The notes under the pieces were generated by a model, which was not told where the DNA came from, made no database searches, and was given only the letters and a program-made list of their open reading frames with translations. Source: Syntrophobacterales bacterium Delta_02 (GTDB taxonomy: Bacteria > Desulfobacterota > Syntrophorhabdia > Syntrophorhabdales > Syntrophorhabdaceae). Taken from it: DNA of 64,000 nucleotides. Positions 1 to 64,000 of this stretch are shown here, in pieces. The translations under genes were made by a program, and so were the position numbers. Where the stretch lies: assembly GCA_001603955.1 (NCBI GenBank), contig LVAA01000021.1:1-64000 (forward strand), given 5' to 3'. The first letter of the stretch is position 1. The number at the start of each line of letters is the position of its first letter.

Positions 1-1
1 G

Positions 2-415
2 TTCATCACCGTGTTCTGCGCCATTCTGAACACGACCACCGGGGAACTTCAGTATACGAACGGCGGTCACAATCCCCCCATCGTCATTCGCCGCAGCGGC
101 GATGTCGGCTATCTCGACGGCCCCGGGGAGCTTGTCGTGGGGATCATGGAAGGGACGCAATATACAACGAGAACCCTCGTGCTCGACCCGGGCGACGGAT
201 TGTTCCTTTACACGGACGGCGTGACGGAAGCCATGAATGACGCGGACGAGATATTCTCAACAAATCGCCTGAAAGACGTGCTTGCCTCATGTGCCGCCGG
301 GGACGTGTCAAGTATCACCGCCTGTGTCGGGGAGGCGGTCAACGATTTCTGCGAGGACGCGCCCCAGTATGATGACATCACCATGATGGCGTTGAAATAT
401 GAAGGGAACAGGTAA
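2..415 (+). CDS. SpoIIE/RsbU-type PP2C serine phosphatase, C-terminal part
   Basis: The reading frame is open to the left edge, so only the last 137 codons of a larger protein are visible. The sequence matches the C-terminal half of a SpoIIE/RsbU PP2C-like phosphatase: a GGHNPP turn near the start, the metal-binding aspartate in LYTDGVTEA, and the closing YDDITMMAL motif with paired aspartates. In this family the enzyme dephosphorylates a STAS anti-anti-sigma factor, releasing an anti-sigma kinase. A STAS protein and an RsbW-like kinase lie on the opposite strand at 1688-2451, so this is probably the phosphatase of that partner-switching module (inference). The sensory N-terminus lies outside the window. 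Confidence 0.9.
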   Translation, partial: FITVFCAILNTTTGELQYTNGGHNPPIVIRRSGDVGYLDGPGELVVGIMEGTQYTTRTLVLDPGDGLFLYTDGVTEAMNDADEIFSTNRLKDVLASCAAGDVSSITACVGEAVNDFCEDAPQYDDITMMALKYEGNR

Positions 416-420
416 TGAGA

Positions 421-493
421 ACGGGTGATGGGTGATAGGTAATGGGTGATGGAAGGGGGGTTTGCACCCATCACCTGTGACCCATTACCTATC
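421..493. repeat. Short-unit repeat pair, GGTGAT family, hairpin-forming
   Basis: Left array 421-451 repeats units such as GGGTGAT, GGGTGATAGGT and AATGGGTGAT. Right array 467-493 is approximately its reverse complement (CCCATCACC, CCCATTACCTATC). The transcript could fold into a long imperfect stem after the phosphatase gene. The same family recurs at 21963-22078 and 24139-24163. It may act as a terminator or mRNA-end structure, although there is no clean U-tract. Confidence 0.75.
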
Positions 494-608
494 TCTTTGT
501 GATTTTTGTCATTGTCGATTTAGCGCTTTGTGATTACAATGTTTAAAATAATCTTGCAATTTGTGCGCAAGAAGTTAAAATAATGCATCTAATTCAATGG
601 GAGCAGGG

Positions 609-1595
609 ATGCGCGTCTATTTTTGGGGTACACGGGGGTCTTTGCCTGCGTCTATTACCGCGGAGACCGTTCGGACCAAGATCGTAAGCGCTATCAAGGC
701 GGCTCAGTCGCGAAGCTTTAACAACGATAGCGAGATAGAGGACTTCATCCGTGACGAGCTTCCGTTCACGGTCGGGAGGACCTACGGCAGCAATACGCCC
801 TGCGTGGAGATCAGGAACGGCGAAGAGTATATGATCTGTGATGCCGGTACGGGCCTGAGGGACCTTGGCAACCATCATATGAAGCTCATCGAGCAGGGCC
901 TGCAGCGCAGAAGTGGTTCCGTCTTCAACATTTTCGTTTCCCATTTTCACTGGGACCACATCCAGGGATTCCCTTTCTTCACACCGGCCTATATCCCCGG
1001 GAACAAGGTGAGGATATACGGTTTTCACAAGAACCTGAAGGGCTTCTTTGAGAAGCAGCAGAACCAGCCATATTTTCCCGTTCCCCTTGCGAGCATGAGC
1101 GCCGACATACAGTTCATCATCCTCAAACCGGGCAAGGATTACGAGATAAGCGGTTTCGAGATCTCGGGCATAGAGCAGAAGCACCCGGGGACCTCATACG
1201 GGTTCCGGTTCCAGAAGGACGGTCGGACCGTCGTTTATTCCACTGACGCCGAACACAAGACAAGCTATGACAGCACTGCCAGGGAAGAGAACTATCCTTT
1301 TCTGGATTTCTTCAGAGAAGCTGACCTTCTCATCTTTGATGCCCAGTATGACTGGAACGAGGCGGTGCTTTCGAAGGATGACTGGGGCCATTCCAGCTAC
1401 GTTGCGGCTGTCGAGCTTGCCGTCAAGGCAAAGGTGAAGCATTTGTGCCTCTTCCACAATGAACCCGCCTACAGCGACGAGCGTCTCGACGTCCTTCTCG
1501 AGGACACGAGAAACTATCTCAAGATCTACAACGATCACCAACCCCACCCCATGAAGGTCGATCTGGCGTATGACGGGTACGAGATAGAAGTGTAA
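609..1595 (+). CDS. Metallo-beta-lactamase-fold hydrolase
   Basis: A 328-residue cytosolic protein of the metallo-beta-lactamase superfamily. The zinc motif HFHWDH is at about residues 112-117, followed by a histidine in QKHPGTSYGF, an aspartate in YSTDAEH and a late histidine in CLFHNEP, giving the two-metal site. The N-terminal VYFWGTRGSLP resembles the start of PhnP/RNase Z-like phosphodiesterases. I chose ATG 609, preceded by GGGAG at 599-603, over ATG 597, which has no ribosome-binding site. No signal peptide is visible. The substrate is unknown; a phosphodiesterase role is possible. It is the only gene between the phosphatase and the RsbW/STAS pair, so a link to partner switching is possible but unproven. 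Confidence 0.85.
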   Translation: MRVYFWGTRGSLPASITAETVRTKIVSAIKAAQSRSFNNDSEIEDFIRDELPFTVGRTYGSNTPCVEIRNGEEYMICDAGTGLRDLGNHHMKLIEQGLQRRSGSVFNIFVSHFHWDHIQGFPFFTPAYIPGNKVRIYGFHKNLKGFFEKQQNQPYFPVPLASMSADIQFIILKPGKDYEISGFEISGIEQKHPGTSYGFRFQKDGRTVVYSTDAEHKTSYDSTAREENYPFLDFFREADLLIFDAQYDWNEAVLSKDDWGHSSYVAAVELAVKAKVKHLCLFHNEPAYSDERLDVLLEDTRNYLKIYNDHQPHPMKVDLAYDGYEIEV

Positions 1596-1598
1596 GAA

Positions 1599-1640
1599 GA
1601 CGGTTCCACGTTTCAAGTCCCAGGTTCCAGGTCGAAGACA
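1599..1640. repeat. Short-unit repeat, GTTCCA/TTTCAAG family
   Basis: A short run of GGTTCCACG, TTTCAAGTCCCAGG and TTCCAGG units fills the convergent spacer between the hydrolase and the RsbW-like gene. It belongs to the family seen at 24089-24120 and, much expanded, at 32454-32609. Confidence 0.55.
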
Positions 1641-1687
1641 AAAGGAAGATGTGTCAACTCTGGCCGGTATCGACCGTTGAGAGTTGG

Positions 1688-2122
1688 TTACTGTTTCTTC
1701 ATCTTTATGGTGAGGATGTTCTTTCCCGCTTCGCGGGTGTAGGTTACGCCGTCAGTCATTTCTTTTATGAAGAATATACCGAGACCTCCGACAGGCCGGT
1801 CATCGATGCCGGCGCTGGTGTCGGGCCTGTCCTTCTTCAGGGGATCGAACGGGGGACCGCTGTCGATGATGGTAATATAGAACACATCCCTGTCGTCGGT
1901 GCCGCATGTCGCGGTGATGACACTGTCGGGGGATGAGGAGGAATACTTGATGATGTTGACGATGGTTTCTTCCAGGGCCAGTTCCATGGCACTGAGCTTA
2001 TGTTCACCGAAGCCCGCCTCCCTGGCGCACTCTGTGATCCCGGCCGTGAATCCCGGCAGGGACTCGAGTGCTGCCGGGAGTTCGATACTGCAGAGGGTAT
2101 GGATGCTCTCCGCCATTCTCAC
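1688..2122 (-). CDS. RsbW/SpoIIAB-like anti-sigma serine kinase (HATPase)
   Basis: A 144-residue protein with the HATPase_c_2 fold of anti-sigma serine kinases. An N-box is visible as ELALEETIVNIIKYS at about residues 47-61, and the G1-like box follows as IIDSGPPFDP with DDRPVGGLGIFFI downstream. Kinases of this family bind a sigma factor or other partner and phosphorylate a STAS antagonist. The gene overlaps the upstream STAS gene by 4 bases (ATGA), so the pair is translationally coupled. With the phosphatase at 2-415 it forms a partner-switching set. No cognate sigma factor is in the window, so the final target is unknown. Confidence 0.88.
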   Translation of the reverse strand: MRMAESIHTLCSIELPAALESLPGFTAGITECAREAGFGEHKLSAMELALEETIVNIIKYSSSSPDSVITATCGTDDRDVFYITIIDSGPPFDPLKKDRPDTSAGIDDRPVGGLGIFFIKEMTDGVTYTREAGKNILTIKMKKQ

Positions 2123-2451
2123 ATGCTGCCGAGGGCTTCGGCTTCAGAGGGAAAGATCTTGAAGATAGACTTGAACCCCGATATCTGAAAGACTTCCTCG
2201 ACTGGCCCCTGAAGCCCGGTGAAAAGTATCTCCCCGGACAGCGCCTTGAGCTTCTTGGCTGATGACAGGATGCTTCTCAATCCCGCGCTGCTGATGTAAC
2301 CGAGGGCGGACAGATCGATGAGAATGGCCCTGTCTCCGGCCGCGATCAGCTCATCGAGACTTTTCTCGAAATCCGGCGCGGTGATCGCGTCGATCCTTCC
2401 CGAAACTGCAACGATGGAAACTTCCTTTTCCTTGCGCTTGCTGATTTCCAT
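2119..2451 (-). CDS. STAS-domain anti-sigma factor antagonist
   Basis: A 110-residue STAS protein of the SpoIIAA/RsbV type. The phosphorylation loop is LSALGYISSAGLRSI, with tandem serines in YISSAG at about residues 55-58. I placed the start at ATG 2451, which follows a GAGAGG ribosome-binding site; an upstream in-frame TTG at 2463 lies before that site and is unlikely. It should be the substrate of the kinase encoded immediately downstream and of the phosphatase at the window start. The C-terminal half keeps the usual FTGLQGPVEEVFQISG pattern of the family. Confidence 0.9.
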   Translation of the reverse strand: MEISKRKEKEVSIVAVSGRIDAITAPDFEKSLDELIAAGDRAILIDLSALGYISSAGLRSILSSAKKLKALSGEILFTGLQGPVEEVFQISGFKSIFKIFPSEAEALGSM

Positions 2452-2559
2452 AAGACCTCTCAAAACTTTTTAACCTGAATTCTATACGATGACCCGTGAA
2501 AAAACAACGATTCTTTCGGGAGATTTCCCGCAGGACTGAAAGGTGCAAAAGATTTGATT

Positions 2560-2636
2560 TGGGGTGGGTGAAGGGTCTCGAACCCTCAGCCCCCAGGACC
2601 ACAGCCTGATGCTCTAACCGTTGAGCTACACCCACC
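2560..2636 (-). tRNA. tRNA-His (GTG)
   Basis: Read on the minus strand, the gene starts GGTGGGTGTAGCTC and ends ACCCACC followed by an encoded CCA. The anticodon loop is CTGTGGT, giving GTG for histidine. The extra 5-prime G opposite C73, diagnostic of tRNA-His, is present. T-loop GTTCGAG is intact. All four arms pair. Confidence 0.95.
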
Positions 2637-2648
2637 GTTGAGAATAAT

Positions 2649-2677
2649 TAGTTAGCACAATTTGAAGGCCAAGTCAA
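2649..2677 (-). promoter_or_regulatory. Candidate sigma-70 promoter for tRNA-His
   Basis: On the minus strand, TTGACT (2672-2677) is separated by 17 bases from TAACTA (2649-2654), which lies about 12 bases before the mature 5-prime end of tRNA-His. Confidence 0.55.
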
Positions 2678-2720
2678 TGAGAGGAGCAGGGGATGGGGAA
2701 GAAGGGGGGGGTGGAGTCAG

Positions 2721-2969
2721 AATAGGACCTATAGGATGTATAAGACCTATGGGACATATGGGACCAATAGGACGGTCATAGGACTTATAGGACCGGTAGG
2801 GCTTATGGGACGAGGACCTCTGTCCGGAGGATCCGGATGCCTCTTATTCCTGGTTCGGGCTGGTGCAACAGACTTGGAAGCACACGAAAAAGATCAACCG
2901 CTGCGGGGCCCCAAGTCCTATAGGTCCGACGCATCCTATAGGTCCTATTCTTGTCCTATCGGTCCTATT
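2721..2969. repeat. Short-unit repeat pair, ATAGGAC family, around a 100-nt loop
   Basis: Left array 2721-2811 is built from ATAGGACCTATAGGA, CTATGGGAC and related 7-11 base units. Right array 2913-2969 carries the complement (GTCCTATAGGTCC, CCTATTC). About 100 bases of ordinary-looking sequence lie between. The array abuts the end of the DUF4013-like gene. An open frame across it translates only the repeat and is not a gene. A second array of this family is at 22778-22875. Confidence 0.8.
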
Positions 2970-3638
2970 CTATTCTTCTTCCCTCTTCTCCTCTTCTTCC
3001 AGCACGACCCTCTGCATGCACAGGCTTGTCCTGCGGTAGAGGCCGGTGAAGAAGAAGGCGGAGAGGAGGAGGGCGTAGTAGGTGAGGACCGAGGAGATGA
3101 GAAAACCTATGAGGTAGGGGATGTGCATGAAAAGGAGGGCCACGTACAAGGCGCCGATGGTTGCCACGTACCCTATTATGTATTCCACGAGGACCTCTTT
3201 GATGCCCCGCAGGATGTCTTCGAATTCCAGGGCTTCCCGGAAATCGGTGCGCTCGGCGAAGATGGTGAAGGCGAAGGGCAGAAAGAAGGAGCAAACGGGA
3301 AAGATGATGAATGTCGCGGCCTTGATCATGAGGTGACCGAAAAAGCCGGTGAAGCTGTTGAGCGTTGTCAGGAAGAATCCGGCGGAGAACATGAAGAAGG
3401 GTATGGCGTTGTAGAGGATGAAAACGAATAAAAGCTTGACCCCTTCTATCCAGACCTCATATTTCTCCTGCCACGTGGCGATCCCCATTCCACCGACCAG
3501 GATGAGCCGTGAGGTACGGGACAGGAACCCGATGGAAAAGAAGTTGAGCACGGGGATAAAGAGGGCGAGGCCCCCCAGTATCCACCGTGCCACGTAGCGT
3601 GAATTCACGGTGAAACGGATAAAGGGGATAATGTCCAT
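2970..3638 (-). CDS. DUF4013-like polytopic membrane protein
   Basis: A 222-residue integral membrane protein with about five to six hydrophobic segments (near residues 18-40, 68-90, 100-125, 150-175 and 180-200) and a charged C-terminal tail rich in glutamate. The opening WILGGLALFIPVLNFFSIGF followed by a RTSRLIL segment resembles the DUF4013 family of uncharacterised bacterial membrane proteins. Its ATG is directly adjacent to the stop of the upstream SDR gene, so it is the last gene of the 6598-2970 operon. The function is unknown. Confidence 0.7.
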   Translation of the reverse strand: MDIIPFIRFTVNSRYVARWILGGLALFIPVLNFFSIGFLSRTSRLILVGGMGIATWQEKYEVWIEGVKLLFVFILYNAIPFFMFSAGFFLTTLNSFTGFFGHLMIKAATFIIFPVCSFFLPFAFTIFAERTDFREALEFEDILRGIKEVLVEYIIGYVATIGALYVALLFMHIPYLIGFLISSVLTYYALLLSAFFFTGLYRRTSLCMQRVVLEEEEKREEE

Positions 3639-4427
3639 CTATTGCTTGCCCCTGGACATGAAATCGAGGAGACCTTCCGGGGTGTAGCCGGTCATGCCGC
3701 CATCCATCACGATGGTCTCGCCGTTGATGTACCGGGCGTCATCGGATGCCAGGAAGAGTATCGTGGAGACCAGCTCTTCCACGGTTCCCATTCTTCCTAT
3801 GGGCGTCCTCCCCGAGAGATAATTGACGAACACATCTTTCTTGACAAGACCCTCGTTCATTCCGCCCTTGATGAAACCGGGCGCGACCGCGCACAGGGTC
3901 ACGCCATGGCGCGACCACTCGAACGCCAGTTCCCGGGTCATCAACATGAGTCCCGATTTTGCTATGGCGTAAGGAAGGAAGCCCTTTTCCCCGAAGAGGG
4001 CGACCTGCGAGGCTATACTTACGATCCGCCCCGAGCCCTGCTGTACCATTCTCTTTCCGAAGACCTGTGTCGCGTAGAATGTCCCCTTGAGGTTGACGTC
4101 GATGACCCTGTCGAAATCGTCCTTCCTGATCTTTTCCGAGGGCGCGAGAGGATTGACTATACCAGCGTTGTTGATGAGTATGTCCACCTTTCCCAGCGTC
4201 TCGTAGACCTTCGATGCCATCGCTTCCATGGCGGCGTGGTCGGCGATGTCCGTATCGAAGGCGAGCACCTGCTGCCCTTTGAGCTCCTCGGCGAAGCGGT
4301 CCACTGCCTCCTTGCTGCGGCTGTTCACCGCGACCGACGCTCCCTCCGCCAGGAAGGCCAGCGCCATTGCCTTTCCGAGCCCTTTTGTTCCGCCGGTGAT
4401 AAAGACGACCTTGCTTTCAAATCTCAT
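3639..4427 (-). CDS. Short-chain dehydrogenase/reductase (FabG-like)
   Basis: A 262-residue classical SDR. The nucleotide-binding motif TGGTKGLGKA is at about residues 10-19, NNAG follows near residue 88, and the catalytic set is a serine in VSIASQ with YAIAK. The C-terminus closes with YINGETIVMDGGMTGY, typical of FabG-like reductases. I chose ATG 4427 because GGAGGGAC lies just upstream; longer frames add an arginine-rich non-homologous leader. It overlaps the upstream radical SAM gene by 4 bases. The substrate cannot be read from sequence, and 3-oxoacyl or alcohol/ketone substrates are both possible. Confidence 0.88.
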   Translation of the reverse strand: MRFESKVVFITGGTKGLGKAMALAFLAEGASVAVNSRSKEAVDRFAEELKGQQVLAFDTDIADHAAMEAMASKVYETLGKVDILINNAGIVNPLAPSEKIRKDDFDRVIDVNLKGTFYATQVFGKRMVQQGSGRIVSIASQVALFGEKGFLPYAIAKSGLMLMTRELAFEWSRHGVTLCAVAPGFIKGGMNEGLVKKDVFVNYLSGRTPIGRMGTVEELVSTILFLASDDARYINGETIVMDGGMTGYTPEGLLDFMSRGKQ

Positions 4428-5371
4428 AATGTCCCTCCGTACAGGTTCTTTACGCGTTCGTCGAAAAGCCCGATAAGGCCCTCGCTGTCTTTCATATCGA
4501 TGCCGAGGGCTTCCTTCCACACGTCGGCCCTCTCCATGCAGAGGTAGATGAAAAGGCTTGAGTCTATGTCCTTCAGAAGACGGTAGAGCATTCTGTATAT
4601 CCTGATGCGCTCCGTCTTGATATAGCGGTATTTGCCGTCCTCTCCCCGGATGAACTCCCCTGTAAGCAGATACCTTCTCCTCCTTTCCAGGAGAAGGCCA
4701 TACAGGGCCGGAGGGAAACGCAAGGTGCCGAGACTGATCCAGAGTATTCGTGCGGGGTCCAGGATCCGTCCGATGTCTGCGATGAGATACCGGTAGTCCC
4801 GTTCAAAGCCGTCATAGATGACGATGGGGTCGAAATGAAGGCCCACGAAACAGCCGCTGTCCTGGGCCAGTCGGGCCGCCTTGAGACGTTTGTGGATGGG
4901 GCTCGTCCTTGTCTCCTCGGCGTCGATGAACCTCTGGGGGGAAACAGAGAAGGAGATGACGGTATAAGGGTTGAGATAGGGAAGAAGGTGCCTGAAATCG
5001 GCCCATTTCGACTTCAGCTCCAGGATGGCCCTCTTTTTCTTGCCAAAATAGTCTACGAGAAACCGGTTCAGGTTGTAGCGCCGGTCGATGGCAAGGCTGT
5101 CGGAGAGCTCCCCCGTTCCGAAACGGAGAATATGGCGTGGCGTTGAGTCTATCATTCCGTCAAGTTCCGCGATTATGCTTTCAGGGTTGCAGGATATCCT
5201 TACGGTGTCGTCCCTGAGGTAGGCCTTGAGTATGCAATAGGAGCACGAAAGGACGCAGCCCTCAACAAGGTCGATGGTCTGATACCCGCAGCAGATATGG
5301 TGTTTCGTGCCCGGGCACTTTCTGACGATGCTTCCGGGCGTCTCAACGAATTCTACCTTTTGTGAGCTCAA
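4424..5371 (-). CDS. SPL-like radical SAM protein
   Basis: A 315-residue radical SAM protein related to the spore photoproduct lyase-like family (SplB-type DNA repair photolyases and their non-spore relatives). The cluster motif CVLSCSYC supplies Cys39, Cys43 and Cys46. A second cysteine-rich stretch, KCPGTKHHICCGY, precedes it, and the barrel ends with WISLGTLRF. I place the start at TTG 5371, five bases after AGGAG; the longer ATG at 5443 would overlap the ParB-like gene by about 100 bases and lacks a ribosome-binding site. Even so, it overlaps that gene by 29 bases. No spore genes are seen, so a sporulation role is unlikely, and the substrate is unknown. Confidence 0.75.
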   Translation of the reverse strand: MSSQKVEFVETPGSIVRKCPGTKHHICCGYQTIDLVEGCVLSCSYCILKAYLRDDTVRISCNPESIIAELDGMIDSTPRHILRFGTGELSDSLAIDRRYNLNRFLVDYFGKKKRAILELKSKWADFRHLLPYLNPYTVISFSVSPQRFIDAEETRTSPIHKRLKAARLAQDSGCFVGLHFDPIVIYDGFERDYRYLIADIGRILDPARILWISLGTLRFPPALYGLLLERRRRYLLTGEFIRGEDGKYRYIKTERIRIYRMLYRLLKDIDSSLFIYLCMERADVWKEALGIDMKDSEGLIGLFDERVKNLYGGTL

Positions 5372-6251
5372 GGATTCTCCTGACGTGACCTGCCGCAACC
5401 AATTCCGAGATCTTGCCGAGGGCGGCATCAACGTCATCTTCATTCCCTATTTTCAATATGATATCAATATACTCCTTTTCGAAGAAAGGGTCTACTCTAA
5501 TGTCCAGGCCGGGCGGAAGGGTCATGGCATTCCGTATAGCCTTTAGTTTCTTCGCGAGGGACGTCAGGATGGGTTGGGTCTTGAGCTTGAGGTGTGTCCT
5601 CAGCATGTCGGGGCTTTCCATGACGGGAATGTCCCTGCCGGTCAGCTTCCCCTTGCGGATCCGTATAAGCTGGAGCATCTCGAGGACCTCCCGGAGCGTG
5701 CTTTCCGTCAGGTGGAGACCCGTGAGCGCCGCAAGTATCCTGCGCCGCTCCTTCTCTTCGAACCTGAGGAGGGACTCGACATTCCTCAGGGAAAGGTTTT
5801 TTCTGAAGATAAAGTCCTTCGCCAGGGCGTCGAGGGACGCCATCCCCAGCAGGATGGAAAGCACCTTCTCGTGGGGATTGAGGCCAAGGTGCGCCATGAG
5901 CCCGAAGATCTCGTCCCTTGAGAACCCGAACCGGTCCATCGCATCGAGTGTGGCTGCTTTTTCAATAATGTTGAAGCCCCGTGCCAGGTTGTCGTGGATG
6001 GCCCTCAAAAGGGCGGTTTTCTCATCGATGTCGACGATGAGAGCGGGGACCTTCTTCAGGCCAAGCTTTTTGGCACACCGGAGGCGGCGCCATCCTGCGA
6101 TGGGGATGTAAGGTGTCCGGTCGAGGAGGAGGATGGGCTGGACGATCCCGACGGCGGCGATCGACCACTGGAGGTTCTCGTCGCTCAAGGGATAGGACAG
6201 GGAAAAACGCCTGTCCTTAAGATCGATCCTGGTAAGGGGAAGGTCCGTCAT
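5343..6251 (-). CDS. ParB/RepB-like nuclease-fold (CTPase-type) protein
   Basis: A 302-residue protein with a ParB N-terminal domain: GIVQPILL, then AGWRRLRCAKKLG (residues 52-64, the GERRxRA-type box) and DNLARGFNIIEKA (87-99, the ENxxR box). The middle part is helical and could hold a helix-turn-helix (LSLRNVESLLRF). There is no partner ParA gene and no parS-like site nearby, so chromosome segregation is not indicated. It sits in an operon with a radical SAM enzyme, overlapping its neighbours by 4 and 29 bases. ATG 6251 overlaps the stop of the membrane protein upstream. Confidence 0.75.
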   Translation of the reverse strand: MTDLPLTRIDLKDRRFSLSYPLSDENLQWSIAAVGIVQPILLLDRTPYIPIAGWRRLRCAKKLGLKKVPALIVDIDEKTALLRAIHDNLARGFNIIEKAATLDAMDRFGFSRDEIFGLMAHLGLNPHEKVLSILLGMASLDALAKDFIFRKNLSLRNVESLLRFEEKERRRILAALTGLHLTESTLREVLEMLQLIRIRKGKLTGRDIPVMESPDMLRTHLKLKTQPILTSLAKKLKAIRNAMTLPPGLDIRVDPFFEKEYIDIILKIGNEDDVDAALGKISELVAAGHVRRILELTKGRIR

Positions 6252-6598
6252 CGCGCGAAATAGATGAAGAGCCACTTGATGATCGTATAGAGGATAATGA
6301 CCCCGATGAGGGCCACGCCCGTTATGACGAACCAGTGGGGTATGAAGGTCGTTTTGTGCTTCTGACCGAGGGATATGTGTTCCCTGTGTATCCTGGCAAG
6401 GGTCGGGCTCTTGTCAGCGAAGAAATGAAAGACCGTGACGAAGAGCGGTGTGGCGAAGAGAAAGGCGAAGGCGGCGAATATCCATACACCCTTCACGTCG
6501 CCGCTTCTGGCGCTTGCGAGAAGGACGTAGAGGCAGAAGAGGGTGATCAATGTGGAAACAACGACCACTATCCACTGGGACGTTCTTCTGTAGGGCAT
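6248..6598 (-). CDS. Small membrane protein of unknown function
   Basis: A 116-residue protein with three clear hydrophobic segments (about residues 10-30, 40-62 and 88-112) separated by a basic, hydrophilic loop. ATG 6598 follows GGAAGGTGGC and is preferred over a longer frame that adds a non-homologous leader. It is the first gene of the five-gene minus-strand operon ending at 2970, with a 4-base overlap to the ParB-like gene. I do not recognise the family. Confidence 0.65.
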   Translation of the reverse strand: MPYRRTSQWIVVVVSTLITLFCLYVLLASARSGDVKGVWIFAAFAFLFATPLFVTVFHFFADKSPTLARIHREHISLGQKHKTTFIPHWFVITGVALIGVIILYTIIKWLFIYFAR

Positions 6599-6725
6599 GC
6601 CACCTTCCTTTTTTGGATGCCATTCATTGTATAAAAGTATTTCAAGGCTGTCAATGATGGGGTATACTAGAACCCGTTCACAGACCCGCCTGTTGCGGGC
6701 CACCGGCCATCAAGGAGGTTCACAG

Positions 6726-7301
6726 ATGAAAAGATCCCTGGGTGCGCGGACCGTTCTCTTGCCGGCCCCCGTCCTCGTTGTCGGCACCTATGATAAAGAA
6801 GGGCGTCCCAATGTCATGACAGTGGCTTGGGGAGGCACCTGCTGTTCCAATCCCCCCTGCGTCGACATTGCCTTGAGAAAGGCGACCTACACTTACCAGA
6901 GCATCCTCGACCGCAAGGCCTTTACCGTCCACGTGACCCCGGAAAGGTATCTTACCGAAGCCGATTACTTCGGGATAGTCTCCGGCAGGGACGTGGACAA
7001 GTTTGCCGCCGCAGGTCTCACGGCGGCGAGAAGTGAGACCGTGGACGCCCCGTACATCAAGGAATTTCCATTTTTCGTGGAGTGCACCCTTCGCGAGGTC
7101 GTCGAACTGGGACTCCACACGCAGTTCATAGGCGAGATAATGGACGTAAAGATGGATGAGGATATGCTGGACGACAGGGGACTTCCCGACGTGGGCAGGA
7201 TAAGGCCCATCGTGATGGTGCCCGAGATACGCAACTACTACGGATTTGGCGAAAAACTGGGGGATGTTTTCGTTATGGGCAGGAAGCTCCGCGGCAGGTA
7301 G
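6726..7301 (+). CDS. Flavin reductase-like FMN-binding protein
   Basis: A 191-residue split-barrel flavoprotein of the flavin reductase-like family. Typical features are LLPAPVLVVGTYDKEGRPN at the start, an FMN-binding stretch MTVAWGGTCCSNPP, and SILDRKAFTVHV. The start ATG 6726 follows AAGGAGG. Anaerobe members of this family are single-domain FMN proteins of uncertain substrate, sometimes linked to rubredoxin-type electron transfer. It is transcribed divergently from the membrane-protein operon and is monocistronic. Confidence 0.85.
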   Translation: MKRSLGARTVLLPAPVLVVGTYDKEGRPNVMTVAWGGTCCSNPPCVDIALRKATYTYQSILDRKAFTVHVTPERYLTEADYFGIVSGRDVDKFAAAGLTAARSETVDAPYIKEFPFFVECTLREVVELGLHTQFIGEIMDVKMDEDMLDDRGLPDVGRIRPIVMVPEIRNYYGFGEKLGDVFVMGRKLRGR

Positions 7302-7327
7302 AGCGGCCGACGGCATGACCGGCCTGG

Positions 7328-8161
7328 TCAGCTGACGGTTTCGAGAACGCCGGTCTCCAGATCGTCCCTTATCTCCCTAATCCGCGTGTCCTTCGCGAGA
7401 GCCCGCAGGAGACGGTCTTTCTCGGCTTCGTTCCGGACCACCCCTGACACCGAAAGTGTACCATCCGCTCCGGCCTGGAAGGCCACCTTGCCGAAACAGT
7501 GCCCCATGCCCAGATGAAAGAGGAGGATCTCTGCGCGCTTCTCCAGGAGGCGGTCGCCGAGGACCGCTTCCGCTTCCTTCGCGCAGGCCGGGGTGAAATG
7601 CTTCCGTGCGTATTCCGCCAGTATCGCGACGGCCTCTTCCAACGAGATATAGCTCGAGTTGACCACGGCGTGGTAATAGGAAGGGTCCCCGGGATCGGCA
7701 GAGAAATAGCGGGCTATGAAGTCCCGTTTCCCCTCGTCCATCCTCTCGACAAGGTCGAAGGCGTCGTCATAGGGGATGCCCTTCACGCGGGCGATGGCCC
7801 GTACGCGTTCCTCCATGAGGCGGACGACGCGGATGTTGATGGCGTTCCCGATACCGGCGAGAATGATGCCGGCGCCCATGCCCGCCATCACGGCGTTTTC
7901 CCGAAGGGCGTGGTCCAGTATGTTGGCCATGAAGGAGACCTTGTAGAAATTGGCGTCCGCCATGAGCTCCTGTGTTGTGCCGTGCAGTCCCGGTGCCGTT
8001 CCTTCATCGATGCCGAAGGAGCCAACGTGTCTGTCACTCTCGAGGCATTCCTCGTTGATCAGGGTCCGGTCGATGTATGAATAACCGAGGTTTTTTGCCA
8101 GTTCCCGCGCGAACGTCGTCCCGCCCGAGCCGTGAGTTCTCGATATTGTTATAATACCCAT
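7328..8161 (-). CDS. Cytidylate kinase-like protein with C-terminal BON-like domain
   Basis: A 277-residue protein. Residues 1-190 match the cytidylate kinase-like family, with a P-loop variant ISRTHGSGGTTFAREL at residues 6-21 and a central GMGAGIIL segment. Residues from about 200 resemble a BON domain (GTLSVSGVVRNEAEKDRLL), which in other proteins binds phospholipid or protein partners. ATG 8161 starts directly at the conserved MGIITISR and has a weak GGGA site. Longer frames add non-homologous sequence. A canonical cytidylate kinase is shorter and lacks the BON part, so a true CMP kinase role is doubtful. Confidence 0.78.
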   Translation of the reverse strand: MGIITISRTHGSGGTTFARELAKNLGYSYIDRTLINEECLESDRHVGSFGIDEGTAPGLHGTTQELMADANFYKVSFMANILDHALRENAVMAGMGAGIILAGIGNAINIRVVRLMEERVRAIARVKGIPYDDAFDLVERMDEGKRDFIARYFSADPGDPSYYHAVVNSSYISLEEAVAILAEYARKHFTPACAKEAEAVLGDRLLEKRAEILLFHLGMGHCFGKVAFQAGADGTLSVSGVVRNEAEKDRLLRALAKDTRIREIRDDLETGVLETVS

Positions 8162-8254
8162 CTTTTCCCGCATGAATTTTAAAATATAAGGATGCCTTTG
8201 CACAAGCAGAATCTCTACCGGTGTGGCCGACATGGAAAGAGCACGTGTAACCCA

Positions 8255-8282
8255 TTAATTGATTTGCGAATATGGGTATAAT
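8255..8282 (+). promoter_or_regulatory. Candidate sigma-70 promoter for queA-tgt
   Basis: TTAATT (8255-8260), a 16-base spacer and a perfect TATAAT (8277-8282) lie about 130 bases before queA. The leader contains a CCGGGC/GCCCGG inverted repeat. It does not look like a preQ1 riboswitch. Confidence 0.55.
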
Positions 8283-8411
8283 CTGTTATAAGATTAACCT
8301 GTTTGAAAAGGGCCGGGCGGCTTGAGGGGGTATTTTGCTTTGACAGCCCGGGTGGTGGCAACGAAATCGCCTTGCACGACCCCTATCACAACTGATGGTA
8401 CTGACGGTGTT

Positions 8412-9431
8412 ATGAGAGTTGAAGAATTTGATTATGATCTGCCGAGGGAAATGATAGCCCAGCACCCGTCAGGCGAGCGGGAGGCATCCCGCCTGCTTGT
8501 CTGCGAGAGGGAGCAGGGAACGATAGAACATCGGCGGTTTTCCGACATCGCCGGTTACCTGCGGGAAGATGACGTCCTCGTCATCAACGACAGCAAGGTA
8601 TTCCCGGCGCGGCTCAAGGCGCGCAAGAAGACGGGCGGCATGCTCGATGTTCTCCTCGTGAGGTCCGTTGCAGGCGGCACCTGGGAGTGTCTTGTGAGGG
8701 GCCTGCGCGGGACGGGGGATGCCATCCCTGTCACCGTGGGGGACCACGGTGCCACTCTCACGCGCAGGAACGGTTCCTGGACCATATCTTTCAGGTCCCG
8801 TGAGGAGGGTGACGAGGTCATAGGGGCCCTGGGAAGGATGCCATTGCCGCCGTATATCAAGCGCAACGGCGACGACGGCACCGCCGATTTCGAACGTTAC
8901 CAGACGGTCTACGCTGAAAAGACCGGGTCCATAGCGGCGCCGACGGCAGGGTTTCACTTCTCAGCTGAGCTTCTCGGGCGCATAGCGGCCAAAGGAGTGG
9001 AGATCGTGAGGATCACACTTCACGTTGGCATCGGGACATTTTCGCTGATCCACCCCGGACGCGTAGAGGAGCACAGGATGCACGGCGAACGCTACGAGAT
9101 CGACGAGACGTCGAAGGACCGCATCCGGGCGGCGCAGCAGGAAGGGCGTCGTGTGGTTGCCTGTGGCACGAGTTCGGTAAGGACCCTTGAGACGCTGTTC
9201 GGGGTGAACGGCAACGGCACGCTCGCCGGCGAGACGGAGCTTTTCATCTACCCGGGCTACCGTTTTCATTGTGTCGACGCGCTCATCACCAACTTTCACC
9301 TCCCCCGTTCGACGCCTCTCATGCTCGTCGCCGCCTTCATGGGTGCCGGGCCCCTCAGGAGGGCCTATGCCGAGGCCATACGCGGGGGGTACCGGTTCTA
9401 CAGTTACGGGGACGCGATGTTCATATCATGA
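8412..9431 (+). CDS. queA: S-adenosylmethionine:tRNA ribosyltransferase-isomerase
   Basis: A 339-residue QueA. It transfers and isomerises the ribosyl moiety of SAM onto preQ1-tRNA, giving epoxyqueuosine. The signature pieces are FDYDLPREMIAQHP at the N-terminus, DVLVINDSKVFPARL, SIAAPTAGFHFS, LHVGIGTF and the C-terminal LITNFHLPRSTPLMLV. ATG 8412 is chosen because family homology begins there; the ribosome-binding site is weak. It overlaps tgt by 4 bases, the usual pairing of the queuosine genes. Confidence 0.96.
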   Translation: MRVEEFDYDLPREMIAQHPSGEREASRLLVCEREQGTIEHRRFSDIAGYLREDDVLVINDSKVFPARLKARKKTGGMLDVLLVRSVAGGTWECLVRGLRGTGDAIPVTVGDHGATLTRRNGSWTISFRSREEGDEVIGALGRMPLPPYIKRNGDDGTADFERYQTVYAEKTGSIAAPTAGFHFSAELLGRIAAKGVEIVRITLHVGIGTFSLIHPGRVEEHRMHGERYEIDETSKDRIRAAQQEGRRVVACGTSSVRTLETLFGVNGNGTLAGETELFIYPGYRFHCVDALITNFHLPRSTPLMLVAAFMGAGPLRRAYAEAIRGGYRFYSYGDAMFIS

Positions 9432-10567
9432 AGACGATAGAGATAGACCATACAGACGGGGCGGCACGTTCGGGAAGGCTCATCACGGGCCACGGGACGG
9501 TAGAGACGCCTGTTTTCATGCCCGTGGGCACCCAGGGTGTCGTCAAGGCAATGACCCACCGGCAGCTCAAGGAGCTGGGCGTCACGATGATCCTGTCCAA
9601 CGCCTACCACCTCTACCTGCGCCCCGGTGACGAACTCATCAGGAGGATGGGCGGGCTCCACAACTTCTCCGGGTGGGATGGCGCCATCCTCACCGACAGC
9701 GGAGGGTACCAGATATTCAGCCTCGGGGTCCTGCGGGAGATCAAGGACGAGGGCGTCCTTTTCCAGTCGCACATCGACGGATCCCGTCATTTCCTGACGC
9801 CTGAGAAGATCGTGCGGGTCCAGGAGAACATAGGCGCCGACATCGCCATGTGCCTTGATGAGTGCGTCTCATATCCCTCCACGTTCGAATATACCAGCGA
9901 ATCCGTGGAACTGACGACGCGGTGGGCACGGCGATGCCTTGCGGCCCGTTCAGGGGAGGGTTCGCAGAAGCTCTTCGGGATCATCCAGGGCGGCTTTTAT
10001 CCGGACCTGAGGCTGCGCTCCGCGGAGGACATCCTTTCCCTCGACTTCGACGGTTTTGCCATCGGGGGCCTCAGTGTTGGCGAACCCAAGAGCCTCATGT
10101 GGGACATGGTGGACACGGTGGTTGACCTCATGCCTGCCGAAAAACCCCGCTACATGATGGGCATCGGCCTGCCGGAGGATCTCCTGGAAGGTGTAAGGCG
10201 GGGCATAGACATGTTCGACTGCATCATTCCCACACGTTTCGCCCGCAATGGCAGTCTTTTCACGTGGGACGGCAGGATCAACATCAAGAACGCCCGCTTC
10301 ACCGAGGACGAGGGGCCCATCCAGGAAGGTTGTACCTGCTATACCTGCAGGACCTTTTCGAGGGCCTATCTCAGGCACCTGGTGGTTTCACACGAGTTGA
10401 CCAGTTTCTACCTGAACACCATACACAATGTTCATTTCTACATGGAACTCATGAAGAAGATCCGCAGCGCCGTCAGCACCGGCACGTTCGACGATTTTTA
10501 TCGCGATTTCAAGAGACGTTACGAAGGAGGTGAATCAGATGACAGGTATAGCGTATGCAATGGGTAG
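9428..10567 (+). CDS. tgt: tRNA-guanine transglycosylase
   Basis: A 379-residue bacterial TGT that exchanges guanine-34 for preQ1 in GUN-anticodon tRNAs. Zinc ligands are Cys302, Cys304, Cys307 and His333 in CTCYTC...NTIH. Other motifs are LTDSGGYQIFSL with the catalytic aspartate region, GFAIGGLSVGEP and FDCIIPTRFARNG. ATG 9428 overlaps the queA stop (ATGA). The end overlaps yajC by 29 bases, an order (queA-tgt-yajC) common in proteobacteria. Confidence 0.96.
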   Translation: MKTIEIDHTDGAARSGRLITGHGTVETPVFMPVGTQGVVKAMTHRQLKELGVTMILSNAYHLYLRPGDELIRRMGGLHNFSGWDGAILTDSGGYQIFSLGVLREIKDEGVLFQSHIDGSRHFLTPEKIVRVQENIGADIAMCLDECVSYPSTFEYTSESVELTTRWARRCLAARSGEGSQKLFGIIQGGFYPDLRLRSAEDILSLDFDGFAIGGLSVGEPKSLMWDMVDTVVDLMPAEKPRYMMGIGLPEDLLEGVRRGIDMFDCIIPTRFARNGSLFTWDGRINIKNARFTEDEGPIQEGCTCYTCRTFSRAYLRHLVVSHELTSFYLNTIHNVHFYMELMKKIRSAVSTGTFDDFYRDFKRRYEGGESDDRYSVCNG

Positions 10568-10859
10568 TAATCCTGCCGGCGGGTCCGGACAGGGGGGAAG
10601 TTCGTACATGTCGCTCATCTTTATCGCGGCAGTTTTCGCCATCTTTTATTTCATTCTTATCCGTCCGCAGCAGAAAAGGGCGAAGCAGCACAAGGACTTC
10701 CTGGAGAACCTGAAGAAGGGAGATAAAGTTATCACATCGGGTGGTTTATATGGTACAATAACGGGTATTTCCGACGACAGTGTCACCATTGAGATCGCCG
10801 AGAAAGTCCGTGTTAAGGTCGACAAGGGCACTGTGGTGCAGTATCAGAAGACACAATGA
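10539..10859 (+). CDS. yajC: Preprotein translocase subunit YajC
   Basis: A 106-residue single-pass inner-membrane protein with one strong helix (about residues 22-45) followed by the YajC hallmark RPQQKRAKQHKDFLENLKKGDKV. It associates with SecDF-YidC. ATG 10539 sits 7 bases after a strong AAGGAGGT site, inside the end of tgt. SecD and SecF, which often follow, are absent here; rpsF follows instead. Confidence 0.93.
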   Translation: MTGIAYAMGSNPAGGSGQGGSSYMSLIFIAAVFAIFYFILIRPQQKRAKQHKDFLENLKKGDKVITSGGLYGTITGISDDSVTIEIAEKVRVKVDKGTVVQYQKTQ

Positions 10860-10873
10860 AAGGAGATGTGAAC

Positions 10874-11224
10874 GTGGGAAGATATGAGAATATTGTTGTG
10901 CTCAGCCCTGACCTCGCTAAAGAGGAAGAAGACGATCTCATGAAAAGGATTCAGGGCAACCTTGAAAAGACGGGCGCAACGATCGTCAAACTGGATGACT
11001 GGGCGGTGAGAAAACTTGCCTATCCCATAAAGAAGAAGGACAAGGGCCATTACTTCTTTTTCCTGCTTGATATGGACGAAGGCAGCGTCGCGACGATGGC
11101 CAAGTTCTACAGGACCCTCGACCCCGTGCTCAGGCACATGTTCGTTGTCGTCGATGACAAGAACGAGGGGCCGAAGAAGCCGCCCGATCCCGTTGTGTTT
11201 GACGAGCTCGAAGGCGAGTTCTGA
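10874..11224 (+). CDS. rpsF: 30S ribosomal protein S6
   Basis: A 116-residue S6. The start MGRYENIVVLSPDL is the family N-terminus, so I chose GTG 10874, nine bases after AAAGGAG. An ATG at 10856 overlapping yajC and a GTG at 10868 are less suitably placed. The sequence includes KLDDWAVRKLAYPIKKKDKGHY, a standard S6 core. It overlaps the next start by one base. Confidence 0.95.
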   Translation: MGRYENIVVLSPDLAKEEEDDLMKRIQGNLEKTGATIVKLDDWAVRKLAYPIKKKDKGHYFFFLLDMDEGSVATMAKFYRTLDPVLRHMFVVVDDKNEGPKKPPDPVVFDELEGEF

Positions 11225-11493
11225 TGAACAGGGTTTTCATGACGGGGAAGGTCGAGGCCATACCCCGTGTAGTCTATACCCCCAAGGGGGACAGGTTCGT
11301 ACTTTTCCCGCTCCGTGTGGGTGAGGGTGATTTCCTCATAGACGTGGAGTGCCCCGGAGACCCCGCGATGCCCCATCCCGACGCAGCACGGGGCTGCAGC
11401 GTCATGGTGTCGGGGATGCTCGTGAGAAAGAAACTGCGGTCGCGGGAGATGGTACAGTTGAAAGCACATAAAATTTTCTGGATGGAGGAATAG
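11224..11493 (+). CDS. SSB/PriB-like OB-fold protein between rpsF and rpsR
   Basis: An 89-residue protein occupying the slot where many bacteria have ssb or priB. The N-terminal MNRVFMTGKVEAIPRVVYTP and a central RFVLFPLRVGEG fit the first strands of an SSB-like OB fold, with MVSGMLVRKKLRSREM near the end. It lacks the long acidic tail and terminal DIPF-type tip of a full SSB, so a PriB-like or specialised single-strand binding role is possible. Both gene junctions are tight (one-base overlap with rpsF, and rpsR begins at the next base). Confidence 0.72.
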   Translation: MNRVFMTGKVEAIPRVVYTPKGDRFVLFPLRVGEGDFLIDVECPGDPAMPHPDAARGCSVMVSGMLVRKKLRSREMVQLKAHKIFWMEE

Positions 11494-11757
11494 ATGCCGA
11501 GACCAATGAGGACACGGTCCGATTCACCGAAGAAAAGGGTCTACGTGAGAAGAAGGGTATGCAGGTTCTGCCAGGATTCCAACATAGTCATTGATTACAA
11601 GGATCCCAAGCTTCTCAAATCGTTCATCACGGAGAGGGGCAAGATCATGCCCAGAAGGATGACGGGGACCTGCGCCAATCATCAGCGCAAACTGAAAGAG
11701 GCCATCAAGATGGCCCGTCACATTGCCTTTCTGCCCTTTACGACATTACTGAAATAA
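11494..11757 (+). CDS. rpsR: 30S ribosomal protein S18
   Basis: An 87-residue S18 with the conserved [23 protein letters not shown] and [14 protein letters not shown] motifs. The start follows GGAGGAATAG. S18 binds S6 on the small subunit, in line with the operon order. The CRFC plus later cysteine suggests a zinc-coordinating or remnant zinc site. Confidence 0.96.
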
Positions 11758-11769
11758 CGGAGGCAACCG

Positions 11770-12222
11770 ATGAAGCTCATACTCATTGAAGATGTCCAGG
11801 GCACGGGGAAGAAGGGTGATACCGTGACCGTCAGGGACGGATACGGGAGGAATTTTCTCGTTCCCAGAGGACTTGCCGTGGCCGCGACTGAAGGAAACGT
11901 GGCCCGTTTCGAGAGCATTGTGCGCAGCGTTTCCAACAAAAAAGCTCGGGACCTGCAGACCGCCTCGGAATTGAAGGTGAAACTCGAGGAGACGACACTG
12001 ACGATAAAGAAGAAGGCCGGCGAGGACGGCAGGCTCTTCGGTTCCGTTACCCACAAGGATGTCGTCGAGGCCGTCAAGGCCTTCTCGGGTGTCGAGATAG
12101 ACAAGAAACTGGTGCGCCTTGAGGAGCCGATCAAGTCGACCGGCTCGCATACGATTGTGATCCACCTGCAGCCTGATGTAAACGCCGAGGTCAAGATCGA
12201 GGTGGAAAAAGAAGAGGCTTAA
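11770..12222 (+). CDS. rplI: 50S ribosomal protein L9
   Basis: A 150-residue L9 with the usual N-terminal domain (MKLILIEDVQGTGKKGDTV, then GYGRNFLVPRGLAV), a central helix and a C-terminal domain with KKAGEDGRLFGSVTHKDV. The last stop codon touches the dnaB start, so the two are translated without a gap. Confidence 0.96.
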   Translation: MKLILIEDVQGTGKKGDTVTVRDGYGRNFLVPRGLAVAATEGNVARFESIVRSVSNKKARDLQTASELKVKLEETTLTIKKKAGEDGRLFGSVTHKDVVEAVKAFSGVEIDKKLVRLEEPIKSTGSHTIVIHLQPDVNAEVKIEVEKEEA

Positions 12223-13614
12223 ATGGCCCGGGTCTTAAAGAATGCCAGGGATGTGGCGGGCCCTGCCGGAGTGCGGGTCCCTCCCCAGAACATCGAGGTC
12301 GAGCAATCATTGCTCGGCGGGCTTCTCATCGATCCTGAGTCCATGAACAAAGTGGTCGACGTCGTCGGTCCATCCGATTTCTATCGCGATGCCCATGGGA
12401 AGATCTTCAACCTCATGGTCCATCTCTACGAGAAGAACGATGCCATCGATATCATCACGGTCAGCAGCCTCGCGAAGGACAGGGGCCTCCTTGAGGCCGT
12501 AGGCGGTGCGACCTATCTCAACACTCTTGTGGATCTCATGCCGTCCGCGGCCAATGTCGCCTATTACGCGAAGATCGTAAAGGAGAAGTCCCTCGTCCGG
12601 ACCATCATCAACGTGGCCACGGAGATCATCGAGAAAGGTTTCAACACCGAGACTGACATCGACACTTATATCGACGAGGCCGAAAAGCTCATATTCCAGG
12701 TCTCGGAGAACAAGCTCAAGCCCACCTACCTGCCCGTCAAAGACTTCGTGATGGACAACATAAAGACCATCGAACGTCTCTACGAGAAGAAACAGACGGT
12801 CACGGGGGTGCCCACGGGTTTCATCGACCTCGACAGGCTGACGAGCGGCCTGCAGCCCTCGGACCTTATCATTGTCGCCGGGAGACCGAGTATGGGGAAG
12901 ACCTCCTTCTCCATGAACATCGCCCAGCATGTATCCATGCTGAGGGAGAACCCCATTCCCGTTGGCATCTTCTCCATGGAAATGTCCAAAGAGCAGCTCG
13001 TCACAAGGCTCTTGAGTTCCGAGTCCGAGATAGAGCATTCGAAACTCCGCACGGGCACGTTCTCCCGGGACGAATGGCCGAAACTGGTCAGGGCAGCGGG
13101 AAAGCTCAGCGAGGCCCACATGTTCATCGACGACTCGCCGGCACTGTCCGTCCTCGAACTGCGGGCACGGGCACGTCGTCTCAAGAAGGAGCACGACGTG
13201 GGCCTTCTCGTCGTCGATTACCTCCAGCTCATGCGGGGGCGCTCCGGCGGTGGGGACCGCAGGGAACAGGAGATATCGGAGATATCCAGGTTCCTCAAGG
13301 CGTTGGCAAAGGAGATCAACATCCCCGTTATTGCCATTTCACAGCTCAACAGGGCGCCGGAGACCCGCGAGAAGGAGAACAAGCGGCCGCGTCTTGCCGA
13401 CCTTCGGGAGTCAGGGGCCATCGAGCAGGATGCCGATGTTATCCTCTTCATTTACCGCGATGAAGTGTATAATAAGGACAGGGACGACAATAAGGGTGTC
13501 GCCGAGGTGATCATCGGAAAACAGCGCAACGGTCCTACCGATACCGTGAAGCTGAGTTTTATCGATAAATGCGCCACGTTCAGGAACGGTTACTACCAAG
13601 ATGACGAAGGGTAA
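12223..13614 (+). CDS. dnaB: Replicative DNA helicase DnaB
   Basis: A 463-residue hexameric helicase. The N-terminal domain starts at VPPQNIEVEQSLLGG. The RecA-like domain holds Walker A as GRPSMGKTS (about residue 222-230), Walker B as LLVVDYLQLM, the DnaB motif ISRFLKALAKE, and PRLADLRESGAIEQDAD for the arginine-finger region. No intein is present. The order rplI-dnaB is widely conserved. Confidence 0.97.
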   Translation: MARVLKNARDVAGPAGVRVPPQNIEVEQSLLGGLLIDPESMNKVVDVVGPSDFYRDAHGKIFNLMVHLYEKNDAIDIITVSSLAKDRGLLEAVGGATYLNTLVDLMPSAANVAYYAKIVKEKSLVRTIINVATEIIEKGFNTETDIDTYIDEAEKLIFQVSENKLKPTYLPVKDFVMDNIKTIERLYEKKQTVTGVPTGFIDLDRLTSGLQPSDLIIVAGRPSMGKTSFSMNIAQHVSMLRENPIPVGIFSMEMSKEQLVTRLLSSESEIEHSKLRTGTFSRDEWPKLVRAAGKLSEAHMFIDDSPALSVLELRARARRLKKEHDVGLLVVDYLQLMRGRSGGGDRREQEISEISRFLKALAKEINIPVIAISQLNRAPETREKENKRPRLADLRESGAIEQDADVILFIYRDEVYNKDRDDNKGVAEVIIGKQRNGPTDTVKLSFIDKCATFRNGYYQDDEG

Positions 13615-13627
13615 CGCCAGGCGGTCC

Positions 13628-14170
13628 ATGAACCTTCCCAATATCCTTTCCATATTCCGTTTCTTCGTTACGTTCTATTTTATCTATGCCGTTTACCAGG
13701 GACGGATGCGCCTAGCCCTCTATCTCTTTCTCATCCAGGGCATATCGGACCTTCTTGACGGCTTCATCGCGCGGGTGACGAGATCGAAGACCGAACTCGG
13801 CGCCTACCTCGACCCCATTGCCGACAAGACCATGCTTGTCGCGGCCTTCGTCATGCTCTATGTTGTCGATATCATTCCGGGCTGGCTCACGGTCCTCGTC
13901 CTGGGAAGGGACGTCGTCATCGCCGCCGGCTACCTCGTCCTGTACCGCTACGCGAGCAATGTCAAACCGAGGCCGACGATCCTCGGCAAGGTGACGACGG
14001 CCTGCCAGATCGCAACCATACTTTATGCGCTCTGGTCGGCGGACAGGGTCGACCTGAGGTCCTACGACATGGCGCTCTTCGTTACCACGGCGGCAGCCAC
14101 CATCGTATCCGGCATCCATTACATCATCGGCGGATGGACGGTCTTCAGCAAGAGGGCGATAACACAATAG
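13628..14170 (+). CDS. pgsA: CDP-diacylglycerol-glycerol-3-phosphate phosphatidyltransferase-like
   Basis: A 180-residue membrane enzyme of the CDP-alcohol phosphatidyltransferase family, with four to five helices. The catalytic signature DGx2ARx8Gx3Dx3D is complete as DGFIAR...GAYLDPIAD (about residues 40-64). The start MNLPNILSIFRF is the usual PgsA N-terminus, so ATG 13628 is preferred over ATG 13601, which would overlap dnaB. The product is most likely phosphatidylglycerophosphate, although other head groups cannot be excluded. Confidence 0.82.
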   Translation: MNLPNILSIFRFFVTFYFIYAVYQGRMRLALYLFLIQGISDLLDGFIARVTRSKTELGAYLDPIADKTMLVAAFVMLYVVDIIPGWLTVLVLGRDVVIAAGYLVLYRYASNVKPRPTILGKVTTACQIATILYALWSADRVDLRSYDMALFVTTAAATIVSGIHYIIGGWTVFSKRAITQ

Positions 14171-14171
14171 A

Positions 14172-14298
14172 AGATCGCTTGAACCGCTTGAACTGTTTGA
14201 GCCGCTTGAGCGTTAAAGGAAAAGACCAGATGAGAAGGCCTTTGGTTTGGTTTTTCAGCGCTCAAGCGGTTCAAGCGGTTCAAGCGGTTCAAGCCGCC
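14172..14298. repeat. Short-unit repeat pair, CGCTTGAAC family
   Basis: Left array (14176-14212) reads CGCTTGAACCGCTTGAACTG with variants. Right array (14259-14298) reads CTCAAGCGGTTCAAGCGGTTCAAGC, its complement. The spacer is about 45 bases. It lies just after pgsA and upstream of the gap promoter, where a hairpin could end the ribosomal-dnaB transcript. Related arrays are at 61050-61110 and 62377-62400. Confidence 0.75.
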
Positions 14299-14326
14299 TC
14301 TGTCGCGGCTTTATGCCAATAAGAGG

Positions 14327-14355
14327 TTGACATCACACGGTCTTTCTATTACTAT
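14327..14355 (+). promoter_or_regulatory. Sigma-70 promoter of the gap-pgk-tpiA-secG operon
   Basis: Perfect TTGACA (14327-14332), a 17-base spacer and TACTAT (14350-14355). The expected start lies near 14362, about 20 bases before gap, whose GGGGAGG site follows. Confidence 0.75.
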
Positions 14356-14381
14356 TGTAAAAAAAATAAGGGGAGGTCGAT

Positions 14382-15380
14382 ATGTCCGTGAAGGTCGCGA
14401 TCAACGGTTTTGGAAGGATTGGTAGACTCGTCCTCAGGGCCGGTTTCAGCAGGAAGGATGTCGAGTTCGTTGCCGTCAATGATCTTACGGATCCCAGATC
14501 GCTTGCCCATCTCCTGAAATATGACTCTGTCCATGGCATCATGAACCACGACGTGAAGCACAAGGAAGACGCCATCATCATCGACGGGAAGGAGATCAAG
14601 GCATACGCCATGAAGGAACCCGAATCCCTCCCTTGGAAGGATCTGGGGATCGATGTCGTGCTGGAGAGCACGGGAAAGTTCACCGATCGGGCGGGCGCTG
14701 AAAGGCACCTCAAGGCGGGGGCGAAAAAGGTTGTTATATCGGCTCCCGCGAAAGGGCCCGATGTTACCTTCGTCCTGGGGGTCAACGAAGAGGTGTACGA
14801 CAAGACGAAACACCACGTCATTTCCATGGGGTCCTGCACGACCAACTGCCTGGCCCCGATCGTGAAGATCCTTCAGAAAGAGTTCGGTATCGAGTACGGA
14901 CTGATGACGACGATCCATTCCTTCACGAACGATCAGGTCGTTCTCGACGAGCCCCACAAGGACCTTCGCAGGGCCCGGGCAGCGGCCCTCTCGATGATCC
15001 CCACGACGACGGGGGCGGCGAAGGCGATATCCGAGGTCATTCCGGAACTCAAGGGAAAGCTCGACGGCCTGGCCATCAGGGTGCCCACACCGAACGTGTC
15101 CCTCGTCGATTTCGTTGCCACGCTTTCGACCAGGACAACCAAGGAAGACATCAACAAGAAATTCAAGGAATATGCGGAAGGGCCCATGAAAGGGATCCTG
15201 GCCTGTTCGGAAGAACCTCTCGTTTCCCGCGATTTCAATGGCAATAGCCATTCCTCCATCGTTGACATGGAAAATACGACCGTCATAGGCGGGAACATGA
15301 TAAAGGTGCTTTCCTGGTACGACAATGAATGGGGTTTCTCCAACCGCATGTTCGATCTGTTGTCGTTCGTTATGAAATAA
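14382..15380 (+). CDS. gap: Glyceraldehyde-3-phosphate dehydrogenase, type I
   Basis: A 332-residue GAPDH. The NAD-binding motif INGFGRIGRLVLRA is at residues 7-20, and the active-site block is SMGSCTTNCLAP (about 148-159) with the catalytic cysteine. WYDNEWGFSNRM closes the protein. The enzyme oxidises glyceraldehyde-3-phosphate or, in gluconeogenesis, runs backwards. It heads a four-gene glycolytic/secretion operon with an excellent promoter and ribosome-binding site. Confidence 0.97.
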   Translation: MSVKVAINGFGRIGRLVLRAGFSRKDVEFVAVNDLTDPRSLAHLLKYDSVHGIMNHDVKHKEDAIIIDGKEIKAYAMKEPESLPWKDLGIDVVLESTGKFTDRAGAERHLKAGAKKVVISAPAKGPDVTFVLGVNEEVYDKTKHHVISMGSCTTNCLAPIVKILQKEFGIEYGLMTTIHSFTNDQVVLDEPHKDLRRARAAALSMIPTTTGAAKAISEVIPELKGKLDGLAIRVPTPNVSLVDFVATLSTRTTKEDINKKFKEYAEGPMKGILACSEEPLVSRDFNGNSHSSIVDMENTTVIGGNMIKVLSWYDNEWGFSNRMFDLLSFVMK

Positions 15381-15404
15381 AAAGGAAACAGGAAGGGGTA
15401 ACAT

Positions 15405-16592
15405 ATGAATTCTATTGACAAAGTTGACATTGCTGGAAAGAGAGTGCTCATGCGCGTGGACTTCAACGTGCCCGTCGATGCAAACGGCAACATCACAGAC
15501 ACGACGAGGATCAAGGCCCACCTTCGCTCCATCGGGTATTGCATGGAGAAAGGCGCGAAACTGGTCCTCATATCCCATATGGGCAGGCCGAAGGGTCAGA
15601 GAGTGGACAAACTGACACTTAAACCCTGTGCGGCCGTTCTTTCGGGTCTCCTCGGCAAAGACGTTCCCTTTGTGGACGACTGCGTTGGCGAAAAGGCCGC
15701 GGCCGCGGTGGGCTCCATGAAGCCCGGCGACGTCATACTCCTGGAGAACCTGCGGTTCCATATCGGCGACGAGAAGAACGATCCTGCCTTCGCCGCCGAG
15801 CTCGCGAAACTGTGTGATGTCTATATAGACGATGCCTTTGCCGTCGCCCACAGGAAGGCTGCATCCAACTCGGCCATCACCCAGGCCGTGAAGACATGCG
15901 CGGCGGGTTTCCTTCTCAAGGATGAGATCGACTACTTCAACAAGGCCATGAAGGACCCGGCCCGGCCGCTCGTCGCCATCATAGGCGGTGCAAAGGTCTC
16001 CGACAAGATCGGCGTCCTCGAGAACCTTGTCGACACCGTGAACATGCTCATAATAGGCGGCGGGATGGCCTTCACCTTTCTCAAGGCCAGGGGGCTGGAG
16101 ATCGGCAAGTCCATCTGCGAAAACGAAATGCTCGACAAGGCGAAGAGTATCATGGACAAGGCGGTGGCGAAGAATGTGAAGATCCTCCTGCCTGTGGACT
16201 GTGTTGTTGCCGACAAGGCGGAAGCGGGCGCGGCGGCAAACGTCGTCGCCGTCGAGAAGATACCGAACGATGCCCTCGGCCTCGATATCGGGCCGGACAC
16301 GGCGAAGCTTTTCGGGAACGCCGTGAAAGAGGCGAAGACGATAGTCTGGAACGGCCCCATGGGCATGTTCGAACTGGAGGCATTCAGCAAGGGAACCTTC
16401 GGGTTGGCGAAGGACGTTGCCGGCTCGGGCGCCCTGTCGATCATAGGCGGCGGTGATACTGATTCGGCTGTGCATAAGGCCGGTGTCAGCGACAGGATAT
16501 CCTACATATCCACCGGCGGCGGGGCGTTCCTTGAGCTTCTCGAAGGCAAGACGATGCCGGCCGTAGAGGCCCTCGAATCCTGCGGAGGTTGA
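15405..16592 (+). CDS. pgk: Phosphoglycerate kinase
   Basis: A 395-residue PGK. Visible motifs are RVLMRVDFNVPVD at the N-terminus, ISHMGRPKG, LLENLRFH, AIIGGAKVSDKIGVLENL, the hinge region VWNGPMGMFE and GGGDTDSAV, where GGGDS is more usual. It begins 24 bases after gap with an AGGAAGGGG site. Confidence 0.97.
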   Translation: MNSIDKVDIAGKRVLMRVDFNVPVDANGNITDTTRIKAHLRSIGYCMEKGAKLVLISHMGRPKGQRVDKLTLKPCAAVLSGLLGKDVPFVDDCVGEKAAAAVGSMKPGDVILLENLRFHIGDEKNDPAFAAELAKLCDVYIDDAFAVAHRKAASNSAITQAVKTCAAGFLLKDEIDYFNKAMKDPARPLVAIIGGAKVSDKIGVLENLVDTVNMLIIGGGMAFTFLKARGLEIGKSICENEMLDKAKSIMDKAVAKNVKILLPVDCVVADKAEAGAAANVVAVEKIPNDALGLDIGPDTAKLFGNAVKEAKTIVWNGPMGMFELEAFSKGTFGLAKDVAGSGALSIIGGGDTDSAVHKAGVSDRISYISTGGGAFLELLEGKTMPAVEALESCGG

Positions 16593-16593
16593 A

Positions 16594-17352
16594 ATGGCAA
16601 CGTGGATGGTAGCGGGGAACTGGAAGATGAACAATACGACAGGGGAGGCGGTGGCTCTCGCGAAGGAGATCGTCGCCGGCCTGCCCGATATCGCAGGGCG
16701 CGGCGAGGTCGTTCTCGCTCCGTCCTTCACGGTCCTCAAGAGCGTTCATGATGTCATCAGCGGCAGCAAGGTTGCCCTCGCCTCGCAGAACATCTTTTTC
16801 GAGGACAAAGGGGCGTATACAGGCGAGATCTCGGCGGCGATGCTGAAGGATGCCGGTTGCACGTACGCCATCATTGGCCACTCGGAGCGCAGGAAGTATT
16901 TCCACGAGACCGATGAGGGCGTGAACGTCAAGGCGAAGAAGTGCCTGGCGTCCGGATTGAGGCCCATTATCTGCGTCGGTGAGACCGATGAAGAGCGCGA
17001 GGCGGGCATTACGGAGTTCGTTGTGGGGATCCAGGTGAAGAAGGCCCTGGCGGGGATAGCCGATCTCGGGGACATCACCATCGCGTATGAACCCGTGTGG
17101 GCGATAGGTACCGGAAAGAACGCGACACCGGGGCAGGCGGAAGAAGTACACGGATTTATTAGGAATATTCTGCATGACCTCTATAAGGACGCCTCACAGG
17201 GCGTGCGGATCCTCTATGGCGGCTCCGTCACCGCGGAGAATTTCGGGGAATTGATCGCCATGAAAAACATAAATGGTGCACTTGTCGGCGGTGCATCCTT
17301 GAAATCCGCAAGCTTTCTTGGTATAATAAGCCGCGCATTGGAGAATGGTTAA
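16594..17352 (+). CDS. tpiA: Triosephosphate isomerase
   Basis: A 252-residue TIM barrel. Lysine in NWKMN (residues 9-13), catalytic histidine in IGHSERR, catalytic glutamate in AYEPVWAIGTG, and the phosphate loop YGGSV are all present. The start is one base after the pgk stop with GGAGGTTGAA upstream. Its last base is shared with the secG start. Confidence 0.97.
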   Translation: MATWMVAGNWKMNNTTGEAVALAKEIVAGLPDIAGRGEVVLAPSFTVLKSVHDVISGSKVALASQNIFFEDKGAYTGEISAAMLKDAGCTYAIIGHSERRKYFHETDEGVNVKAKKCLASGLRPIICVGETDEEREAGITEFVVGIQVKKALAGIADLGDITIAYEPVWAIGTGKNATPGQAEEVHGFIRNILHDLYKDASQGVRILYGGSVTAENFGELIAMKNINGALVGGASLKSASFLGIISRALENG

Positions 17353-17651
17353 TGACAATAGCAGTTGCCATCATACATGTGGTAATAGCGATCGCCCTGA
17401 TCCTCATAGTGCTCCTGCAGACAGGAAGAGGGTCGGACATGGGGGCTGCCTTCGGCGGAGGGTCAAGTCAGACCCTTTTCGGCAGTTCCGGGTCTTCGGG
17501 TTTCATGACGAAGCTGACAACCATAGCGGCGGTCGTTTTTATGTTGACAAGTCTTGTGCTTGCGTATACTTATAGTCATAAGGGAAGCAGCGTAAGAAGT
17601 GTACCGGCGCAGAGCCAGCAGCAGAACGCTCCGGCGCAGGGGACCAAATGA
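17352..17651 (+). CDS. secG: Preprotein translocase subunit SecG
   Basis: A 99-residue protein with two membrane helices (about residues 3-22 and 54-74) around the conserved cytosolic loop VLLQTGRGSDMGAAFGGGSSQTLFG, here quoted only in part by name: LLQTGRG, GAAFGGG and TLFG. The low-complexity glutamine/alanine-rich tail is ordinary for SecG. tpiA-secG-tRNA-Leu is a frequent arrangement. Confidence 0.95.
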   Translation: MTIAVAIIHVVIAIALILIVLLQTGRGSDMGAAFGGGSSQTLFGSSGSSGFMTKLTTIAAVVFMLTSLVLAYTYSHKGSSVRSVPAQSQQQNAPAQGTK

Positions 17652-17659
17652 TAAGAAAT

Positions 17660-17741
17660 GCCGAAGTGGTGGAAGTGGCAGACACACCATCTTGAGGGGG
17701 TGGCGGGGAGACTCGTGCGGGTTCAAATCCCGCCTTCGGCA
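17660..17741 (+). tRNA. tRNA-Leu (GAG)
   Basis: An 82-nt class II tRNA with 5-prime GCCGAAG pairing with 3-prime CTTCGGC, a long variable arm (GCGGGGAGACTCGT) and T-loop GTTCAAA. The anticodon loop TTGAGGG between CCATC and GGTGG gives GAG. CCA is not encoded. It starts 8 bases after secG and is probably co-transcribed with that operon. Confidence 0.93.
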
Positions 17742-17828
17742 TTATATAAGTTCTTTTGACCGGCGGTTGCAGTTGCGTAATGCTTGAACGCATTTTATGA
17801 AGGGAAGTTTGCGTGCGGGGGGGTGTTG

Positions 17829-18233
17829 ATGGAACAAAGTGCAGTGCGGAAACCGAAAGGTGATCTCCACGTTTCCGTGGAGGAGCGTAGCAAGGGACTC
17901 AAAGACCTCGATTTTTTTGCCGATCATACCCATCTTCAAAACCTCATTCAGTTCAATACCCACAGAACAGCCTCCGATATGGGGCCGCTTTATTTGCGGT
18001 GTGCCCTTACATCGTTGTCATGTCCTCAATGCGGTGCCGAGGTGAAACGCAGCTACCGGCTTCATCCGGTGGAGTGGCTACTGAAGTTCGCGGGCCGCAA
18101 GGTCTTTTACTGCACCAGTTGCAGCTGGCGAGAGGTCGTAAAGATGGGCGAGTGGGAATGGCAGACGATACTCACCGTTCTCGTTGCCTTTCTCATAGTA
18201 TGCGGTGCCTCGATCCACTGGATGCTCCGATAG
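17829..18233 (+). CDS. Zinc-ribbon protein with C-terminal membrane anchor
   Basis: A 134-residue protein of unknown function. Residues 60-105 hold a CPQCG...CTSC pair, a treble-clef or zinc-ribbon pattern separated by about 33 residues. A single hydrophobic helix follows near the C-terminus (about residues 110-131, with TILTVLVAFLIVCGA). The N-terminal 55 residues are polar. ATG 17829 comes after a run of G. The arrangement predicts a tail-anchored protein with a cytosolic zinc ribbon. No family name is recognised. Confidence 0.6.
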   Translation: MEQSAVRKPKGDLHVSVEERSKGLKDLDFFADHTHLQNLIQFNTHRTASDMGPLYLRCALTSLSCPQCGAEVKRSYRLHPVEWLLKFAGRKVFYCTSCSWREVVKMGEWEWQTILTVLVAFLIVCGASIHWMLR

Positions 18234-18436
18234 GTGCGCCACCGGGGCCGGGAGCTTTCTTGAGTCTGCATTGGCGGAAGTGATCATCCCCATCGAATTG
18301 CCGACCTGACGCGACCTCAGGTGAGGTTTCTTTTCCGAAGTCTTTCAATTTTTTGAAGAAAAAGCGAACATGATATGATAAAAAAAGACCGGGGTACGGG
18401 TTAACTGGCCCAACAGGGGTTACAGCGGGTAGGCAG

Positions 18437-20263
18437 GTGACGAGACTCAGATCACTAAAACCAGGGGATTATCACTGTTTTCTTTACGAGAGCGAATCGG
18501 AATCGAACGCTTTTGCCCTGTCTTTCATCCGTCAGGGATTGGACAAGAGGGAAAAGATCATCTACTTTACGGCAGATCACAGTGCGGATGCTCTCGTCCA
18601 GTTCCTCAGGCAAAGCGAGATCGATGTGGATTCCGCCATGACGGCGGGTCAGCTCCAGGTGGAGAAGAGCGAGGCGGATTCCTGCGAGAAGATGGCACGG
18701 GATATGGCCCTCATCGGTCCGGAACCTTTACCTGTCGAAGATACGCCGCATCCGGCCTATAGTTCCCTTAGGATAGCCGTGGACGATACCATCCGGTTGA
18801 ACCAGACCGGAGAGGAAGGTTTCTGCGTTCCCTTCGCCATCGACCGTCTTGAGGCCATGGTGAGCGAGAAGTGCCTCATGGTCTTCATGTACGGTCTTGA
18901 CCGGCTCTCACCGGAGGCCTTGTTCCGCGTCCTGGCGACCTATCCGACCCTCATCATCGGCGACGACATCTACGAGAACTTCCTTTTCCGTAATCCCGTG
19001 ATATCCGGCCAGGAAGGGATGAAGACCGTCAAGGCGGAGCATCTTCTGGACCTGCTGAAGGACCACAGGAAGCTCAAGGACGCCATCAGGAAGGGGGGCC
19101 TCGCACTCCGGGCGAGCGAGGACAACTACCGGTCCATCTTTGAATCTGCGGCGAACCTGATCGCCATAGTCGATAAGAAAGGAAGGATCGTCGACTGCAA
19201 CGGAAAGATAGAAGAAGTGCTCGGTTACGAGAGAGAGGAGGTCATCGGAAGGTCGATAGCCGCCCTGTTCCATCCCAACCATCTCCACCGGGCCCTCGAG
19301 ATACTCAAGGAGGTCGTGAAAAAAGGCTCCTCGTACAACAAACAGTACCAGATGGTCAAGAAGGATGGGTCGACGGCGTATGTCAGCGTCAACTCCACGC
19401 CCCTCAAGAACGAGAAAGGGAAGATAACCAGGGTCGTATCCGTTGTCGAGGACATCACGGAACGCAAGAGGGTCGAGGAGGCCCTGTTCGAGAGTGAAAA
19501 ACGGTTTCGCCAGCTTGTCGAGATCCTGCCCGACGCCATTCTCACGCTTGCCGACAGGCGGATCATATTCGCGAACAGCGCGGCGTACAACCTCTTCGGC
19601 GTTAACCATCCGCGGGACCTCATAGGCCGGCGCGTTGAGGATTTTCTGGATGCCTCGGGAGCCGAGGCCGTGCGCGGGTGTTTCGAGGCCATCCAGCAGA
19701 ACGGAAAGACGGGCAAACCCGCCAGGGTTGCCACCGGCCGTCCCGACGGTTCCGTTGTGGTCATCGAGTGGACCGGGATGACCCTCAATCAGAGGGAAGG
19801 CGGCGGCATCCTTTTCATGGGCAGGGACGTGACCGAGCGGGAGGCGGCCGAGAAGCTCGTGCGCGAATCGGAGGAACGTTACAGGATAGCCGTGGAACAT
19901 TCGAACGATGGCGTGGCGATAGTCCGCGGAGAGAACTATGTTTACGTGAACAAGAGACTCTCTGAGATGTTCGGATTCAAGAACATCGATGATATAGTCG
20001 GAAAGAGCATAACCGTGGCGATCCATCCTGACGACCGCCAGCGCGTTCTCGCCATCAACCACATGCGCCAGAGAGGCGAAAAGGTTCCGGACCGTTATGA
20101 GTTCAAGGGGATACACAGGAACGGGTCCATCGTCTTCATAGAGGTTTCGGCAACGCCCGTCGTTTACATGGGCGAACCCGGTTCTCTCGTTTATTTTCGC
20201 GATATAACGGCGCGCAAGGAGATGGAAGACAAACTGAGAATGATCACCAGGCTTTTTCCCTGA
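18437..20263 (+). CDS. MEDS-PAS-PAS-PAS sensor protein without visible output domain
   Basis: A 608-residue protein. Residues about 5-180 match the MEDS domain (LKPGDYHCFLYESE start, KIIYFTAD, GFCVPFAID), a sensory module first described in DcmR-like regulators and found in archaeal and anaerobe kinases. Three PAS repeats follow (about 228-345, 355-470 and 485-600), each ending in a PAC-type DITERK/DVTERE/DITARK block. The protein stops ten residues after the last PAS, at MITRLFP, with no histidine kinase or GGDEF domain. It may act through protein contact, or it may have lost its kinase end. GTG 18437 is the likely start. Confidence 0.78.
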   Translation: MTRLRSLKPGDYHCFLYESESESNAFALSFIRQGLDKREKIIYFTADHSADALVQFLRQSEIDVDSAMTAGQLQVEKSEADSCEKMARDMALIGPEPLPVEDTPHPAYSSLRIAVDDTIRLNQTGEEGFCVPFAIDRLEAMVSEKCLMVFMYGLDRLSPEALFRVLATYPTLIIGDDIYENFLFRNPVISGQEGMKTVKAEHLLDLLKDHRKLKDAIRKGGLALRASEDNYRSIFESAANLIAIVDKKGRIVDCNGKIEEVLGYEREEVIGRSIAALFHPNHLHRALEILKEVVKKGSSYNKQYQMVKKDGSTAYVSVNSTPLKNEKGKITRVVSVVEDITERKRVEEALFESEKRFRQLVEILPDAILTLADRRIIFANSAAYNLFGVNHPRDLIGRRVEDFLDASGAEAVRGCFEAIQQNGKTGKPARVATGRPDGSVVVIEWTGMTLNQREGGGILFMGRDVTEREAAEKLVRESEERYRIAVEHSNDGVAIVRGENYVYVNKRLSEMFGFKNIDDIVGKSITVAIHPDDRQRVLAINHMRQRGEKVPDRYEFKGIHRNGSIVFIEVSATPVVYMGEPGSLVYFRDITARKEMEDKLRMITRLFP

Positions 20264-20277
20264 ACCATTGTTTTAGT

Positions 20278-21321
20278 TCATTTTTCGAGAAATCTTGAAA
20301 CCACCGCCGTTATCTTTGTCCCTTCGCACTGCAGTATATAATGGCCGCAGCTGCTGTTGAGGACCAGTGACCGGCCTCCAAGGAAGCCCGCGAGTTCGCG
20401 TGCGGGCCCGGGGTTTACCATGAGGTCCCGGGCGGAGACCACGGTAAGCGTTTCGGTGGTGATCTTCCGGTCGCCCCCGGCAGGATTGCCGAGGGCTGGG
20501 TACACGTCGTGTTTGATCATTGCCTTCAGCTGGCACGCGATATCCATGGGATCGTGTTCCTTCATCTCTCTTTCAGCTTTTTCAAGGTACGAGGACAACC
20601 CCGCGCGGTCTTGACTGGCAATGAAATGATCCGGGGTGCCCGACGCCATCGCGAAAACGCCGGCGGCCACGGCCAGCGCTCTATCATCCCAGACTTCCCT
20701 GGCTTGACCGCTGTCAAGGACCGCGAGGCCCGTTCGGTAGAGAAGAAGGTCGTAGGAGGTGGGCCTTGGTGTTCCGGTGATGGGTACGGCCTTGCTGACG
20801 CTGCCGGGATACGATGCCAGCCATTGGAAGGTTTGCATCCCGCCCATGGAGATACCGATGACGGCATGCAGATGCTTTATGCCCAGCCTTTCCGTGACAA
20901 GTCGGTATTGGGCGTGGACCATGTCTGCGATAGTGAGATCGGGGAACAGAACACCCCTCTGCGTGGTGCTGTTCGAGGGAGAGGATGATACTCCGTTTCC
21001 AAAGGCGTCAACGGCGATGACGAAGTACCGGGAGGGATCGACAAGCTTTCCCGGGCCTATGACAGCCTCGAGTTCGGCCGAAGTCCCCATGAACCACGTC
21101 GGAAAGACGACGGCGTTGGATCCCGATCCGTTTAGCTTCCCGAACGTGCGATAACCGAGAACGCAGTCACGGATAACACTGCCTCCCTCCAGCCTGAGAT
21201 CCCCCATTCTGAAAAACTGCTGCTCAGCGCCCGCGACCCCCGGCGGCGAGAGCAGAAACAGCGCCGCCATGAGGACGAAGATCACTGTAAGCCCCACTGT
21301 TCCCGTTTCTTTTCTTTCCAT
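20278..21321 (-). CDS. Exported MetX-like alpha/beta hydrolase
   Basis: A 347-residue protein with a cleavable signal peptide (residues 1-32, ending PPGVAGA). The body is a homoserine O-acetyltransferase/MetX-type alpha/beta hydrolase: GYRTFGKLN, the nucleophile elbow GISMGGM with Ser158, and a late aspartate in SARDLMV and histidine in CGHYIL completing the triad. Because it is exported it is unlikely to be the cytosolic MetX of methionine synthesis, so an esterase or hydrolase role in the periplasm is more plausible. It shares a divergent spacer with the lipoprotein gene. Confidence 0.82.
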   Translation of the reverse strand: MERKETGTVGLTVIFVLMAALFLLSPPGVAGAEQQFFRMGDLRLEGGSVIRDCVLGYRTFGKLNGSGSNAVVFPTWFMGTSAELEAVIGPGKLVDPSRYFVIAVDAFGNGVSSSPSNSTTQRGVLFPDLTIADMVHAQYRLVTERLGIKHLHAVIGISMGGMQTFQWLASYPGSVSKAVPITGTPRPTSYDLLLYRTGLAVLDSGQAREVWDDRALAVAAGVFAMASGTPDHFIASQDRAGLSSYLEKAEREMKEHDPMDIACQLKAMIKHDVYPALGNPAGGDRKITTETLTVVSARDLMVNPGPARELAGFLGGRSLVLNSSCGHYILQCEGTKITAVVSRFLEK

Positions 21322-21365
21322 GTCTCATTCTCCTTCGGAGGGTCCGTCGACGGACGGCCTTGTCC

Positions 21366-21395
21366 ATTGTAAAGGTTCTGGTCATTGTTTACAAT
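21366..21395. promoter_or_regulatory. Symmetric divergent promoter, ATTGTAAA/TTTACAAT
   Basis: A perfect inverted repeat with 8-base arms and a 14-base spacer. On the plus strand it reads as -35 TTGTAA (21367-21372), 17 bases, -10 TACAAT (21390-21395). On the minus strand the same bases read as TTGTAA (21389-21394), 17 bases, TACAAT (21366-21371). One DNA segment may therefore drive both the lipoprotein gene and the hydrolase gene, or be an operator for a dimeric repressor. Confidence 0.55.
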
Positions 21396-21420
21396 AGGAG
21401 CATATGACCTTGGAGGTGTC

Positions 21421-21975
21421 ATGATGAAACGATATCTGTTTGTACTGGGTTTCCTCACCATTCTCGGGGTATGGGGTTGTTCGGTGGTCACCTCCGGGCG
21501 GCCCGTCGGGGACACGCCCGTCCTTGTCGATCCCGGGGAGTGGGAAGGGACTTGGATGGCCGCTGATGGCGGCCCTGTCGTGGTCAGGGTAGGGGATGAT
21601 GGCCGGAATGGCCGGCTGAGACTCGCATGGATGGAAGGCGACAGAGAGATGGTGCTAAAGACGGCTGACGTGATACTGCTCAAGGCCGGAGCGTGTCATT
21701 TCGCGAACCTGAGGGAAGAAACGGAGGGCGGGACCTCCGTCTACCTCTTCGCACGTGTGAAGAAAGAGAAGGGGTTGCTGATCATCTGGCTTCCCAGACC
21801 GGAACGATTTGCCCGGCTCATAGATGAAAGGATCCTACCCGGTACGGCGTCCAAAGAGAAGATCCTCCTCGGGGAGCTCGGACCGGAACACATGAAGGTG
21901 ATCACCTCGGAAGACAGGGGAGTGCTCTTCGACTGGGAGAACCCTGTTGTGCTGATGAAAACAGGTGATAGGTGA
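21421..21975 (+). CDS. Lipoprotein of unknown function
   Basis: A 184-residue protein with a lipoprotein signal (hydrophobic core YLFVLGFLTILG, lipobox GVWGC, cysteine at about residue 20). The mature part opens with DPGEWEGTWMAADGG, reminiscent of small beta-barrel domains, but no family is recognised. ATG 21421 follows GGAGGTGTC; a second ATG three bases later is an alternative. It should sit in the inner or outer membrane. The gene is monocistronic, divergent from the exported hydrolase. Confidence 0.7.
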   Translation: MMKRYLFVLGFLTILGVWGCSVVTSGRPVGDTPVLVDPGEWEGTWMAADGGPVVVRVGDDGRNGRLRLAWMEGDREMVLKTADVILLKAGACHFANLREETEGGTSVYLFARVKKEKGLLIIWLPRPERFARLIDERILPGTASKEKILLGELGPEHMKVITSEDRGVLFDWENPVVLMKTGDR

Positions 21976-22078
21976 TGGGTTATAGGTAATGGAAAAAAAG
22001 AATCAGCAAGGACAGGCAAGGGGAAAGAGGTGTGTTGGATGGGTTTTCCTATAACCCATCACCTATCACCCATTACCC
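21963..22078. repeat. Short-unit repeat pair, GGTGAT family, convergent spacer
   Basis: Left array 21963-21992 (GGTGATAGGTGATGGGTTATAGG type) begins inside the last codons of the lipoprotein gene. Right array 22050-22077 is its complement (ATAACCCATCACC...ACCCATTACC). About 57 bases separate them. Lying between converging genes, the stem could terminate both. Confidence 0.8.
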
Positions 22079-22085
22079 GTCTTCA

Positions 22086-22706
22086 TCACTTATTCTCTTC
22101 AGCCGCGTCAAAGGTGTATTTCAGGCGGTTGTTGATCTCGCTTAAGAGACCCTTTATGAACATCTCTTCAAGTATGGCATCTATCTCGCCGGTGCCCGCC
22201 TTGTCGCGAAGGAGCGATTCGATATGTTTCTTGAGGGTCCGTATCGTCCTGGGCCGCTTCTGCCCGTCGATCTTGTGCAGATTGTTGACGATGTGGTTGG
22301 TGAAGTTCGATGACGGAAGTTGTTTCTTGCTGTCGGACAGCTCCGCGGGATTCGCTATCCTTCGCGTCTTGATGCCCATCTCGTTCACGTACCTGATGAG
22401 GGAATCGTATCCGCTGTCCTTCGAGAGTATGACAAGCTCCACATCCTTGTCCATTCTTTCGCTGAGCCTTCCCAGCTCGAAGGCAAGGTGGAAATCGAGG
22501 TTGTTCTTGCCATCCCCGGCTATCTTCACCCACACCAGGCGGTCCCCGAAAGACTGAGCCCTTTCAACGAGGGAAAAGGGGATCTTGTTCTGTGATTTGC
22601 CCACGAAGATGGCAATGTTGGTATTGGTAGTATCGATCTGGTCGAAATCGAACTTCTGAATATTCTCGAAATCCACAAGGATGATCCGTTTCGGTTTGAG
22701 TTCCAT
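22086..22706 (-). CDS. PIN/NYN-like nuclease-fold protein
   Basis: A 206-residue protein. Residues 1-130 fit a PIN-like fold: RIILVDFENIQ with the first acidic residue at Asp11, GDGKNNLDFHLAFELGRL with a second acidic site, and LVILSKDSGYDSLIRYV with a third. These are the spacing and motifs of NYN and PIN7-type putative RNases. The C-terminal 70 residues look like a small winged-helix (RTLKKHIESLL...EIDAILEEMFIKGLL). It may act on RNA, and could belong to a defence or RNA-quality function, but no partner gene is adjacent. Confidence 0.68.
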   Translation of the reverse strand: MELKPKRIILVDFENIQKFDFDQIDTTNTNIAIFVGKSQNKIPFSLVERAQSFGDRLVWVKIAGDGKNNLDFHLAFELGRLSERMDKDVELVILSKDSGYDSLIRYVNEMGIKTRRIANPAELSDSKKQLPSSNFTNHIVNNLHKIDGQKRPRTIRTLKKHIESLLRDKAGTGEIDAILEEMFIKGLLSEINNRLKYTFDAAEENK

Positions 22707-22777
22707 GGCATAATGATAACTGTTTTCAAGGAATTACTCAAGAAGGAATAGGGCACAGGGAGAGGACAAGGTTTCTG

Positions 22778-22875
22778 ATAGGACCAATAGGAGAGGATAG
22801 GACAAATAGGACAATAGGACCTATGGGTCCGATATGTCTTATAGGTCCTACGCATCCTATAGGTCTTATCGCTTC
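22778..22875. repeat. Short-unit repeat pair, ATAGGAC family
   Basis: Left array 22778-22826 (ATAGGACCAATAGGA, AATAGGAC) runs into a right array 22827-22875 with GGTCCGATATG, CTTATAGGTCCTA and CATCCTATAGG. Unlike other arrays it lies in a divergent spacer, between the PIN-like gene and the moaA leader. Confidence 0.75.
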
Positions 22876-22987
22876 TATCCCGCCCTTCCCCTTGCCTTGT
22901 TGAAAAAATGCCCGTTTACGGGTATTATAGTGGGTGTCTTCTCTGACTGCAGCCGGGATCCCGATAGAAAATCCATTTCAGATGAAT

Positions 22988-23019
22988 GTCCGGGATAGAG
23001 AGCTCCCGGTATCCCGGAC
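22988..23019 (+). other. Perfect 10-bp hairpin upstream of the Moco riboswitch
   Basis: GTCCGGGATA (22988-22997) and TATCCCGGAC (23010-23019) are exact complements around a 12-base loop. It immediately precedes the riboswitch aptamer. A further CGGGATCCCG palindrome lies about 30 bases upstream. No U-tract follows, so it is not a classical terminator; it may be an accessory stem. Confidence 0.6.
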
Positions 23020-23021
23020 AC

Positions 23022-23101
23022 GCCGATGCTTCTGAACTGCAGGTGAAGACCGGAAACAGGAGAGGCCGCTTAAGGCCTCCCGGAGGAAGAGGTTACCTGG
23101 C
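23022..23101 (+). promoter_or_regulatory. Moco (molybdenum cofactor) riboswitch, moaA leader
   Basis: An 80-nt aptamer ends 4 bases before moaA. Hallmarks of the Moco RNA motif are visible: GCTTCTGAACTGCAGGT near the 5-prime end, ACCGGAAACAGG in the middle, a GAGGCC/GGCCTC hairpin followed by CCCGG, and the 3-prime strand AAGAGGTTACCTGGC whose GGC pairs with the initial GCC. AGAGG inside the 3-prime strand is the only ribosome-binding site for moaA, so ligand binding would hide it and reduce translation. Molybdenum- and tungsten-cofactor variants cannot be told apart here. Confidence 0.82.
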
Positions 23102-23104
23102 ATT

Positions 23105-24082
23105 ATGAAGCTTATAGACGACTACAACAGGGTCATTGATTATGTGCGTATCTCTGTCACCGACCGGTGCAATCTGCGCTGCAGGTACTGTGTCGATGGT
23201 GACTTTCCCTTCATTCCCCACACCGAGGTCCTTTCGTATGAGGAGATCATCCGTTTTGTCAGGATATGTGCCTCGATGGGAGTCAACAAGGTCCGTCTCA
23301 CCGGCGGGGAGCCGCTCACGAGAAAAGGCCTGCCGCACCTCCTCAAGCAACTCGGTGCCATCGAAGGCATCACCGATATCAGTCTCACGACGAACGGCGT
23401 GCTTCTCGCGGACCATCTGGAGGAGTTGAAGGAGGCAGGGCTCAAACGGATCAACATCAGCCTTGATACGTTAAGAAAGGACAGGTTTGCCTGGATCACA
23501 TGCGTCGACGCCTTCGACAGGGTTATCGACGGTATCAAGAAGGCCTCGTATGCCGGACTGAACCCGATCAAGATAAATACCGTCATCATAAAAGACTTTA
23601 ACGACGATGAGATACTTGATTTTGTCCGTATCGCGCGGAAGTGGGACCACGAGGTAAGGTTCATCGAGTTCATGCCTTTTGGTGACATGTCGCTGTGGAA
23701 GTCCAGCGAGATAATAACCTCAGGGCAGATCGAGGAGGTCATTCGCCGGGAGTTCGAGCTCATTCCTTCAATGAAGCGCGGCAAGGGCCCCGCCAGGGTC
23801 TACGACATCGGGGGAGGCTCGGGAAGGATAGGTTTCATCAGCCCTGTCTCCAGCCACATATGCGCGGAATGCAATCGTATAAGGTTGACCTCGCAGGGCA
23901 TGATACGTCCCTGCCTCTTCTCTGATGTGGAATATAATGTAAAGGCACTTCTGCGGTCCGGCAAGAGCGACGAAGAGGTAAAGGAGTTCATCCGCGGCGT
24001 TGTGAAGGTGAAACCGGAAAGGAAGCTCGAAATGGGCGCGATACGGAAGTGCCAGAGGAGCTTGAGGAATATTGGGGGGTAG
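23105..24082 (+). CDS. moaA: GTP 3',8-cyclase MoaA
   Basis: A 325-residue radical SAM enzyme for the first step of molybdopterin synthesis. The N-terminal cluster cysteines are Cys22, Cys26 and Cys29 (RCNLRCRYC), and the C-terminal GTP-binding cluster is ICAECNRIR with a later RPCLF. The C-terminal tail ends in Gly-Gly (RNIGG), required for activity in characterised MoaA proteins. The gene is headed by the Moco riboswitch and is followed by moaC, a MOSC gene and mog. Confidence 0.95.
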   Translation: MKLIDDYNRVIDYVRISVTDRCNLRCRYCVDGDFPFIPHTEVLSYEEIIRFVRICASMGVNKVRLTGGEPLTRKGLPHLLKQLGAIEGITDISLTTNGVLLADHLEELKEAGLKRINISLDTLRKDRFAWITCVDAFDRVIDGIKKASYAGLNPIKINTVIIKDFNDDEILDFVRIARKWDHEVRFIEFMPFGDMSLWKSSEIITSGQIEEVIRREFELIPSMKRGKGPARVYDIGGGSGRIGFISPVSSHICAECNRIRLTSQGMIRPCLFSDVEYNVKALLRSGKSDEEVKEFIRGVVKVKPERKLEMGAIRKCQRSLRNIGG

Positions 24083-24088
24083 CAAAAG

Positions 24089-24163
24089 ACGTTCCAGGTT
24101 CCAGGTTTCAGGGAAAGGCAAAAAGAGAGGCGGTTTCAGGTGATAGGTTATGAGTGATGGGAA
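24089..24163. repeat. Mixed short-unit repeats between moaA and moaC
   Basis: GTTCCAGGTTCCAGGTTTCAGG (24091-24112) belongs to the family of 32454-32609, and GGTGATAGGTTATGAGTGATGGG (24139-24161) to the GGTGAT family. Two repeat families lie side by side without a complementary partner array, so no strong hairpin is expected here. Confidence 0.65.
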
Positions 24164-24193
24164 AGACGAAAAAAATAGTGATGGGGGTTCGGT

Positions 24194-24676
24194 TTGGCGA
24201 AATTGAGTCATGTTGACAGTGACGGGAAAGCCAGGATGGTGGATGTTTCCGGCAAGAAGGAGACCGAAAGGGAGGCGGTGGCTTCGGGCAGAGTGACCAT
24301 GGCTCCCGAGACCTACGCGCTGATACGCGGCGGGCAGGGGCCCAAGGGGGACATCTTCACCGTTGCCAAGATAGCGGGGATCATGGCGGCCAAGAAGACC
24401 CACGACCTGATACCTCTGTGCCACCCTCTCGCCATCACGCATGTCGACGTGGAGTTCCGTTTTGACGATACGGGACGGACGGTGGAGATCCTGTCGACCG
24501 TCAGGACGAAGGGACAGACGGGCGTCGAGATGGAGGCGTTGACCTCAGCGACCGTCGCGGGTCTCACGATCTATGACATGTGCAAGGCCGTGGACAAGGG
24601 TATCGAGCTCGGGCCCTTCTTTCTCCTCGAGAAAAGCGGCGGGAAGAGCGGCGCGTACAAAAGGAAGGTATCCTGA
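24194..24676 (+). CDS. moaC: Cyclic pyranopterin monophosphate synthase MoaC
   Basis: A 160-residue MoaC, which forms cPMP from the MoaA product. It starts [18 protein letters not shown], with [36 protein letters not shown] and the catalytic lysine in CKAVDKG. TTG 24194 is chosen because homology begins there and GGGGG lies upstream. No MoaD/MoaE genes follow in this window. Confidence 0.94.
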
Positions 24677-24680
24677 GACC

Positions 24681-25124
24681 GTGAATGCGAAAGGGAAGAT
24701 CATCTCCGTCAATGTCAGTGAGGAGAAGGGCGAGAAAAAACACAACATTGGAACCTGCCGGTTTCTCAGGGGCAAGGGCCTGACGGGCGATGCCCATGCG
24801 GGTTTCATGCACCGCCAGGTGAGCCTTCTTGCTAGGGAGAGCATTGACAAGATCCGGGCAAAGGGCCTTGATGTCAAAGCGGGCGATTTCGCCGAGAACC
24901 TTACCACGGAAGGGATCGTGCTTCATGAACTTCCCGTGGGAACGAGGCTCAAGACAACGGGCGGCGTTCTTATGCGCGTGACCCAGATAGGCAAGGAATG
25001 TCACGCACGTTGCAACATCTTTCAGGCCGTCGGTGACTGTGTCATGCCGCGGGAAGGTGTGTTTGCGGAGGTGCTCACCGAAGGCGATGTCTCGGTGGGA
25101 GACGAATTGGAGGTCATTGCATGA
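24681..25124 (+). CDS. MOSC-domain protein
   Basis: A 147-residue stand-alone MOSC domain (molybdenum cofactor sulfurase C-terminal fold). Features are GLTGDAHAGF, a HRQVSLLA segment, GDFAENLTTEGI and the conserved cysteine in IGKECHARC. Such small MOSC proteins commonly sit beside mog/moaC and are thought to handle sulfur or cofactor transfer to Mo enzymes. The start is GTG 24681, five bases after moaC. The gene overlaps mog by 4 bases. Confidence 0.85.
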   Translation: MNAKGKIISVNVSEEKGEKKHNIGTCRFLRGKGLTGDAHAGFMHRQVSLLARESIDKIRAKGLDVKAGDFAENLTTEGIVLHELPVGTRLKTTGGVLMRVTQIGKECHARCNIFQAVGDCVMPREGVFAEVLTEGDVSVGDELEVIA

Positions 25125-25609
25125 GCTACCGTGTGCAGGTGATAACGGTGAGCGACAAGGGTTCACGGGGGGAACGTGTCGACACGAGCGGCCCGGCCAT
25201 CAAGAATATGCTTGAGAAGGACTTTGCCGTGGGTGACATCATTATCGTGCCCGACGAGGTGGATGTCATAGCTGGCGCGATGATCAAGGCCATCGACAAG
25301 GAGGGTGTGGATCTGGTCGTCACGACCGGGGGCACGGGTCTCTCCGCACGGGACGTCACTCCCGAGGCGACCCGGGCCATCATAGAGCGCGATCTTCCCG
25401 GTTTCGCGGAGATCATGCGGACAGAAAGTTACAGGATCACCCCCCGCGCCATCATCTCCCGCGCCATCTGCGGGATTCGCCGCAGGAGCATCATCATCAA
25501 TCTTCCCGGCAGTGAGAAGGCGGCCGTGGAATGCCTCGGTTTTGTCATCGATGCCATCCCTCATGCGCTGGCGAAACTTCAGGGCGACCCGTCCGACTGT
25601 GGGGTCTAG
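25121..25609 (+). CDS. mog: Molybdopterin adenylyltransferase Mog/MoaB-type
   Basis: A 162-residue MoaB/Mog protein that adenylates molybdopterin before metal insertion. Visible motifs are VITVSDKGSRGERVDTSGP, TTGGTGLSARDVTPEAT and the C-terminal INLPGSEKAA. ATG 25121 overlaps the MOSC stop. MoaB and Mog are hard to separate by eye. Confidence 0.9.
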   Translation: MSYRVQVITVSDKGSRGERVDTSGPAIKNMLEKDFAVGDIIIVPDEVDVIAGAMIKAIDKEGVDLVVTTGGTGLSARDVTPEATRAIIERDLPGFAEIMRTESYRITPRAIISRAICGIRRRSIIINLPGSEKAAVECLGFVIDAIPHALAKLQGDPSDCGV

Positions 25610-25877
25610 ACACGTTTCGGGCCGGTAAACGTCTGACCCTTGAATTTTCTTCAATCTGCAGGTAATCTGTGGGTGAAGGTATGTTACAATTTCATCCGCG
25701 GAGCATAATAGTGTGCTATAAAGAAATACCGTATTTTGCCTGGATGATTTTATCGGACATTATGATCATACGATATGGCGAGTTTGATCATTTCATAGAG
25801 ACTACGAAAAAGGATGACCTGCGGTTCGGCGCTTGCTGTCCGGGTGCCGCCCCCGGTCTTTCGAGAAGGGATGGATA

Positions 25878-26921
25878 ATGGCGACCATAGCATATCTGCT
25901 GGTATCCGTTGAGGGTGAGGACCCGGGATCTCAGAGGAACCTGATAGGGGAATTTGCATCCGCGAAGAACCTCCGGATAGACAACTATATCACCGTGGAG
26001 CTTCCTTCCCAGAGAAAGGAGCGCGGTCGCCGGGTGAGGGAGCTCCTCGCCGGCGTTAACCGGTGGGATGTCATCGTTGTATCGGACCTTGCGGCACTGG
26101 GGGATGACATTGCCGATGTCATTGCCATAGTGGGTAGTCTTCTGGAGAGAGGGGTTCGGTTCATCGCGGCGAAGCAGGAGATGGACCTGGGCGGTGTCGG
26201 GGACAGCTCCGCGAAGGCTGCTACCGCCCTGTTCGCCATGCTAACCTCGGTGGAGAAGGAGGTCGCCTCCCGGCGTGTCAGGGGGGCTCTCGCTCAAAAA
26301 AGGAAAGAAGGCGTGGTCCTGGGCAGGCCTAAAGGGAGCCTCTCCGCGTCGAAGCTGGACGGCAAGAAAGAGCTTATCATCGAATACCTGTCGAAGGGCG
26401 TGAGCAAGGCCTCCCTGGCGCGTATCCTTGAGACGTCACCTACCAACCTCGCGAGCTACCTCAGGACGCGAAACATAGCGGTGTCAAAGAAGGACCCCGC
26501 GATGAAGAAGGATACCTCCCCAAAGAGGGCCCCTGAAGGAGAGGTTTCCCCGGAGATACCGCCACCTGTCGCGGCACCGGCGCAAGAGGTGGTGGCGACC
26601 CAGTTTCATGAGACGACAGAGGTCCTCCTGTGCAGGCAATGCGGCAAGAACATCCACGATCCCAGAACGATCACCTGCGCCGGGGGATATGTCGACTATC
26701 CCAACGGGGAATCCCATCCCCGCATTCCCTATCCCAGGCACGAAACGGAACGCTGTCCCAAGTGCGGGGTCATGCCGGGGGGGTTCCATCACGAGGGGTG
26801 CTACATGGAACGCTGCCCCAGGTGCGGGGAAAGGCTTGTTTCCTGCGGTTGCAGGACCCGGAGCGAGGAGGACGAGAAATCCTCGGGCGAGCAATCCCGG
26901 TCCGTGCGGTACCTGCCCTGA
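25878..26921 (+). CDS. Serine-recombinase-fold protein fused to HTH and zinc ribbons, active site degenerate
   Basis: A 347-residue protein. Residues 1-150 follow the resolvase/invertase catalytic fold (AYLLVSVEGEDPGSQRN start, ALFAMLTSVEKEVASRRV, then GRPKGS), residues 155-200 a resolvase-type helix-turn-helix (SKASLARILETSPTNLASYL), and residues 250-325 a CxxC-rich zinc module ending GGFHHEGCYMERCPRCG. The nucleophile serine is kept (YLLVS), but the arginine two residues before it is leucine, and the usual SRLGRS arginines read LAALGDD. It is probably a DNA-binding or regulatory paralog rather than an active recombinase. ATG 25878 follows GAAGGGATGG. Confidence 0.72.
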   Translation: MATIAYLLVSVEGEDPGSQRNLIGEFASAKNLRIDNYITVELPSQRKERGRRVRELLAGVNRWDVIVVSDLAALGDDIADVIAIVGSLLERGVRFIAAKQEMDLGGVGDSSAKAATALFAMLTSVEKEVASRRVRGALAQKRKEGVVLGRPKGSLSASKLDGKKELIIEYLSKGVSKASLARILETSPTNLASYLRTRNIAVSKKDPAMKKDTSPKRAPEGEVSPEIPPPVAAPAQEVVATQFHETTEVLLCRQCGKNIHDPRTITCAGGYVDYPNGESHPRIPYPRHETERCPKCGVMPGGFHHEGCYMERCPRCGERLVSCGCRTRSEEDEKSSGEQSRSVRYLP

Positions 26922-26966
26922 GATCCTTTGAGATTCCGTTTTTTTCGCTCGGATCAAGGAATGACG

Positions 26967-27001
26967 TCTTGAAATGTCCCGGGAAAAGTGATATTTCAAG
27001 A
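26967..27001 (+). promoter_or_regulatory. Stem-loop in the nhaA translation-initiation region
   Basis: TCTTGAAAT (26967-26975) and ATTTCAAGA (26993-27001) are perfect complements around a 17-base loop, ending 4 bases before ATG 27006. The loop contains an alternative GTG start (26988). It could control nhaA initiation. Whether it belongs to the nhaA-I/II RNA motifs cannot be judged by eye. Confidence 0.5.
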
Positions 27002-27005
27002 CCCA

Positions 27006-28412
27006 ATGAACCAGTATCCGCTAGAACCCCTTTTCGGCAGGATCATCGGGCCTTTCGAACGTTTTCTCCGCCAGACAACGGCCGGCGGCATCGTGCTCAT
27101 ATGCATGACATTACTGACGCTTGCCGTGGCCAGCTCACCCTGGGGTGATGCCTACCGGCACCTCTGGGAGACTCCCATAGGTATCGACATCGGTCCTCAC
27201 GCCGTGAAAATGCCTCTCCACGTGTGGGTGAACGAAGGATTGATGGCCCTTTTCTTTCTCCTTGTCGGCCTGGAGCTGAAGCGTGAGATAATGGTGGGAG
27301 AACTGGCCTCGTTGCGCAACGCAGCGCTTCCCGTCGCGGGGGCTCTTGGCGGGATGCTGGCGCCGGCCCTCATCTACTTTCTTCTGAACCGTTCCGGACC
27401 CGCCTCGGCGGGCTGGGGTGTCCCGATGGCCACGGATATCGCCTTTTCCGTTGGCATTCTCGTTCTTCTTGCCTGGCGCATTCCCAGGAATCTCATCATT
27501 TTCCTGACGGCTCTTGCCATTGCCGACGACCTGGGCGCTGTCCTCGTCATTGCGCTTTTCTACACGCAGACCATAGACATGATGCTACTGGGTGTCGGGG
27601 CCGGCATCCTGAGCATCCTCGTTCTTTTTAATCGGGGCGGTATCCGTCATCCGCTGCCTTATGCGATCCTGGGGGTTCTTCTCTGGGTGGCGTTTCTCAG
27701 GTCGGGGATACATGCTACACTGGCCGGTGTTCTTCTGGCGTTCACCATCCCGGCCCGGCCCGTCTACACGCCGCACCAGTTCGACGAGCAACTCAAGGAG
27801 ATGAGGGATGCCTTCCACGCAGAGACCGTCAGTTGCGAAGAGACCGACACGCCTCTGGGCGTTTACCGCATGAGCGCAATTGCCGAAAATCTCGAGAAGG
27901 CATCCTCCGAGGTGCAGTCGCCCCAGCAGCGAATGGAACATCATCTCTCGCCATGGGTGACCTTCGCGATTATCCCGCTCTTCGCCATGGCGAACGCCGG
28001 TCTCAATGTTCTCGAGATGCCCTTCCGGGAGGTCATCGTTCAACCTGTCACGCTGGGTGTTATCCTGGGGCTCGTCCTGGGGAAATTCTGCGGTATCGCG
28101 AGCTTTGCGTGGCTTGCCGTGAAACTGCGCCTTTCGCGGCTCCCCAGGGGTGTCTCCTGGCGCCATATCCTCGGCGCCGCATGGCTTGGCGGTATCGGCT
28201 TCACCATGTCGCTTTTCATCGGGCAACTGGCTTTTGCCGGCAGACCTGACCTCTTTGAAAACGTGAGGATCGGCATCATACTGGCGTCCCTGGTCTCCGC
28301 CATCCTGGGTCTCGCCTGGCTGTACTTCAGTGCCGGGAAACCGGGGAGGTCTGTTCCGAATTCCGGGCCATGTGCAGCGGGTTCAGAAGGTGAAAAGACT
28401 GTCCCCGATTGA
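27006..28412 (+). CDS. nhaA: Na+/H+ antiporter NhaA
   Basis: A 468-residue inner-membrane antiporter with about 12 helices. The ion-binding aspartate pair is present in IADDLGAVLVIAL, with MATDIAFSVGIL and GLELKREIMVGEL further supporting NhaA. A hydrophilic insert of about 50 residues (near 260-310) replaces the short loop of E. coli NhaA, and the C-terminal tail is longer than usual. The start may be GTG 26988 or ATG 27006; the latter is outside the upstream stem-loop. Confidence 0.92.
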   Translation: MNQYPLEPLFGRIIGPFERFLRQTTAGGIVLICMTLLTLAVASSPWGDAYRHLWETPIGIDIGPHAVKMPLHVWVNEGLMALFFLLVGLELKREIMVGELASLRNAALPVAGALGGMLAPALIYFLLNRSGPASAGWGVPMATDIAFSVGILVLLAWRIPRNLIIFLTALAIADDLGAVLVIALFYTQTIDMMLLGVGAGILSILVLFNRGGIRHPLPYAILGVLLWVAFLRSGIHATLAGVLLAFTIPARPVYTPHQFDEQLKEMRDAFHAETVSCEETDTPLGVYRMSAIAENLEKASSEVQSPQQRMEHHLSPWVTFAIIPLFAMANAGLNVLEMPFREVIVQPVTLGVILGLVLGKFCGIASFAWLAVKLRLSRLPRGVSWRHILGAAWLGGIGFTMSLFIGQLAFAGRPDLFENVRIGIILASLVSAILGLAWLYFSAGKPGRSVPNSGPCAAGSEGEKTVPD

Positions 28413-28539
28413 CCCGCGGCAACCGGGGGGCGGGCATGGGCGTTATCGTTCCCGCATTACAACAGGGTTTACCGGAAGGGTGTGCAAAAGGTGGCCGATT
28501 GTGGTATCGTCTACTTTGTTGCAGGATCACGGAGGAAGG

Positions 28540-28800
28540 GTGCACGATATGGCGGAAGCGGAGAATGTCCCTCACGAGGCCGAGTCCATCCCTTACTCTC
28601 GGCTGGCAGGAGCGGGTTTTCGTCAGCCAGCCCCGGGTACGATCCTCAACTTCGGCAAGACCGTGTTCGTCCGGTGGAACCGCAGGTCCATTGTCTTCAG
28701 GCTGGTGGCAAGACCCAACGGGTTCATTGAATGCCTTAAGACAGGGATCATCCGTTTCAGGCAGGAAGATCGACCCGGCATGGCGGACGGCGGGACATGA
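28540..28800 (+). CDS. Small hypothetical protein
   Basis: An 86-residue protein of unknown function starting at GTG 28540, five bases after GGAGG; ATG 28549 is an alternative. The C-terminal half (TILNFGKTVFVRWNRRSIVFRLV) is rich in beta-forming residues and basic. There is no signal peptide or cysteine pattern. It ends 38 bases before the exported protein gene, so the two may be co-transcribed. Confidence 0.5.
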   Translation: MHDMAEAENVPHEAESIPYSRLAGAGFRQPAPGTILNFGKTVFVRWNRRSIVFRLVARPNGFIECLKTGIIRFRQEDRPGMADGGT

Positions 28801-28838
28801 GACCCCCCGCCGTTCTGTTACAGAGGGAGGGTGACGCG

Positions 28839-29441
28839 ATGCTTATGAAGAAGATGTCTGTCCGGTCGCTCATCGTCGTGGTTCTTGCGATGGGCCTCAT
28901 GATCTCCGCCGGCAGCGCCCGTGCCGAACCATACCGGCACCAGAGGACGGGCCTCATGTTTCCCGATCCCGTCAATACGCTGAAGCTCGTCAAGGCCACC
29001 GACTACGAACCCCTGTACGCCGGACTCGGTACCGGCATCTCCTATCGGACCGATACGATGCGGGCCGACATCTTTCTCTACGACCTGACACAGGGCCCCA
29101 TACCCGACGGGGTCTCGTCGCAGATCGTGAGCAAAGAGTTCGATCAGGCCCTTCAGGACATATACTCCCTCGAGACGCAGGGCACCTACAGGAACGTCTC
29201 TATCGTTGTCAGGAAGGAGATAGTTTCCGTCGGCGACCACCTCAAGTTCCTTCACGGCGTTCTTACCTACGAGCAGAACAACATCAAGCTCATATCCCAT
29301 CTCTACCTGACGGGGTGCAGAGGCCTCTTCATGAAGCTGAGGATCACCTGTTTCAAGGACGCGAAGGTTCGCGAGGAACCCAATCTCACCGCTTTTCTTG
29401 CAATGATCTCGGACATCACGAGGACCTCTTCCCGGCCGTAG
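28839..29441 (+). CDS. Exported protein of unknown function
   Basis: A 200-residue protein with a signal peptide (about residues 1-27, SLIVVVLAMGLMISAGSARA cut after ARA). The mature part begins EPYRHQRTGLMFPD, then SYRTDTMRADIFLYD and a stretch on secreted-type beta structure; two cysteines late in the chain could form a disulfide. ATG 28839 follows GGGAGGG. It should be periplasmic or surface-exposed. No family is recognised. Confidence 0.65.
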   Translation: MLMKKMSVRSLIVVVLAMGLMISAGSARAEPYRHQRTGLMFPDPVNTLKLVKATDYEPLYAGLGTGISYRTDTMRADIFLYDLTQGPIPDGVSSQIVSKEFDQALQDIYSLETQGTYRNVSIVVRKEIVSVGDHLKFLHGVLTYEQNNIKLISHLYLTGCRGLFMKLRITCFKDAKVREEPNLTAFLAMISDITRTSSRP

Positions 29442-29648
29442 GGCGACGACAGGGGGTACGCCGGGGACCGTTGCCTAAACTTGTGCCGCCAATGTCCGAT
29501 AATATGAGGGAGAGCGGCGTAAGCCCCGCATGGGAATCGGCACAGATAGGGCGTCCCTGCCGGGGGCCGGTCCGACCTGAATGTTGACTTCTGTGAGTGT
29601 TCGGTCTAAGGTTTAATTGACACACAGCCTGTGACGCGGGAAGCAGCC

Positions 29649-32450
29649 ATGAACCACACCTTGAAAACCCGTCAGGAACTCATCGAAGAGATATCTGCGC
29701 TGAAAAAGAGGATCACGGACCTGGAACTGTCGGAGGCCGAGAACCGGCGTACCCGGGAGGTGTTGCTCGGGTGCGTCGAGGAATATCGGGACATCTTCGA
29801 GAACGCCATGATGGGTATCTTCCAGAGTACGCCTGACGGAAGATACCTGCGCGCCAATATGGCCCTGGCGAAGATATATGGCTATTCCTCACCCGATGAA
29901 TTGATGAGCGCCATCACGGACATCGCGGGGCAGCTCTATGTTGACCCTGAGGACCGCAAAAAGTGCATGGAGTACCTCGGCGAGAAGGGCCTGGTATATG
30001 GTTGCGAGATCGAGGTGTACCGCAAGGACGGGAGCAAGATCCGGATCTCGATGAACGCGAGGGTCATCCGCGGCCCCGACGGATCCCTCGCCTGTTATGA
30101 AGGCATTGTCGAGGACATTACGGGGCGTCGCCGGGCTGACGATGCATTGCGATGGAAGACGGCCCTGCTCGAGGCGCAGCTGAACACCTCCATCGATGGC
30201 ATACTGGTCGTCGGGGAGGATCACAAGAACCTCGTACACAACCAGCGCTTTGTCGATATGTGGAATGTTCCCCGGAAGGTCCTGGACGAGGGGGACGAAA
30301 CCTCCCGCCTCAATCATATTGCGGCCCAGGTCGTCGACCCTGATGGATTTATTCGGAAGATAATGCATCTTTACAGCCATCCCGACGAGACCAGCAGGGA
30401 TGAGATCGAAATGAAGAGCGGCATCGTGCTGGACCGCTATTCAGCACCCGTGATCGGCGAGGACGGACATCACTACGGGAGGATCTGGACATTCAGGGAC
30501 ATCACTGAACGCAAGCGCGCCGAGGAGCAGCTGCGGGAATCGCAAAGGAGACTGGCGGACATCATCGAGTTCCTTCCCGACCCCACGTTGGCAATAGACC
30601 AGGAAGGAAAGGTCATCGCCTGGAACCGGGCGATAGAGGTCATGGCAGGTGTCAGCAAGGAGGATATGCTGGGGAAGGATGACTATGAATACGCGCTGCC
30701 CTTCTACGGGACGCGCCGGCCCATGCTTATCAATTTCGTGACCACGTGGGACGAGGAGATCGAGAAACAGTATTCCTTCATAAAGAGGGAAGGCGATACC
30801 CTCTACACGGAGACCGACGTGCCCTTGGTGTGCGGGCAGAAGAGAAGTCTCTGGGGGAAGGCCGGGCCTCTTTACGACATTCACGGGAATGTGGTGGGGG
30901 CCATCGAATCCATCCGCGACATCACGGAGCGAAAGGAAGCACTGCGGGAGCTCTTTGCCGAAAAGGAAAAGATGCGCAGTCTTTCGGAGAATACCCCGGT
31001 CGGCATGGCCCTTATCGACAGCAAGGGCCGTTTTGTCTACATAAACCCGAGATTCAAGGCCATATTCGGTTACGATCTTGCCGACATCCCGGACGGGAGG
31101 ACGTGGTTCAGAAAGGCATATCCCGACGAGGCCTACCGGCACCGCGTCATAGAAGCGTGGCTTGAGGATCTCAGGACAAAGAGTCTCAGGGACCAGGGCA
31201 TTTACAACGTGGTGTGCAAGGACGGATCGACGAAAGTGATCGGCTTCATCCCCGTGCAGCTCGGCAACGGCGACGTGATCATGGTATGCGAGGATATCAC
31301 CGAACGCAAGAGACTGGAAGCGCAGCTCGTGAACGCTCAGAAGATGGAGGCGATCGGCACGCTATCGGGCGGCATCGCCCACGATTTCAACAACATACTC
31401 ATGGGCGTCCAGGGTTATATCTCCCTCATGATGATCGATACCCCTCCCGGCCACACGCATTATGGTTGGCTGAAGAACATCGAGGAACTGGTAAGGAACG
31501 CCGCGGACCTGACGAGGCAACTCCTCGGGTTCGCGCGGGGCGGCAAGTACGTTGTCAAACCCTTCAGTATGAACGAGCTCGTCGAAAAGACCTCCTCCAT
31601 GTTCGGAAGGACGAAGAAGGAGATCGTCATCCACCGCAAGTACCAGGGCGACATCTGGCCCGTCGAGGGAGACCAGGGACAGATAGAACAGGTGCTTCTC
31701 AACCTTTACCTCAATGCCTGGCAGGCCATGCCCGCCGGAGGGATTCTTTCCCTGGGAACGAGCAACACCCTGCTCGCAGCCGCGGAGGCCAGGGCCCATT
31801 CCGTGGTCCCGGGTAGATACGTGTGCACCCGTATCACCGACAACGGTGTCGGAATGGATGCGAAGACGAAAGAGAGGATCTTCGAGCCCTTCTTTACGAC
31901 GAAGGAACTTGGCAGGGGAACGGGTTTGGGGCTTGCCATGGTGTACGGCATCGTGAAGAACCACAACGGGTATATCGATGTGGAGAGCGGACCCGGCAAG
32001 GGGTCCACCTTCCGGTTTTGCCTGCCCGCGTCGGAAAAAGACGTTGACCGTGTCAGGGTTGAGACCGCCGAAACGGTAAAAGGGACGGGGACGGTCCTTC
32101 TCGTCGATGATGAGCCCGCGGTGCTCACAGTCAGCAGGGCCATGATCGAGTCCCTGGGATACACGGTATACGCGGTGAGTACCGGGGAGGAGGCGATCTC
32201 TCTCTACGGGGAAAAGAAGGATTCCATCGACCTCATAATCCTCGATATGATCATGCCCGGCCTGTCGGGAAGCGGGACCTTCGACCGCATACGGGAGATG
32301 AACCCCGGCGCGAAGGTTATCCTCTCCAGTGGCTACAGCCTCAACGAGCAGGCACGCAGTATCATGGAAAAGGGATGCAGGGGCTTCGTCCAGAAACCCT
32401 TCACCATAGCGGATATCTCCCGCAAGCTCAGGGAAGTTCTCCAAGAATAA
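29649..32450 (+). CDS. PAS-rich hybrid histidine kinase with C-terminal receiver
   Basis: A 933-residue soluble kinase without obvious membrane helices. A short coiled coil (residues 1-40) leads into about four PAS domains (roughly 45-165, 175-290, 300-430 and 440-555) with PAC endings such as DITGRRR and DITERK. The phosphoacceptor is in GGIAHDFNNIL (about residue 577). The ATPase boxes are N (NLYLNAWQAM), G1 (DNGVGMD), F (FEPFFTTKE) and G2 (GTGLGLAMVYG). A receiver domain follows with VDDEPA, DMIMPG and the late KPF lysine. No separate response regulator is adjacent. Confidence 0.93.
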   Translation: MNHTLKTRQELIEEISALKKRITDLELSEAENRRTREVLLGCVEEYRDIFENAMMGIFQSTPDGRYLRANMALAKIYGYSSPDELMSAITDIAGQLYVDPEDRKKCMEYLGEKGLVYGCEIEVYRKDGSKIRISMNARVIRGPDGSLACYEGIVEDITGRRRADDALRWKTALLEAQLNTSIDGILVVGEDHKNLVHNQRFVDMWNVPRKVLDEGDETSRLNHIAAQVVDPDGFIRKIMHLYSHPDETSRDEIEMKSGIVLDRYSAPVIGEDGHHYGRIWTFRDITERKRAEEQLRESQRRLADIIEFLPDPTLAIDQEGKVIAWNRAIEVMAGVSKEDMLGKDDYEYALPFYGTRRPMLINFVTTWDEEIEKQYSFIKREGDTLYTETDVPLVCGQKRSLWGKAGPLYDIHGNVVGAIESIRDITERKEALRELFAEKEKMRSLSENTPVGMALIDSKGRFVYINPRFKAIFGYDLADIPDGRTWFRKAYPDEAYRHRVIEAWLEDLRTKSLRDQGIYNVVCKDGSTKVIGFIPVQLGNGDVIMVCEDITERKRLEAQLVNAQKMEAIGTLSGGIAHDFNNILMGVQGYISLMMIDTPPGHTHYGWLKNIEELVRNAADLTRQLLGFARGGKYVVKPFSMNELVEKTSSMFGRTKKEIVIHRKYQGDIWPVEGDQGQIEQVLLNLYLNAWQAMPAGGILSLGTSNTLLAAAEARAHSVVPGRYVCTRITDNGVGMDAKTKERIFEPFFTTKELGRGTGLGLAMVYGIVKNHNGYIDVESGPGKGSTFRFCLPASEKDVDRVRVETAETVKGTGTVLLVDDEPAVLTVSRAMIESLGYTVYAVSTGEEAISLYGEKKDSIDLIILDMIMPGLSGSGTFDRIREMNPGAKVILSSGYSLNEQARSIMEKGCRGFVQKPFTIADISRKLREVLQE

Positions 32451-32453
32451 AAA

Positions 32454-32609
32454 CCGTTTCAGGTTTCAAGGAAAAAGACGGTTTCAGGTTCCATGTTTCA
32501 GGTTTCAAGGAAATACGGGCAAGCGCTCATTCAAGGGTTTGTTCCCTGAAACATGGAACCTGAAACATGGAACGGTTTTTTGCCTGAAACCTGAAACCTG
32601 AAACGGTCT
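32454..32609. repeat. Short-unit repeat pair, GTTTCAGG family, bidirectional terminator candidate
   Basis: Left array 32454-32511 repeats GTTTCAGGTTTCAAGG and GGTTCCATGTTTCAGG. Right array 32548-32605 is its complement (CCTGAAACATGGAACC, ACCTGAAACC). A CGGTTTTTTG tract inside the right array resembles a terminator tail. It fills the entire spacer between the kinase and the converging nadB gene. Confidence 0.8.
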
Positions 32610-34181
32610 TTACCGTATGAAGTGGGCGCCGCGGCTTACGTTGTTCTTGAGGGCTGCTTCGGCGACTATACGGGCTGTGCGGACGCCGTTGCGAAGGTCG
32701 ATGACCATGGGGACGAGCTGGGCCCTGCGGTAGAAGTCGTCTATACGGTTCTTGAGATAACCGATGTCGGCCCAGGCACGCTGCAGCCTCCTGACGGTGC
32801 GGATGATGCCGACATAGTTCCACATCGTGGATTTGATGCTCACCCAGTCCTGGTGTATGAGGGCGGGGTCGACCTCCTCGACGCGTTCGGGGAACTGCCA
32901 GGGTGGTATGTCCGATTCCTTGTAGGGCTTGTTGCCGTTGAAGTTTCCCGCGATATCCTTTGCCGTGCGTATGCCCCACACTAGCCCTTCCAGCAGGGAC
33001 GTCGAGGCAAGCCGGTTGGCGCCGTGAAGACCGGTAGCGGCCACTTCACCCGCGGCGTAAAGGCACTTGAGAGACGTTTTCCCCCAGGTGTCCACCTGCA
33101 CGCCGCCGCAGCTGTAATGGGCCGCGGGAACGACGGGGATGGGAACCTTCTGGATATCGATGTCGAAATCAAGGCATCTCTGGTATATCATGGGAAAGCG
33201 TTTCTTGACGTTTATTTCCGTGTAGGAGGCGATGTCGAGATAGACGTAGGCATCGCCCCTTTTGATCATCTCCTCGTACATGGCGCGGGAGACCTCGTCC
33301 CTCGGGGCCAGGTCGCCGAGCTCGGAGTAGTTTGCCATGAAGGGAACGCCGTCCTTCGTCTTGAGTCGTGCCCCTTCTCCGCGAAGGGCCTCGGAGATAA
33401 GGAAGCCGTCGGCGTCCTTGTGGAAAAGCGTTGTGGGATGGAACTGGATGTATTCCATGTTTATGAGCCGTGCACCGGCCCGGTCGGCCATGGCGAAGCC
33501 GTCTCCCGTCGCGACGGGAGGGTTTGTCGTATGGAGGTAGATCCTTCCCAGTCCCCCCGTGGCGAGCACCGTGTAGGAGGCGAAGAAGCGCTCGACGTGG
33601 CCCGTGGCGTTGTTGAGGACGTAGGCGCCGATGCACTGGGGTTCCCTGTAGAGTGCGAGGGGATTCGTCGAGTGGTGGGGTATGGTGAGAAGGTCTATCG
33701 CGGGGAAACCGGGAAAGGCACGGATGTTCCTGTATTCCGCCATCTTGTCGACAAGGGCCGTCTCGATGGCCTTGCCCGTGGAGTCCTTGGAGTGGAGTAT
33801 CCTTCTGCGCGAGTGGCTTGCCTCCCGGGCGAATTCGAATTCATCCTCTCCTGACCGCGAAAAGGGGACCCCCACCTTCTTGACGAGGAAATCCTCGACC
33901 ATCCCGGGCCCTTCATAGGCTACGATCTTTACGGCATCGGGATTGGAGATGCCGTCGCCGGCCTGAATGATGTCCTCGGCAAGCAGTTCCGGCGTATCGT
34001 CCTGCCCCCGGGCCACGATGCCTCCCTGGGCGTAGAAGGTGTTAGATTCCGCGATGGAGGCTTCCTTCGATATGATGATGACATCAAGCCCGAGGTCGGC
34101 CGCGCTTATGGCGCAGGCAAGCCCCGCTATGCCGGAGCCGATGACAAGGACATCGCAATAGTAGGTCTCGTCCGTTTTCAT
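32610..34181 (-). CDS. nadB: L-aspartate oxidase NadB
   Basis: A 523-residue flavoprotein converting aspartate to iminoaspartate for quinolinate synthesis. The FAD motif DVLVIGSGIAGLACAIS is near residue 12, YAQGGIVA follows, and the family-specific GGVQVDTWGKTSLKCLYAAGE and HGANRLASTSLLEG are present. ATG 34181 begins two bases after the nadA stop. Anaerobic NadB proteins use fumarate as electron acceptor, which is likely here (inference). Confidence 0.95.
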   Translation of the reverse strand: MKTDETYYCDVLVIGSGIAGLACAISAADLGLDVIIISKEASIAESNTFYAQGGIVARGQDDTPELLAEDIIQAGDGISNPDAVKIVAYEGPGMVEDFLVKKVGVPFSRSGEDEFEFAREASHSRRRILHSKDSTGKAIETALVDKMAEYRNIRAFPGFPAIDLLTIPHHSTNPLALYREPQCIGAYVLNNATGHVERFFASYTVLATGGLGRIYLHTTNPPVATGDGFAMADRAGARLINMEYIQFHPTTLFHKDADGFLISEALRGEGARLKTKDGVPFMANYSELGDLAPRDEVSRAMYEEMIKRGDAYVYLDIASYTEINVKKRFPMIYQRCLDFDIDIQKVPIPVVPAAHYSCGGVQVDTWGKTSLKCLYAAGEVAATGLHGANRLASTSLLEGLVWGIRTAKDIAGNFNGNKPYKESDIPPWQFPERVEEVDPALIHQDWVSIKSTMWNYVGIIRTVRRLQRAWADIGYLKNRIDDFYRRAQLVPMVIDLRNGVRTARIVAEAALKNNVSRGAHFIR

Positions 34182-34183
34182 CT

Positions 34184-35242
34184 TCACGTTATCGTGAGCA
34201 TCCTTTCCAGGGCGATCCTGGCGTACCGGGCGTTCTCGGGGTCGACGGCCACCTCCGGCTGGGGCCGTCCTTCCACGAGGTTCTCGAGGACGGTGAGGAG
34301 TTTGAGAAGCGTCACATTGGACATATCCCGGCATTCACATTCCCTGAGGGGTACGATAAGCTTGTCGGGGTTGTCGGCTTTGAGGCAGTTCACAAAGTTC
34401 ACCTCTGTCCCGATGGCCCATTTCGTGCCCGGGCCTGCGGCCTCAACGGTCTTCTTTATGTAGCTTGTAGAACCCACGTGATCGGAAAGCCTGACAACGT
34501 CAGGAGTACATTCGGGATGGACGATGACACTGATATCACCATAGGTCTTTCTGGCCTCTTCTACGTCGGAGGGTCTGAAAGCAACGTGCACGTAACAGAA
34601 ACCACGCCAGAGTATCGCCTTTTTCCCGGCAATGCCCGGGAAGTCCATGTCGGAGACATCCTTAACAGGGTCCCAGAGGAATATCTCCTCATCGAGGATG
34701 CCCATGGCATGGGCGGTATTACGGCCCAGGTTCTCGTCGGGAAAGAAAAAGGGGACGGCACCCTGCGAGAGGACGTATTCCATGGCCTTCCTGGCGTTCG
34801 CGGAGGTACAGACGAATCCCCCGTTCTTTCCGCAGAAGGCCTTGAGGTCGGCCCGCGAGTTGACATATACGACCGGCATGAAGCGCCTTCCCGTGCCCGT
34901 GAGCCTGGCCCATGCCTTTTCGACGTCGTCGATCACCGCCATCTCGGCCAGCGGGCATTTCGCGGAGGATTCAGGATGAAAGACCTTCTGCCGGGGCTCA
35001 CAGAGAATGCGGGCCATCTCGGCCATGAAGGAAACGGCGCAGAAGACTATGTAGCGCGCCCTGGCCTTGTCCGACGCTATCTGAGCGAGTTGGAGGGAAT
35101 CCCCCACGAAATCGGCGGAGCGCACAATGTCGATGTTCTGATAGTAATGGGCGAAGATGGTGAGGTCCTTGCCCAGTTTTTCCCTTGCAGCGGCTATGCG
35201 TTGCCTTATCACTTCCGTGGAAAGGGTTTCCCGTGTGCTCAC
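34184..35242 (-). CDS. nadA: Quinolinate synthase NadA
   Basis: A 352-residue 4Fe-4S enzyme condensing iminoaspartate with dihydroxyacetone phosphate. Cluster cysteines are in IVFCAVSFMAE, VHPECTPDV and ECECRDM. IFAHYYQ and VVYVNSRADLKAFC match the family. It overlaps nadC by 4 bases, giving the order nadC-nadA-nadB. Confidence 0.95.
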   Translation of the reverse strand: MSTRETLSTEVIRQRIAAAREKLGKDLTIFAHYYQNIDIVRSADFVGDSLQLAQIASDKARARYIVFCAVSFMAEMARILCEPRQKVFHPESSAKCPLAEMAVIDDVEKAWARLTGTGRRFMPVVYVNSRADLKAFCGKNGGFVCTSANARKAMEYVLSQGAVPFFFPDENLGRNTAHAMGILDEEIFLWDPVKDVSDMDFPGIAGKKAILWRGFCYVHVAFRPSDVEEARKTYGDISVIVHPECTPDVVRLSDHVGSTSYIKKTVEAAGPGTKWAIGTEVNFVNCLKADNPDKLIVPLRECECRDMSNVTLLKLLTVLENLVEGRPQPEVAVDPENARYARIALERMLTIT

Positions 35243-36057
35243 GTGCTCACTCCTTCGTGCAACAGGCTAATATCGAGGGCTTTTGCCGAGTGGGTGAGGG
35301 CGCCCACGGATATGAGATCAACACCCGTCGCTGCCACCTCACGGACGCGTTCCACCGTCATGTTCCCCGAGGCCTCCAGCGGTACCCGTCCGGCAACGAA
35401 GGCAACAGCCTCGCGCATCGACGCCGTGTCCCAGTTATCGAGCATGATGTACTCGACGTTTGCCTCGACCGCATCCTTCAGTTCCTCCATCGTGCGCACC
35501 TCGACCTCGACGGGGACATCCGACCGCGCTCGTACCAGTTCGACGGCCCGGGGTATGGAGCCGGCGACGGCTACGTGGTTCTCCTTGATGAGGGCCATCT
35601 CCGTGAGATTGCGGCGATGATTCATGCCTCCGCCCATGGTGACGGCGTACTTCTCCATGTCCCGCATCCCCGGCGTTGTCTTGCGGGTGTCCAGTATCCG
35701 GGCCTTCGTGCCCGATGCGGCATCGACGAAGGCCTTCGTCAGCGTGGCGATCCCCGAGAGCCTCTGGAGGATGTTGAGGGCCACACGTTCGGCGGTCAAT
35801 ATGGCCCGTGTGACTCCATCGACCGTCGCGATGATGTCGCCGGGGCCGAGGGCATCGCCATCCTTTCTGTGCTCCCTGTAGGTGATGTCCCTGTCGAGGA
35901 CCGTGAATACCTCTTTCGCGAAGCTCTGCCCCGCGAGCACCCCTGACGCCTTTGCGACGATCTTCGCGCGGGAGCGATGGCCCGCGGGAACGATGGCATT
36001 GGTCGTCACGTCGTCCGTTCCGATATCTTCCCTGAGAAAATCCTCGATCGCCGTCAT
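35239..36057 (-). CDS. nadC: Nicotinate-nucleotide pyrophosphorylase NadC
   Basis: A 272-residue quinolinate phosphoribosyltransferase. Diagnostic pieces are EDIGTDDVTTNAIVP at the start, LNILQRLSGIATLT, ARILDTRKTTPGMR, GGGMNHRRNLTEM and VEVEVRTMEE. It is the first gene of the nad operon. A textbook promoter ends 8 bases before the ATG and no ribosome-binding site is present, so translation may be leaderless. Confidence 0.95.
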   Translation of the reverse strand: MTAIEDFLREDIGTDDVTTNAIVPAGHRSRAKIVAKASGVLAGQSFAKEVFTVLDRDITYREHRKDGDALGPGDIIATVDGVTRAILTAERVALNILQRLSGIATLTKAFVDAASGTKARILDTRKTTPGMRDMEKYAVTMGGGMNHRRNLTEMALIKENHVAVAGSIPRAVELVRARSDVPVEVEVRTMEELKDAVEANVEYIMLDNWDTASMREAVAFVAGRVPLEASGNMTVERVREVAATGVDLISVGALTHSAKALDISLLHEGVST

Positions 36058-36065
36058 GGTGAAAT

Positions 36066-36094
36066 ATTATAAAGTGACCACCGGGGCGAGTCAA
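36066..36094 (-). promoter_or_regulatory. nadC promoter, very close to the start codon
   Basis: On the minus strand TTGACT (36089-36094), a 17-base spacer and TATAAT (36066-36071) are followed by only 8 bases before the nadC ATG at 36057. The expected transcript begins at or within a base or two of the ATG. Tandem GAAGACTGTGT repeats lie just upstream (36097-36125). Confidence 0.8.
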
Positions 36095-36145
36095 TGGAAG
36101 ACTGTGTGAAGACTGTGTGAAGACTGCCGAATACACGCATTCTAC

Positions 36146-36174
36146 TTGACTTTGAGGAAAAATTTTCTTATGTT
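36146..36174 (+). promoter_or_regulatory. Promoter for tRNA-Lys and tRNA-Glu
   Basis: TTGACT (36146-36151), a 17-base spacer and TATGTT (36169-36174) lie 12 bases before tRNA-Lys. Confidence 0.65.
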
Positions 36175-36186
36175 AATGGACGTTTT

Positions 36187-36260
36187 GGGCCGTTAACTCA
36201 GCTTGGTAGAGTATCTGCCTTTTAAGCAGAGAGTCGAAGGTTCAAGTCCTTCACGGCCCA
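36187..36260 (+). tRNA. tRNA-Lys (TTT)
   Basis: A 74-nt tRNA with acceptor GGGCCGT/ACGGCCC, anticodon loop CTTTTAA between TCTGC and GCAGA (anticodon TTT), and T-loop GTTCAAG. CCA is not encoded. Confidence 0.95.
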
Positions 36261-36272
36261 TATGATCCCAAG

Positions 36273-36347
36273 GTCCCCATCGTCTAGCCTGGTCCAGGAC
36301 ACCGGCCTTTCAAGCCGGCAACGGGGGTTCGAATCCCCCTGGGGACG
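36273..36347 (+). tRNA. tRNA-Glu (TTC)
   Basis: A 75-nt tRNA with acceptor GTCCCCA/TGGGGAC and discriminator G. The anticodon loop CTTTCAA between CCGGC and GCCGG gives TTC, and the T-loop is GTTCGAA. It lies 12 bases after tRNA-Lys and shares its transcript. CCA is not encoded. Confidence 0.95.
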
Positions 36348-36633
36348 CTTTTCCGCGTAGACCCTCCCAATCGTCATTGACGTCCTTCAACGATCTCACC
36401 GTTGTCCTCCGCCGCCTCGATACCGCCGCATGGTGCTGTACGGCAGATCTTTTTAAATTCTCAGTGTATTGTGCGATAAATGTACATGGTACGCATGTTC
36501 CCCGGACCGCGTATCGTCTTTCTGCCGCGAATGCCCCGGGGCCGGGCCGTGAGGAGAGCCGACAGGCCTGTGCAGCCGAGCATCTTTGTGTTGTTGGTGT
36601 ATAAGAAGAGAATGGCAGCAAGGGTAGAGCAGA

Positions 36634-39600
36634 ATGGACTATACATCAAGACCACCTCAGGAAATGGCTGATGAGATATCGGCCCTCAGGAAAAGAGTGG
36701 AAGAGCTGGAAGGGTCCGAGCGCGACCGAAAGGACGTGGAGGACGCGCTCCGGCAAAGCGAGTCGAGATACAAGAGGCTTGTCGGGAACTTGCCCGGGGT
36801 GGTGTATCAGTTCATGATGCACCCCGACGGGTCCTTCTCCTTTCCCTATGTCAATGAGAGCCTGCACGGCATCACCGGTCTGTCCGCGGGGGACGTGATG
36901 CGCGATGCCTCTCTCGTCATCGGCATGATACACCCCGGAGATATGGACCGGTTTCAGGAGGAGGTGCTCGAATCGGCGCGGTCCCTTACACCTTACCACG
37001 GCACCTTCAGGCTTTTCAAAGGCACGGGACATATCTGGATAGAGGCCCGTTCCACACCGCAGCGCATGGCTGACGGGAGCGTCCTCTGGGACGGTTTCTT
37101 CTTCGATGTCACAGAACGCAAGCAGGAGCAGGAATCACTTCTCAAGACGCAGTTCGCCATGGACCGGGCCCCGGACAGCATCCTGTGGGTGAACGACGAG
37201 GGCCGCATGGTCTACGCCAATGAGCGCGCCTGCCGATGGACGGGATTCGCACGGGAAGAACTCCTGGGGATGCCGATTTTTGAGCTCGACCCCGACTCTC
37301 TTCCCGAGAACTGGGAGCGCCACAAGGAGGACATGAAGCGCCTGGGGCGCCTGTCATTCGAGGGCCGTCATGTCAGAAAGGACGGCAGCACCTTTCCCGT
37401 CGAGGTCAGCGCGAACTATTTCGAGGTCGATGGGCGCTTCATGTCATGCGCCTTCGACCGGGATATTTCAGTTCGCAAGGAGGAGGAAAGGGCACGGATG
37501 GAATCCGAGGCCAAGTTCCGGGACATGGCCGAAAAATCCGTGGCCGGCGTCTACCTCATACAGGACGGCATCCTCAGGTATATCAACTCCAGGATATCGG
37601 AGATGCTGGGATATCCCATCGATGAGATGATCGACAGGATGCGGCTCAAAGACACGATCCACCCCGAAGACTGGCCGGTCGTCGAGGCGAACATGAACGG
37701 GAGACTTGCCGGGGAACCACTGCCCGAGAACTACGAGTTCAGGCTGGTGACAAAACGGGGAGAGACAAGGACGGTCGAAGTCTACAGCTCCCGGACCGTC
37801 TATCAGGGAAGACCCGCCGTCATCGGGACGTTGCTCGACATAACGGAACGCAAGGAGGCCGAGAGGAAGATCGTCGAATCCGAGAGGTCGTTAAGCGCGA
37901 TCCTTGCCGCTTCACCGATAGGGATCGGCATGGTGAGGGATAGGAAGATCGTGTGGGTCAATGAAAGGGTGTGCAGGTTCACCGGGTACGCCCATGAGGA
38001 ATTGCAGGGACGGAGCGCTTCCATCTTCTATGAAAGCCTTGAAGAATATGAGAGGGTGGGCGCGATCCTTTATCGCGAGGAACAGGCCCGAACGAAGATG
38101 GTGAGGGCGGACGGCGAGCTCCGTGACGTCCTTATCCAATTGTGTTTCATGGATCCCGACTCCTGTATCTTCACTGTCGTCGACATCACGGAGCAGCAAC
38201 GGGCCGAGGAGTCCCTGCGATTCACCCAGTTCGCCATGGACCGCGCACGGGAACCGATCGTGTGGGTAAGGGATGAAGGCTCGATATTCTACGCCAACGA
38301 CGCCGCCTGTGAGTCCCTGGGGTATTCGCGGGAAGAACTCCTGGCAATGACCGTTTTCGATGCCGTCCCCACCTATCCCCGGGAGGCATGGGCGCCCGCA
38401 TGGGCGGAACTCAGGCATAACGGTTCATTGCTCGTTGAAGCCTATCCGAGGAGAAAGGATGGGAGCGTCTTTTCCCTTGAGATCAGCACAAGCTTCCTCA
38501 GCTACGGGAACATGGAGTATGCCTGCTCTTTCATGCGGGACGTCACGGAGCGCAAGCAGATGGAGGACACGCTGCGCATGAGCGAGGAGCGGCTCCATGC
38601 CCTCTTCGAGTCGGCCGGCGACGCCATAATCATAGCGAAGGACGTGATGATCGACTGCAACGAGAAGACGCTTGCCATGTTCGGCTGCACGCGGGATGAG
38701 ATCGTGGGAAAGACCCTTGCTGAGTTCTCTCCCCCTTTCCAGGCGGACGGCAGGAATTCCACGGAAGAGGCTTCGGCGAAGATAGAGGCATGTCTTGAGG
38801 GAGCGCCTCAATTCTTCGAATGGAAGTATCTTCGCACCGATGGGACCCCGTTCGATGCCGAGGTCAGCCTGACGAGGATCGACATTCGCGGCGAGGCATA
38901 CCTTCAGGCGATCGTTCGTGACGTGACAAAGAGAAAGCACACGGAAGAGGAATTGAGGCGGCTGAGCGTCGCCATCGAACAGGCGGCGGAAGAGATAATC
39001 ATTACGGATGCCGAAGGGGTGATACAGTACGTGAATCCCGCTTTCGAGAACATTACCGGATACGCGAGACAGGAGGCCATCGGCCAGACACCGCGGCTCG
39101 TGAAGAGCGGCGTCCATGACGGGGCCTTCTACGAAAGCCTCTGGGATACCATCAGGAATGGCAATATCTGGAAGGGCCAGATCACGAACAGGCGGAAGGA
39201 CGGCGCCCTCATCCAGGAGGACGCCATCATAAGTCCCCTTATGAGCTCCTCGGACGGCATCACCGGGTATATCTCCCTGAAGAGGGACATAACGGAGGAG
39301 GTGAGGCTCCATTCGCAGCTCCGTCAGGCACAGAAGATGGAATCCGTGGGCACGCTGGCGGGCGGTATCGCTCATGATTTCAACAATATACTAACAGCTC
39401 TCATCGGTTATGCGACCATCGTGCAGATGAAGATGGAAAAGGACAGCCCGCTGTTGCCCTATATCGACCAGGTCCTTTCCGCCTCCAGGAAGGCGGCCGA
39501 CCTTACCCGGAGTCTCCTGACCTTCAGCAGACAGCAGCCCATCACTCTCACGCCGCTTGACCTGAATGACGCTATCCGAGCAACGGAGAAGCTGCTGAAG

Positions 39601-40476
39601 AGACTGCTCACGGAGGATATAGAGCTTTCCACGAGCTTCACGAGGGAAGGCACGGTGGTCATGGCCGACAGGTCCCAGATCGACCAGATACTCTTCAACA
39701 TGGCCACCAATGCGCGCGATGCCATGCCGAAGGGTGGGGTGCTCGCGATAGGGACGGACCTGGTCGACATGGACCGGAGGTTCATCAGGACCTTCGGTTT
39801 CGGCGAGCCGGGACGTTACGTGCTGATATACGTTTCCGATACCGGCGCGGGCATGGATGCGGCGACCAGGGAAAAGATATTCGAACCCTTTTTTACCACG
39901 AAGGAGCTGGGTAGGGGAACGGGGCTCGGCCTTGCCACCGTGTACGGTATCGTGAAGCAGCACAACGGGTATATCACGGTCGACAGCCAGCCGAAGCGGG
40001 GTACCACGTTCCATATCTACCTTCCGGCCGTGGACCTCGCGGCAAGCAGGCAGGAGCGGCAGGTGCCCCCGGTCCATCGGGGAGATGAACTGATCCTGAT
40101 CGCCGAGGACGACGCGGAGGTGCGCAGGTTCATGCGCGTCGCCCTGAAGCAATACGGCTACAGGATAATCGAGGCCGTCGACGGCGAAGAGGCGGTCTCG
40201 AGTTTCAGGGACCACGGCGGCATTGGGCTCGTGATCCTTGACTCGGTCATGCCGAAAAGGAATGGGCGCGAGGCGTACGAGGAGATCCGCAGGATCGACC
40301 CCCACGCAAGGGTGCTTTTCATGAGCGGTTACACGAGGGACATCGTTCTCGACAAGGGCGTGGAAGAGGGGAAGTTCGATTTCATCGCCAAACCTCTCCT
40401 CATCGAGAAACTGCTGACAAAGATCCGCGAGATCCTGGACAGGGAAGTGGCGCGTCAGCCGGCGGCTGCGGAATGA
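36634..40476 (+). CDS. Very large PAS-rich hybrid histidine kinase
   Basis: A 1280-residue soluble kinase. After a short coiled coil there are about seven PAS domains (roughly 45-170, 180-295, 300-410, 415-520, 525-640, 645-765 and 770-890), most ending in DVTERKQ-like PAC blocks. HisKA holds GGIAHDFNNIL (about residue 913), and the ATPase boxes are NMATNARDAM, DTGAGMD, FEPFFTTKE and GTGLGLATVYG. A C-terminal receiver has AEDDAE, LDSVMP and AKPL. Two PAS repeats share near-identical starts (TQFAMDRA), suggesting internal duplication. The end overlaps the converging IclR remnant by 22 bases. Confidence 0.93.
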   Translation: MDYTSRPPQEMADEISALRKRVEELEGSERDRKDVEDALRQSESRYKRLVGNLPGVVYQFMMHPDGSFSFPYVNESLHGITGLSAGDVMRDASLVIGMIHPGDMDRFQEEVLESARSLTPYHGTFRLFKGTGHIWIEARSTPQRMADGSVLWDGFFFDVTERKQEQESLLKTQFAMDRAPDSILWVNDEGRMVYANERACRWTGFAREELLGMPIFELDPDSLPENWERHKEDMKRLGRLSFEGRHVRKDGSTFPVEVSANYFEVDGRFMSCAFDRDISVRKEEERARMESEAKFRDMAEKSVAGVYLIQDGILRYINSRISEMLGYPIDEMIDRMRLKDTIHPEDWPVVEANMNGRLAGEPLPENYEFRLVTKRGETRTVEVYSSRTVYQGRPAVIGTLLDITERKEAERKIVESERSLSAILAASPIGIGMVRDRKIVWVNERVCRFTGYAHEELQGRSASIFYESLEEYERVGAILYREEQARTKMVRADGELRDVLIQLCFMDPDSCIFTVVDITEQQRAEESLRFTQFAMDRAREPIVWVRDEGSIFYANDAACESLGYSREELLAMTVFDAVPTYPREAWAPAWAELRHNGSLLVEAYPRRKDGSVFSLEISTSFLSYGNMEYACSFMRDVTERKQMEDTLRMSEERLHALFESAGDAIIIAKDVMIDCNEKTLAMFGCTRDEIVGKTLAEFSPPFQADGRNSTEEASAKIEACLEGAPQFFEWKYLRTDGTPFDAEVSLTRIDIRGEAYLQAIVRDVTKRKHTEEELRRLSVAIEQAAEEIIITDAEGVIQYVNPAFENITGYARQEAIGQTPRLVKSGVHDGAFYESLWDTIRNGNIWKGQITNRRKDGALIQEDAIISPLMSSSDGITGYISLKRDITEEVRLHSQLRQAQKMESVGTLAGGIAHDFNNILTALIGYATIVQMKMEKDSPLLPYIDQVLSASRKAADLTRSLLTFSRQQPITLTPLDLNDAIRATEKLLKRLLTEDIELSTSFTREGTVVMADRSQIDQILFNMATNARDAMPKGGVLAIGTDLVDMDRRFIRTFGFGEPGRYVLIYVSDTGAGMDAATREKIFEPFFTTKELGRGTGLGLATVYGIVKQHNGYITVDSQPKRGTTFHIYLPAVDLAASRQERQVPPVHRGDELILIAEDDAEVRRFMRVALKQYGYRIIEAVDGEEAVSSFRDHGGIGLVILDSVMPKRNGREAYEEIRRIDPHARVLFMSGYTRDIVLDKGVEEGKFDFIAKPLLIEKLLTKIREILDREVARQPAAAE

Positions 40477-40829
40477 TACCCGGCACCCCCGTAGCCCATT
40501 TCCCGGGAGATGGCCCGGGCGGTCTTCAGGACCTCGGCAAGAAGGGTTTCCCTGCCTGTTGCGTCCACCGAGGAGGAAATGAAGCCCACACCGACAGCCG
40601 CCACGACGGATCCCGTGAAGTTGTATATGGGAGCCGCGATGCCCGAGATACCTTCGATGGCCTCCCCGTCTTCGATGATGTAGCCCTGTTTGCGTATCCT
40701 TGCCAGCTTTTCCCTGAACTCGTAGGGGTCGGTGGTCGTTTTCTGCGTGTAAGCCGCCGGGGGGAGTTCATGAAGGAGCTCCCCGCGACCCTCGCCACGA
40801 ACAAGGCGAATAAACCGTAACTGGTGCAA
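40455..40829 (-). pseudogene. IclR-family regulator, C-terminal remnant
   Basis: About 105 codons match the effector-binding C-terminal half of IclR regulators: LPPAAYTQKTTTDP, FREKLARIRKQGYIIEDGE, then IAAPIYNFTGSVVAAVGVGF. The entire N-terminal helix-turn-helix half is missing; the frame opens at a TTG with no ribosome-binding site, and the crotonase-fold gene begins on the other strand at 40847. The fragment is therefore read as a decayed regulator cut off at an island boundary. A functional stand-alone domain is less likely. Confidence 0.75.
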
Positions 40830-40846
40830 ATCCTAAAGGAGGCTCG

Positions 40847-41632
40847 ATGATGTACGAGACGCTTCATTTCGATCTCGACGGACAGATCGGCACGTTGACG
40901 CTCGATGTTCCCGGCAAGCTGAACGCCCACACAATACAGATGAGGGCGGAACTCCTCCATTTCTGGAGGGAGAGACAGAACAACGAGGAAGAATGCCGGG
41001 TAATCATAATGACGGGCAAGGGCAGGGCCTTCTGTGCCGGCGGAGACATTAAGGAAATAGACGATCCGGGCACGCCCGTCTACAAGCAGACCCCGGAGCA
41101 ACGCTACATGGACCAGGACAAGATCTCCGAGGTCATCCTCCTCATGAGACGTGCGCCCCAGCCCATAATCGGTGCCGTTCATGGATGGGCGGCGGGAGGA
41201 GGGTTCAGTCTCGCCCTGGCCTGCGACCTGCGCGTGGCCGATCCGACGACGAAGTTCATAGCCTCCTACATCAACATCGGCCTGACGGGGACGGACATGG
41301 GCGGCAGTTTCCATTTCCCCCGGCAGGTCCCGCTGGCCATCGCTAACGAGTATCTTCTCACCGGGGAAACGATGGACGCCGAGACAGCCTACAGGTGGGG
41401 CCTTGTCAATTACCTCGTGCCCGAGGACCAACTCATGGCAAAGGCGCGTGAGCTCGCGGAGAAGATGATCCGGAAATCCGTTCTGGGTCTAAGGATGACG
41501 AAGGAGGTCATCGGGCAGAACATAGGGGCGGCCAGCCTGGAGACGGCCATTTATCTCGAGAATCGCAACCAGGTGCTGTGCCTCGGGTCGCAGCAGATTG
41601 TGAACCCCTTCGAGAAGAAAGGGAAGGAATAG
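40847..41632 (+). CDS. Crotonase-fold (enoyl-CoA hydratase/isomerase family) protein, copy 1
   Basis: A 261-residue crotonase-superfamily enzyme acting on a CoA thioester. The oxyanion-hole segments are AFCAGGDIKEID (residues 61-72) and AAGGGFSLALACD (115-127). The two catalytic glutamates of enoyl-CoA hydratase are absent: Ser121 and Tyr141 (ASYINIG) take their places, with GTDMGGSFHFPR following. Isomerase, hydrolase or another reaction is therefore as likely as hydration. ATG 40847 follows AAAGGAGG. It is closely related to the gene at 49743 and to the broken copy at 41700. Confidence 0.85.
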   Translation: MMYETLHFDLDGQIGTLTLDVPGKLNAHTIQMRAELLHFWRERQNNEEECRVIIMTGKGRAFCAGGDIKEIDDPGTPVYKQTPEQRYMDQDKISEVILLMRRAPQPIIGAVHGWAAGGGFSLALACDLRVADPTTKFIASYINIGLTGTDMGGSFHFPRQVPLAIANEYLLTGETMDAETAYRWGLVNYLVPEDQLMAKARELAEKMIRKSVLGLRMTKEVIGQNIGAASLETAIYLENRNQVLCLGSQQIVNPFEKKGKE

Positions 41633-41699
41633 GCCGTTGCAAACGCGCTTCGGCCGGGCGCCGGGGATGGTGGAGAGAGAAGATGCGGTCTTCCTCAAT

Positions 41700-41888
41700 G
41701 GTATGCATGTTCGCGAGATAGCGGCAAAGATGGTCGCGAAGTGCGTCCTGAATCTCAGGATGACGAAGGAGACAATAAACAGGGACGTGTCGGCCAGCCT
41801 GTACCAGGCAATCCAGCTGGGGAGGTGCAACCAGGTCCTCTGTCTCAGTTCCCGGTCGATCGTCAACCCCCTTAAAACAAGACTGTAG
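41700..41888 (+). pseudogene. Crotonase-fold protein, broken third copy (C-terminal remnant)
   Basis: Immediately after copy 1, a frame ending at 41888 reads EIAAKMVAKCVLNLRMTK..., ...CNQVLCLSSRSIVNPLK, matching the last 55 residues of copy 1 (EKMIRKSVLGLRMTK, NQVLCLGSQQIVNPFEK). The first 200 residues are missing. A frame extension back to 41637 is not homologous and has no ribosome-binding site. It is the relic of a tandem duplication. Confidence 0.8.
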
Positions 41889-41989
41889 ACGCGTCAGGGC
41901 ATTGCGGCCCTCTCATGAGGAGGGGCTGGAGTGTCATTGAATGTGCTAGAGGTGCATTCTGTGGATCCCGAGGCACCACGTTCACAAAA

Positions 41990-42028
41990 CTGAATAACAT
42001 TCAGAAAAAAACTGAAGAGGATTCAGTT
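41990..42028. promoter_or_regulatory. Tandem palindromic operators, CTGAAT half-sites
   Basis: Two perfect inverted repeats lie in tandem: CTGAAT-AAC-ATTCAG (41990-42004) and AACTGAA-GAGGA-TTCAGTT (42010-42028). Both share the TGAA half-site, with centres about 22 bases apart, i.e. two helical turns. They are upstream of the TetR-family gene and of an extended -10 element. TGAAT/ATTCA half-sites resemble those bound by FadR-type TetR regulators, so autoregulation is likely. Confidence 0.7.
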
Positions 42029-42055
42029 GGTGAAAACCGCATATTCCGTGGAGAG

Positions 42056-42160
42056 TGATATAATATTAACCCGCGATATTGAATAGTTATGCACGGACCA
42101 ATAATTACGCCCAGATTCTGTGATTATTGTCTTGACCTCTGGCACGGAATGAGATAAACA
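42056..42160 (+). promoter_or_regulatory. Two candidate promoters of the TetR-family gene
   Basis: Promoter A is an extended -10, TGATATAAT (42056-42064), just downstream of the palindromes. Promoter B is TTGACC (42132-42137), 17 bases, TAAACA (42155-42160). B would start transcription about 9 bases before ATG 42176, which has no ribosome-binding site. Confidence 0.5.
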
Positions 42161-42175
42161 ATATTCATCTAATTT

Positions 42176-42862
42176 ATGAGCGCAACTCATTATAGAAAAA
42201 AGGACGCGACCAGGGAGCAGATAGTCAAGGCCGCCATAGAGGTGTTCGGCGGGAAGAGCTACCTTGAGGCCAGCATCTCCGAGATCGCCCAGAGGGCGGA
42301 AGTGGCGGAAGGGACGATCTACCAGCATTTCAAGAACAAGGAAGACCTCCTCTTCTTCATACCGAACGAGAGGACGAACGCCTTCTGTGAGGGCCTGGAG
42401 CTCCACCTGCAGGGGATCCAGGACGCCCGGAACAAGCTGGCCAAGTTCGCGTGGTACTACCTCTATTTCTTCAAGGCGAACCCCGAGTACGCGCGTATAG
42501 CCATGCTTGAACTGAGGGTCAACAAGAATTTCCAGAAAACGAACGGGTACCGCCTCTTCAGGGGCTGGTTGAAGACACTTCGCGACATTATCGAGCAGGG
42601 GCAGCAGGAAGGGTCCGTGAGGAACGACATGGACCCGGTCATCATCCAGGAGCTGCTCCTCGGTACTCTTGAGCATTACGTTACACGCTGGCTTCTCAAG
42701 GATGAAAGCTGGGACCTTCTGGAGTTCCGCGAGCAGACGATCGAGCTGCTCATGAACGGGATCAAGCCGGTGAGTTGCGAGGAAGCCAAAACGGCGGCTG
42801 CCACGAACGGAGCGGCGGCGGAGAACCGGCGATCAAAAACGGAGCCGCTCAAGAACAAGTAG
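42176..42862 (+). CDS. TetR/AcrR-family transcriptional regulator
   Basis: A 228-residue regulator. The N-terminal helix-turn-helix is TREQIVKAAIEVFGG...ASISEIAQRAEVAEGTIYQHFKNKEDLL, here given by its parts: residues 12-25, then ISEIAQRAEVAEGTIYQHF (about 35-53). The ligand domain spans residues 60-195 and resembles FadR/RutR-like sensors of acyl-CoA. A polar, alanine-rich tail of 35 residues follows. With tandem palindromes upstream, and catabolic genes on both sides, it is the probable repressor of the island. Both neighbours are co-directional. Confidence 0.88.
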   Translation: MSATHYRKKDATREQIVKAAIEVFGGKSYLEASISEIAQRAEVAEGTIYQHFKNKEDLLFFIPNERTNAFCEGLELHLQGIQDARNKLAKFAWYYLYFFKANPEYARIAMLELRVNKNFQKTNGYRLFRGWLKTLRDIIEQGQQEGSVRNDMDPVIIQELLLGTLEHYVTRWLLKDESWDLLEFREQTIELLMNGIKPVSCEEAKTAAATNGAAAENRRSKTEPLKNK

Positions 42863-43116
42863 ATTACATGATCTCATGGAACGCACGCTGAAATGTGCCC
42901 TCCGGCACGCAGGTCTTGATGGTGGAACCACCCGGGGGGGACGCGTGCGGAAAGTCCGGAATCAACACGGTGTGAGAGCGGCGGAGGAGAAGGTAAGGTC
43001 TGGCAAGTCTGCCGGGGCAACACGTCCGGGTGGTCTTTCGGGCTTATACGGACAACATGGCCGTCGAACCGTGAATTCAGCGGATTGTTGTTAAACTTTT
43101 TTCAGGAGGTAGTTTT

Positions 43117-44247
43117 ATGAAACGTTTGCTCGCCGTCGCTTTAATTGTCGTTTCGGCCGTCCTCTTCTGTTCCGTGGTACATGCTGCGAACGAGATCGTC
43201 GTCGGGTGTATCTCCGACCTGACAGGCACTTACGCAGCATTGTCGAAACAGCAGGTGGATGCAGTAAAGATGGCTGTTGACGAGATCAACAAGTCAGGTG
43301 GAGTGCTTGGGAAGAAGATGAGGGTCATTGTCGAGGATTCGGCGACAAGCGTCTCGCTGGCGACGCAGAAACTTGAGCGCCTTATTCTCGATCAGAAAGT
43401 GGACTTCGTCATTCCTCCCACGACCTCGTCTGCCGTACTCGCCATGATGCCCATCGCGTTGAAGTACAACAAGCTCATGATGGTCACGCTGGCCCAGTCC
43501 ATGAAGATCACCGGTGAGAACAAGAACAAGGTCACCTTCCGTTGCTTCGGTAATGGGGAGATCACGGGAAAACCTCAGTCGAAGTGGATGGTGAAGAACC
43601 TTGGCAAGAGATACTATATCATCGGAGCGGACTACGCCTGGCCAAGGTCGACAGCGGAAGTTTACACCAAGTTCCTGAAACAGAACGGGGCGGAGATCAT
43701 CGGCGAAACCTGGTTCCCCCTGGGAACGAAGGACTTTGCACCCTATTTCGGCAAGATCCGGGCCGCGAAACCGGAAGTCCTGCTCATGATCTGCGCGGGT
43801 AACGACGCCGTGTCCCTGGTCTCCCAGGTCAACCGGTACGGTCTGGGAAAACAGATGAAACTGGCCGCGGACGGCTCCCTGGTGTCCGCCGATATCATCA
43901 AGGCGCATGGCAGCAATGCAGATGGCATCATCATAGCCGATTTCTACGTCTCATCTCTGGACACGCCGGAGAACAAGGTTTTCGTCAAGAATTACGAGGC
44001 CCGTTACAAAGACGCGCCCAGCAAGATGGCACTCAGTTCATATGAGGGTGTCATGTGGGTCGCACAGGCCATCAAGCAGGCCGGCTCCACCGATACGGAC
44101 AAGCTGGTCAAGGCCCTCGAGGGCTCCACGTACAAAGGCCCCCAGGGGAGCAAGAAGATGGGTCCTGACCACCAGGCCGCTCTTGAAGTCTACATGATCC
44201 AGATAGCCAACGGAGGACAGTACAAGATCCTGGAAAGGGCCAACTAG
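43117..44247 (+). CDS. livK: Branched-chain amino acid-type ABC transporter substrate-binding protein
   Basis: A 376-residue periplasmic binding protein (Peripla_BP_6 family) with a signal peptide (residues 1-22, cleavage after VHA). The mature chain begins NEIVVGCISDLTGTYAALS. It ends in a typical YKILERAN. The ligand in anaerobic aromatic or fatty-acid degraders is often a carboxylic acid rather than leucine, which the neighbouring acyl-CoA genes suggest (inference). AGGAGGT precedes the ATG. Confidence 0.9.
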   Translation: MKRLLAVALIVVSAVLFCSVVHAANEIVVGCISDLTGTYAALSKQQVDAVKMAVDEINKSGGVLGKKMRVIVEDSATSVSLATQKLERLILDQKVDFVIPPTTSSAVLAMMPIALKYNKLMMVTLAQSMKITGENKNKVTFRCFGNGEITGKPQSKWMVKNLGKRYYIIGADYAWPRSTAEVYTKFLKQNGAEIIGETWFPLGTKDFAPYFGKIRAAKPEVLLMICAGNDAVSLVSQVNRYGLGKQMKLAADGSLVSADIIKAHGSNADGIIIADFYVSSLDTPENKVFVKNYEARYKDAPSKMALSSYEGVMWVAQAIKQAGSTDTDKLVKALEGSTYKGPQGSKKMGPDHQAALEVYMIQIANGGQYKILERAN

Positions 44248-44266
44248 AAGAACAAGACTTGAAAGA

Positions 44267-44299
44267 GGAGAGGCGGCTTTGGTTCGCCGCCGCCTCTCC
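44267..44299 (+). terminator. Stem-loop between livK and livH
   Basis: GGAGAGGCGG (44267-44276) and CCGCCTCTCC (44290-44299) form a perfect 10-bp stem with a 13-base loop. No U-tract follows, so it is more likely a partial attenuator or 3-prime RNA protector that keeps livK mRNA more abundant than the permease genes. Confidence 0.6.
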
Positions 44300-44378
44300 C
44301 TTCAACGATCCACACCCGGTAGAAAGGAATATGCAGTCGGTGCTTGCAGCTGAACTGGCCCGAGGAGGGAGGTAGCTT

Positions 44379-45257
44379 TTGATTGATTACCTGATATACG
44401 TAATTGTGCCGCAGGTTCTCCATGGTCTCGTATGGGGCACGGTGATCGCCTTTATAGCGTTGGGCCTCACCATCATATTCGGCCTCATGGACATCGTCAA
44501 CTTTGCCCACGGCGAGTACTACATGGTAGGAGCCTTCATGGGGTACACGGTCCTCGGCGTCATCCCGAATTTCTGGATAGCCGTGCCGGCGGCAGTGGTA
44601 TCCGTTGCCATCCTGGGCCTGTTCACAGAGTACGTGCTTTTTCGAAGGTTGTACGGTCGTGATCCGATCTTTCACCTCCTGCTGACATTCGGACTGGGAA
44701 TGATGCTCCGCGAAGCCGCCCAGCTCATCTGGGGCGCCGACACGAGGAGGGTGGAGGCTCCCGTTCAGGCGACCGTCGAATTTCTCGGCATGATGTATCC
44801 CGTTTACAGGTTACTCATCCTGGGCATCGGCATATGCGTCATCCTGCTGATATGGTACGTGCTCAGATACACGGATGTGGGCGCCAAGATCAGGGCGGTG
44901 GCGCAGGACAGGACGATGGCATGGGCTCTGGGCATCAGGGTCCCGGTCATCTACACGTCGGTCTTCATGTGCGGTGTGGCCCTTGCCGGATTCGCGGGGG
45001 CGCTGATGAGCCCCATAAGCTTCGTTTACCCCACGATGGGAATAGACGTTATCCTGCGGGCCTTCATCGTCGTCGTCATCGGAGGATTGGGGAATGTCAT
45101 GGGGGCGCTGCTGGCGTCTCTCATGATAGGAGAGGTCGAGGCACTCGCCTCTATCTGGATCTCGCCGACCATAGCGGAAACGCTCGTGTTCATAATCCTC
45201 ATCATTACCATGATCGTCAGACCTGCAGGGCTGTTCGGAAAGGCAGGGGAGAGGTAG
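44379..45257 (+). CDS. livH: ABC transporter permease LivH-type
   Basis: A 292-residue inner-membrane permease of the LivH family with about eight helices. The conserved piece is ALGLTIIFGLMDIVNFAHGEYYM near the N-terminus (quoted here as LTIIFGLMDIVNFAHGE), with the cytoplasmic coupling segment RAVAQDRTMAWALGI and GGLGNVMGALLAS. TTG 44379 follows GGGAGGT with proper spacing. Confidence 0.92.
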   Translation: MIDYLIYVIVPQVLHGLVWGTVIAFIALGLTIIFGLMDIVNFAHGEYYMVGAFMGYTVLGVIPNFWIAVPAAVVSVAILGLFTEYVLFRRLYGRDPIFHLLLTFGLGMMLREAAQLIWGADTRRVEAPVQATVEFLGMMYPVYRLLILGIGICVILLIWYVLRYTDVGAKIRAVAQDRTMAWALGIRVPVIYTSVFMCGVALAGFAGALMSPISFVYPTMGIDVILRAFIVVVIGGLGNVMGALLASLMIGEVEALASIWISPTIAETLVFIILIITMIVRPAGLFGKAGER

Positions 45258-45261
45258 CGCC

Positions 45262-46239
45262 ATGGCAAAGCTCAATTCCGGATCCAATTTCAAGAAAACG
45301 TTCCTGGTCCACGCGATCATCCTTGCGGCACTTGCCGTCCTGCCGTTGTTTCTGAATGGATACCATCAGAAGCTGGCAGTCGAGGCCATCATACTGTCCG
45401 TTTTTGCGATGAGCCTCGACCTGGTCATGGGTTATGCCGGGATAGCCACCTTCGGCCACGCTGCGTTCTTCGGGATAGGCGGCTATGCCATGGGTGTCAT
45501 GCTCAAGTTCCTGTTCCCCTCCCTCTGGCTGGGGCTCATTCTGGCGGGGTTTTGCACCGCCATCCTGGCCTTCTTCATCGGTTTCGTATCGATCCGGGCC
45601 AAGGGCATATACTTTGCCATCCTGACCCTTGCCTTTGCGGAGGTCGTCTACAGGATCATCTTCCATTCATACAACACCCCTCTGGGCGGTTCCGACGGGC
45701 TTGTGGGCGTGCCCACACCAATGCTGCACCTCGGGTTCTTCGACATTGACCTGAGGAACACGGTCAACTTCTACTGGGTGGCGGTGGCATTTGCCTACCT
45801 CTCCTACATGGTCTGTAAAGTGATCGTCGGTTCCCCCTTCGGCAGTATCCTGTCGGGAATAAGAGAAAACGAGAACCGCGTTCCTTTCCTCGGCTTCAAT
45901 GTGAAGTGGAGCAAGGTGACGGCCTTTGTCCTCGCGGGTATCTTCGCCGGGTTCAGCGGGGCGATGTTCACGGCCTTCAAGACCTATGCGGACACGGAGC
46001 AGCTTAACTTCCTGCTTTCGGGCAAGGTCATCGTCATGGCCCTGATAGGGGGAATAGGCACCCTGATCGGCCCGATGATCGGAGCGGTGGTCATCACGAT
46101 CTTCGAGTCCATCATCTCCACGTATTTTCGTGCCCATCACCTTATAATAGGGGCGCTTTTTGTTGTTGTCGTCATATTCATGCCGAAAGGGCTTCTCGGG
46201 TTGTTCGCGAGAAAAGACAGAAATAATAATGGGAGTTGA
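45262..46239 (+). CDS. livM: ABC transporter permease LivM-type
   Basis: A 325-residue LivM-like permease. It has about nine hydrophobic helices, the motif AMSLDLVMGYAGIATFGHAAFFG, quoted in part as GYAGIATFGHAAFFG, and the coupling loop IRENENRVPFLGFNV. It begins 4 bases after livH. The C-terminal FMPKGLLGLFARK is typical. Confidence 0.92.
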   Translation: MAKLNSGSNFKKTFLVHAIILAALAVLPLFLNGYHQKLAVEAIILSVFAMSLDLVMGYAGIATFGHAAFFGIGGYAMGVMLKFLFPSLWLGLILAGFCTAILAFFIGFVSIRAKGIYFAILTLAFAEVVYRIIFHSYNTPLGGSDGLVGVPTPMLHLGFFDIDLRNTVNFYWVAVAFAYLSYMVCKVIVGSPFGSILSGIRENENRVPFLGFNVKWSKVTAFVLAGIFAGFSGAMFTAFKTYADTEQLNFLLSGKVIVMALIGGIGTLIGPMIGAVVITIFESIISTYFRAHHLIIGALFVVVVIFMPKGLLGLFARKDRNNNGS

Positions 46240-46241
46240 TA

Positions 46242-46979
46242 ATGTTCTTCGAGGTTAAGGAGTTGTGCAGGTCCTTCGGTGCGCTTCAGGCTGTTCATAA
46301 CGTCTCCTTCACTCTTGACGAGGGTACCACCCTTTCCATCATTGGACCCAACGGGGCGGGGAAGACGACCCTCTTCAACGTTATCACCGGCGTGTTCCCG
46401 CCCGACAGCGGTGAAGTGATGTTCAACGGGACGCGGGTAACCGGGATGCCCCCCGACAGGCTGTGTCACAGGGGTATTGCGAGATCGTTCCAGATAACGA
46501 ACATCTTCCAGGGGCTTTCCGTGTTCGAGAACATCCGCCTGGCGTGCCAGGGGCGGAAGGGGACGAAACGGATGTTCTCCCATGTCTCGAAGCTGAAGGA
46601 GCCCATGGAAGAAGCGGAGAAGATACTCGACCTGCTCGGTCTTCTCGACCTTCGTGAGAGAAGGGCCGGGACGCTCTCTCACGGTGACCAGAGATACCTG
46701 GAGATCGGTATGACCCTCGCCGCGAAACCGTCGCTCGTCCTCTTCGACGAACCTACCGCGGGAATGACCCCCATGGAGACGAAGGCCACGATCGAGCTCA
46801 TCCACAAGCTGAAAGGGATGGTCACGATAATCATCATCGAGCATGATATCAACATGGTCTTTGCGGTCTCCGACAGGATCGTCGTGATGGACCAGGGAAA
46901 CCTCCTTGCCGATGGTCTTCCCGAAGAGGTCAAGGCGAACGAGGCCGTCAAGTCTGCGTATTTCGGGGAGGAAATGTAA
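46242..46979 (+). CDS. livG: ABC transporter ATP-binding protein LivG-type
   Basis: A 245-residue ATPase. Walker A is GPNGAGKTT, the signature is LSHGDQRYLEIG (the LivG-specific variant of LSGGQ), Walker B is LVLFDEPTAGM and the H-loop is IIEHDINMV. ATG 46242 follows GGGAG and lies three bases after livM. It shares one base with livF. Confidence 0.93.
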   Translation: MFFEVKELCRSFGALQAVHNVSFTLDEGTTLSIIGPNGAGKTTLFNVITGVFPPDSGEVMFNGTRVTGMPPDRLCHRGIARSFQITNIFQGLSVFENIRLACQGRKGTKRMFSHVSKLKEPMEEAEKILDLLGLLDLRERRAGTLSHGDQRYLEIGMTLAAKPSLVLFDEPTAGMTPMETKATIELIHKLKGMVTIIIIEHDINMVFAVSDRIVVMDQGNLLADGLPEEVKANEAVKSAYFGEEM

Positions 46980-47689
46980 TGCTCGAGGTCAAGGATCTGA
47001 ACACGTTCTACGGCAAAAGCCATATACTCCAGGGTATCAACCTCGACGTCAATGAAGGCGAGATAGTCTGTCTTCTCGGACGGAACGGCGTCGGGAAGTC
47101 GACGACGCTGAAATCGATCATGGGACTTGTCACCCCCAGCAAGGGCACCGTCAGGTTCGAGGGGAAGGAGATCCAGAAGATGAGGCCCGATGTCATCGCG
47201 CGGATGAGGATAAGCTACATTCCTGAAGACAGGAGGATCTTCTCCCGGCTTTCCGTGAAAGAGAACCTCATGATAGGCACCAGCAACGCCCCCGACATGA
47301 CGAAGGCACGGAAGGAGGAGATGCTGGAGAAGGCGTACATGTACTTTCCCATCCTGAAGGAGAAACAGTCCCAGGGCGGGGGGTATCTTTCCGGCGGCCA
47401 GCAGCAGATGCTTGCCATCGCGAGGGGCCTCATGTGCGACCCCAAACTGGTCCTTCTCGACGAGCCGTTCGAGGGACTGGCGCCGGTCATCATATGGGAG
47501 CTCATAGACATAATCAAGAAGCTCTGCGAAACGGAGAAGATGACCCTTCTTCTCGTCGAACAGAAGGCAGCCCTTGCGCTGAAGATGTCCGACAGGGGAT
47601 ACGTGCTGGAAAAGGGACTCGTGAAGTGCGAGGGGACATGCCAGTTCCTTTCCGAGAGCGAAGAGGTACGAGAGAGATGCGGGCTTTAG
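46979..47689 (+). CDS. livF: ABC transporter ATP-binding protein LivF-type
   Basis: A 236-residue ATPase. Walker A GRNGVGKST, signature LSGGQQQMLAIARGL, Walker B LVLLDEPFEGLAP and the D-loop are intact, and VEQKAALAL marks the H-loop region with glutamine after glutamate and no histidine, as is common in LivF. It closes the livKHMGF operon. Confidence 0.93.
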   Translation: MLEVKDLNTFYGKSHILQGINLDVNEGEIVCLLGRNGVGKSTTLKSIMGLVTPSKGTVRFEGKEIQKMRPDVIARMRISYIPEDRRIFSRLSVKENLMIGTSNAPDMTKARKEEMLEKAYMYFPILKEKQSQGGGYLSGGQQQMLAIARGLMCDPKLVLLDEPFEGLAPVIIWELIDIIKKLCETEKMTLLLVEQKAALALKMSDRGYVLEKGLVKCEGTCQFLSESEEVRERCGL

Positions 47690-48116
47690 AGCGCGGTCCC
47701 GGCATCCCTCGCAAGAGAGTTGTTTGGGCGTCATACGAGTGGTGCTGATGGAGAGCGGCAATGCAGGGGCGACAAAACATTTATTGCGGTCCGGTGGAAA
47801 TGTCGGGGACACCCCGTGTGTCAACCTTCTTTGTTGCCTGGTTATCCGAAGGATCGGACGATGCCGCCGCCTGTCACGCCCGAAGGGCCCGTGATACAGC
47901 GTTCCACCGTTTTACCGTCTTGTCTTTCAGCCGTGTCCCGTTCATCGGAGTTGCAAGACTGTTCAGAAAGAACCGGCGTGCGCCCAACCGTCTGCCTGAC
48001 AGAGGTTCCCCCCCCGGGGGGATGCGTGTCGGGCAGAGCAGAAATACCATGTCTGTCGGACGAATTGGATGTACTAATGAAACCTGAGATCACACTAAAA
48101 AAGGAGTGGTAGAACC
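47690..48116. other. Intergenic region, no gene recognised
   Basis: The 427 bases between livF and the ligase gene hold only non-homologous open frames. Visible are a CCCCCCCGGGGGG run at about 48008-48020 and AAAAAAGGAG before the ligase. A promoter is expected here but I see no convincing one. Confidence 0.4.
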
Positions 48117-49721
48117 ATGAAAGAACAAACTGCGAAGATTCCCGACTACAGCGATTACGACGGCAAGACCTTTGGCCAGATACTTGACGGCCTCGCTCGC
48201 GATGTTCCCGACAAGGAAATGATCGTCTTTAACGGCGAAAGGATCACATACGGACAGTTCTACCAGCGGGTAATGCAGGTCGCGATGGCCCTCAGGAAGC
48301 TCGGCATCAAGAAGGGCGACCGTGTTGCCGCCCTCTTTCCCAATTGTCCTGACTTCTTTGTGGTCCAGCAGGCCGTCCTCTATATCGGTGCCGTCTTTGT
48401 CCTCCTCTCAACCCGCTATCGGGAGTACGAGCTGAGCTACATGCTCAAGCATTCGCAGGCAAGGGTTCTCTTCACCATCGACGAGTACCTGAAGACGAGC
48501 TTCACCGATATCATCGACAAGGTTCGTCCCGAACTGCCCGGCCTGGAGTTCTGTTTTGTCATGGGCCCCAAGGTCCCGTCGTGGGGCCGCCCGTTTGAGG
48601 AAGCCCTTGACCTCGGCAAGGACCTCGATGAGAAGCTGCTCAGGGAAGACCTTCCAAAATACAATGATACCGCTTCCATACTCTACACCTCGGGCAGCAC
48701 CGGTCTGCCCAAGGGCGTTGTCATGACCCATCGGGCCTTTGTCTTTGGCGCCCTGCAGGTGGCCCGGCGGCTCAGGATCACCCCGGATGACGTGACCCTG
48801 ATGGTCGTGCCATGCTCCCACACCCTCTGTGCCTTTATCCAGTTCCCGAACGCCCTTATGGGCCGGTGCCGCATCGTCATGATGGAGACCTTCGACGCAG
48901 GCCAGGCGCTGGAAATGTACAACAAGGAGAAGATATCCCTCATCTACGGTGTTCCGACGATGTTTGTCCTCATGCTGGAGCACCCGAATTTCTCGAAGAC
49001 AGATTTTTCGAGCAGCCGCGCGGGTTACACCGGCGGCGCCATCATCCCCGAAGAGCTCATGTCCGGTGTACGGAACAGGATGAACTGCAAACTTGTGTCC
49101 GTTTATGGTTTGAGCGAGTGCGGGGCCTGCTCGATGAACGATGTGGAAGACGATGAATCCCTCAAGATCGGGACCGTCGGCCGTCCGCTGGACGGAGTGG
49201 ACATCGTGATCACCAACGACAAGCAGGAGAAGGTGCCTGACGGCGAGGTGGGTGAAGTCTGCCTCAAGGGCCCGATCCTCTTCACCGAGTATTATCAGCA
49301 ACCCGATCTGACGAAGGCCGCCTACGACAAGAACGGTTACTTCTGCACGGGAGACCTGGGAAAATACCTGGACAACGGCATGCTCGCCATCGTGGGGCGC
49401 AAGAAAGAGATGATCATCAGGGGAGGCTTCAACGTGTACCCCGCGGAGCTTGAGGAGCAGGTAGGCCTCATCGACGGCGTCCAATCCGTTGCCGTGGTCG
49501 GTCTGCCGGACAAGGTGATGGGCGAGAAGATAGTCGCCTGTATAATCCCCACTCCCGGGAGCAACATAACGGACAAGGATATAATCGCGTACTGCAAGGC
49601 ACGCTTCGCGAACTACAAGGTTCCGAACGTGGTCATCATAATGGACGAGTTCCCTGTGACGGCCCTTGGCAAGGTCCAGAAATTCAAACTGGTAGAGGCG
49701 CTCGAGGCCAAAGGGATATAG
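48117..49721 (+). CDS. AMP-forming acyl-CoA synthetase
   Basis: A 534-residue class I adenylate-forming ligase. The P-loop motif is ILYTSGSTGLPKG (about residues 187-199), then VYGLSECGA, the hinge TGDLGKYLDNG and FNVYPAELEEQV, and the catalytic lysine in TALGKVQK. It should make an acyl- or aryl-CoA from the acid taken up by the adjacent LIV transporter. Substrate specificity cannot be read: medium/long-chain, alicyclic and aromatic acids are all possible. It begins the second half of the catabolic island after AAAGGAG. Confidence 0.9.
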   Translation: MKEQTAKIPDYSDYDGKTFGQILDGLARDVPDKEMIVFNGERITYGQFYQRVMQVAMALRKLGIKKGDRVAALFPNCPDFFVVQQAVLYIGAVFVLLSTRYREYELSYMLKHSQARVLFTIDEYLKTSFTDIIDKVRPELPGLEFCFVMGPKVPSWGRPFEEALDLGKDLDEKLLREDLPKYNDTASILYTSGSTGLPKGVVMTHRAFVFGALQVARRLRITPDDVTLMVVPCSHTLCAFIQFPNALMGRCRIVMMETFDAGQALEMYNKEKISLIYGVPTMFVLMLEHPNFSKTDFSSSRAGYTGGAIIPEELMSGVRNRMNCKLVSVYGLSECGACSMNDVEDDESLKIGTVGRPLDGVDIVITNDKQEKVPDGEVGEVCLKGPILFTEYYQQPDLTKAAYDKNGYFCTGDLGKYLDNGMLAIVGRKKEMIIRGGFNVYPAELEEQVGLIDGVQSVAVVGLPDKVMGEKIVACIIPTPGSNITDKDIIAYCKARFANYKVPNVVIIMDEFPVTALGKVQKFKLVEALEAKGI

Positions 49722-49742
49722 GGAACGACAACAGGATTCCGC

Positions 49743-50531
49743 ATGAAAGCAAAGTATCAGGACCTGAAGTTTGAACTCAAAGACGGGCTGGGCATTCTGA
49801 CGTTGAACATCCCGCAGAAGCTGAACGCCTGCGGGAAACGTACGAGATCGGAGCTCCATTCGTTCTGGAGTGCCATGCAGTCCGAGGACAGGTGCAGGGT
49901 GATAATCATGACCGGCGCGGGAGTTTCCTTTTGCGCCGGGCAGGATGTCGATGAAATGGATGACCCCTTACACCCCTTCTATAAATGGACTACCGACGAG
50001 ATATACTCGTTCCAGCATGAGATGTCAGATGTCATCCTCCTCATGAGAAGGGCGCCCCAGCCCGTAATAGCTGCCGTGCGCGGGTACGCCGCCGGCGGGG
50101 GCTTCAGCATGGCGGTGGCCGCGGACCTCAGGGTCGCGGACCCGACGGCGAAGTTCGTAGCGTCATATATCAACATCGGACTGTCCGCGGCGGACATGGG
50201 AAGCAGCTTTCACTTCCCGAGGCAGGTGACCCTCGCCCGCGCCCTCGAGTACCTGTACACGGGAGATGTCATCGACGCGAAGAGGGCGCTGGAGATAGGT
50301 CTTGTCAACTATGTGGTCCCGGCGGCGAAGCTGATGGGCAAGGCCAGGGAGATCGCGGACAAGATGCTTGCCAAGTCTCCCCTGGGACTCAGGCTCACCA
50401 AGGAGGCGGCAAACCAGAACATCGGGTCCGCGAGCCTTGAGGCAGCGCTCTACATGGAGGACCGCAACCAGGTCCTGTGCCTTGCGGCGGCGCCCATACG
50501 GAACCCGCTGAAGGGAAGGAAAAAGAAATGA
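49743..50531 (+). CDS. Crotonase-fold protein, copy 2
   Basis: A 262-residue paralog of the gene at 40847. The CoA-binding segments are FCAGQDVDEMD (63-73) and AAGGGFSMAVAAD (116-128). Again both catalytic glutamates of hydratases are replaced (Ser122, Tyr142 in ASYINIG), followed by DMGSSFHFPR. Its C-terminus NQVLCLAAAPIRNPLK matches that of the other copies. It starts 21 bases after the ligase and is co-transcribed with it and the flavoprotein. Confidence 0.86.
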   Translation: MKAKYQDLKFELKDGLGILTLNIPQKLNACGKRTRSELHSFWSAMQSEDRCRVIIMTGAGVSFCAGQDVDEMDDPLHPFYKWTTDEIYSFQHEMSDVILLMRRAPQPVIAAVRGYAAGGGFSMAVAADLRVADPTAKFVASYINIGLSAADMGSSFHFPRQVTLARALEYLYTGDVIDAKRALEIGLVNYVVPAAKLMGKAREIADKMLAKSPLGLRLTKEAANQNIGSASLEAALYMEDRNQVLCLAAAPIRNPLKGRKKK

Positions 50532-50640
50532 CGGATGCAAGGTCCCGTTGTGAAGAAGAGCAGAACCGGCCATACCCGAAGAGACGGGGGAGATGCGCGG
50601 CCGGCGTTGCCTCAAAGTCATACACGATAAGGAGAGAGTT

Positions 50641-52677
50641 ATGAGCGCACCGAAAAAGCTGTTTGAACCTGTCAGGGTAGGCAACGTGGAGCTGAAGAAC
50701 CGCGTGATGATGCTTGGGGTCACCACGGGTTTTCTCGACAATTATTACGTTACGGACAAGTACGCCAACTTCATGGGGGCAAGGGCCAGGGGAGGGACCG
50801 GTCTCGTGGTCATCGGTTCGGCATATCCCTTCGACCTCTCCGGCGTTACCCCCCGCTACATCAATATCGCCTCGGGTGTCGGAATATGGACTGACGACCA
50901 GATACCGGGCCTGAGCAGGGTGGCGAAGAACATTCACGACAACGGCGGCAAGGCGGCATGCCAGCTGGTCATCTGCTCCGAGTGGAGAGCGAACAAGGAT
51001 AATCCGCTGGAAGGCGTCGGGCCCTCGGCGGGAGCGGGCGGACCCAGTGTCAAGGAAGTCAGGGAATTGACCGTTGACGAGATCCGGCTCATAGTCGACC
51101 AGTATGCCGAAGGAGCGAGGAGGGCCCGAGAGGCCGGCTTCGACCTGGTCGAGTTCCACGCCGGCATAGGTTACTTCATCAACCGGTTCCTGTCCCCCTA
51201 TTCGAACAGAAGGACGGACGAGTACGGTGGAACCCCGGAGAAGAGGATGCGCTTCTTCCTTGAGGTCATCGAAGCGTGCAAGGCCAAAGCGGGTGCGGAT
51301 TTCACCCTTGCTGCCAGGATCTCCGGAGATGAGCTCCTGGAAGGTGGCAACAAGATAGAGGATGTCCAGAAGATGATCCCTGTCCTGGAAAAGGCCGGTC
51401 TTGCCTACTTCAATGTCCAGGCCGGATGGCATGAAAGCCCGATCCCGCTCGTTCAGCAATGGGTTCCGGAAGGAGCTTTCGTTTATCTGGGCGAGGCCAT
51501 CAAGAAGGTGGCAATGGTTCCCGTCGCCGTGGGCTACAGGCTGAAAGACCCGATCATGGCGGAAGAGATCGTGGCCTCGGGCAAGGTCGATATGATCGCC
51601 ATGGCCCGTCAGCTCATCGCCGATGCCGATTGGGTCAACAAGGCCCAGGCCGGCAGACTGGACGACATCAGGAAATGCATCACCTGCTGCCGCTGCATGG
51701 ACGACAACTTCGTCGGCGTACCGATCACCTGCAGCGTGAACACGAACCTCGAGGGCCTTCCCGAGGCGCCGGCCGAGAAGCCGAAGAAGGTCATGGTCGT
51801 CGGCGGCGGCCCGGCCGGGCTTGAGGCCGCCAGGGTGGCCACGATGCGGGGCCACAAGGTGACGGTCTTCGAGAAAGGAAAGAGGCTCGGCGGCCTGACG
51901 ACACTGGCGTCGGTCCTTAACTCCGAGATCGAACCCTTTCACGACTGGCTGGTGAAGCAGGTGAAGGATCTCAATATCGAGGTGAAGCTGGGGACCGAGG
52001 TGAAGGCCGACACCGTCGACGCCTTCAAGCCCGACGTGGTCATCGTTGCCGCGGGCGGTAACCCCATGGACCTCAACGTTCCCGGCATAGACAGCGACAA
52101 CGTGATCTCGAGTCACGACATAGAAGCCTTCGTGAGCGGCCAGAGCACGAAGAAGGGCCTCATGTGGACCCTCGCCGCGAAGGTCGGAAAGGATGTGGCC
52201 GGCAGCCCCGCTCTGATGCGCAAGATGCTGGGCCTCAATTTCCCCATCAAGAAAAGGGTTGCCATCATCGGCGGCCAGTTTGCAGGCTGCGAACTGGCAC
52301 TGACCCTCATGGAGAAGGGAAAGCAGGTGAGGATCATAGAGGAGACGAAACGTCTCGGCGCGGATATCGGTCCCGTCACCCGGTGGGTGGAGATGGACAT
52401 GATGAAAAAGGGCGGCGTCGCGATGGAGACCCTGACGAAGGCGAAGGAGATAACCGACAAGGGTGTCAAGGCTGCAAGGGAAGACGGAACGGAGGTCTTC
52501 TTCGACGCCGACACGGTCCTTCTGGCCCTTGGCCTGAAAGAGAACATGGAGCTTGCCGACAAGCTGAAGGGCAAGGTCCCAGAGGTGTACGTTGTCGGTG
52601 AAAGCGCCGGCGGAGGAGGAAAGAAGAGGCTGAGAGAGGCCATGAACTCCGGCCGCGACGTAGGTGCGAAGATATAA
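50641..52677 (+). CDS. Old yellow enzyme-type NADH:flavin oxidoreductase (2,4-dienoyl-CoA reductase-like)
   Basis: A 678-residue flavoprotein with an FMN TIM barrel (residues 1-335), a 4Fe-4S cluster motif CITCCRCMDDNFVGVPITC (about 344-362) and FAD/NAD(P) Rossmann parts (VVGGGPAGLEAAR near 386; IIGGQFAGCEL near 542). FadH-type dienoyl-CoA reductases and BaiCD/BaiH bile-acid reductases share this plan. With the CoA ligase and dehydrogenase next to it, reduction or oxidation of an unsaturated acyl-CoA is likely. The start MSAPKKLFEPVRVG has GGAGAG upstream. Confidence 0.88.
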   Translation: MSAPKKLFEPVRVGNVELKNRVMMLGVTTGFLDNYYVTDKYANFMGARARGGTGLVVIGSAYPFDLSGVTPRYINIASGVGIWTDDQIPGLSRVAKNIHDNGGKAACQLVICSEWRANKDNPLEGVGPSAGAGGPSVKEVRELTVDEIRLIVDQYAEGARRAREAGFDLVEFHAGIGYFINRFLSPYSNRRTDEYGGTPEKRMRFFLEVIEACKAKAGADFTLAARISGDELLEGGNKIEDVQKMIPVLEKAGLAYFNVQAGWHESPIPLVQQWVPEGAFVYLGEAIKKVAMVPVAVGYRLKDPIMAEEIVASGKVDMIAMARQLIADADWVNKAQAGRLDDIRKCITCCRCMDDNFVGVPITCSVNTNLEGLPEAPAEKPKKVMVVGGGPAGLEAARVATMRGHKVTVFEKGKRLGGLTTLASVLNSEIEPFHDWLVKQVKDLNIEVKLGTEVKADTVDAFKPDVVIVAAGGNPMDLNVPGIDSDNVISSHDIEAFVSGQSTKKGLMWTLAAKVGKDVAGSPALMRKMLGLNFPIKKRVAIIGGQFAGCELALTLMEKGKQVRIIEETKRLGADIGPVTRWVEMDMMKKGGVAMETLTKAKEITDKGVKAAREDGTEVFFDADTVLLALGLKENMELADKLKGKVPEVYVVGESAGGGGKKRLREAMNSGRDVGAKI

Positions 52678-52752
52678 GCGATCAAGAGCCGCTTCCGGCG
52701 TGCCGCAAGGTCTGACACGCCGGAATGCGGTTGTGCGGAAAAGGAGTACACT

Positions 52753-53613
52753 GTGAAGATCAAGAAAGTTGGAGTGGTAGGCTGCGGGTTCATGGGTGGA
52801 GGCATCGTTCAGGTCTCTGCCGTGTCGGGATACGATGTGGTGACCACGGACATCTCCGATGACGCCGTCGCAAGAGGGATAGCCGCCATAAAGGACAGGC
52901 TGGCGAAGAAGGTTAAGAAGTCGGAAATTACGCAGCAGCAGGTGGATGACGCGATGGGCCGCATCAAGGGGTCCACCGACATCAACGTCTACAGGGACTG
53001 TGACCTAGTGATAGAGTCCGTTTACGAGGACATGGAGCTCAAGAAGAAGCTTTTTGCCGAGTTGGACAAGGTCTGCGAGCCGAAAACGTATTTCGGGACG
53101 AACACCTCCTGTCTTCCCGTGATCGACATGGCGATGGCCACCTCAAGGCCGGAAAAGGTCGTGGGCATACACTTCTTTACCCCCCCGCCTCTTATGCCCC
53201 TTGTTGAGATCATGGAAAGTGTCAAGACAAGCAAAGAGACGATGGATATGGCCGTTGAATTCGGCAAGAGCGTGGACAAGAGCGTGATCGTTGCCAAGGA
53301 CACCCCGGGCTTCATCGTCAATGCCCAGATGATACCCAATGTGCTCAATGCCGTGCGCATGGTCGAGAGCGGAATAGCGACGGCGGAAGACATAGACCTG
53401 GGAGCCGTAAAGGGACTTTCGCACCCTATCGGGCCCATAGCGCTGGCGGATTTCTTCGGCCTCGACGTGCTCTACGCGATCAGCGCGCACATGTACGAGG
53501 AAACGAAGGATCCGATGCTGAAGCCCCCGTTGATGCTCAAGCGCATGGTCATGGCCAGAATGCTTGGGCGCAAGACGGGAAAGGGTTTCTATGACTATAC
53601 CTCGAAGGGATGA
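52753..53613 (+). CDS. 3-hydroxyacyl-CoA dehydrogenase
   Basis: A 286-residue NAD-dependent dehydrogenase. The Rossmann motif is VGVVGCGFMGGGIVQ at the start, the catalytic histidine is in GIHFFTPPPLMPLVEI (where most have HFFNP), glutamate follows in LVEI, and asparagine in PGFIVNAQ. The C-terminal domain has HPIGPIALADFFGLD and KTGKGFYDY. GTG 52753 follows AAAAGGAG. It oxidises a 3-hydroxyacyl-CoA to the 3-oxo form in the island's pathway. Confidence 0.92.
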   Translation: MKIKKVGVVGCGFMGGGIVQVSAVSGYDVVTTDISDDAVARGIAAIKDRLAKKVKKSEITQQQVDDAMGRIKGSTDINVYRDCDLVIESVYEDMELKKKLFAELDKVCEPKTYFGTNTSCLPVIDMAMATSRPEKVVGIHFFTPPPLMPLVEIMESVKTSKETMDMAVEFGKSVDKSVIVAKDTPGFIVNAQMIPNVLNAVRMVESGIATAEDIDLGAVKGLSHPIGPIALADFFGLDVLYAISAHMYEETKDPMLKPPLMLKRMVMARMLGRKTGKGFYDYTSKG

Positions 53614-53679
53614 TTGAACGGCCCCGCGGCGGTGATACGTGACGCCCGCCGGGTCGGAGGATGATGGCGATAAATATGC

Positions 53680-53766
53680 AAATAGCGAGAGATACAGTAA
53701 GCCGGTCCGTGACCCCGAAAAAACCTTCCTACTCCCACCTTAACGGGCCGGCTTCGCTATTTTTTT
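53680..53766 (+). ncRNA. Structured RNA or bulged terminator with C-rich loop (candidate)
   Basis: AAATAGCGA (53680-53688) and AGCCGGTCCGT (53700-53710) pair with the continuous right arm ACGGGCCGGCTTCGCTATTT (53743-53762), leaving an 11-base bulge on the left and a 32-base loop containing CCTTCCTACTCCCACC. A run of T follows the right arm. It ends transcription after the dehydrogenase gene or is itself a small RNA with an anti-Shine-Dalgarno loop. The rest of 53614-53935 holds no gene that I recognise. Confidence 0.55.
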
Positions 53767-53935
53767 CATTACAAGTCCCGGAGATCGATGGAAGACGGCA
53801 AGGATACAGTGGACGTCAGATGATCTGCCAGTAGAAAGGAAAAAAGGACCGGCGAAGGCGTTCCCCGAAGAACACGGAATATGACATCGCCTCCCTGCGG
53901 CAACACGGGCGGCAACCAACATTGAGGAGGATGAC

Positions 53936-55990
53936 ATGAGTAACGAGGGTCCATACAAGGCTTACAGCGGATGCGCACTGTGCTACCACAGCTGCGGCGT
54001 CGAGGTGACCATAGAGGACGGCAAGGCCATCAAGGTCGAGGGCCAGAAGGGCCACCCCTTGAACGACGGCAAGCTCTGCCCGAAGGGGCAGGCGATGATC
54101 GAGCATCTGTACCACCCCGACAGGCTGAAGTACCCCCTGAAGAGGGTGAACGGGGAGTTCGTTCGCGTCTCCTGGGAGGAGGCAATGTCGGAGATCGCCG
54201 GGAAGCTCGACAGGCTGAGGAACGAGTACGGCCCCGCCGCTCTTGCCTTCTTCTGCGGCTCCATCGGCGTCGAGAACCTGGAGATGATATCGCTCACCCA
54301 CCGGTTCAAGGCCGCCTTCGGCTCCCCGAACTTCTTTTCCGTCGAGTCCATCTGCTACCGTATGCGGATCAGGGCGCGGCAGATCACCTTCGGGAAGTAC
54401 CCCGTGGAGGAGATGGACTCCAAGCTCTACCTCCTCTGGGGCCACAACCCGGCGGCATCGGACTTTCCCCTCTCGCTGGCCATGGAGGAGAACCTGAAGA
54501 AGGGCTCCAAGGTCATCGTCATCGACCCCAGGCGCATCCCCATCGCCGACAGGGCGGAGATCTATACCCCCATCAGGCCGGGTACCGACGGCGCCCTGGC
54601 GCTAGCCATGATGAACGTCATCATCAACGAGGACCTCTACGATAAGAAGTTCATCGATGAGTGGACCTACGGCTTCGACAAGCTTGTCCCCCACGTCCAG
54701 CAGTACACCCCCGAGTGGGCGGAGAAGATAACGGGCGTAAAGGCGGACGTCACGAGGAAGATCGCCCGGATGTTCGCCACGACGAAGGGCGCCTCCATCT
54801 TCCACGGCACCTGCACCCAGGACCAGTGCGCGAACGGTTCCCAGAACGACAGGGCGCTTTCCATCCTCCAGGTGCTCACGGGCAACATCAACGTCCCGGG
54901 CGGCTGGGTGATAAGCCCGAGGCTGAGGCTCAACGACGTGTCTCTCCCCTTCCAGGGCAAGCCGCTCGGAGCGGACGAGTACCCGCTCTTTTACGAGCTC
55001 TGGGGAAGGACGAGCCCCTACGCGGTCATGAACATGGTGCCGGAGAGCGTTCCGGGTAAGCTCCGGGCTTTTATCGTGGCAGGCGGCAACCCGCTCGTCA
55101 CCATGCCCGATAGTAACGCTCTGAGGGAGGCCTTCGAGAAGCTCGACCTCGTCGTCGTCTACGAGCAGTTCCTCACCGAGACGGCCCGGTACGCCGACTA
55201 CGTCCTGCCGGCGCTCAACCAGCTTGAGTTCTGGGGCCTCGCGTACAACTACAACGTTTGCCACTGCCTGCCCTACCTGATGCTGAGGCCCGCACTCCTT
55301 CCGCCCTACTACGAGTGCCGCTCCATCCGGGATGTTTACACGGACCTCGCGAACCGGCTCGGCTTCGGCGACAAGTTCGCCTGGGAGAAGGACGAGGACG
55401 TGGTGAAGTACGAGCTCCAGCCCTGCGCCCTCACCTTCGACGACCTCATGGCAAAGCCCGGGGGTGCCCTCTACCAGGAGAAGGACTACACCCTGCGCCA
55501 GGGTTCCTTCGCCACCCCGACGGGGAAGATCGAGATCTATTCCCAGGCCTTCGCCGATGTCGGCCACGATCCGCTGCCCACCTACCTCGAGCCCTCGAAG
55601 AGCCCCCAGGGACGGCGCTGGGCCGAACTGGGCGAGAAATACCCCCTCGTCCTCGCGACGGGAACACGGGACTTCTACTTCAACGGCGGCATGCTCCACA
55701 ACATCAAGTCCCTCCAGGTCTGGTCTCCCTACCCGAAGGCGGAGCTGGGGCCTCAGACGGCGAAGAAGTACAGTGTCGCCAACGGCGACGACGTGATCGT
55801 CGAGACGGACAGGGGCTTCGTGAAGATGAAGGCCTCCGTCGACGCGAGGGTCATGGAGGGTGTTGTCCTCGTTCCCCACGGCTGGCCGGAGGAGGGGAAC
55901 TGCAACAGGCTCACTGACTGCAACGCCCGTGAGCCGATCATGGGATACCCCGAGTGGAAGGGACTTTTGTGTTCTATACGGAAAGCGTGA
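53936..55990 (+). CDS. Molybdopterin oxidoreductase of the DMSO reductase superfamily
   Basis: A 684-residue catalytic subunit. The N-terminal 4Fe-4S ligands are Cys13, Cys16, Cys20 and Cys48 (CALCYHSC...GKLCPKG). Cys140 in ESICYRMRIRA is the likely Mo or W ligand. Cofactor-binding pieces include LWGHNPAAS, VIDPRRIP, GNINVPGGW and GGNPLVTMPD. No Tat signal, so the enzyme is cytosolic. No dedicated electron-transfer subunit follows; an FmdE-like gene and the redox cassette do. Third codon positions are almost all G or C, more extreme than in neighbours. The substrate is unknown. Confidence 0.9.
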   Translation: MSNEGPYKAYSGCALCYHSCGVEVTIEDGKAIKVEGQKGHPLNDGKLCPKGQAMIEHLYHPDRLKYPLKRVNGEFVRVSWEEAMSEIAGKLDRLRNEYGPAALAFFCGSIGVENLEMISLTHRFKAAFGSPNFFSVESICYRMRIRARQITFGKYPVEEMDSKLYLLWGHNPAASDFPLSLAMEENLKKGSKVIVIDPRRIPIADRAEIYTPIRPGTDGALALAMMNVIINEDLYDKKFIDEWTYGFDKLVPHVQQYTPEWAEKITGVKADVTRKIARMFATTKGASIFHGTCTQDQCANGSQNDRALSILQVLTGNINVPGGWVISPRLRLNDVSLPFQGKPLGADEYPLFYELWGRTSPYAVMNMVPESVPGKLRAFIVAGGNPLVTMPDSNALREAFEKLDLVVVYEQFLTETARYADYVLPALNQLEFWGLAYNYNVCHCLPYLMLRPALLPPYYECRSIRDVYTDLANRLGFGDKFAWEKDEDVVKYELQPCALTFDDLMAKPGGALYQEKDYTLRQGSFATPTGKIEIYSQAFADVGHDPLPTYLEPSKSPQGRRWAELGEKYPLVLATGTRDFYFNGGMLHNIKSLQVWSPYPKAELGPQTAKKYSVANGDDVIVETDRGFVKMKASVDARVMEGVVLVPHGWPEEGNCNRLTDCNAREPIMGYPEWKGLLCSIRKA

Positions 55991-56006
55991 TATAGTAAGA
56001 GGCAAG

Positions 56007-56624
56007 ATGATGGTTCGGTCCCACACCTTCGAGGAGTTCGCCGGGATGGTGAAGGCTTTCCACGGCAGTGTCGCCCCGGGTATCATGATCGGCGGGTCCA
56101 TGGTGGACCTCGCCCTGGGCTGCCTGCCAAAGGAGGGTCTCTATGATGTCATATGTGAGACGCAGAAGTGCCTGCCCGATGCGGTGCAGCTCCTTACCCC
56201 CTGTTCTATCGGCAACGGATGGTTGAAGATCATGGACACGGGCCGCTTCGCCCTTGCCTTCTACGACAAGTATACCGGCAAGGGAATACGGGTTTTCATC
56301 GACCCCGAGAAGCTTGGCCCCTGGCCGGAGATAAAGGCCTGGCTCCTGAAGCTGACCCCCAAGAAGGAGCAGGACACGGCCCGCCTCATGAAAGAGATAG
56401 AGGAGGCGGGGAGTGAGATCTGCTCCGTGGAAAGGATCCAGGTCGCTGTTGACCTTCTTAAGAAGACAAAGGGTGGCCCCATCGCCCTATGCCCCTCCTG
56501 CGGTGAGCCCTACCCCTCCGGGCGGGGCGCCATATGCCCCGCCTGCAAGGGAGGGGTGCTGCCGTACGGGTCGGGGCCGCGGGGAGGCGGCAGGGTCAAT
56601 ACCCGTGAATGCACGGAAGATTGA
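56007..56624 (+). CDS. FmdE-family protein with C-terminal zinc ribbon
   Basis: A 205-residue protein of the FmdE family (named after formylmethanofuran dehydrogenase subunit E). The opening FHGSVAPGIMIG carries His19 but has alanine where most members have cysteine (HLCPG). CETQKCLPDAVQLLTPCSIGNG follows, and a zinc ribbon CPSCGEPYPSGRGAICPAC is at about residues 163-183. Stand-alone FmdE proteins often neighbour molybdenum enzymes and may serve in cofactor handling; this is inference. It begins 16 bases after the Mo enzyme, so the two are probably one transcript, ending at the palindrome 56637-56678. Confidence 0.82.
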   Translation: MMVRSHTFEEFAGMVKAFHGSVAPGIMIGGSMVDLALGCLPKEGLYDVICETQKCLPDAVQLLTPCSIGNGWLKIMDTGRFALAFYDKYTGKGIRVFIDPEKLGPWPEIKAWLLKLTPKKEQDTARLMKEIEEAGSEICSVERIQVAVDLLKKTKGGPIALCPSCGEPYPSGRGAICPACKGGVLPYGSGPRGGGRVNTRECTED

Positions 56625-56636
56625 AGAACGATCGGG

Positions 56637-56678
56637 AAAACATTTGTCCACCGGCAGCACGCGGTGGACAAATGTTTT
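56637..56678. terminator. Perfect 17-bp inverted repeat between the Mo enzyme and the cassette
   Basis: AAAACATTTGTCCACCG (56637-56653) and CGGTGGACAAATGTTTT (56662-56678) are exact complements around the 8-base loop GCAGCACG. The right arm ends in TTTT, so it resembles a bidirectional terminator. It ends 20 bases before the next gene, leaving no room for an ordinary promoter downstream, so an operator or attenuator role is also possible. Confidence 0.75.
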
Positions 56679-56698
56679 AAGAAGGATGGAAGTGCATC

Positions 56699-57169
56699 AT
56701 GGAAGAAGGGATAAAGCTGGAGATCGATGCCGAAGTTGGGCTTATCCTGGAGAAAAGGGGTATCAGGGTCGAGGATATCGAAAGGGTCATCGAGTTCGCG
56801 AGGGAATCAGGGAACGTCTATGTCCATCCGGAGACTGGCCGCTGTCTGGCCTATTTCACGCCATCGACTACGACCTATTGGGTCGAGTTCAGCAGGGAAG
56901 GCGATGCGTACAGGATATACAGGGCCTATTCGCATCGCATGGAGATACTGCACGGTTTCAACATGCCCGCAAAGAAGCAGGAGATCCTGGACTGGACCTG
57001 TGCGAAGTGCGACAGAAAGCTCGAGCTGGCTACGGTGAAGCTTAGATACATGGAAGAGACCTTCGGTGTCGACATACCCGCGTGCCCTTCCTGTCAGCGC
57101 ATATTCGTAAGCGAGGAGGATGCTACCCGGAGGATGGCACTGGCGGAGAAGATGCTTGAGGACAAGTAA
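56699..57169 (+). CDS. CLJU_RS11820/DVU_1557-type redox (zinc-ribbon) protein
   Basis: A 156-residue protein. The C-terminal 60 residues have the pattern of the DVU_1557-like family: DWTCAKCDRKLELATVKL, then IPACPSCQRIFVSEEDATRRM and KMLEDK at the end, with two CxxC pairs fit for zinc or a redox disulfide. The N-terminal 95 residues form an additional domain with VYVHPETGRCLAYFTPSTTTYWVEF, as in the longer CLJU_RS11820-type variant. It is the first gene of the five-gene cassette and begins after the perfect palindrome; AAGGATGG is the ribosome-binding site. Names are recalled from NCBI protein families and need a model search. Confidence 0.72.
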   Translation: MEEGIKLEIDAEVGLILEKRGIRVEDIERVIEFARESGNVYVHPETGRCLAYFTPSTTTYWVEFSREGDAYRIYRAYSHRMEILHGFNMPAKKQEILDWTCAKCDRKLELATVKLRYMEETFGVDIPACPSCQRIFVSEEDATRRMALAEKMLEDK

Positions 57170-57175
57170 CGCGCG

Positions 57176-57868
57176 ATGGAAGATAACGAGCGGGGTACAT
57201 GTCTTGAGAGGATAACCGGCGGGACCTTGAGGCCCGGTGGATTGGCCATGACGGACAGGGGCCTTGAACTGTGCCGCATGCCCCGTGACGGCCGGGTGCT
57301 CGACGCGGGGTGCGGCAGCGGTGTCACGCTCAAGCATCTCGCGGAGTGCCACGGGGCGTGGTCTTGCGGTCTCGACCTTTCAATGGAAATGCTCGCCCGG
57401 GCCCGGGCGGGGGAATATGAAGGCCCCCTGGTCCGGGCAAGGATGGAGGCAATGCCTTTCGGGAACGGGGTGTTTGAGGGCGTCCTGTGTGAATGCGTTC
57501 TCTCCCATACCGATGCCGGGGCAGTGGTGAAGGAATTTTCCAGGGTTATCGAAAAAGGGGGCTTTCTTGTGCTTTCCGACCTTTACCGGCTGTCGAGCGA
57601 GGTTTCGGCACCGCAAGGAATGAGTGTCCTCGATAGGGAGCGGTTACAGGAGTATCTGGCCCGGTCCGGTTTCGATATCGTGAGCTGGGAGGACAGGACC
57701 GCCGATCTCAGGAAACTTGCGGCGGAACTCATCATGTCGGGCTGTTCGCTGCCGCCCTATCATATGGCCGGCGGATGTGGCGGTGGAGAAACATTCTTCG
57801 CCTGGCGGGGTGTGGGATATTATCTTCTCGTGGCAAGGAGGATAAATGGGGACCAATGCGGGAGATGA
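57176..57868 (+). CDS. trsM: DVU_1556-type class I methyltransferase
   Basis: A 230-residue SAM-dependent methyltransferase: GRVLDAGCGSGVTLKHLAE near residue 40 is motif I, LDLSMEML motif II, and VLCECVLSH the family-specific cysteine motif. The tail holds a glycine-rich AGGCGGGETFF and GVGYYLLVARR, features of the DVU_1556-like family that travels with this cassette. It overlaps the next gene by 23 bases. The methyl acceptor is unknown; extra cysteines suggest a metal- or sulfur-bound partner. Confidence 0.75.
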   Translation: MEDNERGTCLERITGGTLRPGGLAMTDRGLELCRMPRDGRVLDAGCGSGVTLKHLAECHGAWSCGLDLSMEMLARARAGEYEGPLVRARMEAMPFGNGVFEGVLCECVLSHTDAGAVVKEFSRVIEKGGFLVLSDLYRLSSEVSAPQGMSVLDRERLQEYLARSGFDIVSWEDRTADLRKLAAELIMSGCSLPPYHMAGGCGGGETFFAWRGVGYYLLVARRINGDQCGR

Positions 57869-58322
57869 AGTGCTCGAACTCAACGAACGCGTGCTTGAGG
57901 CGGCGAGGCTCAACGGAGTGGGCTATTGCTGTACCCAGATAATGGCCATCATGATGCTGAGAAGGATGGGCAGGGAAAACCCGGACCTCGTGCGGGCTGT
58001 AGGCGGATTGTGCAAGGGGATAGTCGATGCCGGGGAAACATGCGGTGTTCTGTTCGGAGGTGTCTGTCTCATTTCCCTCATCCTCGGGAAAGGCTCCGAC
58101 GATGAGACGGCAAAGGACGATCTTCCCTTCGCCATCCACGACCTGGCGGAGTGGTTTGAGCGCCAGACCAGGGGTCCCTACGGCGGAAAGAAATGTGTGG
58201 ACATCCTCACCGCGAGCCCTGACAAGAAGGCCTGTCTCAAGCTGATCGTCGGAACCTATGACAAGGCGCTCTCGATACTTGAGAGTTACGGGGTGCGCCC
58301 CGGAGATACCGTGAATGAGTGA
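57846..58322 (+). CDS. C-GCAxxG-C-C family redox protein (DVU_1555-type)
   Basis: A 158-residue helical protein of the C_GCAxxG_C_C family. Cysteines occur at GYCCTQIM (about residues 27-29), GGLCKGIV, GETCGVLFGG, GKKCVDI and KKACLKL, in the order that names the family. These proteins are thought to be redox or metal-binding modules; the third motif reads ETCGVLFG where GCAxxG is usual. AAGGAGGATAA precedes the ATG, inside the methyltransferase gene. Confidence 0.82.
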   Translation: MGTNAGDEVLELNERVLEAARLNGVGYCCTQIMAIMMLRRMGRENPDLVRAVGGLCKGIVDAGETCGVLFGGVCLISLILGKGSDDETAKDDLPFAIHDLAEWFERQTRGPYGGKKCVDILTASPDKKACLKLIVGTYDKALSILESYGVRPGDTVNE

Positions 58323-59721
58323 CGCCCCTGCGGCACGTGTGGTCAAGAGGTCGGAGAGTCTCTGCCCCGTCTGCCTCAAGGTCCTCCAGGCAACCCTGGT
58401 GGAAAAGGGCGGCGAGGTCTTCCTGGAAAAATCCTGCGAGGGACACGGTAGATGGAGCGTTCCCGTGTGGAGGGGAGAACCGCGGTACGAGGAATGGACG
58501 CGGCCGAAAAGCCCCGCCCACCCGGAGGTGCTCTATGGCCGGGTGGAGAGGGGATGCCCCTTTGATTGCGGGCTCTGCGCGGTCCATCGCCAGTATCCCT
58601 GCTCGGTGCTCCTCGAGGTCACGAACCGCTGTAACCTCGGATGTCCCGTGTGCTTTGCCGACACATCCTGTGCGCCCTCGACGCCGGATGAGCCGGACCT
58701 TCAGACCATCGGCTGGTGGTACGAGCGGGTCATGGAGGCGGCAGGCGCCTGCAGCATACAGCTCTCCGGCGGTGAGCCCACGCTCAGGGAGGACCTCCCG
58801 GAAATAGTGGCCCTGGGGGTGGAGAAAGGTTTTTCCTTTATCCAGGTTAACACGAACGGGATCCTCATCGCCGGCAGGCCCGGCTACGCGAAGATACTGC
58901 GGGAAGCCGGTCTTTCCACCGTCTTTCTCCAGTTCGACGGCACCGAGGACCGGATCTACACCGAGCTCAGGGGGCGCCCGCTGCTTGGCGAGAAGATGGC
59001 GGCCATCGAGGAGTGCGCGGCGGCGGGACTGGGGGTTGTCCTCGTTCCCACCCTCGCGGCGGGCGTGAACACGGACAACATCGGATCCATCATCCGTCTT
59101 GGTGTGAAGCTGAGCCCCATCGTGAGAGGCGTCCATTTTCAACCCCTCAGTTACTTTGGCCGGTATCACCTTGCACCCGAGCCTGCGCGGAGGTTTACCC
59201 TTCCCGAGGTCATTTCGGCCATTGCCGGGCAGGCCGGCGATCTCTCCGACCGATGGAATTTTCTGCCGCCGGGCACCGAGAACGACCATTGCTCCTTTCA
59301 CGGCAGTTTCCTCGTGATGCCCGACGGCCGATTGAAGGCCACATCACCGTCGGCCGACCTGTGCTGCAGGGGGAGAAGCGACGGCAGGGAAGGGCTCATG
59401 CGCACCATTTCCACCGTTGCCAGGCAATGGTCCCCGGCCTCGTCCTGCTGCGAGGGGGGTGCCCTGGAGAACCCGGACGTGAGGTCAGGGAGACCCCTCG
59501 TTTCCGAGGGGGATGTCATGGACCTCGATGCCTTCCTGGAGAGGGGAAGGGACTTTGGATTCTCCATCTCCTGCATGGCCTTTCAGGATGTATGGAACAT
59601 TGACCTCGACCGGCTCCGGGACTGTTGTATCTCCATAATGTCCCGCGATGGACGTCTCATCCCCTTCTGCGCCTACAACCTGACGAGCGAAACGGGGCGG
59701 ACACTCTACCGTGGAACGTAA
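58315..59721 (+). CDS. trsS: Radical SAM protein, TrsS/tetraether-synthase-like
   Basis: A 468-residue radical SAM protein. An N-terminal zinc-like unit SLCPVCLKVL and KSCEGHG precedes CPFDCGLCAVH, then the cluster motif TNRCNLGCPVCFAD (Cys106, Cys110, Cys113 approx.). SIQLSGGEPTLREDLPE follows. This layout is shared with archaeal tetraether lipid synthase and with the (seleno)protein TrsS; all candidate selenocysteine positions read cysteine here. A C-terminal cysteine-rich part (DLCCRGRSDG, SSCCEGG, RDCCISIM) could hold further clusters. It overlaps both neighbours. Confidence 0.78.
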   Translation: MSDAPAARVVKRSESLCPVCLKVLQATLVEKGGEVFLEKSCEGHGRWSVPVWRGEPRYEEWTRPKSPAHPEVLYGRVERGCPFDCGLCAVHRQYPCSVLLEVTNRCNLGCPVCFADTSCAPSTPDEPDLQTIGWWYERVMEAAGACSIQLSGGEPTLREDLPEIVALGVEKGFSFIQVNTNGILIAGRPGYAKILREAGLSTVFLQFDGTEDRIYTELRGRPLLGEKMAAIEECAAAGLGVVLVPTLAAGVNTDNIGSIIRLGVKLSPIVRGVHFQPLSYFGRYHLAPEPARRFTLPEVISAIAGQAGDLSDRWNFLPPGTENDHCSFHGSFLVMPDGRLKATSPSADLCCRGRSDGREGLMRTISTVARQWSPASSCCEGGALENPDVRSGRPLVSEGDVMDLDAFLERGRDFGFSISCMAFQDVWNIDLDRLRDCCISIMSRDGRLIPFCAYNLTSETGRTLYRGT

Positions 59722-61057
59722 GGCGCCAGGAACACCTCTCGATCGCTGGATCGCCGGGAAGGTGCATGGCGGCCGGGGGGCCCCCTCCTTTGTATCGCGG
59801 GAAGACCTCGACCGCTACCACCTCGAGAGACTCCGTGAGGCCGTGGACTATGCGAGGGACAGGAGTCCCTACTACGCAAGGCGCCTCAACGGATTCTCCG
59901 GCGGTGGCCTTGACTCCTTCGCGGATGTCGCCGCCCTGCCTTTCACCACGGAACGGGACATAAAGGATTCTCCCCTGAGCTTTCTCTGTGTCTCCCAGGA
60001 CGAAATAGCCCGCGTTGTCACCCTTAATACATCAGGCACGACAGGCCCGTCGAAGCGGCTCTTCTTTACCGCCGGCGACCTGGAACTGACGATAGATTTC
60101 TTTCACCACGGCATGTCCACCCTCGTATCCCCCGGGCAGCGGGTGCTCATACTCCTCCCGGGGGAAAAGAGGGACAGTGTCGGCGATCTTTTGAAGAGGG
60201 GACTCGCCAGGATGAACGTGGAGGGGGTCGTTCACGGTCCCGTGCGCGACGTGGACAGGGCCCTGTCGGACATCGTGAAGTTCGACATCGATTGTCTTGT
60301 CGGCATACCCACCCAGGTGTTGTGGATGGTACGGCACGGGGGCAGGGGTATCCCCGCCGGCAGGATCGGGAGCGTGCTCCTCTCGACGGACTATGTCCCG
60401 AAGGCCATCGTCGACGAGATCGGAAGGGTATGGGGTTGTCCCGTCTTTTCCCATTACGGCACGACGGAGACGGGGCTGGGTTTCGCCGTCGAATGCGCGG
60501 CCTTGAGCGGTCACCACATCCGCGAAGCGGACTTCTACGTGGAGATAGTGGATCCCGTCACGGGCCTGTCCTGTCCCGACGGGCAAGAGGGGGAGATCGT
60601 TTTCACCACGCTCACCCGGAAGGGTATGCCGCTTGTCCGGTACCGAACCGGGGATATCTCCCGTTTCATGATAGAACCGTGTCCCTGCGGAACCGCACTC
60701 AAGCGTCTCGGCAGGGTCTCGGGCAGGTTCGAGGGCAGGGTGCCCGTCGGCCGGAATCACGTCCTGACCATCCCCGACCTTGATGAAGCTCTCTTTCCTG
60801 TTCCGGGATTGATCAATTACTCGGTGGAGTTGGTCCGCGATGACGATAAAGACCGGCTCGTCCTCCATCTTTATACCGGCAAAGCCGATGACGGCGACCT
60901 GGCGAACACGGCCCACAAGGCCGCGATGACGGTGCCTGCCGTTCGCGAGGCGGTCATGGAAGGTTCCCTCGAAGTCCCCCAGCCTAATTTCACCTCGACA
61001 AACCCCTTCACGACGGGGGTGGGGAAGAGAAGACTGGTCGTCAGGACGACCGCTTGA
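59711..61057 (+). CDS. PaaK-like AMP-dependent CoA ligase (DVU_1553-type)
   Basis: A 448-residue phenylacetate-CoA ligase-like enzyme. It has LNTSGTTGPSKRLFF (about residues 105-119), SHYGTTETGLGFAVEC and LVRYRTGDISRF, with a C-terminal domain ending FTTGVGKRRLVV containing the acylation lysine. In Desulfovibrio the corresponding gene (DVU_1553 family) sits in the same cassette. A tight link to a radical SAM enzyme and methyltransferase suggests activation of a carboxylate during cofactor or lipid formation rather than general catabolism. GTG 59711 overlaps the radical SAM gene. Confidence 0.78.
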   Translation: MERKAPGTPLDRWIAGKVHGGRGAPSFVSREDLDRYHLERLREAVDYARDRSPYYARRLNGFSGGGLDSFADVAALPFTTERDIKDSPLSFLCVSQDEIARVVTLNTSGTTGPSKRLFFTAGDLELTIDFFHHGMSTLVSPGQRVLILLPGEKRDSVGDLLKRGLARMNVEGVVHGPVRDVDRALSDIVKFDIDCLVGIPTQVLWMVRHGGRGIPAGRIGSVLLSTDYVPKAIVDEIGRVWGCPVFSHYGTTETGLGFAVECAALSGHHIREADFYVEIVDPVTGLSCPDGQEGEIVFTTLTRKGMPLVRYRTGDISRFMIEPCPCGTALKRLGRVSGRFEGRVPVGRNHVLTIPDLDEALFPVPGLINYSVELVRDDDKDRLVLHLYTGKADDGDLANTAHKAAMTVPAVREAVMEGSLEVPQPNFTSTNPFTTGVGKRRLVVRTTA

Positions 61058-61110
61058 ACCGCTTGAACCGCTTGAACCGCTTGAACCGTTGGAATCGTTG
61101 GAATCGTTGG
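61050..61110. repeat. Short-unit repeat array, CGCTTGAAC family, overlapping a stop codon
   Basis: Four tandem CGCTTGAAC units begin at 61051, so the TGA stop of the ligase gene is inside the first unit. They grade into CGTTGGAAT units. A partly complementary array (CCAACGATCCCAACG) lies at 61360-61400, on the far side of the MITE-like copy. Confidence 0.75.
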
Positions 61111-61138
61111 GGAGCGTGTGGATAAAGCCCTGCTTTTC

Positions 61139-61306
61139 GTCATCCCGGCGAAGGCCGGGAGCCAGGAAAACTCCTGTCGCAGCGAAAAGCACACAATAGA
61201 CAACACCCTGAGGACACCAAATTGAGAGGTGCCGTGGGATTTTTCCTTGTCAGGTGGTCGTAAAGTGCCGGTTCTTTCTGGATCCCGGCCTTCGCCGGGA
61301 TGACGG
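61139..61306. mobile_element. MITE-like element, copy 1, with REP-type ends
   Basis: TCATCCCGGCGAAGGCCGGGA at the left (61140-61160) and its inverted complement ending CGCCGGGATGAC (61278-61305) bound about 115 bases of non-coding interior. These ends belong to the widespread palindromic repeat family that, when translated, reads VIPAKAGIQ and WIPAFAGMT. The interior is related to that of copy 2, but in reverse orientation. Confidence 0.75.
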
Positions 61307-61394
61307 AGAATGAGGAATGCCGGGATGACATGGAAGAGAACTTTGCCGACAGCCTCTTCCAACGATCCCAACGATTCCAACGGTTCCAACGATT

Positions 61395-62081
61395 CTAACG
61401 GTTCTTCCCCGTCATCTTGTTTATCGTATCTATCCTGTACTGCAGGTTGGGGTGGGTGTCGAAGAGGCCTGTCGAGTCTGAATTTTCCCCCTTCGATGCG
61501 GCGTACTGCTTCATCTTCTCCAGGGCGGAAACGTAGTTATCCGGTGTGAGCCGCAAAAGGTGGCACTGGTCGACGACGTCCTTGTCCGCCTCCAGTTCCT
61601 GCGACCTGCTGTATCCGCTCGTGATGAGAGGGTTGACGATGAGATTCCCGTAGCCCACACCGGGAAGGAAGAGCCCGGCTATGGTGAACGCCGCCGAGGT
61701 GGCATCGGAGAGAAGGGAATTCTTCGCCGCATGGTCATACTTGATGTGGGCATTTTCGTGAAGAAAGATGAGGGCAAGTTCGTTGTCGTCGCACATCCTC
61801 AGAAGACCCGTGGTTACGACGAAGACGCCTTTCTGCGTGTTCACCCAGGCATTGGGGGCTTTGTCCTCAACGATGGCGAACCGGAAGCGGTAGATGGGGT
61901 AGGGGTCGATGACCCCGCGTGAGTCCGTGAGGATGCGGTTCACCCGCTGATACATCTCGGGATTCTCACGCGACTTCAGATACTTCACCTTTTGCCCCGC
62001 GCATCCGCAAAGGACAAGGAGGCAAAGGAGAACCGTCAGGACCCTGGTGTATACTGCCATTCTGTTTCTACTGCGGGACAT
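61395..62081 (-). CDS. M48-family metallopeptidase, lipoprotein
   Basis: A 228-residue lipoprotein peptidase. The signal has a hydrophobic core and lipobox LCGCA (cysteine near residue 28). The zinc motif is HENAH (about residue 112) and the third ligand is in RSQELEADKDVVDQC. M48 lipoproteins such as LoiP/YggG degrade misfolded outer-membrane proteins in the periplasm. ATG 62081 follows AGGGAAGGG. Two MITE-like elements flank the gene, and the short-unit array on its right reaches the 3-prime end. Confidence 0.87.
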   Translation of the reverse strand: MSRSRNRMAVYTRVLTVLLCLLVLCGCAGQKVKYLKSRENPEMYQRVNRILTDSRGVIDPYPIYRFRFAIVEDKAPNAWVNTQKGVFVVTTGLLRMCDDNELALIFLHENAHIKYDHAAKNSLLSDATSAAFTIAGLFLPGVGYGNLIVNPLITSGYSRSQELEADKDVVDQCHLLRLTPDNYVSALEKMKQYAASKGENSDSTGLFDTHPNLQYRIDTINKMTGKNR

Positions 62082-62141
62082 ATTCCCTTCCCTCAACAGG
62101 CTGTTGACAAACTCGTCTGCAAAGTCGCTTCATCCCCTCGC

Positions 62142-62310
62142 GTCATCCCGGCGAAGGCCGGGATCCAGGAAGGATCGGCAGTAAATGACCACTTCACGGC
62201 AAGAAGTCCGACGGCACCTTTCATTCTGTCTTCTTCGGGGATTATCCCGTTGTGTGCTTTCTGTTGCAACAAAGGCTTTTTCTGGATCCCGGCCTTCGCC
62301 GGGATGACGG
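62142..62310. mobile_element. MITE-like element, copy 2, with REP-type ends
   Basis: The same ends as copy 1: GTCATCCCGGCGAAGGCCGG (62142-62161 onwards) and CGGCCTTCGCCGGGATGACGG (62290-62310). From 62283 to about 62379 the sequence is identical to 61278-61373, so both copies share a 3-prime flank continuing through GAATGAGGAATGCCGGGATG into a short-unit repeat. The interior is inverted relative to copy 1. Confidence 0.75.
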
Positions 62311-62359
62311 AGAATGAGGAATGCCGGGATGACATGGAAGAGAACTTTGCCGACAGCCT

Positions 62360-62400
62360 CTTCCAACGATCCCAACGGTTCAAGCGGTTCAAGCGGTTCC
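62360..62400. repeat. Short-unit repeats at the end of the CDF gene
   Basis: CCAACGATCCCAACGG followed by TTCAAGCGGTTCAAGCGGTTC lies immediately after the shared MITE flank and reaches the stop of the transporter gene (62400, minus strand). It mixes the two unit types also seen at 61050-61110. Confidence 0.65.
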
Positions 62401-63308
62401 TACTTCTTCTTAAATACACACGTTATCTCCGTGAGGTCGCATTGTTCCTTGCATGGTTCCACGTGTACGATGACATCGGCATGGGGTATCTTCATCTTTA
62501 TCCTGTCCTCGATCCCCTGGGCAAGATCGTGCGCTTCGTCGACATGAAGTTTCCTGCACGCGAGGAGATGGAAGTCTATGTACTTGCTGCTCCCGGAATG
62601 GCGGGTCCGCAGTTTGTGGAACCCGGCCATGGGGAAGGGCATCCCGTTGATCATGTCCCTGATCTGACGCTCCACCTCATCGTCAAGGCGTGAATCCATG
62701 ACGCCCGACATGCTGCCCCGGAAGATCCTGATCGCCGAGTAGATGATGATCAGTCCGATAACGACGGCAAAGGCAAGGTCGAAGAACGTGATGCCGGTGT
62801 AATAGGTGAGTATGATCGCGATTATGGCCCCCGAGTTGGAGTAAAGATCGCTCCTGTAATGGAGAGCGTCGGCCTTGAGCGCGTTTGAATCCGTTCGGTT
62901 GCCGACCCTGAGAAGGGCCGTTGATATGACGAAACTGAAGACGAGGGAAAGGCACATCGCGAGAAGGTCGAAAAAGGAGTATGATATGGTCCCCTTTCCA
63001 ATGAACGTTTGCACGGCCTTGAAGACGATGAACCCCCCGGACAGTACGATCACCACCGATTGAAAGACGCCGGCCAGGTCCTCCGCCTTGCCGTGCCCGT
63101 ACCGGTGCTCGTCGTCGGCCGGTTCAGACGCCTTTCTCACCGCATAGAAGTTCATGACGGACATGAAGACGTCGAGAAGGCTGTCGAGGCCGGAAGACAC
63201 CACCGTCATGGAACCCGAAAAGAGCCCTATGGTGAACTTGCCTGCGGCCAGCACGAGGGCCGATGCCGCGGCGAGGAGGGCGACCCTCTGCTTGACGTCC
63301 ATAGGCAT
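62400..63308 (-). CDS. Cation diffusion facilitator family transporter
   Basis: A 302-residue CDF antiporter with six membrane helices in the first 200 residues. Metal-binding aspartates are visible in SSGLDSLLDVFMS (helix 2) and ADALHYRSDLYSN (helix 5), and DEHRYGHGKAEDL is the conserved loop. The C-terminal cytosolic domain has the KYIDFHLLACRKL ferredoxin-like fold with histidines (SKYIDFHL, DEAHDLA, PHADVIVHVEP). FieF-like Fe/Zn export is likely, though metal specificity is uncertain. Confidence 0.9.
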   Translation of the reverse strand: MPMDVKQRVALLAAASALVLAAGKFTIGLFSGSMTVVSSGLDSLLDVFMSVMNFYAVRKASEPADDEHRYGHGKAEDLAGVFQSVVIVLSGGFIVFKAVQTFIGKGTISYSFFDLLAMCLSLVFSFVISTALLRVGNRTDSNALKADALHYRSDLYSNSGAIIAIILTYYTGITFFDLAFAVVIGLIIIYSAIRIFRGSMSGVMDSRLDDEVERQIRDMINGMPFPMAGFHKLRTRHSGSSKYIDFHLLACRKLHVDEAHDLAQGIEDRIKMKIPHADVIVHVEPCKEQCDLTEITCVFKKK

Positions 63309-63447
63309 GGTCTCATACTATATGAAAAAATCTGGAAATTGTACATTCTTTTGGGATGATGGGCAATGCGGAATGAAGCGGGACGAGGCGCGGGAGCATG
63401 AGGGGTCTTTTGGGCCCGGTCCGGTGTGAGATGATCTCTTGTTCCTG

Positions 63448-64000
63448 CTATGGCTGGTGGAAGTCCACCGTGGCCGGCGGGAAATCCGTGTTGGGGTAGG
63501 TGGGAAGAGCTTTCGACATGAACTCCATCCAGATGGGAAGGGCTGTTGTCGCGCCTGCTTCCTTGGCGCCGAGATTTGTCTTCTTGTCGTAACCGACCCA
63601 GACGGCGCAGAGGAGGTTTGGTGAAAAACCGACGAACCAGGCATCGCGGAAGTCATCGGTGGTGCCCGTTTTCCCTGCAAGGTAGTAAGGCATGCCGGCG
63701 GCGGCCCGTGCCGTGCCGTGCTTTACGACACCCTTCATGATGTCCACGAGGGTGTAGGCGGTCTCGGGTGTAACGATGGGTTCTTCCACCGCCTCCTCGC
63801 GATAGCGCTCTTCCCCGTCCAGGGTCGTTATGGCCTTGACGGATATGGGCTGGACGTAGGCACCGCCGCGGGCGAAGGTGGCGTAGGCGGCGGCGAGCTC
63901 AATGGGTGCTATCTCGGTGGTGCCGAGAGCGAGGGAAAGGTTCGGTTCGAACCTGCTCGTGATGTGAAGCTGCTTGGCCATGTCGATGACATTCTCGATG
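63448..64000 (-). CDS. Penicillin-binding protein 1A-type transpeptidase, C-terminal part
   Basis: The frame is open past the right edge, so only the last 183 codons are visible. They cover the end of the transpeptidase domain of a class A PBP: FEPNLSLALGTTEIAPIELAAAYATFA in part (SLALGTTEIAPIELA), the KTGTTDDFRDAWFVGF box with the KTG motif, and VWVGYDKKTNLGAKEAGATTALPIW. The enzyme crosslinks peptidoglycan in the periplasm. The spacer 63309-63447 towards the CDF gene holds no recognised feature. Confidence 0.92.
   Translation of the reverse strand, partial: IENVIDMAKQLHITSRFEPNLSLALGTTEIAPIELAAAYATFARGGAYVQPISVKAITTLDGEERYREEAVEEPIVTPETAYTLVDIMKGVVKHGTARAAAGMPYYLAGKTGTTDDFRDAWFVGFSPNLLCAVWVGYDKKTNLGAKEAGATTALPIWMEFMSKALPTYPNTDFPPATVDFHQP

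Follow-up and report, generated by a model that had tools for sequence, protein, structure and literature searches.

A radical SAM cassette of Syntrophobacterales bacterium Delta_02 as the probable half of a two-part system with a molybdenum aldehyde oxidoreductase

The window, i.e., the whole stretch of 64,000 nucleotides that was analysed, carries seven consecutive open reading frames, all of which were found where an earlier note on this DNA had placed them, and a hairpin separating the first two from the remaining five (Table 1). The last five genes are referred to as the cassette; the first two encode a molybdenum/tungsten oxidoreductase (MoOR) and an FmdE-like protein.

Table 1. Genes and features of the cassette and its upstream flank.
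Feature	Position	Strand	Basis
Stand-alone DMSO-reductase-family Mo/W oxidoreductase (MoOR); flanking, judged outside the system	53936..55990	+	Pfam, PDB search, distribution
FmdE-like protein with treble-clef zinc finger; flanking, judged outside the system	56007..56624	+	PF02663, PF23475
17-bp perfect hairpin after FmdE, predicted intrinsic terminator of the MoOR-FmdE unit	56637..56678	+	fold z -5.5
Fusion of NF045663 C-terminal domain and DVU_1557/DUF7479 two-CxxC protein, ending in LEDK-stop	56699..57169	+	NCBIfam NF045663, NF045645
DVU_1556 family methyltransferase	57176..57868	+	NF045667; invariant E-C motif (Cys107) in alignment
DVU_1555 family C-GCAxxG-C-C protein	57846..58322	+	NF045669; four invariant cysteines in alignment
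TrsS radical SAM protein	58315..59721	+	NF045646; alignment; Tes-type cluster motifs
DVU_1553 family PaaK-like AMP-dependent ligase	59711..61057	+	NF045666

NCBIfam profile searches placed each cassette protein above the cut-off of its family, with 74.4 bits for the DVU_1557 family (NF045645; curated cut-off 60), 191.8 for the DVU_1556 methyltransferase (NF045667; 155), 148.9 for DVU_1555 (NF045669; 103), 610 for TrsS (NF045646; curated cut-off 490) and 466.2 for the DVU_1553 ligase (NF045666; 300). These families already bear NCBI names and their role is uncharacterised. PMC13188914 names Haft and Tolstoy 2025 as the source of TrsS; a literature search found no paper naming DVU_1551-1557, and DVU_1558/1559 occur in papers only in proteome counts and under the label 'ethanol metabolism'. 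Neighbouring genes overlap at 57846-57868, 58315-58322 and 59711-59721, so that the description as five overlapping genes holds for four of them, the first ending 6 nt before the second.

The first cassette protein, previously described as a two-CxxC redox protein, does belong to the DVU_1557 family, and was found to be a fusion, in which residues 2-84 resemble the C-terminal domain of the dicluster family NF045663 (profile positions 676-758) and residues 98-156 constitute the DVU_1557/DUF7479 part with an invariant C-terminal tail. Its AlphaFold model (pLDDT 83) gave no Foldseek match below E 0.001, and VIA-align returned BrnT/RelE-type folds with a best Z of 8.0, a value that according to the tool's warning may reflect just a common arrangement. 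The DVU_1555 model is all-helical, and the only standout of its fold search was the split-Soret cytochrome c 1h21 (probability 0.97, E 0.37). The closest solved structures of the ligase are phenylacetate-CoA ligases.

The recurrence of the cassette was surveyed with six-frame HMM searches, in which TrsS loci with full flanks (n = 77) were scored. All five genes were present at 61 of these loci, with at least seven phyla represented, usually together with a molybdenum hydroxylase; the proposal that the five families recur together was thus borne out, and the rare co-occurrence that would have spoken against it was not observed. Individually, DUF7479 was retained at 75 of the 77 loci, an HdrB-like protein at 74, the ligase at 73 and the methyltransferase at 72. 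Culturable hosts found in the survey are Acetobacterium, Clostridium tyrobutyricum, Sporomusa and Rhodoplanes; a plasmid search with TrsS returned distant radical SAM proteins only.

The dicluster protein, as the HdrB-like partner, joins three domains, namely one for FAD/NAD(P), a ferredoxin domain of HdrC type and an HdrB-like domain in which both CCG motifs are complete. Searching for the pattern C-x(about 35)-CC-x(about 35)-C-x2-C revealed two full motifs in 94 of 95 dicluster proteins and in nine of ten CCG-only proteins. Since ordinary electron carriers, such as lactate and glycerol-3-phosphate dehydrogenases, contain CCG domains as well, the presence of such domains in the dicluster protein is no proof of a disulfide substrate.

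A xanthine-oxidase-family aldehyde oxidoreductase (Mo-AOR, NF045668) scored above the cut-off in 34 of the 395 genomes of the phylum, and TrsS did so in 32 of these 34 (Fisher p = 2e-35); the two lacking an intact TrsS are G330, where the gene is broken at contig ends, and G241, which has none. Neither Mo-AOR nor the dicluster protein was found in the flanks of the window cassette (locus L084). Both are encoded on a different contig of the same genome, C100, with the dicluster protein at 15287-17590 (1036 bits), Mo-AOR at 17713-20424 (1698.7 bits), a DUF7479 protein at the same locus and an ADP-forming acyl-CoA synthetase adjoining Mo-AOR. The assembly is a MAG with 5.98% contamination; the tetranucleotide usage of C100 correlated with that of the window contig at r = 0.976, the value for the window's own contig being 0.975, and three sister species carry both the Mo-AOR/dicluster half and the cassette. 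Within the genus, Mo-AOR was present in four of five TrsS-positive and one of seven TrsS-negative genomes; G398 carries the cassette without a Mo-AOR above the cut-off, and G401 (74% complete) carries Mo-AOR without TrsS. In a tree of 120 TrsS proteins, the window TrsS fell inside the Mo-AOR-linked clade (SH-aLRT 97), apart from other TrsS of the same family, and a mirror-tree comparison with the identities of the C100 Mo-AOR gave a moderate correlation (rho 0.30, p 0.013).

Judged by family content and distribution, positions 56699-61057 very probably constitute one half (Part B) of a widespread two-part system, the other half of which (Part A) lies on C100. By its sequence assignment, Part A is Mo-AOR together with the dicluster protein and the small DUF7479 protein. 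Both parts form one operon in most genomes and are split in the window genome.

As to function, Part B may make a small redox-active cofactor for Part A, a tentative proposal for which we infer the following chemistry. A carboxylate would be adenylated by the PaaK-like ligase and the intermediate methylated by the DVU_1556 methyltransferase, whereupon the 5'-deoxyadenosyl radical of TrsS would activate an inert C-H bond to give a C-S or C-C bond, as modelled on its relative, tetraether synthase (Tes), whose reaction passes through an intermediate bound to sulfur. DVU_1555, as an Fe-S protein, and DVU_1557, with its two CxxC motifs, could either supply electrons or carry the product. The HdrB-like domain would then reduce or oxidise the cofactor, perhaps a thiol/disulfide pair, and so link Mo-AOR to NAD(P)H or ferredoxin; since the HdrB-like protein is nearly always kept in a second TrsS clade that lacks a local Mo-AOR, and in several of whose genomes the enzyme is missing altogether, making a cofactor for this protein would be the most likely role of the cassette. 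In line with the proposal, additional loci with Mo-AOR, dicluster protein and DUF7479 and without methyltransferase or TrsS (G372:C1, G296:C3, G000:C100) suggest that the latter two act in trans, and TrsS retains the metal ligands and Met439 of Tes. Against the cofactor model, the ligase and the ADP-forming acyl-CoA synthetase on C100 fit plain aldehyde catabolism equally well. Taken as a whole, the two-part assignment with the cofactor mechanism falls somewhat short of an even prospect of being correct.

An unlikely, but still considerable, alternative is that TrsS and its partners mature the enzyme, acting either on the molybdenum cofactor, by modification or insertion, or on Mo-AOR itself, by activating the protein. 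This would agree with Mo-AOR almost never being seen without TrsS and with type I loci including an XdhC-like protein (NF045664), a MocA-like NTP transferase (NF045665), a MoeA-like protein and a phosphatase. The DUF7479 tail also tracks the enzyme, reading [LVM]EDK-stop in all 81 loci with a local Mo-AOR and being variable elsewhere. A single TrsS can, moreover, serve several Mo-AOR copies. Contrary to maturation, the second TrsS clade retains dicluster/CCG protein, DUF7479, methyltransferase and ligase without a local Mo-AOR, the HdrB-like protein being present in seven of its eight loci, and five cassette-bearing genomes (G212, G131, G075, G108, G039) have no Mo-AOR match, counting the NF045668 family only. 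Occurrence independent of any Mo/W enzyme, named in the earlier note as evidence against a system, was thus seen in part, as far as the NF045668 hydroxylase is concerned, for this clade and these five genomes.

Doubtful in turn is a catabolic route, in which Mo-AOR would oxidise an aldehyde, the PaaK-like ligase would activate the resulting acid, and the carbon skeleton would be rearranged by TrsS together with the methyltransferase; the further clause that other lineages apply other redox enzymes to the same substrate class is just as doubtful. The logic from aldehyde via acid to acyl-CoA speaks for it, as do the acyl-CoA synthetase by the C100 Mo-AOR and the neighbours of the clade without Mo-AOR, which are 2-hydroxyacyl-CoA dehydratase-like, fumarate-reductase-like or TRAP transporter genes. 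However, TrsS and the methyltransferase are missing from the extra Mo-AOR loci, although dicluster protein and DUF7479 remain there, and a methyltransferase-radical SAM pair is unusual for catabolism.

That TrsS joins or modifies alkyl chains in a lipid-modifying system is very unlikely. Tes (GDGT-MAS, MJ0619; PDB 7TOL, 7TOM) is its closest solved relative, and the Tes ligand pattern (C-x2-C-x20-C-x2-H, C-x3-C-x2-C plus His, C-x3-C-x2-C and the labile Met439) recurs as C17/C20/C41/H44, C81/C85/C88/H91, C106/C110/C113 and M421, invariant in 20 aligned TrsS; the two thus share the motifs of the rubredoxin-like site, the N-terminal [4Fe-4S] and the radical-SAM cluster as well as the Met439 position. 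Yet the window TrsS scored 312.7 bits against the Tes family NF045702, far below its curated cut-off of 450, and the position of Tyr459, which is strictly conserved in archaeal Tes, though not essential there, is Ile441 in the window and mostly Val in relatives. The gene neighbourhood is unrelated to that of Tes, with no recurrent lipid-synthesis gene seen beside the cassette, where the molybdenum enzyme and the HdrB-like protein do recur. From the suggestion of an unknown small molecule, cofactor or lipid, the lipid gained no positive support, and a cofactor appears to be the better guess.

The earlier note had also suggested that the link of the cassette to the neighbouring MoOR and FmdE-like protein may mark a variant. 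The MoOR contains three molybdopterin-oxidoreductase domains (Pfam), and its gene order with the cassette is kept in several species of the genus; another paralogue, 37% identical, lies within 10 kb of cassettes of the clade without Mo-AOR in the same family. Against such a variant, 23 of the 39 family genomes hold orthologues of 60% identity or more and 13 of these 23 lack TrsS, and across the rest of the phylum such an enzyme accompanies just four of the 77 full-flank loci, approximating a rough gene-density expectation. The hairpin, the sole copy in the genome, is conserved in G404, G396, G398 and also the cassette-free sister species G400, where MoOR-FmdE and terminator are followed by an M48 peptidase, the cassette and TrsS being absent (an empty site). 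Because the hairpin separates FmdE from the cassette, the seven genes do not form a single uninterrupted unit, and one common operon was rejected on the terminator and the empty site. With a molybdenum hydroxylase elsewhere in the same genome, the proposed variant is most improbable; on sequence grounds, MoOR and FmdE are members of a separate catabolic unit and not cassette partners.

These results point to the aldehyde oxidoreductase and the HdrB-like dicluster protein, rather than the adjacent molybdenum enzyme, as the partners with which the cassette should be studied. Should the cofactor reading hold, a redox carrier has gone undiscovered in at least seven bacterial phyla.

Among known systems, acetylene hydratase (PDB 2E7Z) is the best PDB match of the MoOR (E 3.7e-83), sharing the stand-alone DMSO-reductase-family fold and one Fe-S motif, but the position of its Asp13, next to the Fe-S cysteine, is occupied by Tyr in the enzyme of the window, which also scored below the formate dehydrogenase alpha cut-off (TIGR01591; 356.1 bits against 666.25). 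The cassette matches the Desulfovibrio vulgaris DVU_1551-1559 type (NF045645, NF045646, NF045663-NF045669) in its five families and their order, and both genomes hold Mo-AOR, dicluster protein and DUF7479. It differs in the placement of the Mo-AOR/dicluster half on a separate contig, in the fusion between DUF7479 and a C-terminal domain of dicluster type, and in that no NTP transferase or XdhC maturation genes were found beside either half. In the accessory systems of selenium-dependent molybdenum hydroxylases (SelD-linked; PMC2432076), MobA-related and XdhC genes likewise accompany a xanthine-oxidase-family aldehyde oxidoreductase, whereas the candidate genes cited from that paper include no radical SAM, methyltransferase, ligase or HdrB-like parts. 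HdrB/HdrC of heterodisulfide reductase and TfrB of thiol:fumarate reductase resemble the dicluster protein in the HdrC-like two-cluster domain and the two CCG motifs, the dicluster protein differing by its additional fusion with an FAD/NAD(P) domain of GltD type and with a small RelE-like domain. Quite speculatively, the cassette product could be a new thiol/disulfide (or similar) cofactor of anaerobic bacteria, recycled by the HdrB-like protein and coupled by lineage to Mo-AOR, fumarate-reductase-like or 2-hydroxyacyl-CoA dehydratase-like enzymes, and would then be a bacterial counterpart of the coenzyme M/coenzyme B pair of methanogens.

The seven open reading frames claimed by the earlier note were all found in place in the window. 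A search with NCBIfam profiles placed all five cassette proteins above curated cut-offs (NF045645, NF045667, NF045669, NF045646 for TrsS, and NF045666), and Pfam identified the two genes 5' of the cassette as encoding a stand-alone DMSO-reductase-family Mo/W oxidoreductase (MoOR) and an FmdE-like protein that carries a treble-clef zinc finger. In the first cassette protein two families are fused: the C-terminal domain of NF045663, the dicluster protein, makes up the N-terminal half, and DUF7479/DVU_1557 the other. This small dicluster domain, whose predicted fold resembles RelE/BrnT (best Z 8.0, a weak match), was found in three states: alone, fused to the dicluster protein and fused to DUF7479.

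Positions of the features in the window and on other contigs (C100, another contig of the window's genome; Mo-AOR, xanthine-oxidase-family aldehyde oxidoreductase)
Feature	Position	Score	Remark
MoOR	window 53936-55990		
FmdE-like protein	window 56007-56624		
Hairpin	window 56637-56678	z = -5.5	between FmdE and cassette
Five-gene cassette	window 56699-61057		
Dicluster C-terminal small domain	window 56699-56950		
LEDK end of DUF7479	window 57148-57169		
REP-like CCCGGC...GCCGGG repeats and short tandem repeats CCGCTTGAA, TTGGAATCG	window 61100-61400 and 62100-62420		either side of M48 peptidase gene
Mo-AOR NF045668	C100:17713-20424	1698.7 bits	
Dicluster protein NF045663	C100:15287-17590	1036 bits	after Mo-AOR
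Second Mo-AOR-like gene	G256:C11:56171-58696	1056 bits	just under cut-off

About 20 kb was retrieved around each TrsS gene of the 43 genomes, in a sample of 395 from Desulfobacterota, with a match above the cut-off; 80 further named loci were added from among the matches listed in a scan of GTDB genomes, for which frequencies outside the phylum are not prevalence estimates. Gene content was scored by six-frame HMM searches in these mostly metagenome-assembled genomes. Among the 77 loci where 6 kb or more was available on either side of TrsS, DUF7479 was found in 75, an HdrB-like CCG protein in 74, the PaaK-like ligase in 73, the methyltransferase in 72, and the C-GCAxxG-C-C protein and Mo-AOR in 65 each. 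The complete cassette was present in 61, giving a consistent picture that upholds the proposal of a five-gene system. The ligase exceeded its cut-off in 42/44 TrsS-positive versus 0/36 TrsS-negative genomes. Hosts among the matches listed include Desulfobacterota, Bacillota, Chloroflexota, Alphaproteobacteria, Spirochaetota, Synergistota and Acidobacteriota. Mo-AOR and the dicluster protein usually precede the cassette, and genes for an XdhC-like factor, a phosphatase and a MocA-like NTP transferase often come after it. Two loci (L078, G377:C158; L079, G146:C42) carry a pair of adjacent TrsS-related radical SAM genes below the cut-off and share several additional gene families, forming a distinct, unstudied cluster.

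NF045668 exceeded its cut-off in 34 genomes of the Desulfobacterota sample, 32 of which also had TrsS above the cut-off (Fisher p = 2e-35); of the remaining two, G330 has a TrsS gene divided between two contig ends and G241 has none. In the window's own genome, Mo-AOR and the dicluster protein lie on C100, with DUF7479 and ADP-forming acyl-CoA synthetase genes after them, so this genome has the whole system, in two separate parts. In G296, too, the cassette lies apart from Mo-AOR, three sister species have both parts on different contigs, and within the window's genus Mo-AOR occurs in 4/5 TrsS-positive and 1/7 TrsS-negative genomes. Contamination of the window genome is estimated at 5.98%, and the tetranucleotide usage of C100 agrees with that of the window (r = 0.976) as well as the window's own contig does. 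There are extra Mo-AOR loci where the dicluster protein and DUF7479 are kept and TrsS and the methyltransferase are missing (G372:C1, G296:C3, G000:C100, the last in the window genome), which suggests that the missing two act in trans. The second Mo-AOR-like gene of G256 contains one in-frame TGA and is a candidate pseudogene or selenocysteine gene. The association of TrsS with Mo-AOR may already be in print; the names 'near Sec' and 'XdhC family aldehyde oxidoreductase maturation factor' imply that NCBI curators saw it.

The earlier suggestion that MoOR and FmdE mark a cassette variant was not borne out. MoOR orthologues (at least 60% identity) occur in 23 of 39 Syntrophorhabdaceae genomes, 13 of them without TrsS, and beyond the window's genus they lie on different contigs from TrsS. 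G400, a 99% complete genome of that genus, lacks TrsS and retains MoOR (92% over the part present) and FmdE (74%), 3' of which are a hairpin that shares the GTCCACCGG...CCGGTGGAC core, a T-run, and the genes for the M48 peptidase and for cation-efflux and penicillin-binding proteins found beyond the cassette in the window. Nucleotide similarity ends at window position 56581 and restarts at 61404, the intervening 4.8 kb having 528 bp as their counterpart in G400, and the G400 locus is an empty site for the cassette. The hairpin is thus the terminator of the MoOR-FmdE unit. The repeats around the M48 peptidase gene adjoin the cassette's insertion edge. Upstream of MoOR, the order enoyl-CoA hydratase, Old Yellow Enzyme-type reductase and 3-hydroxyacyl-CoA dehydrogenase is conserved in G404, and in the window these genes are preceded by a branched-chain-type ABC transporter and an acyl-CoA synthetase, so that MoOR-FmdE looks like the terminal part of a catabolic cluster. 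MoOR is thus probably an incidental neighbour of the cassette; roughly 3-4 MoOR-type neighbours in 77 loci are expected by chance, a rough figure from about 6 matches per 3 Mb genome. Among solved structures acetylene hydratase is its best relative, but the window protein has Tyr in place of the catalytic Asp13.

A tree of 120 TrsS proteins placed the window protein inside a large Mo-AOR-linked clade (support 97) and the other TrsS of its family in a clade of their own that lacks local Mo-AOR, suggesting that the window's genus gained its cassette separately. The second clade retains the CCG protein, DUF7479, the methyltransferase and the ligase; what the two clades share is thus a core built around the HdrB-like protein. 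Five cassette-bearing genomes (G212, G131, G075, G108, G039) gave zero genome-wide matches to NF045668, the sole Mo/W family searched for this clade. Neighbours of cassettes without Mo-AOR are fumarate-reductase-like, 2-hydroxyacyl-CoA dehydratase-like or TRAP transporter genes. L052, L054 and L140, in genomes or loci without Mo-AOR, adjoin 2-hydroxyacyl-CoA dehydratase/benzoyl-CoA reductase-like genes, the first two with a BadF-type ATPase; L056, L058, L063 and L071, from the window's family, have fumarate-reductase-like, TRAP transporter, B12-binding and RACo neighbours in varying combinations.

Two complete CCG motifs, the hallmark of the non-cubane clusters in the heterodisulfide reductase subunit HdrB, were present in 94/95 dicluster partners. 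Invariant residues comprise four cysteines in DUF7479, a Cys adjacent to Glu in the methyltransferase, and four cysteines in the C-GCAxxG-C-C protein, whose all-helical model best matched split-Soret cytochrome c. The last residues of DUF7479 before the stop codon are [LVM]EDK in 81/81 loci with a local Mo-AOR and vary in loci without; an almost invariant LEDK exactly at the stop was seen in about 110 loci (e.g. L062:7651-7863). The tail looks like a docking tail or modification site. The cassette's chemistry, product and order of steps are inferred: the shared HdrB-like core and the suggested action of TrsS and the methyltransferase in trans together make it likelier that the cassette produces a redox cofactor, either diffusible or bound to a carrier, than that it serves one catabolic step or modifies lipids. 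Of the small molecule, cofactor or lipid envisaged earlier, the cofactor is the better guess and the lipid is disfavoured.

TrsS aligns with the crystallised tetraether lipid synthase GDGT-MAS (metal ligands from PMC9433317), retaining the rubredoxin-like iron motif (C17, C20, C41, H44), the N-terminal cluster motif (C81, C85, C88, H91) and the radical-SAM cluster motif (C106, C110, C113), with M421 at the position of the labile Met439. The GDGT-MAS reaction proceeds via a carbon-sulfur bond from the substrate to the enzyme's C-terminal cluster, so TrsS could, by analogy, link unactivated carbons through C-S or C-C bonds. TrsS falls under the cut-off of the tetraether lipid synthase (Tes) family and lacks Tyr459 of that enzyme.
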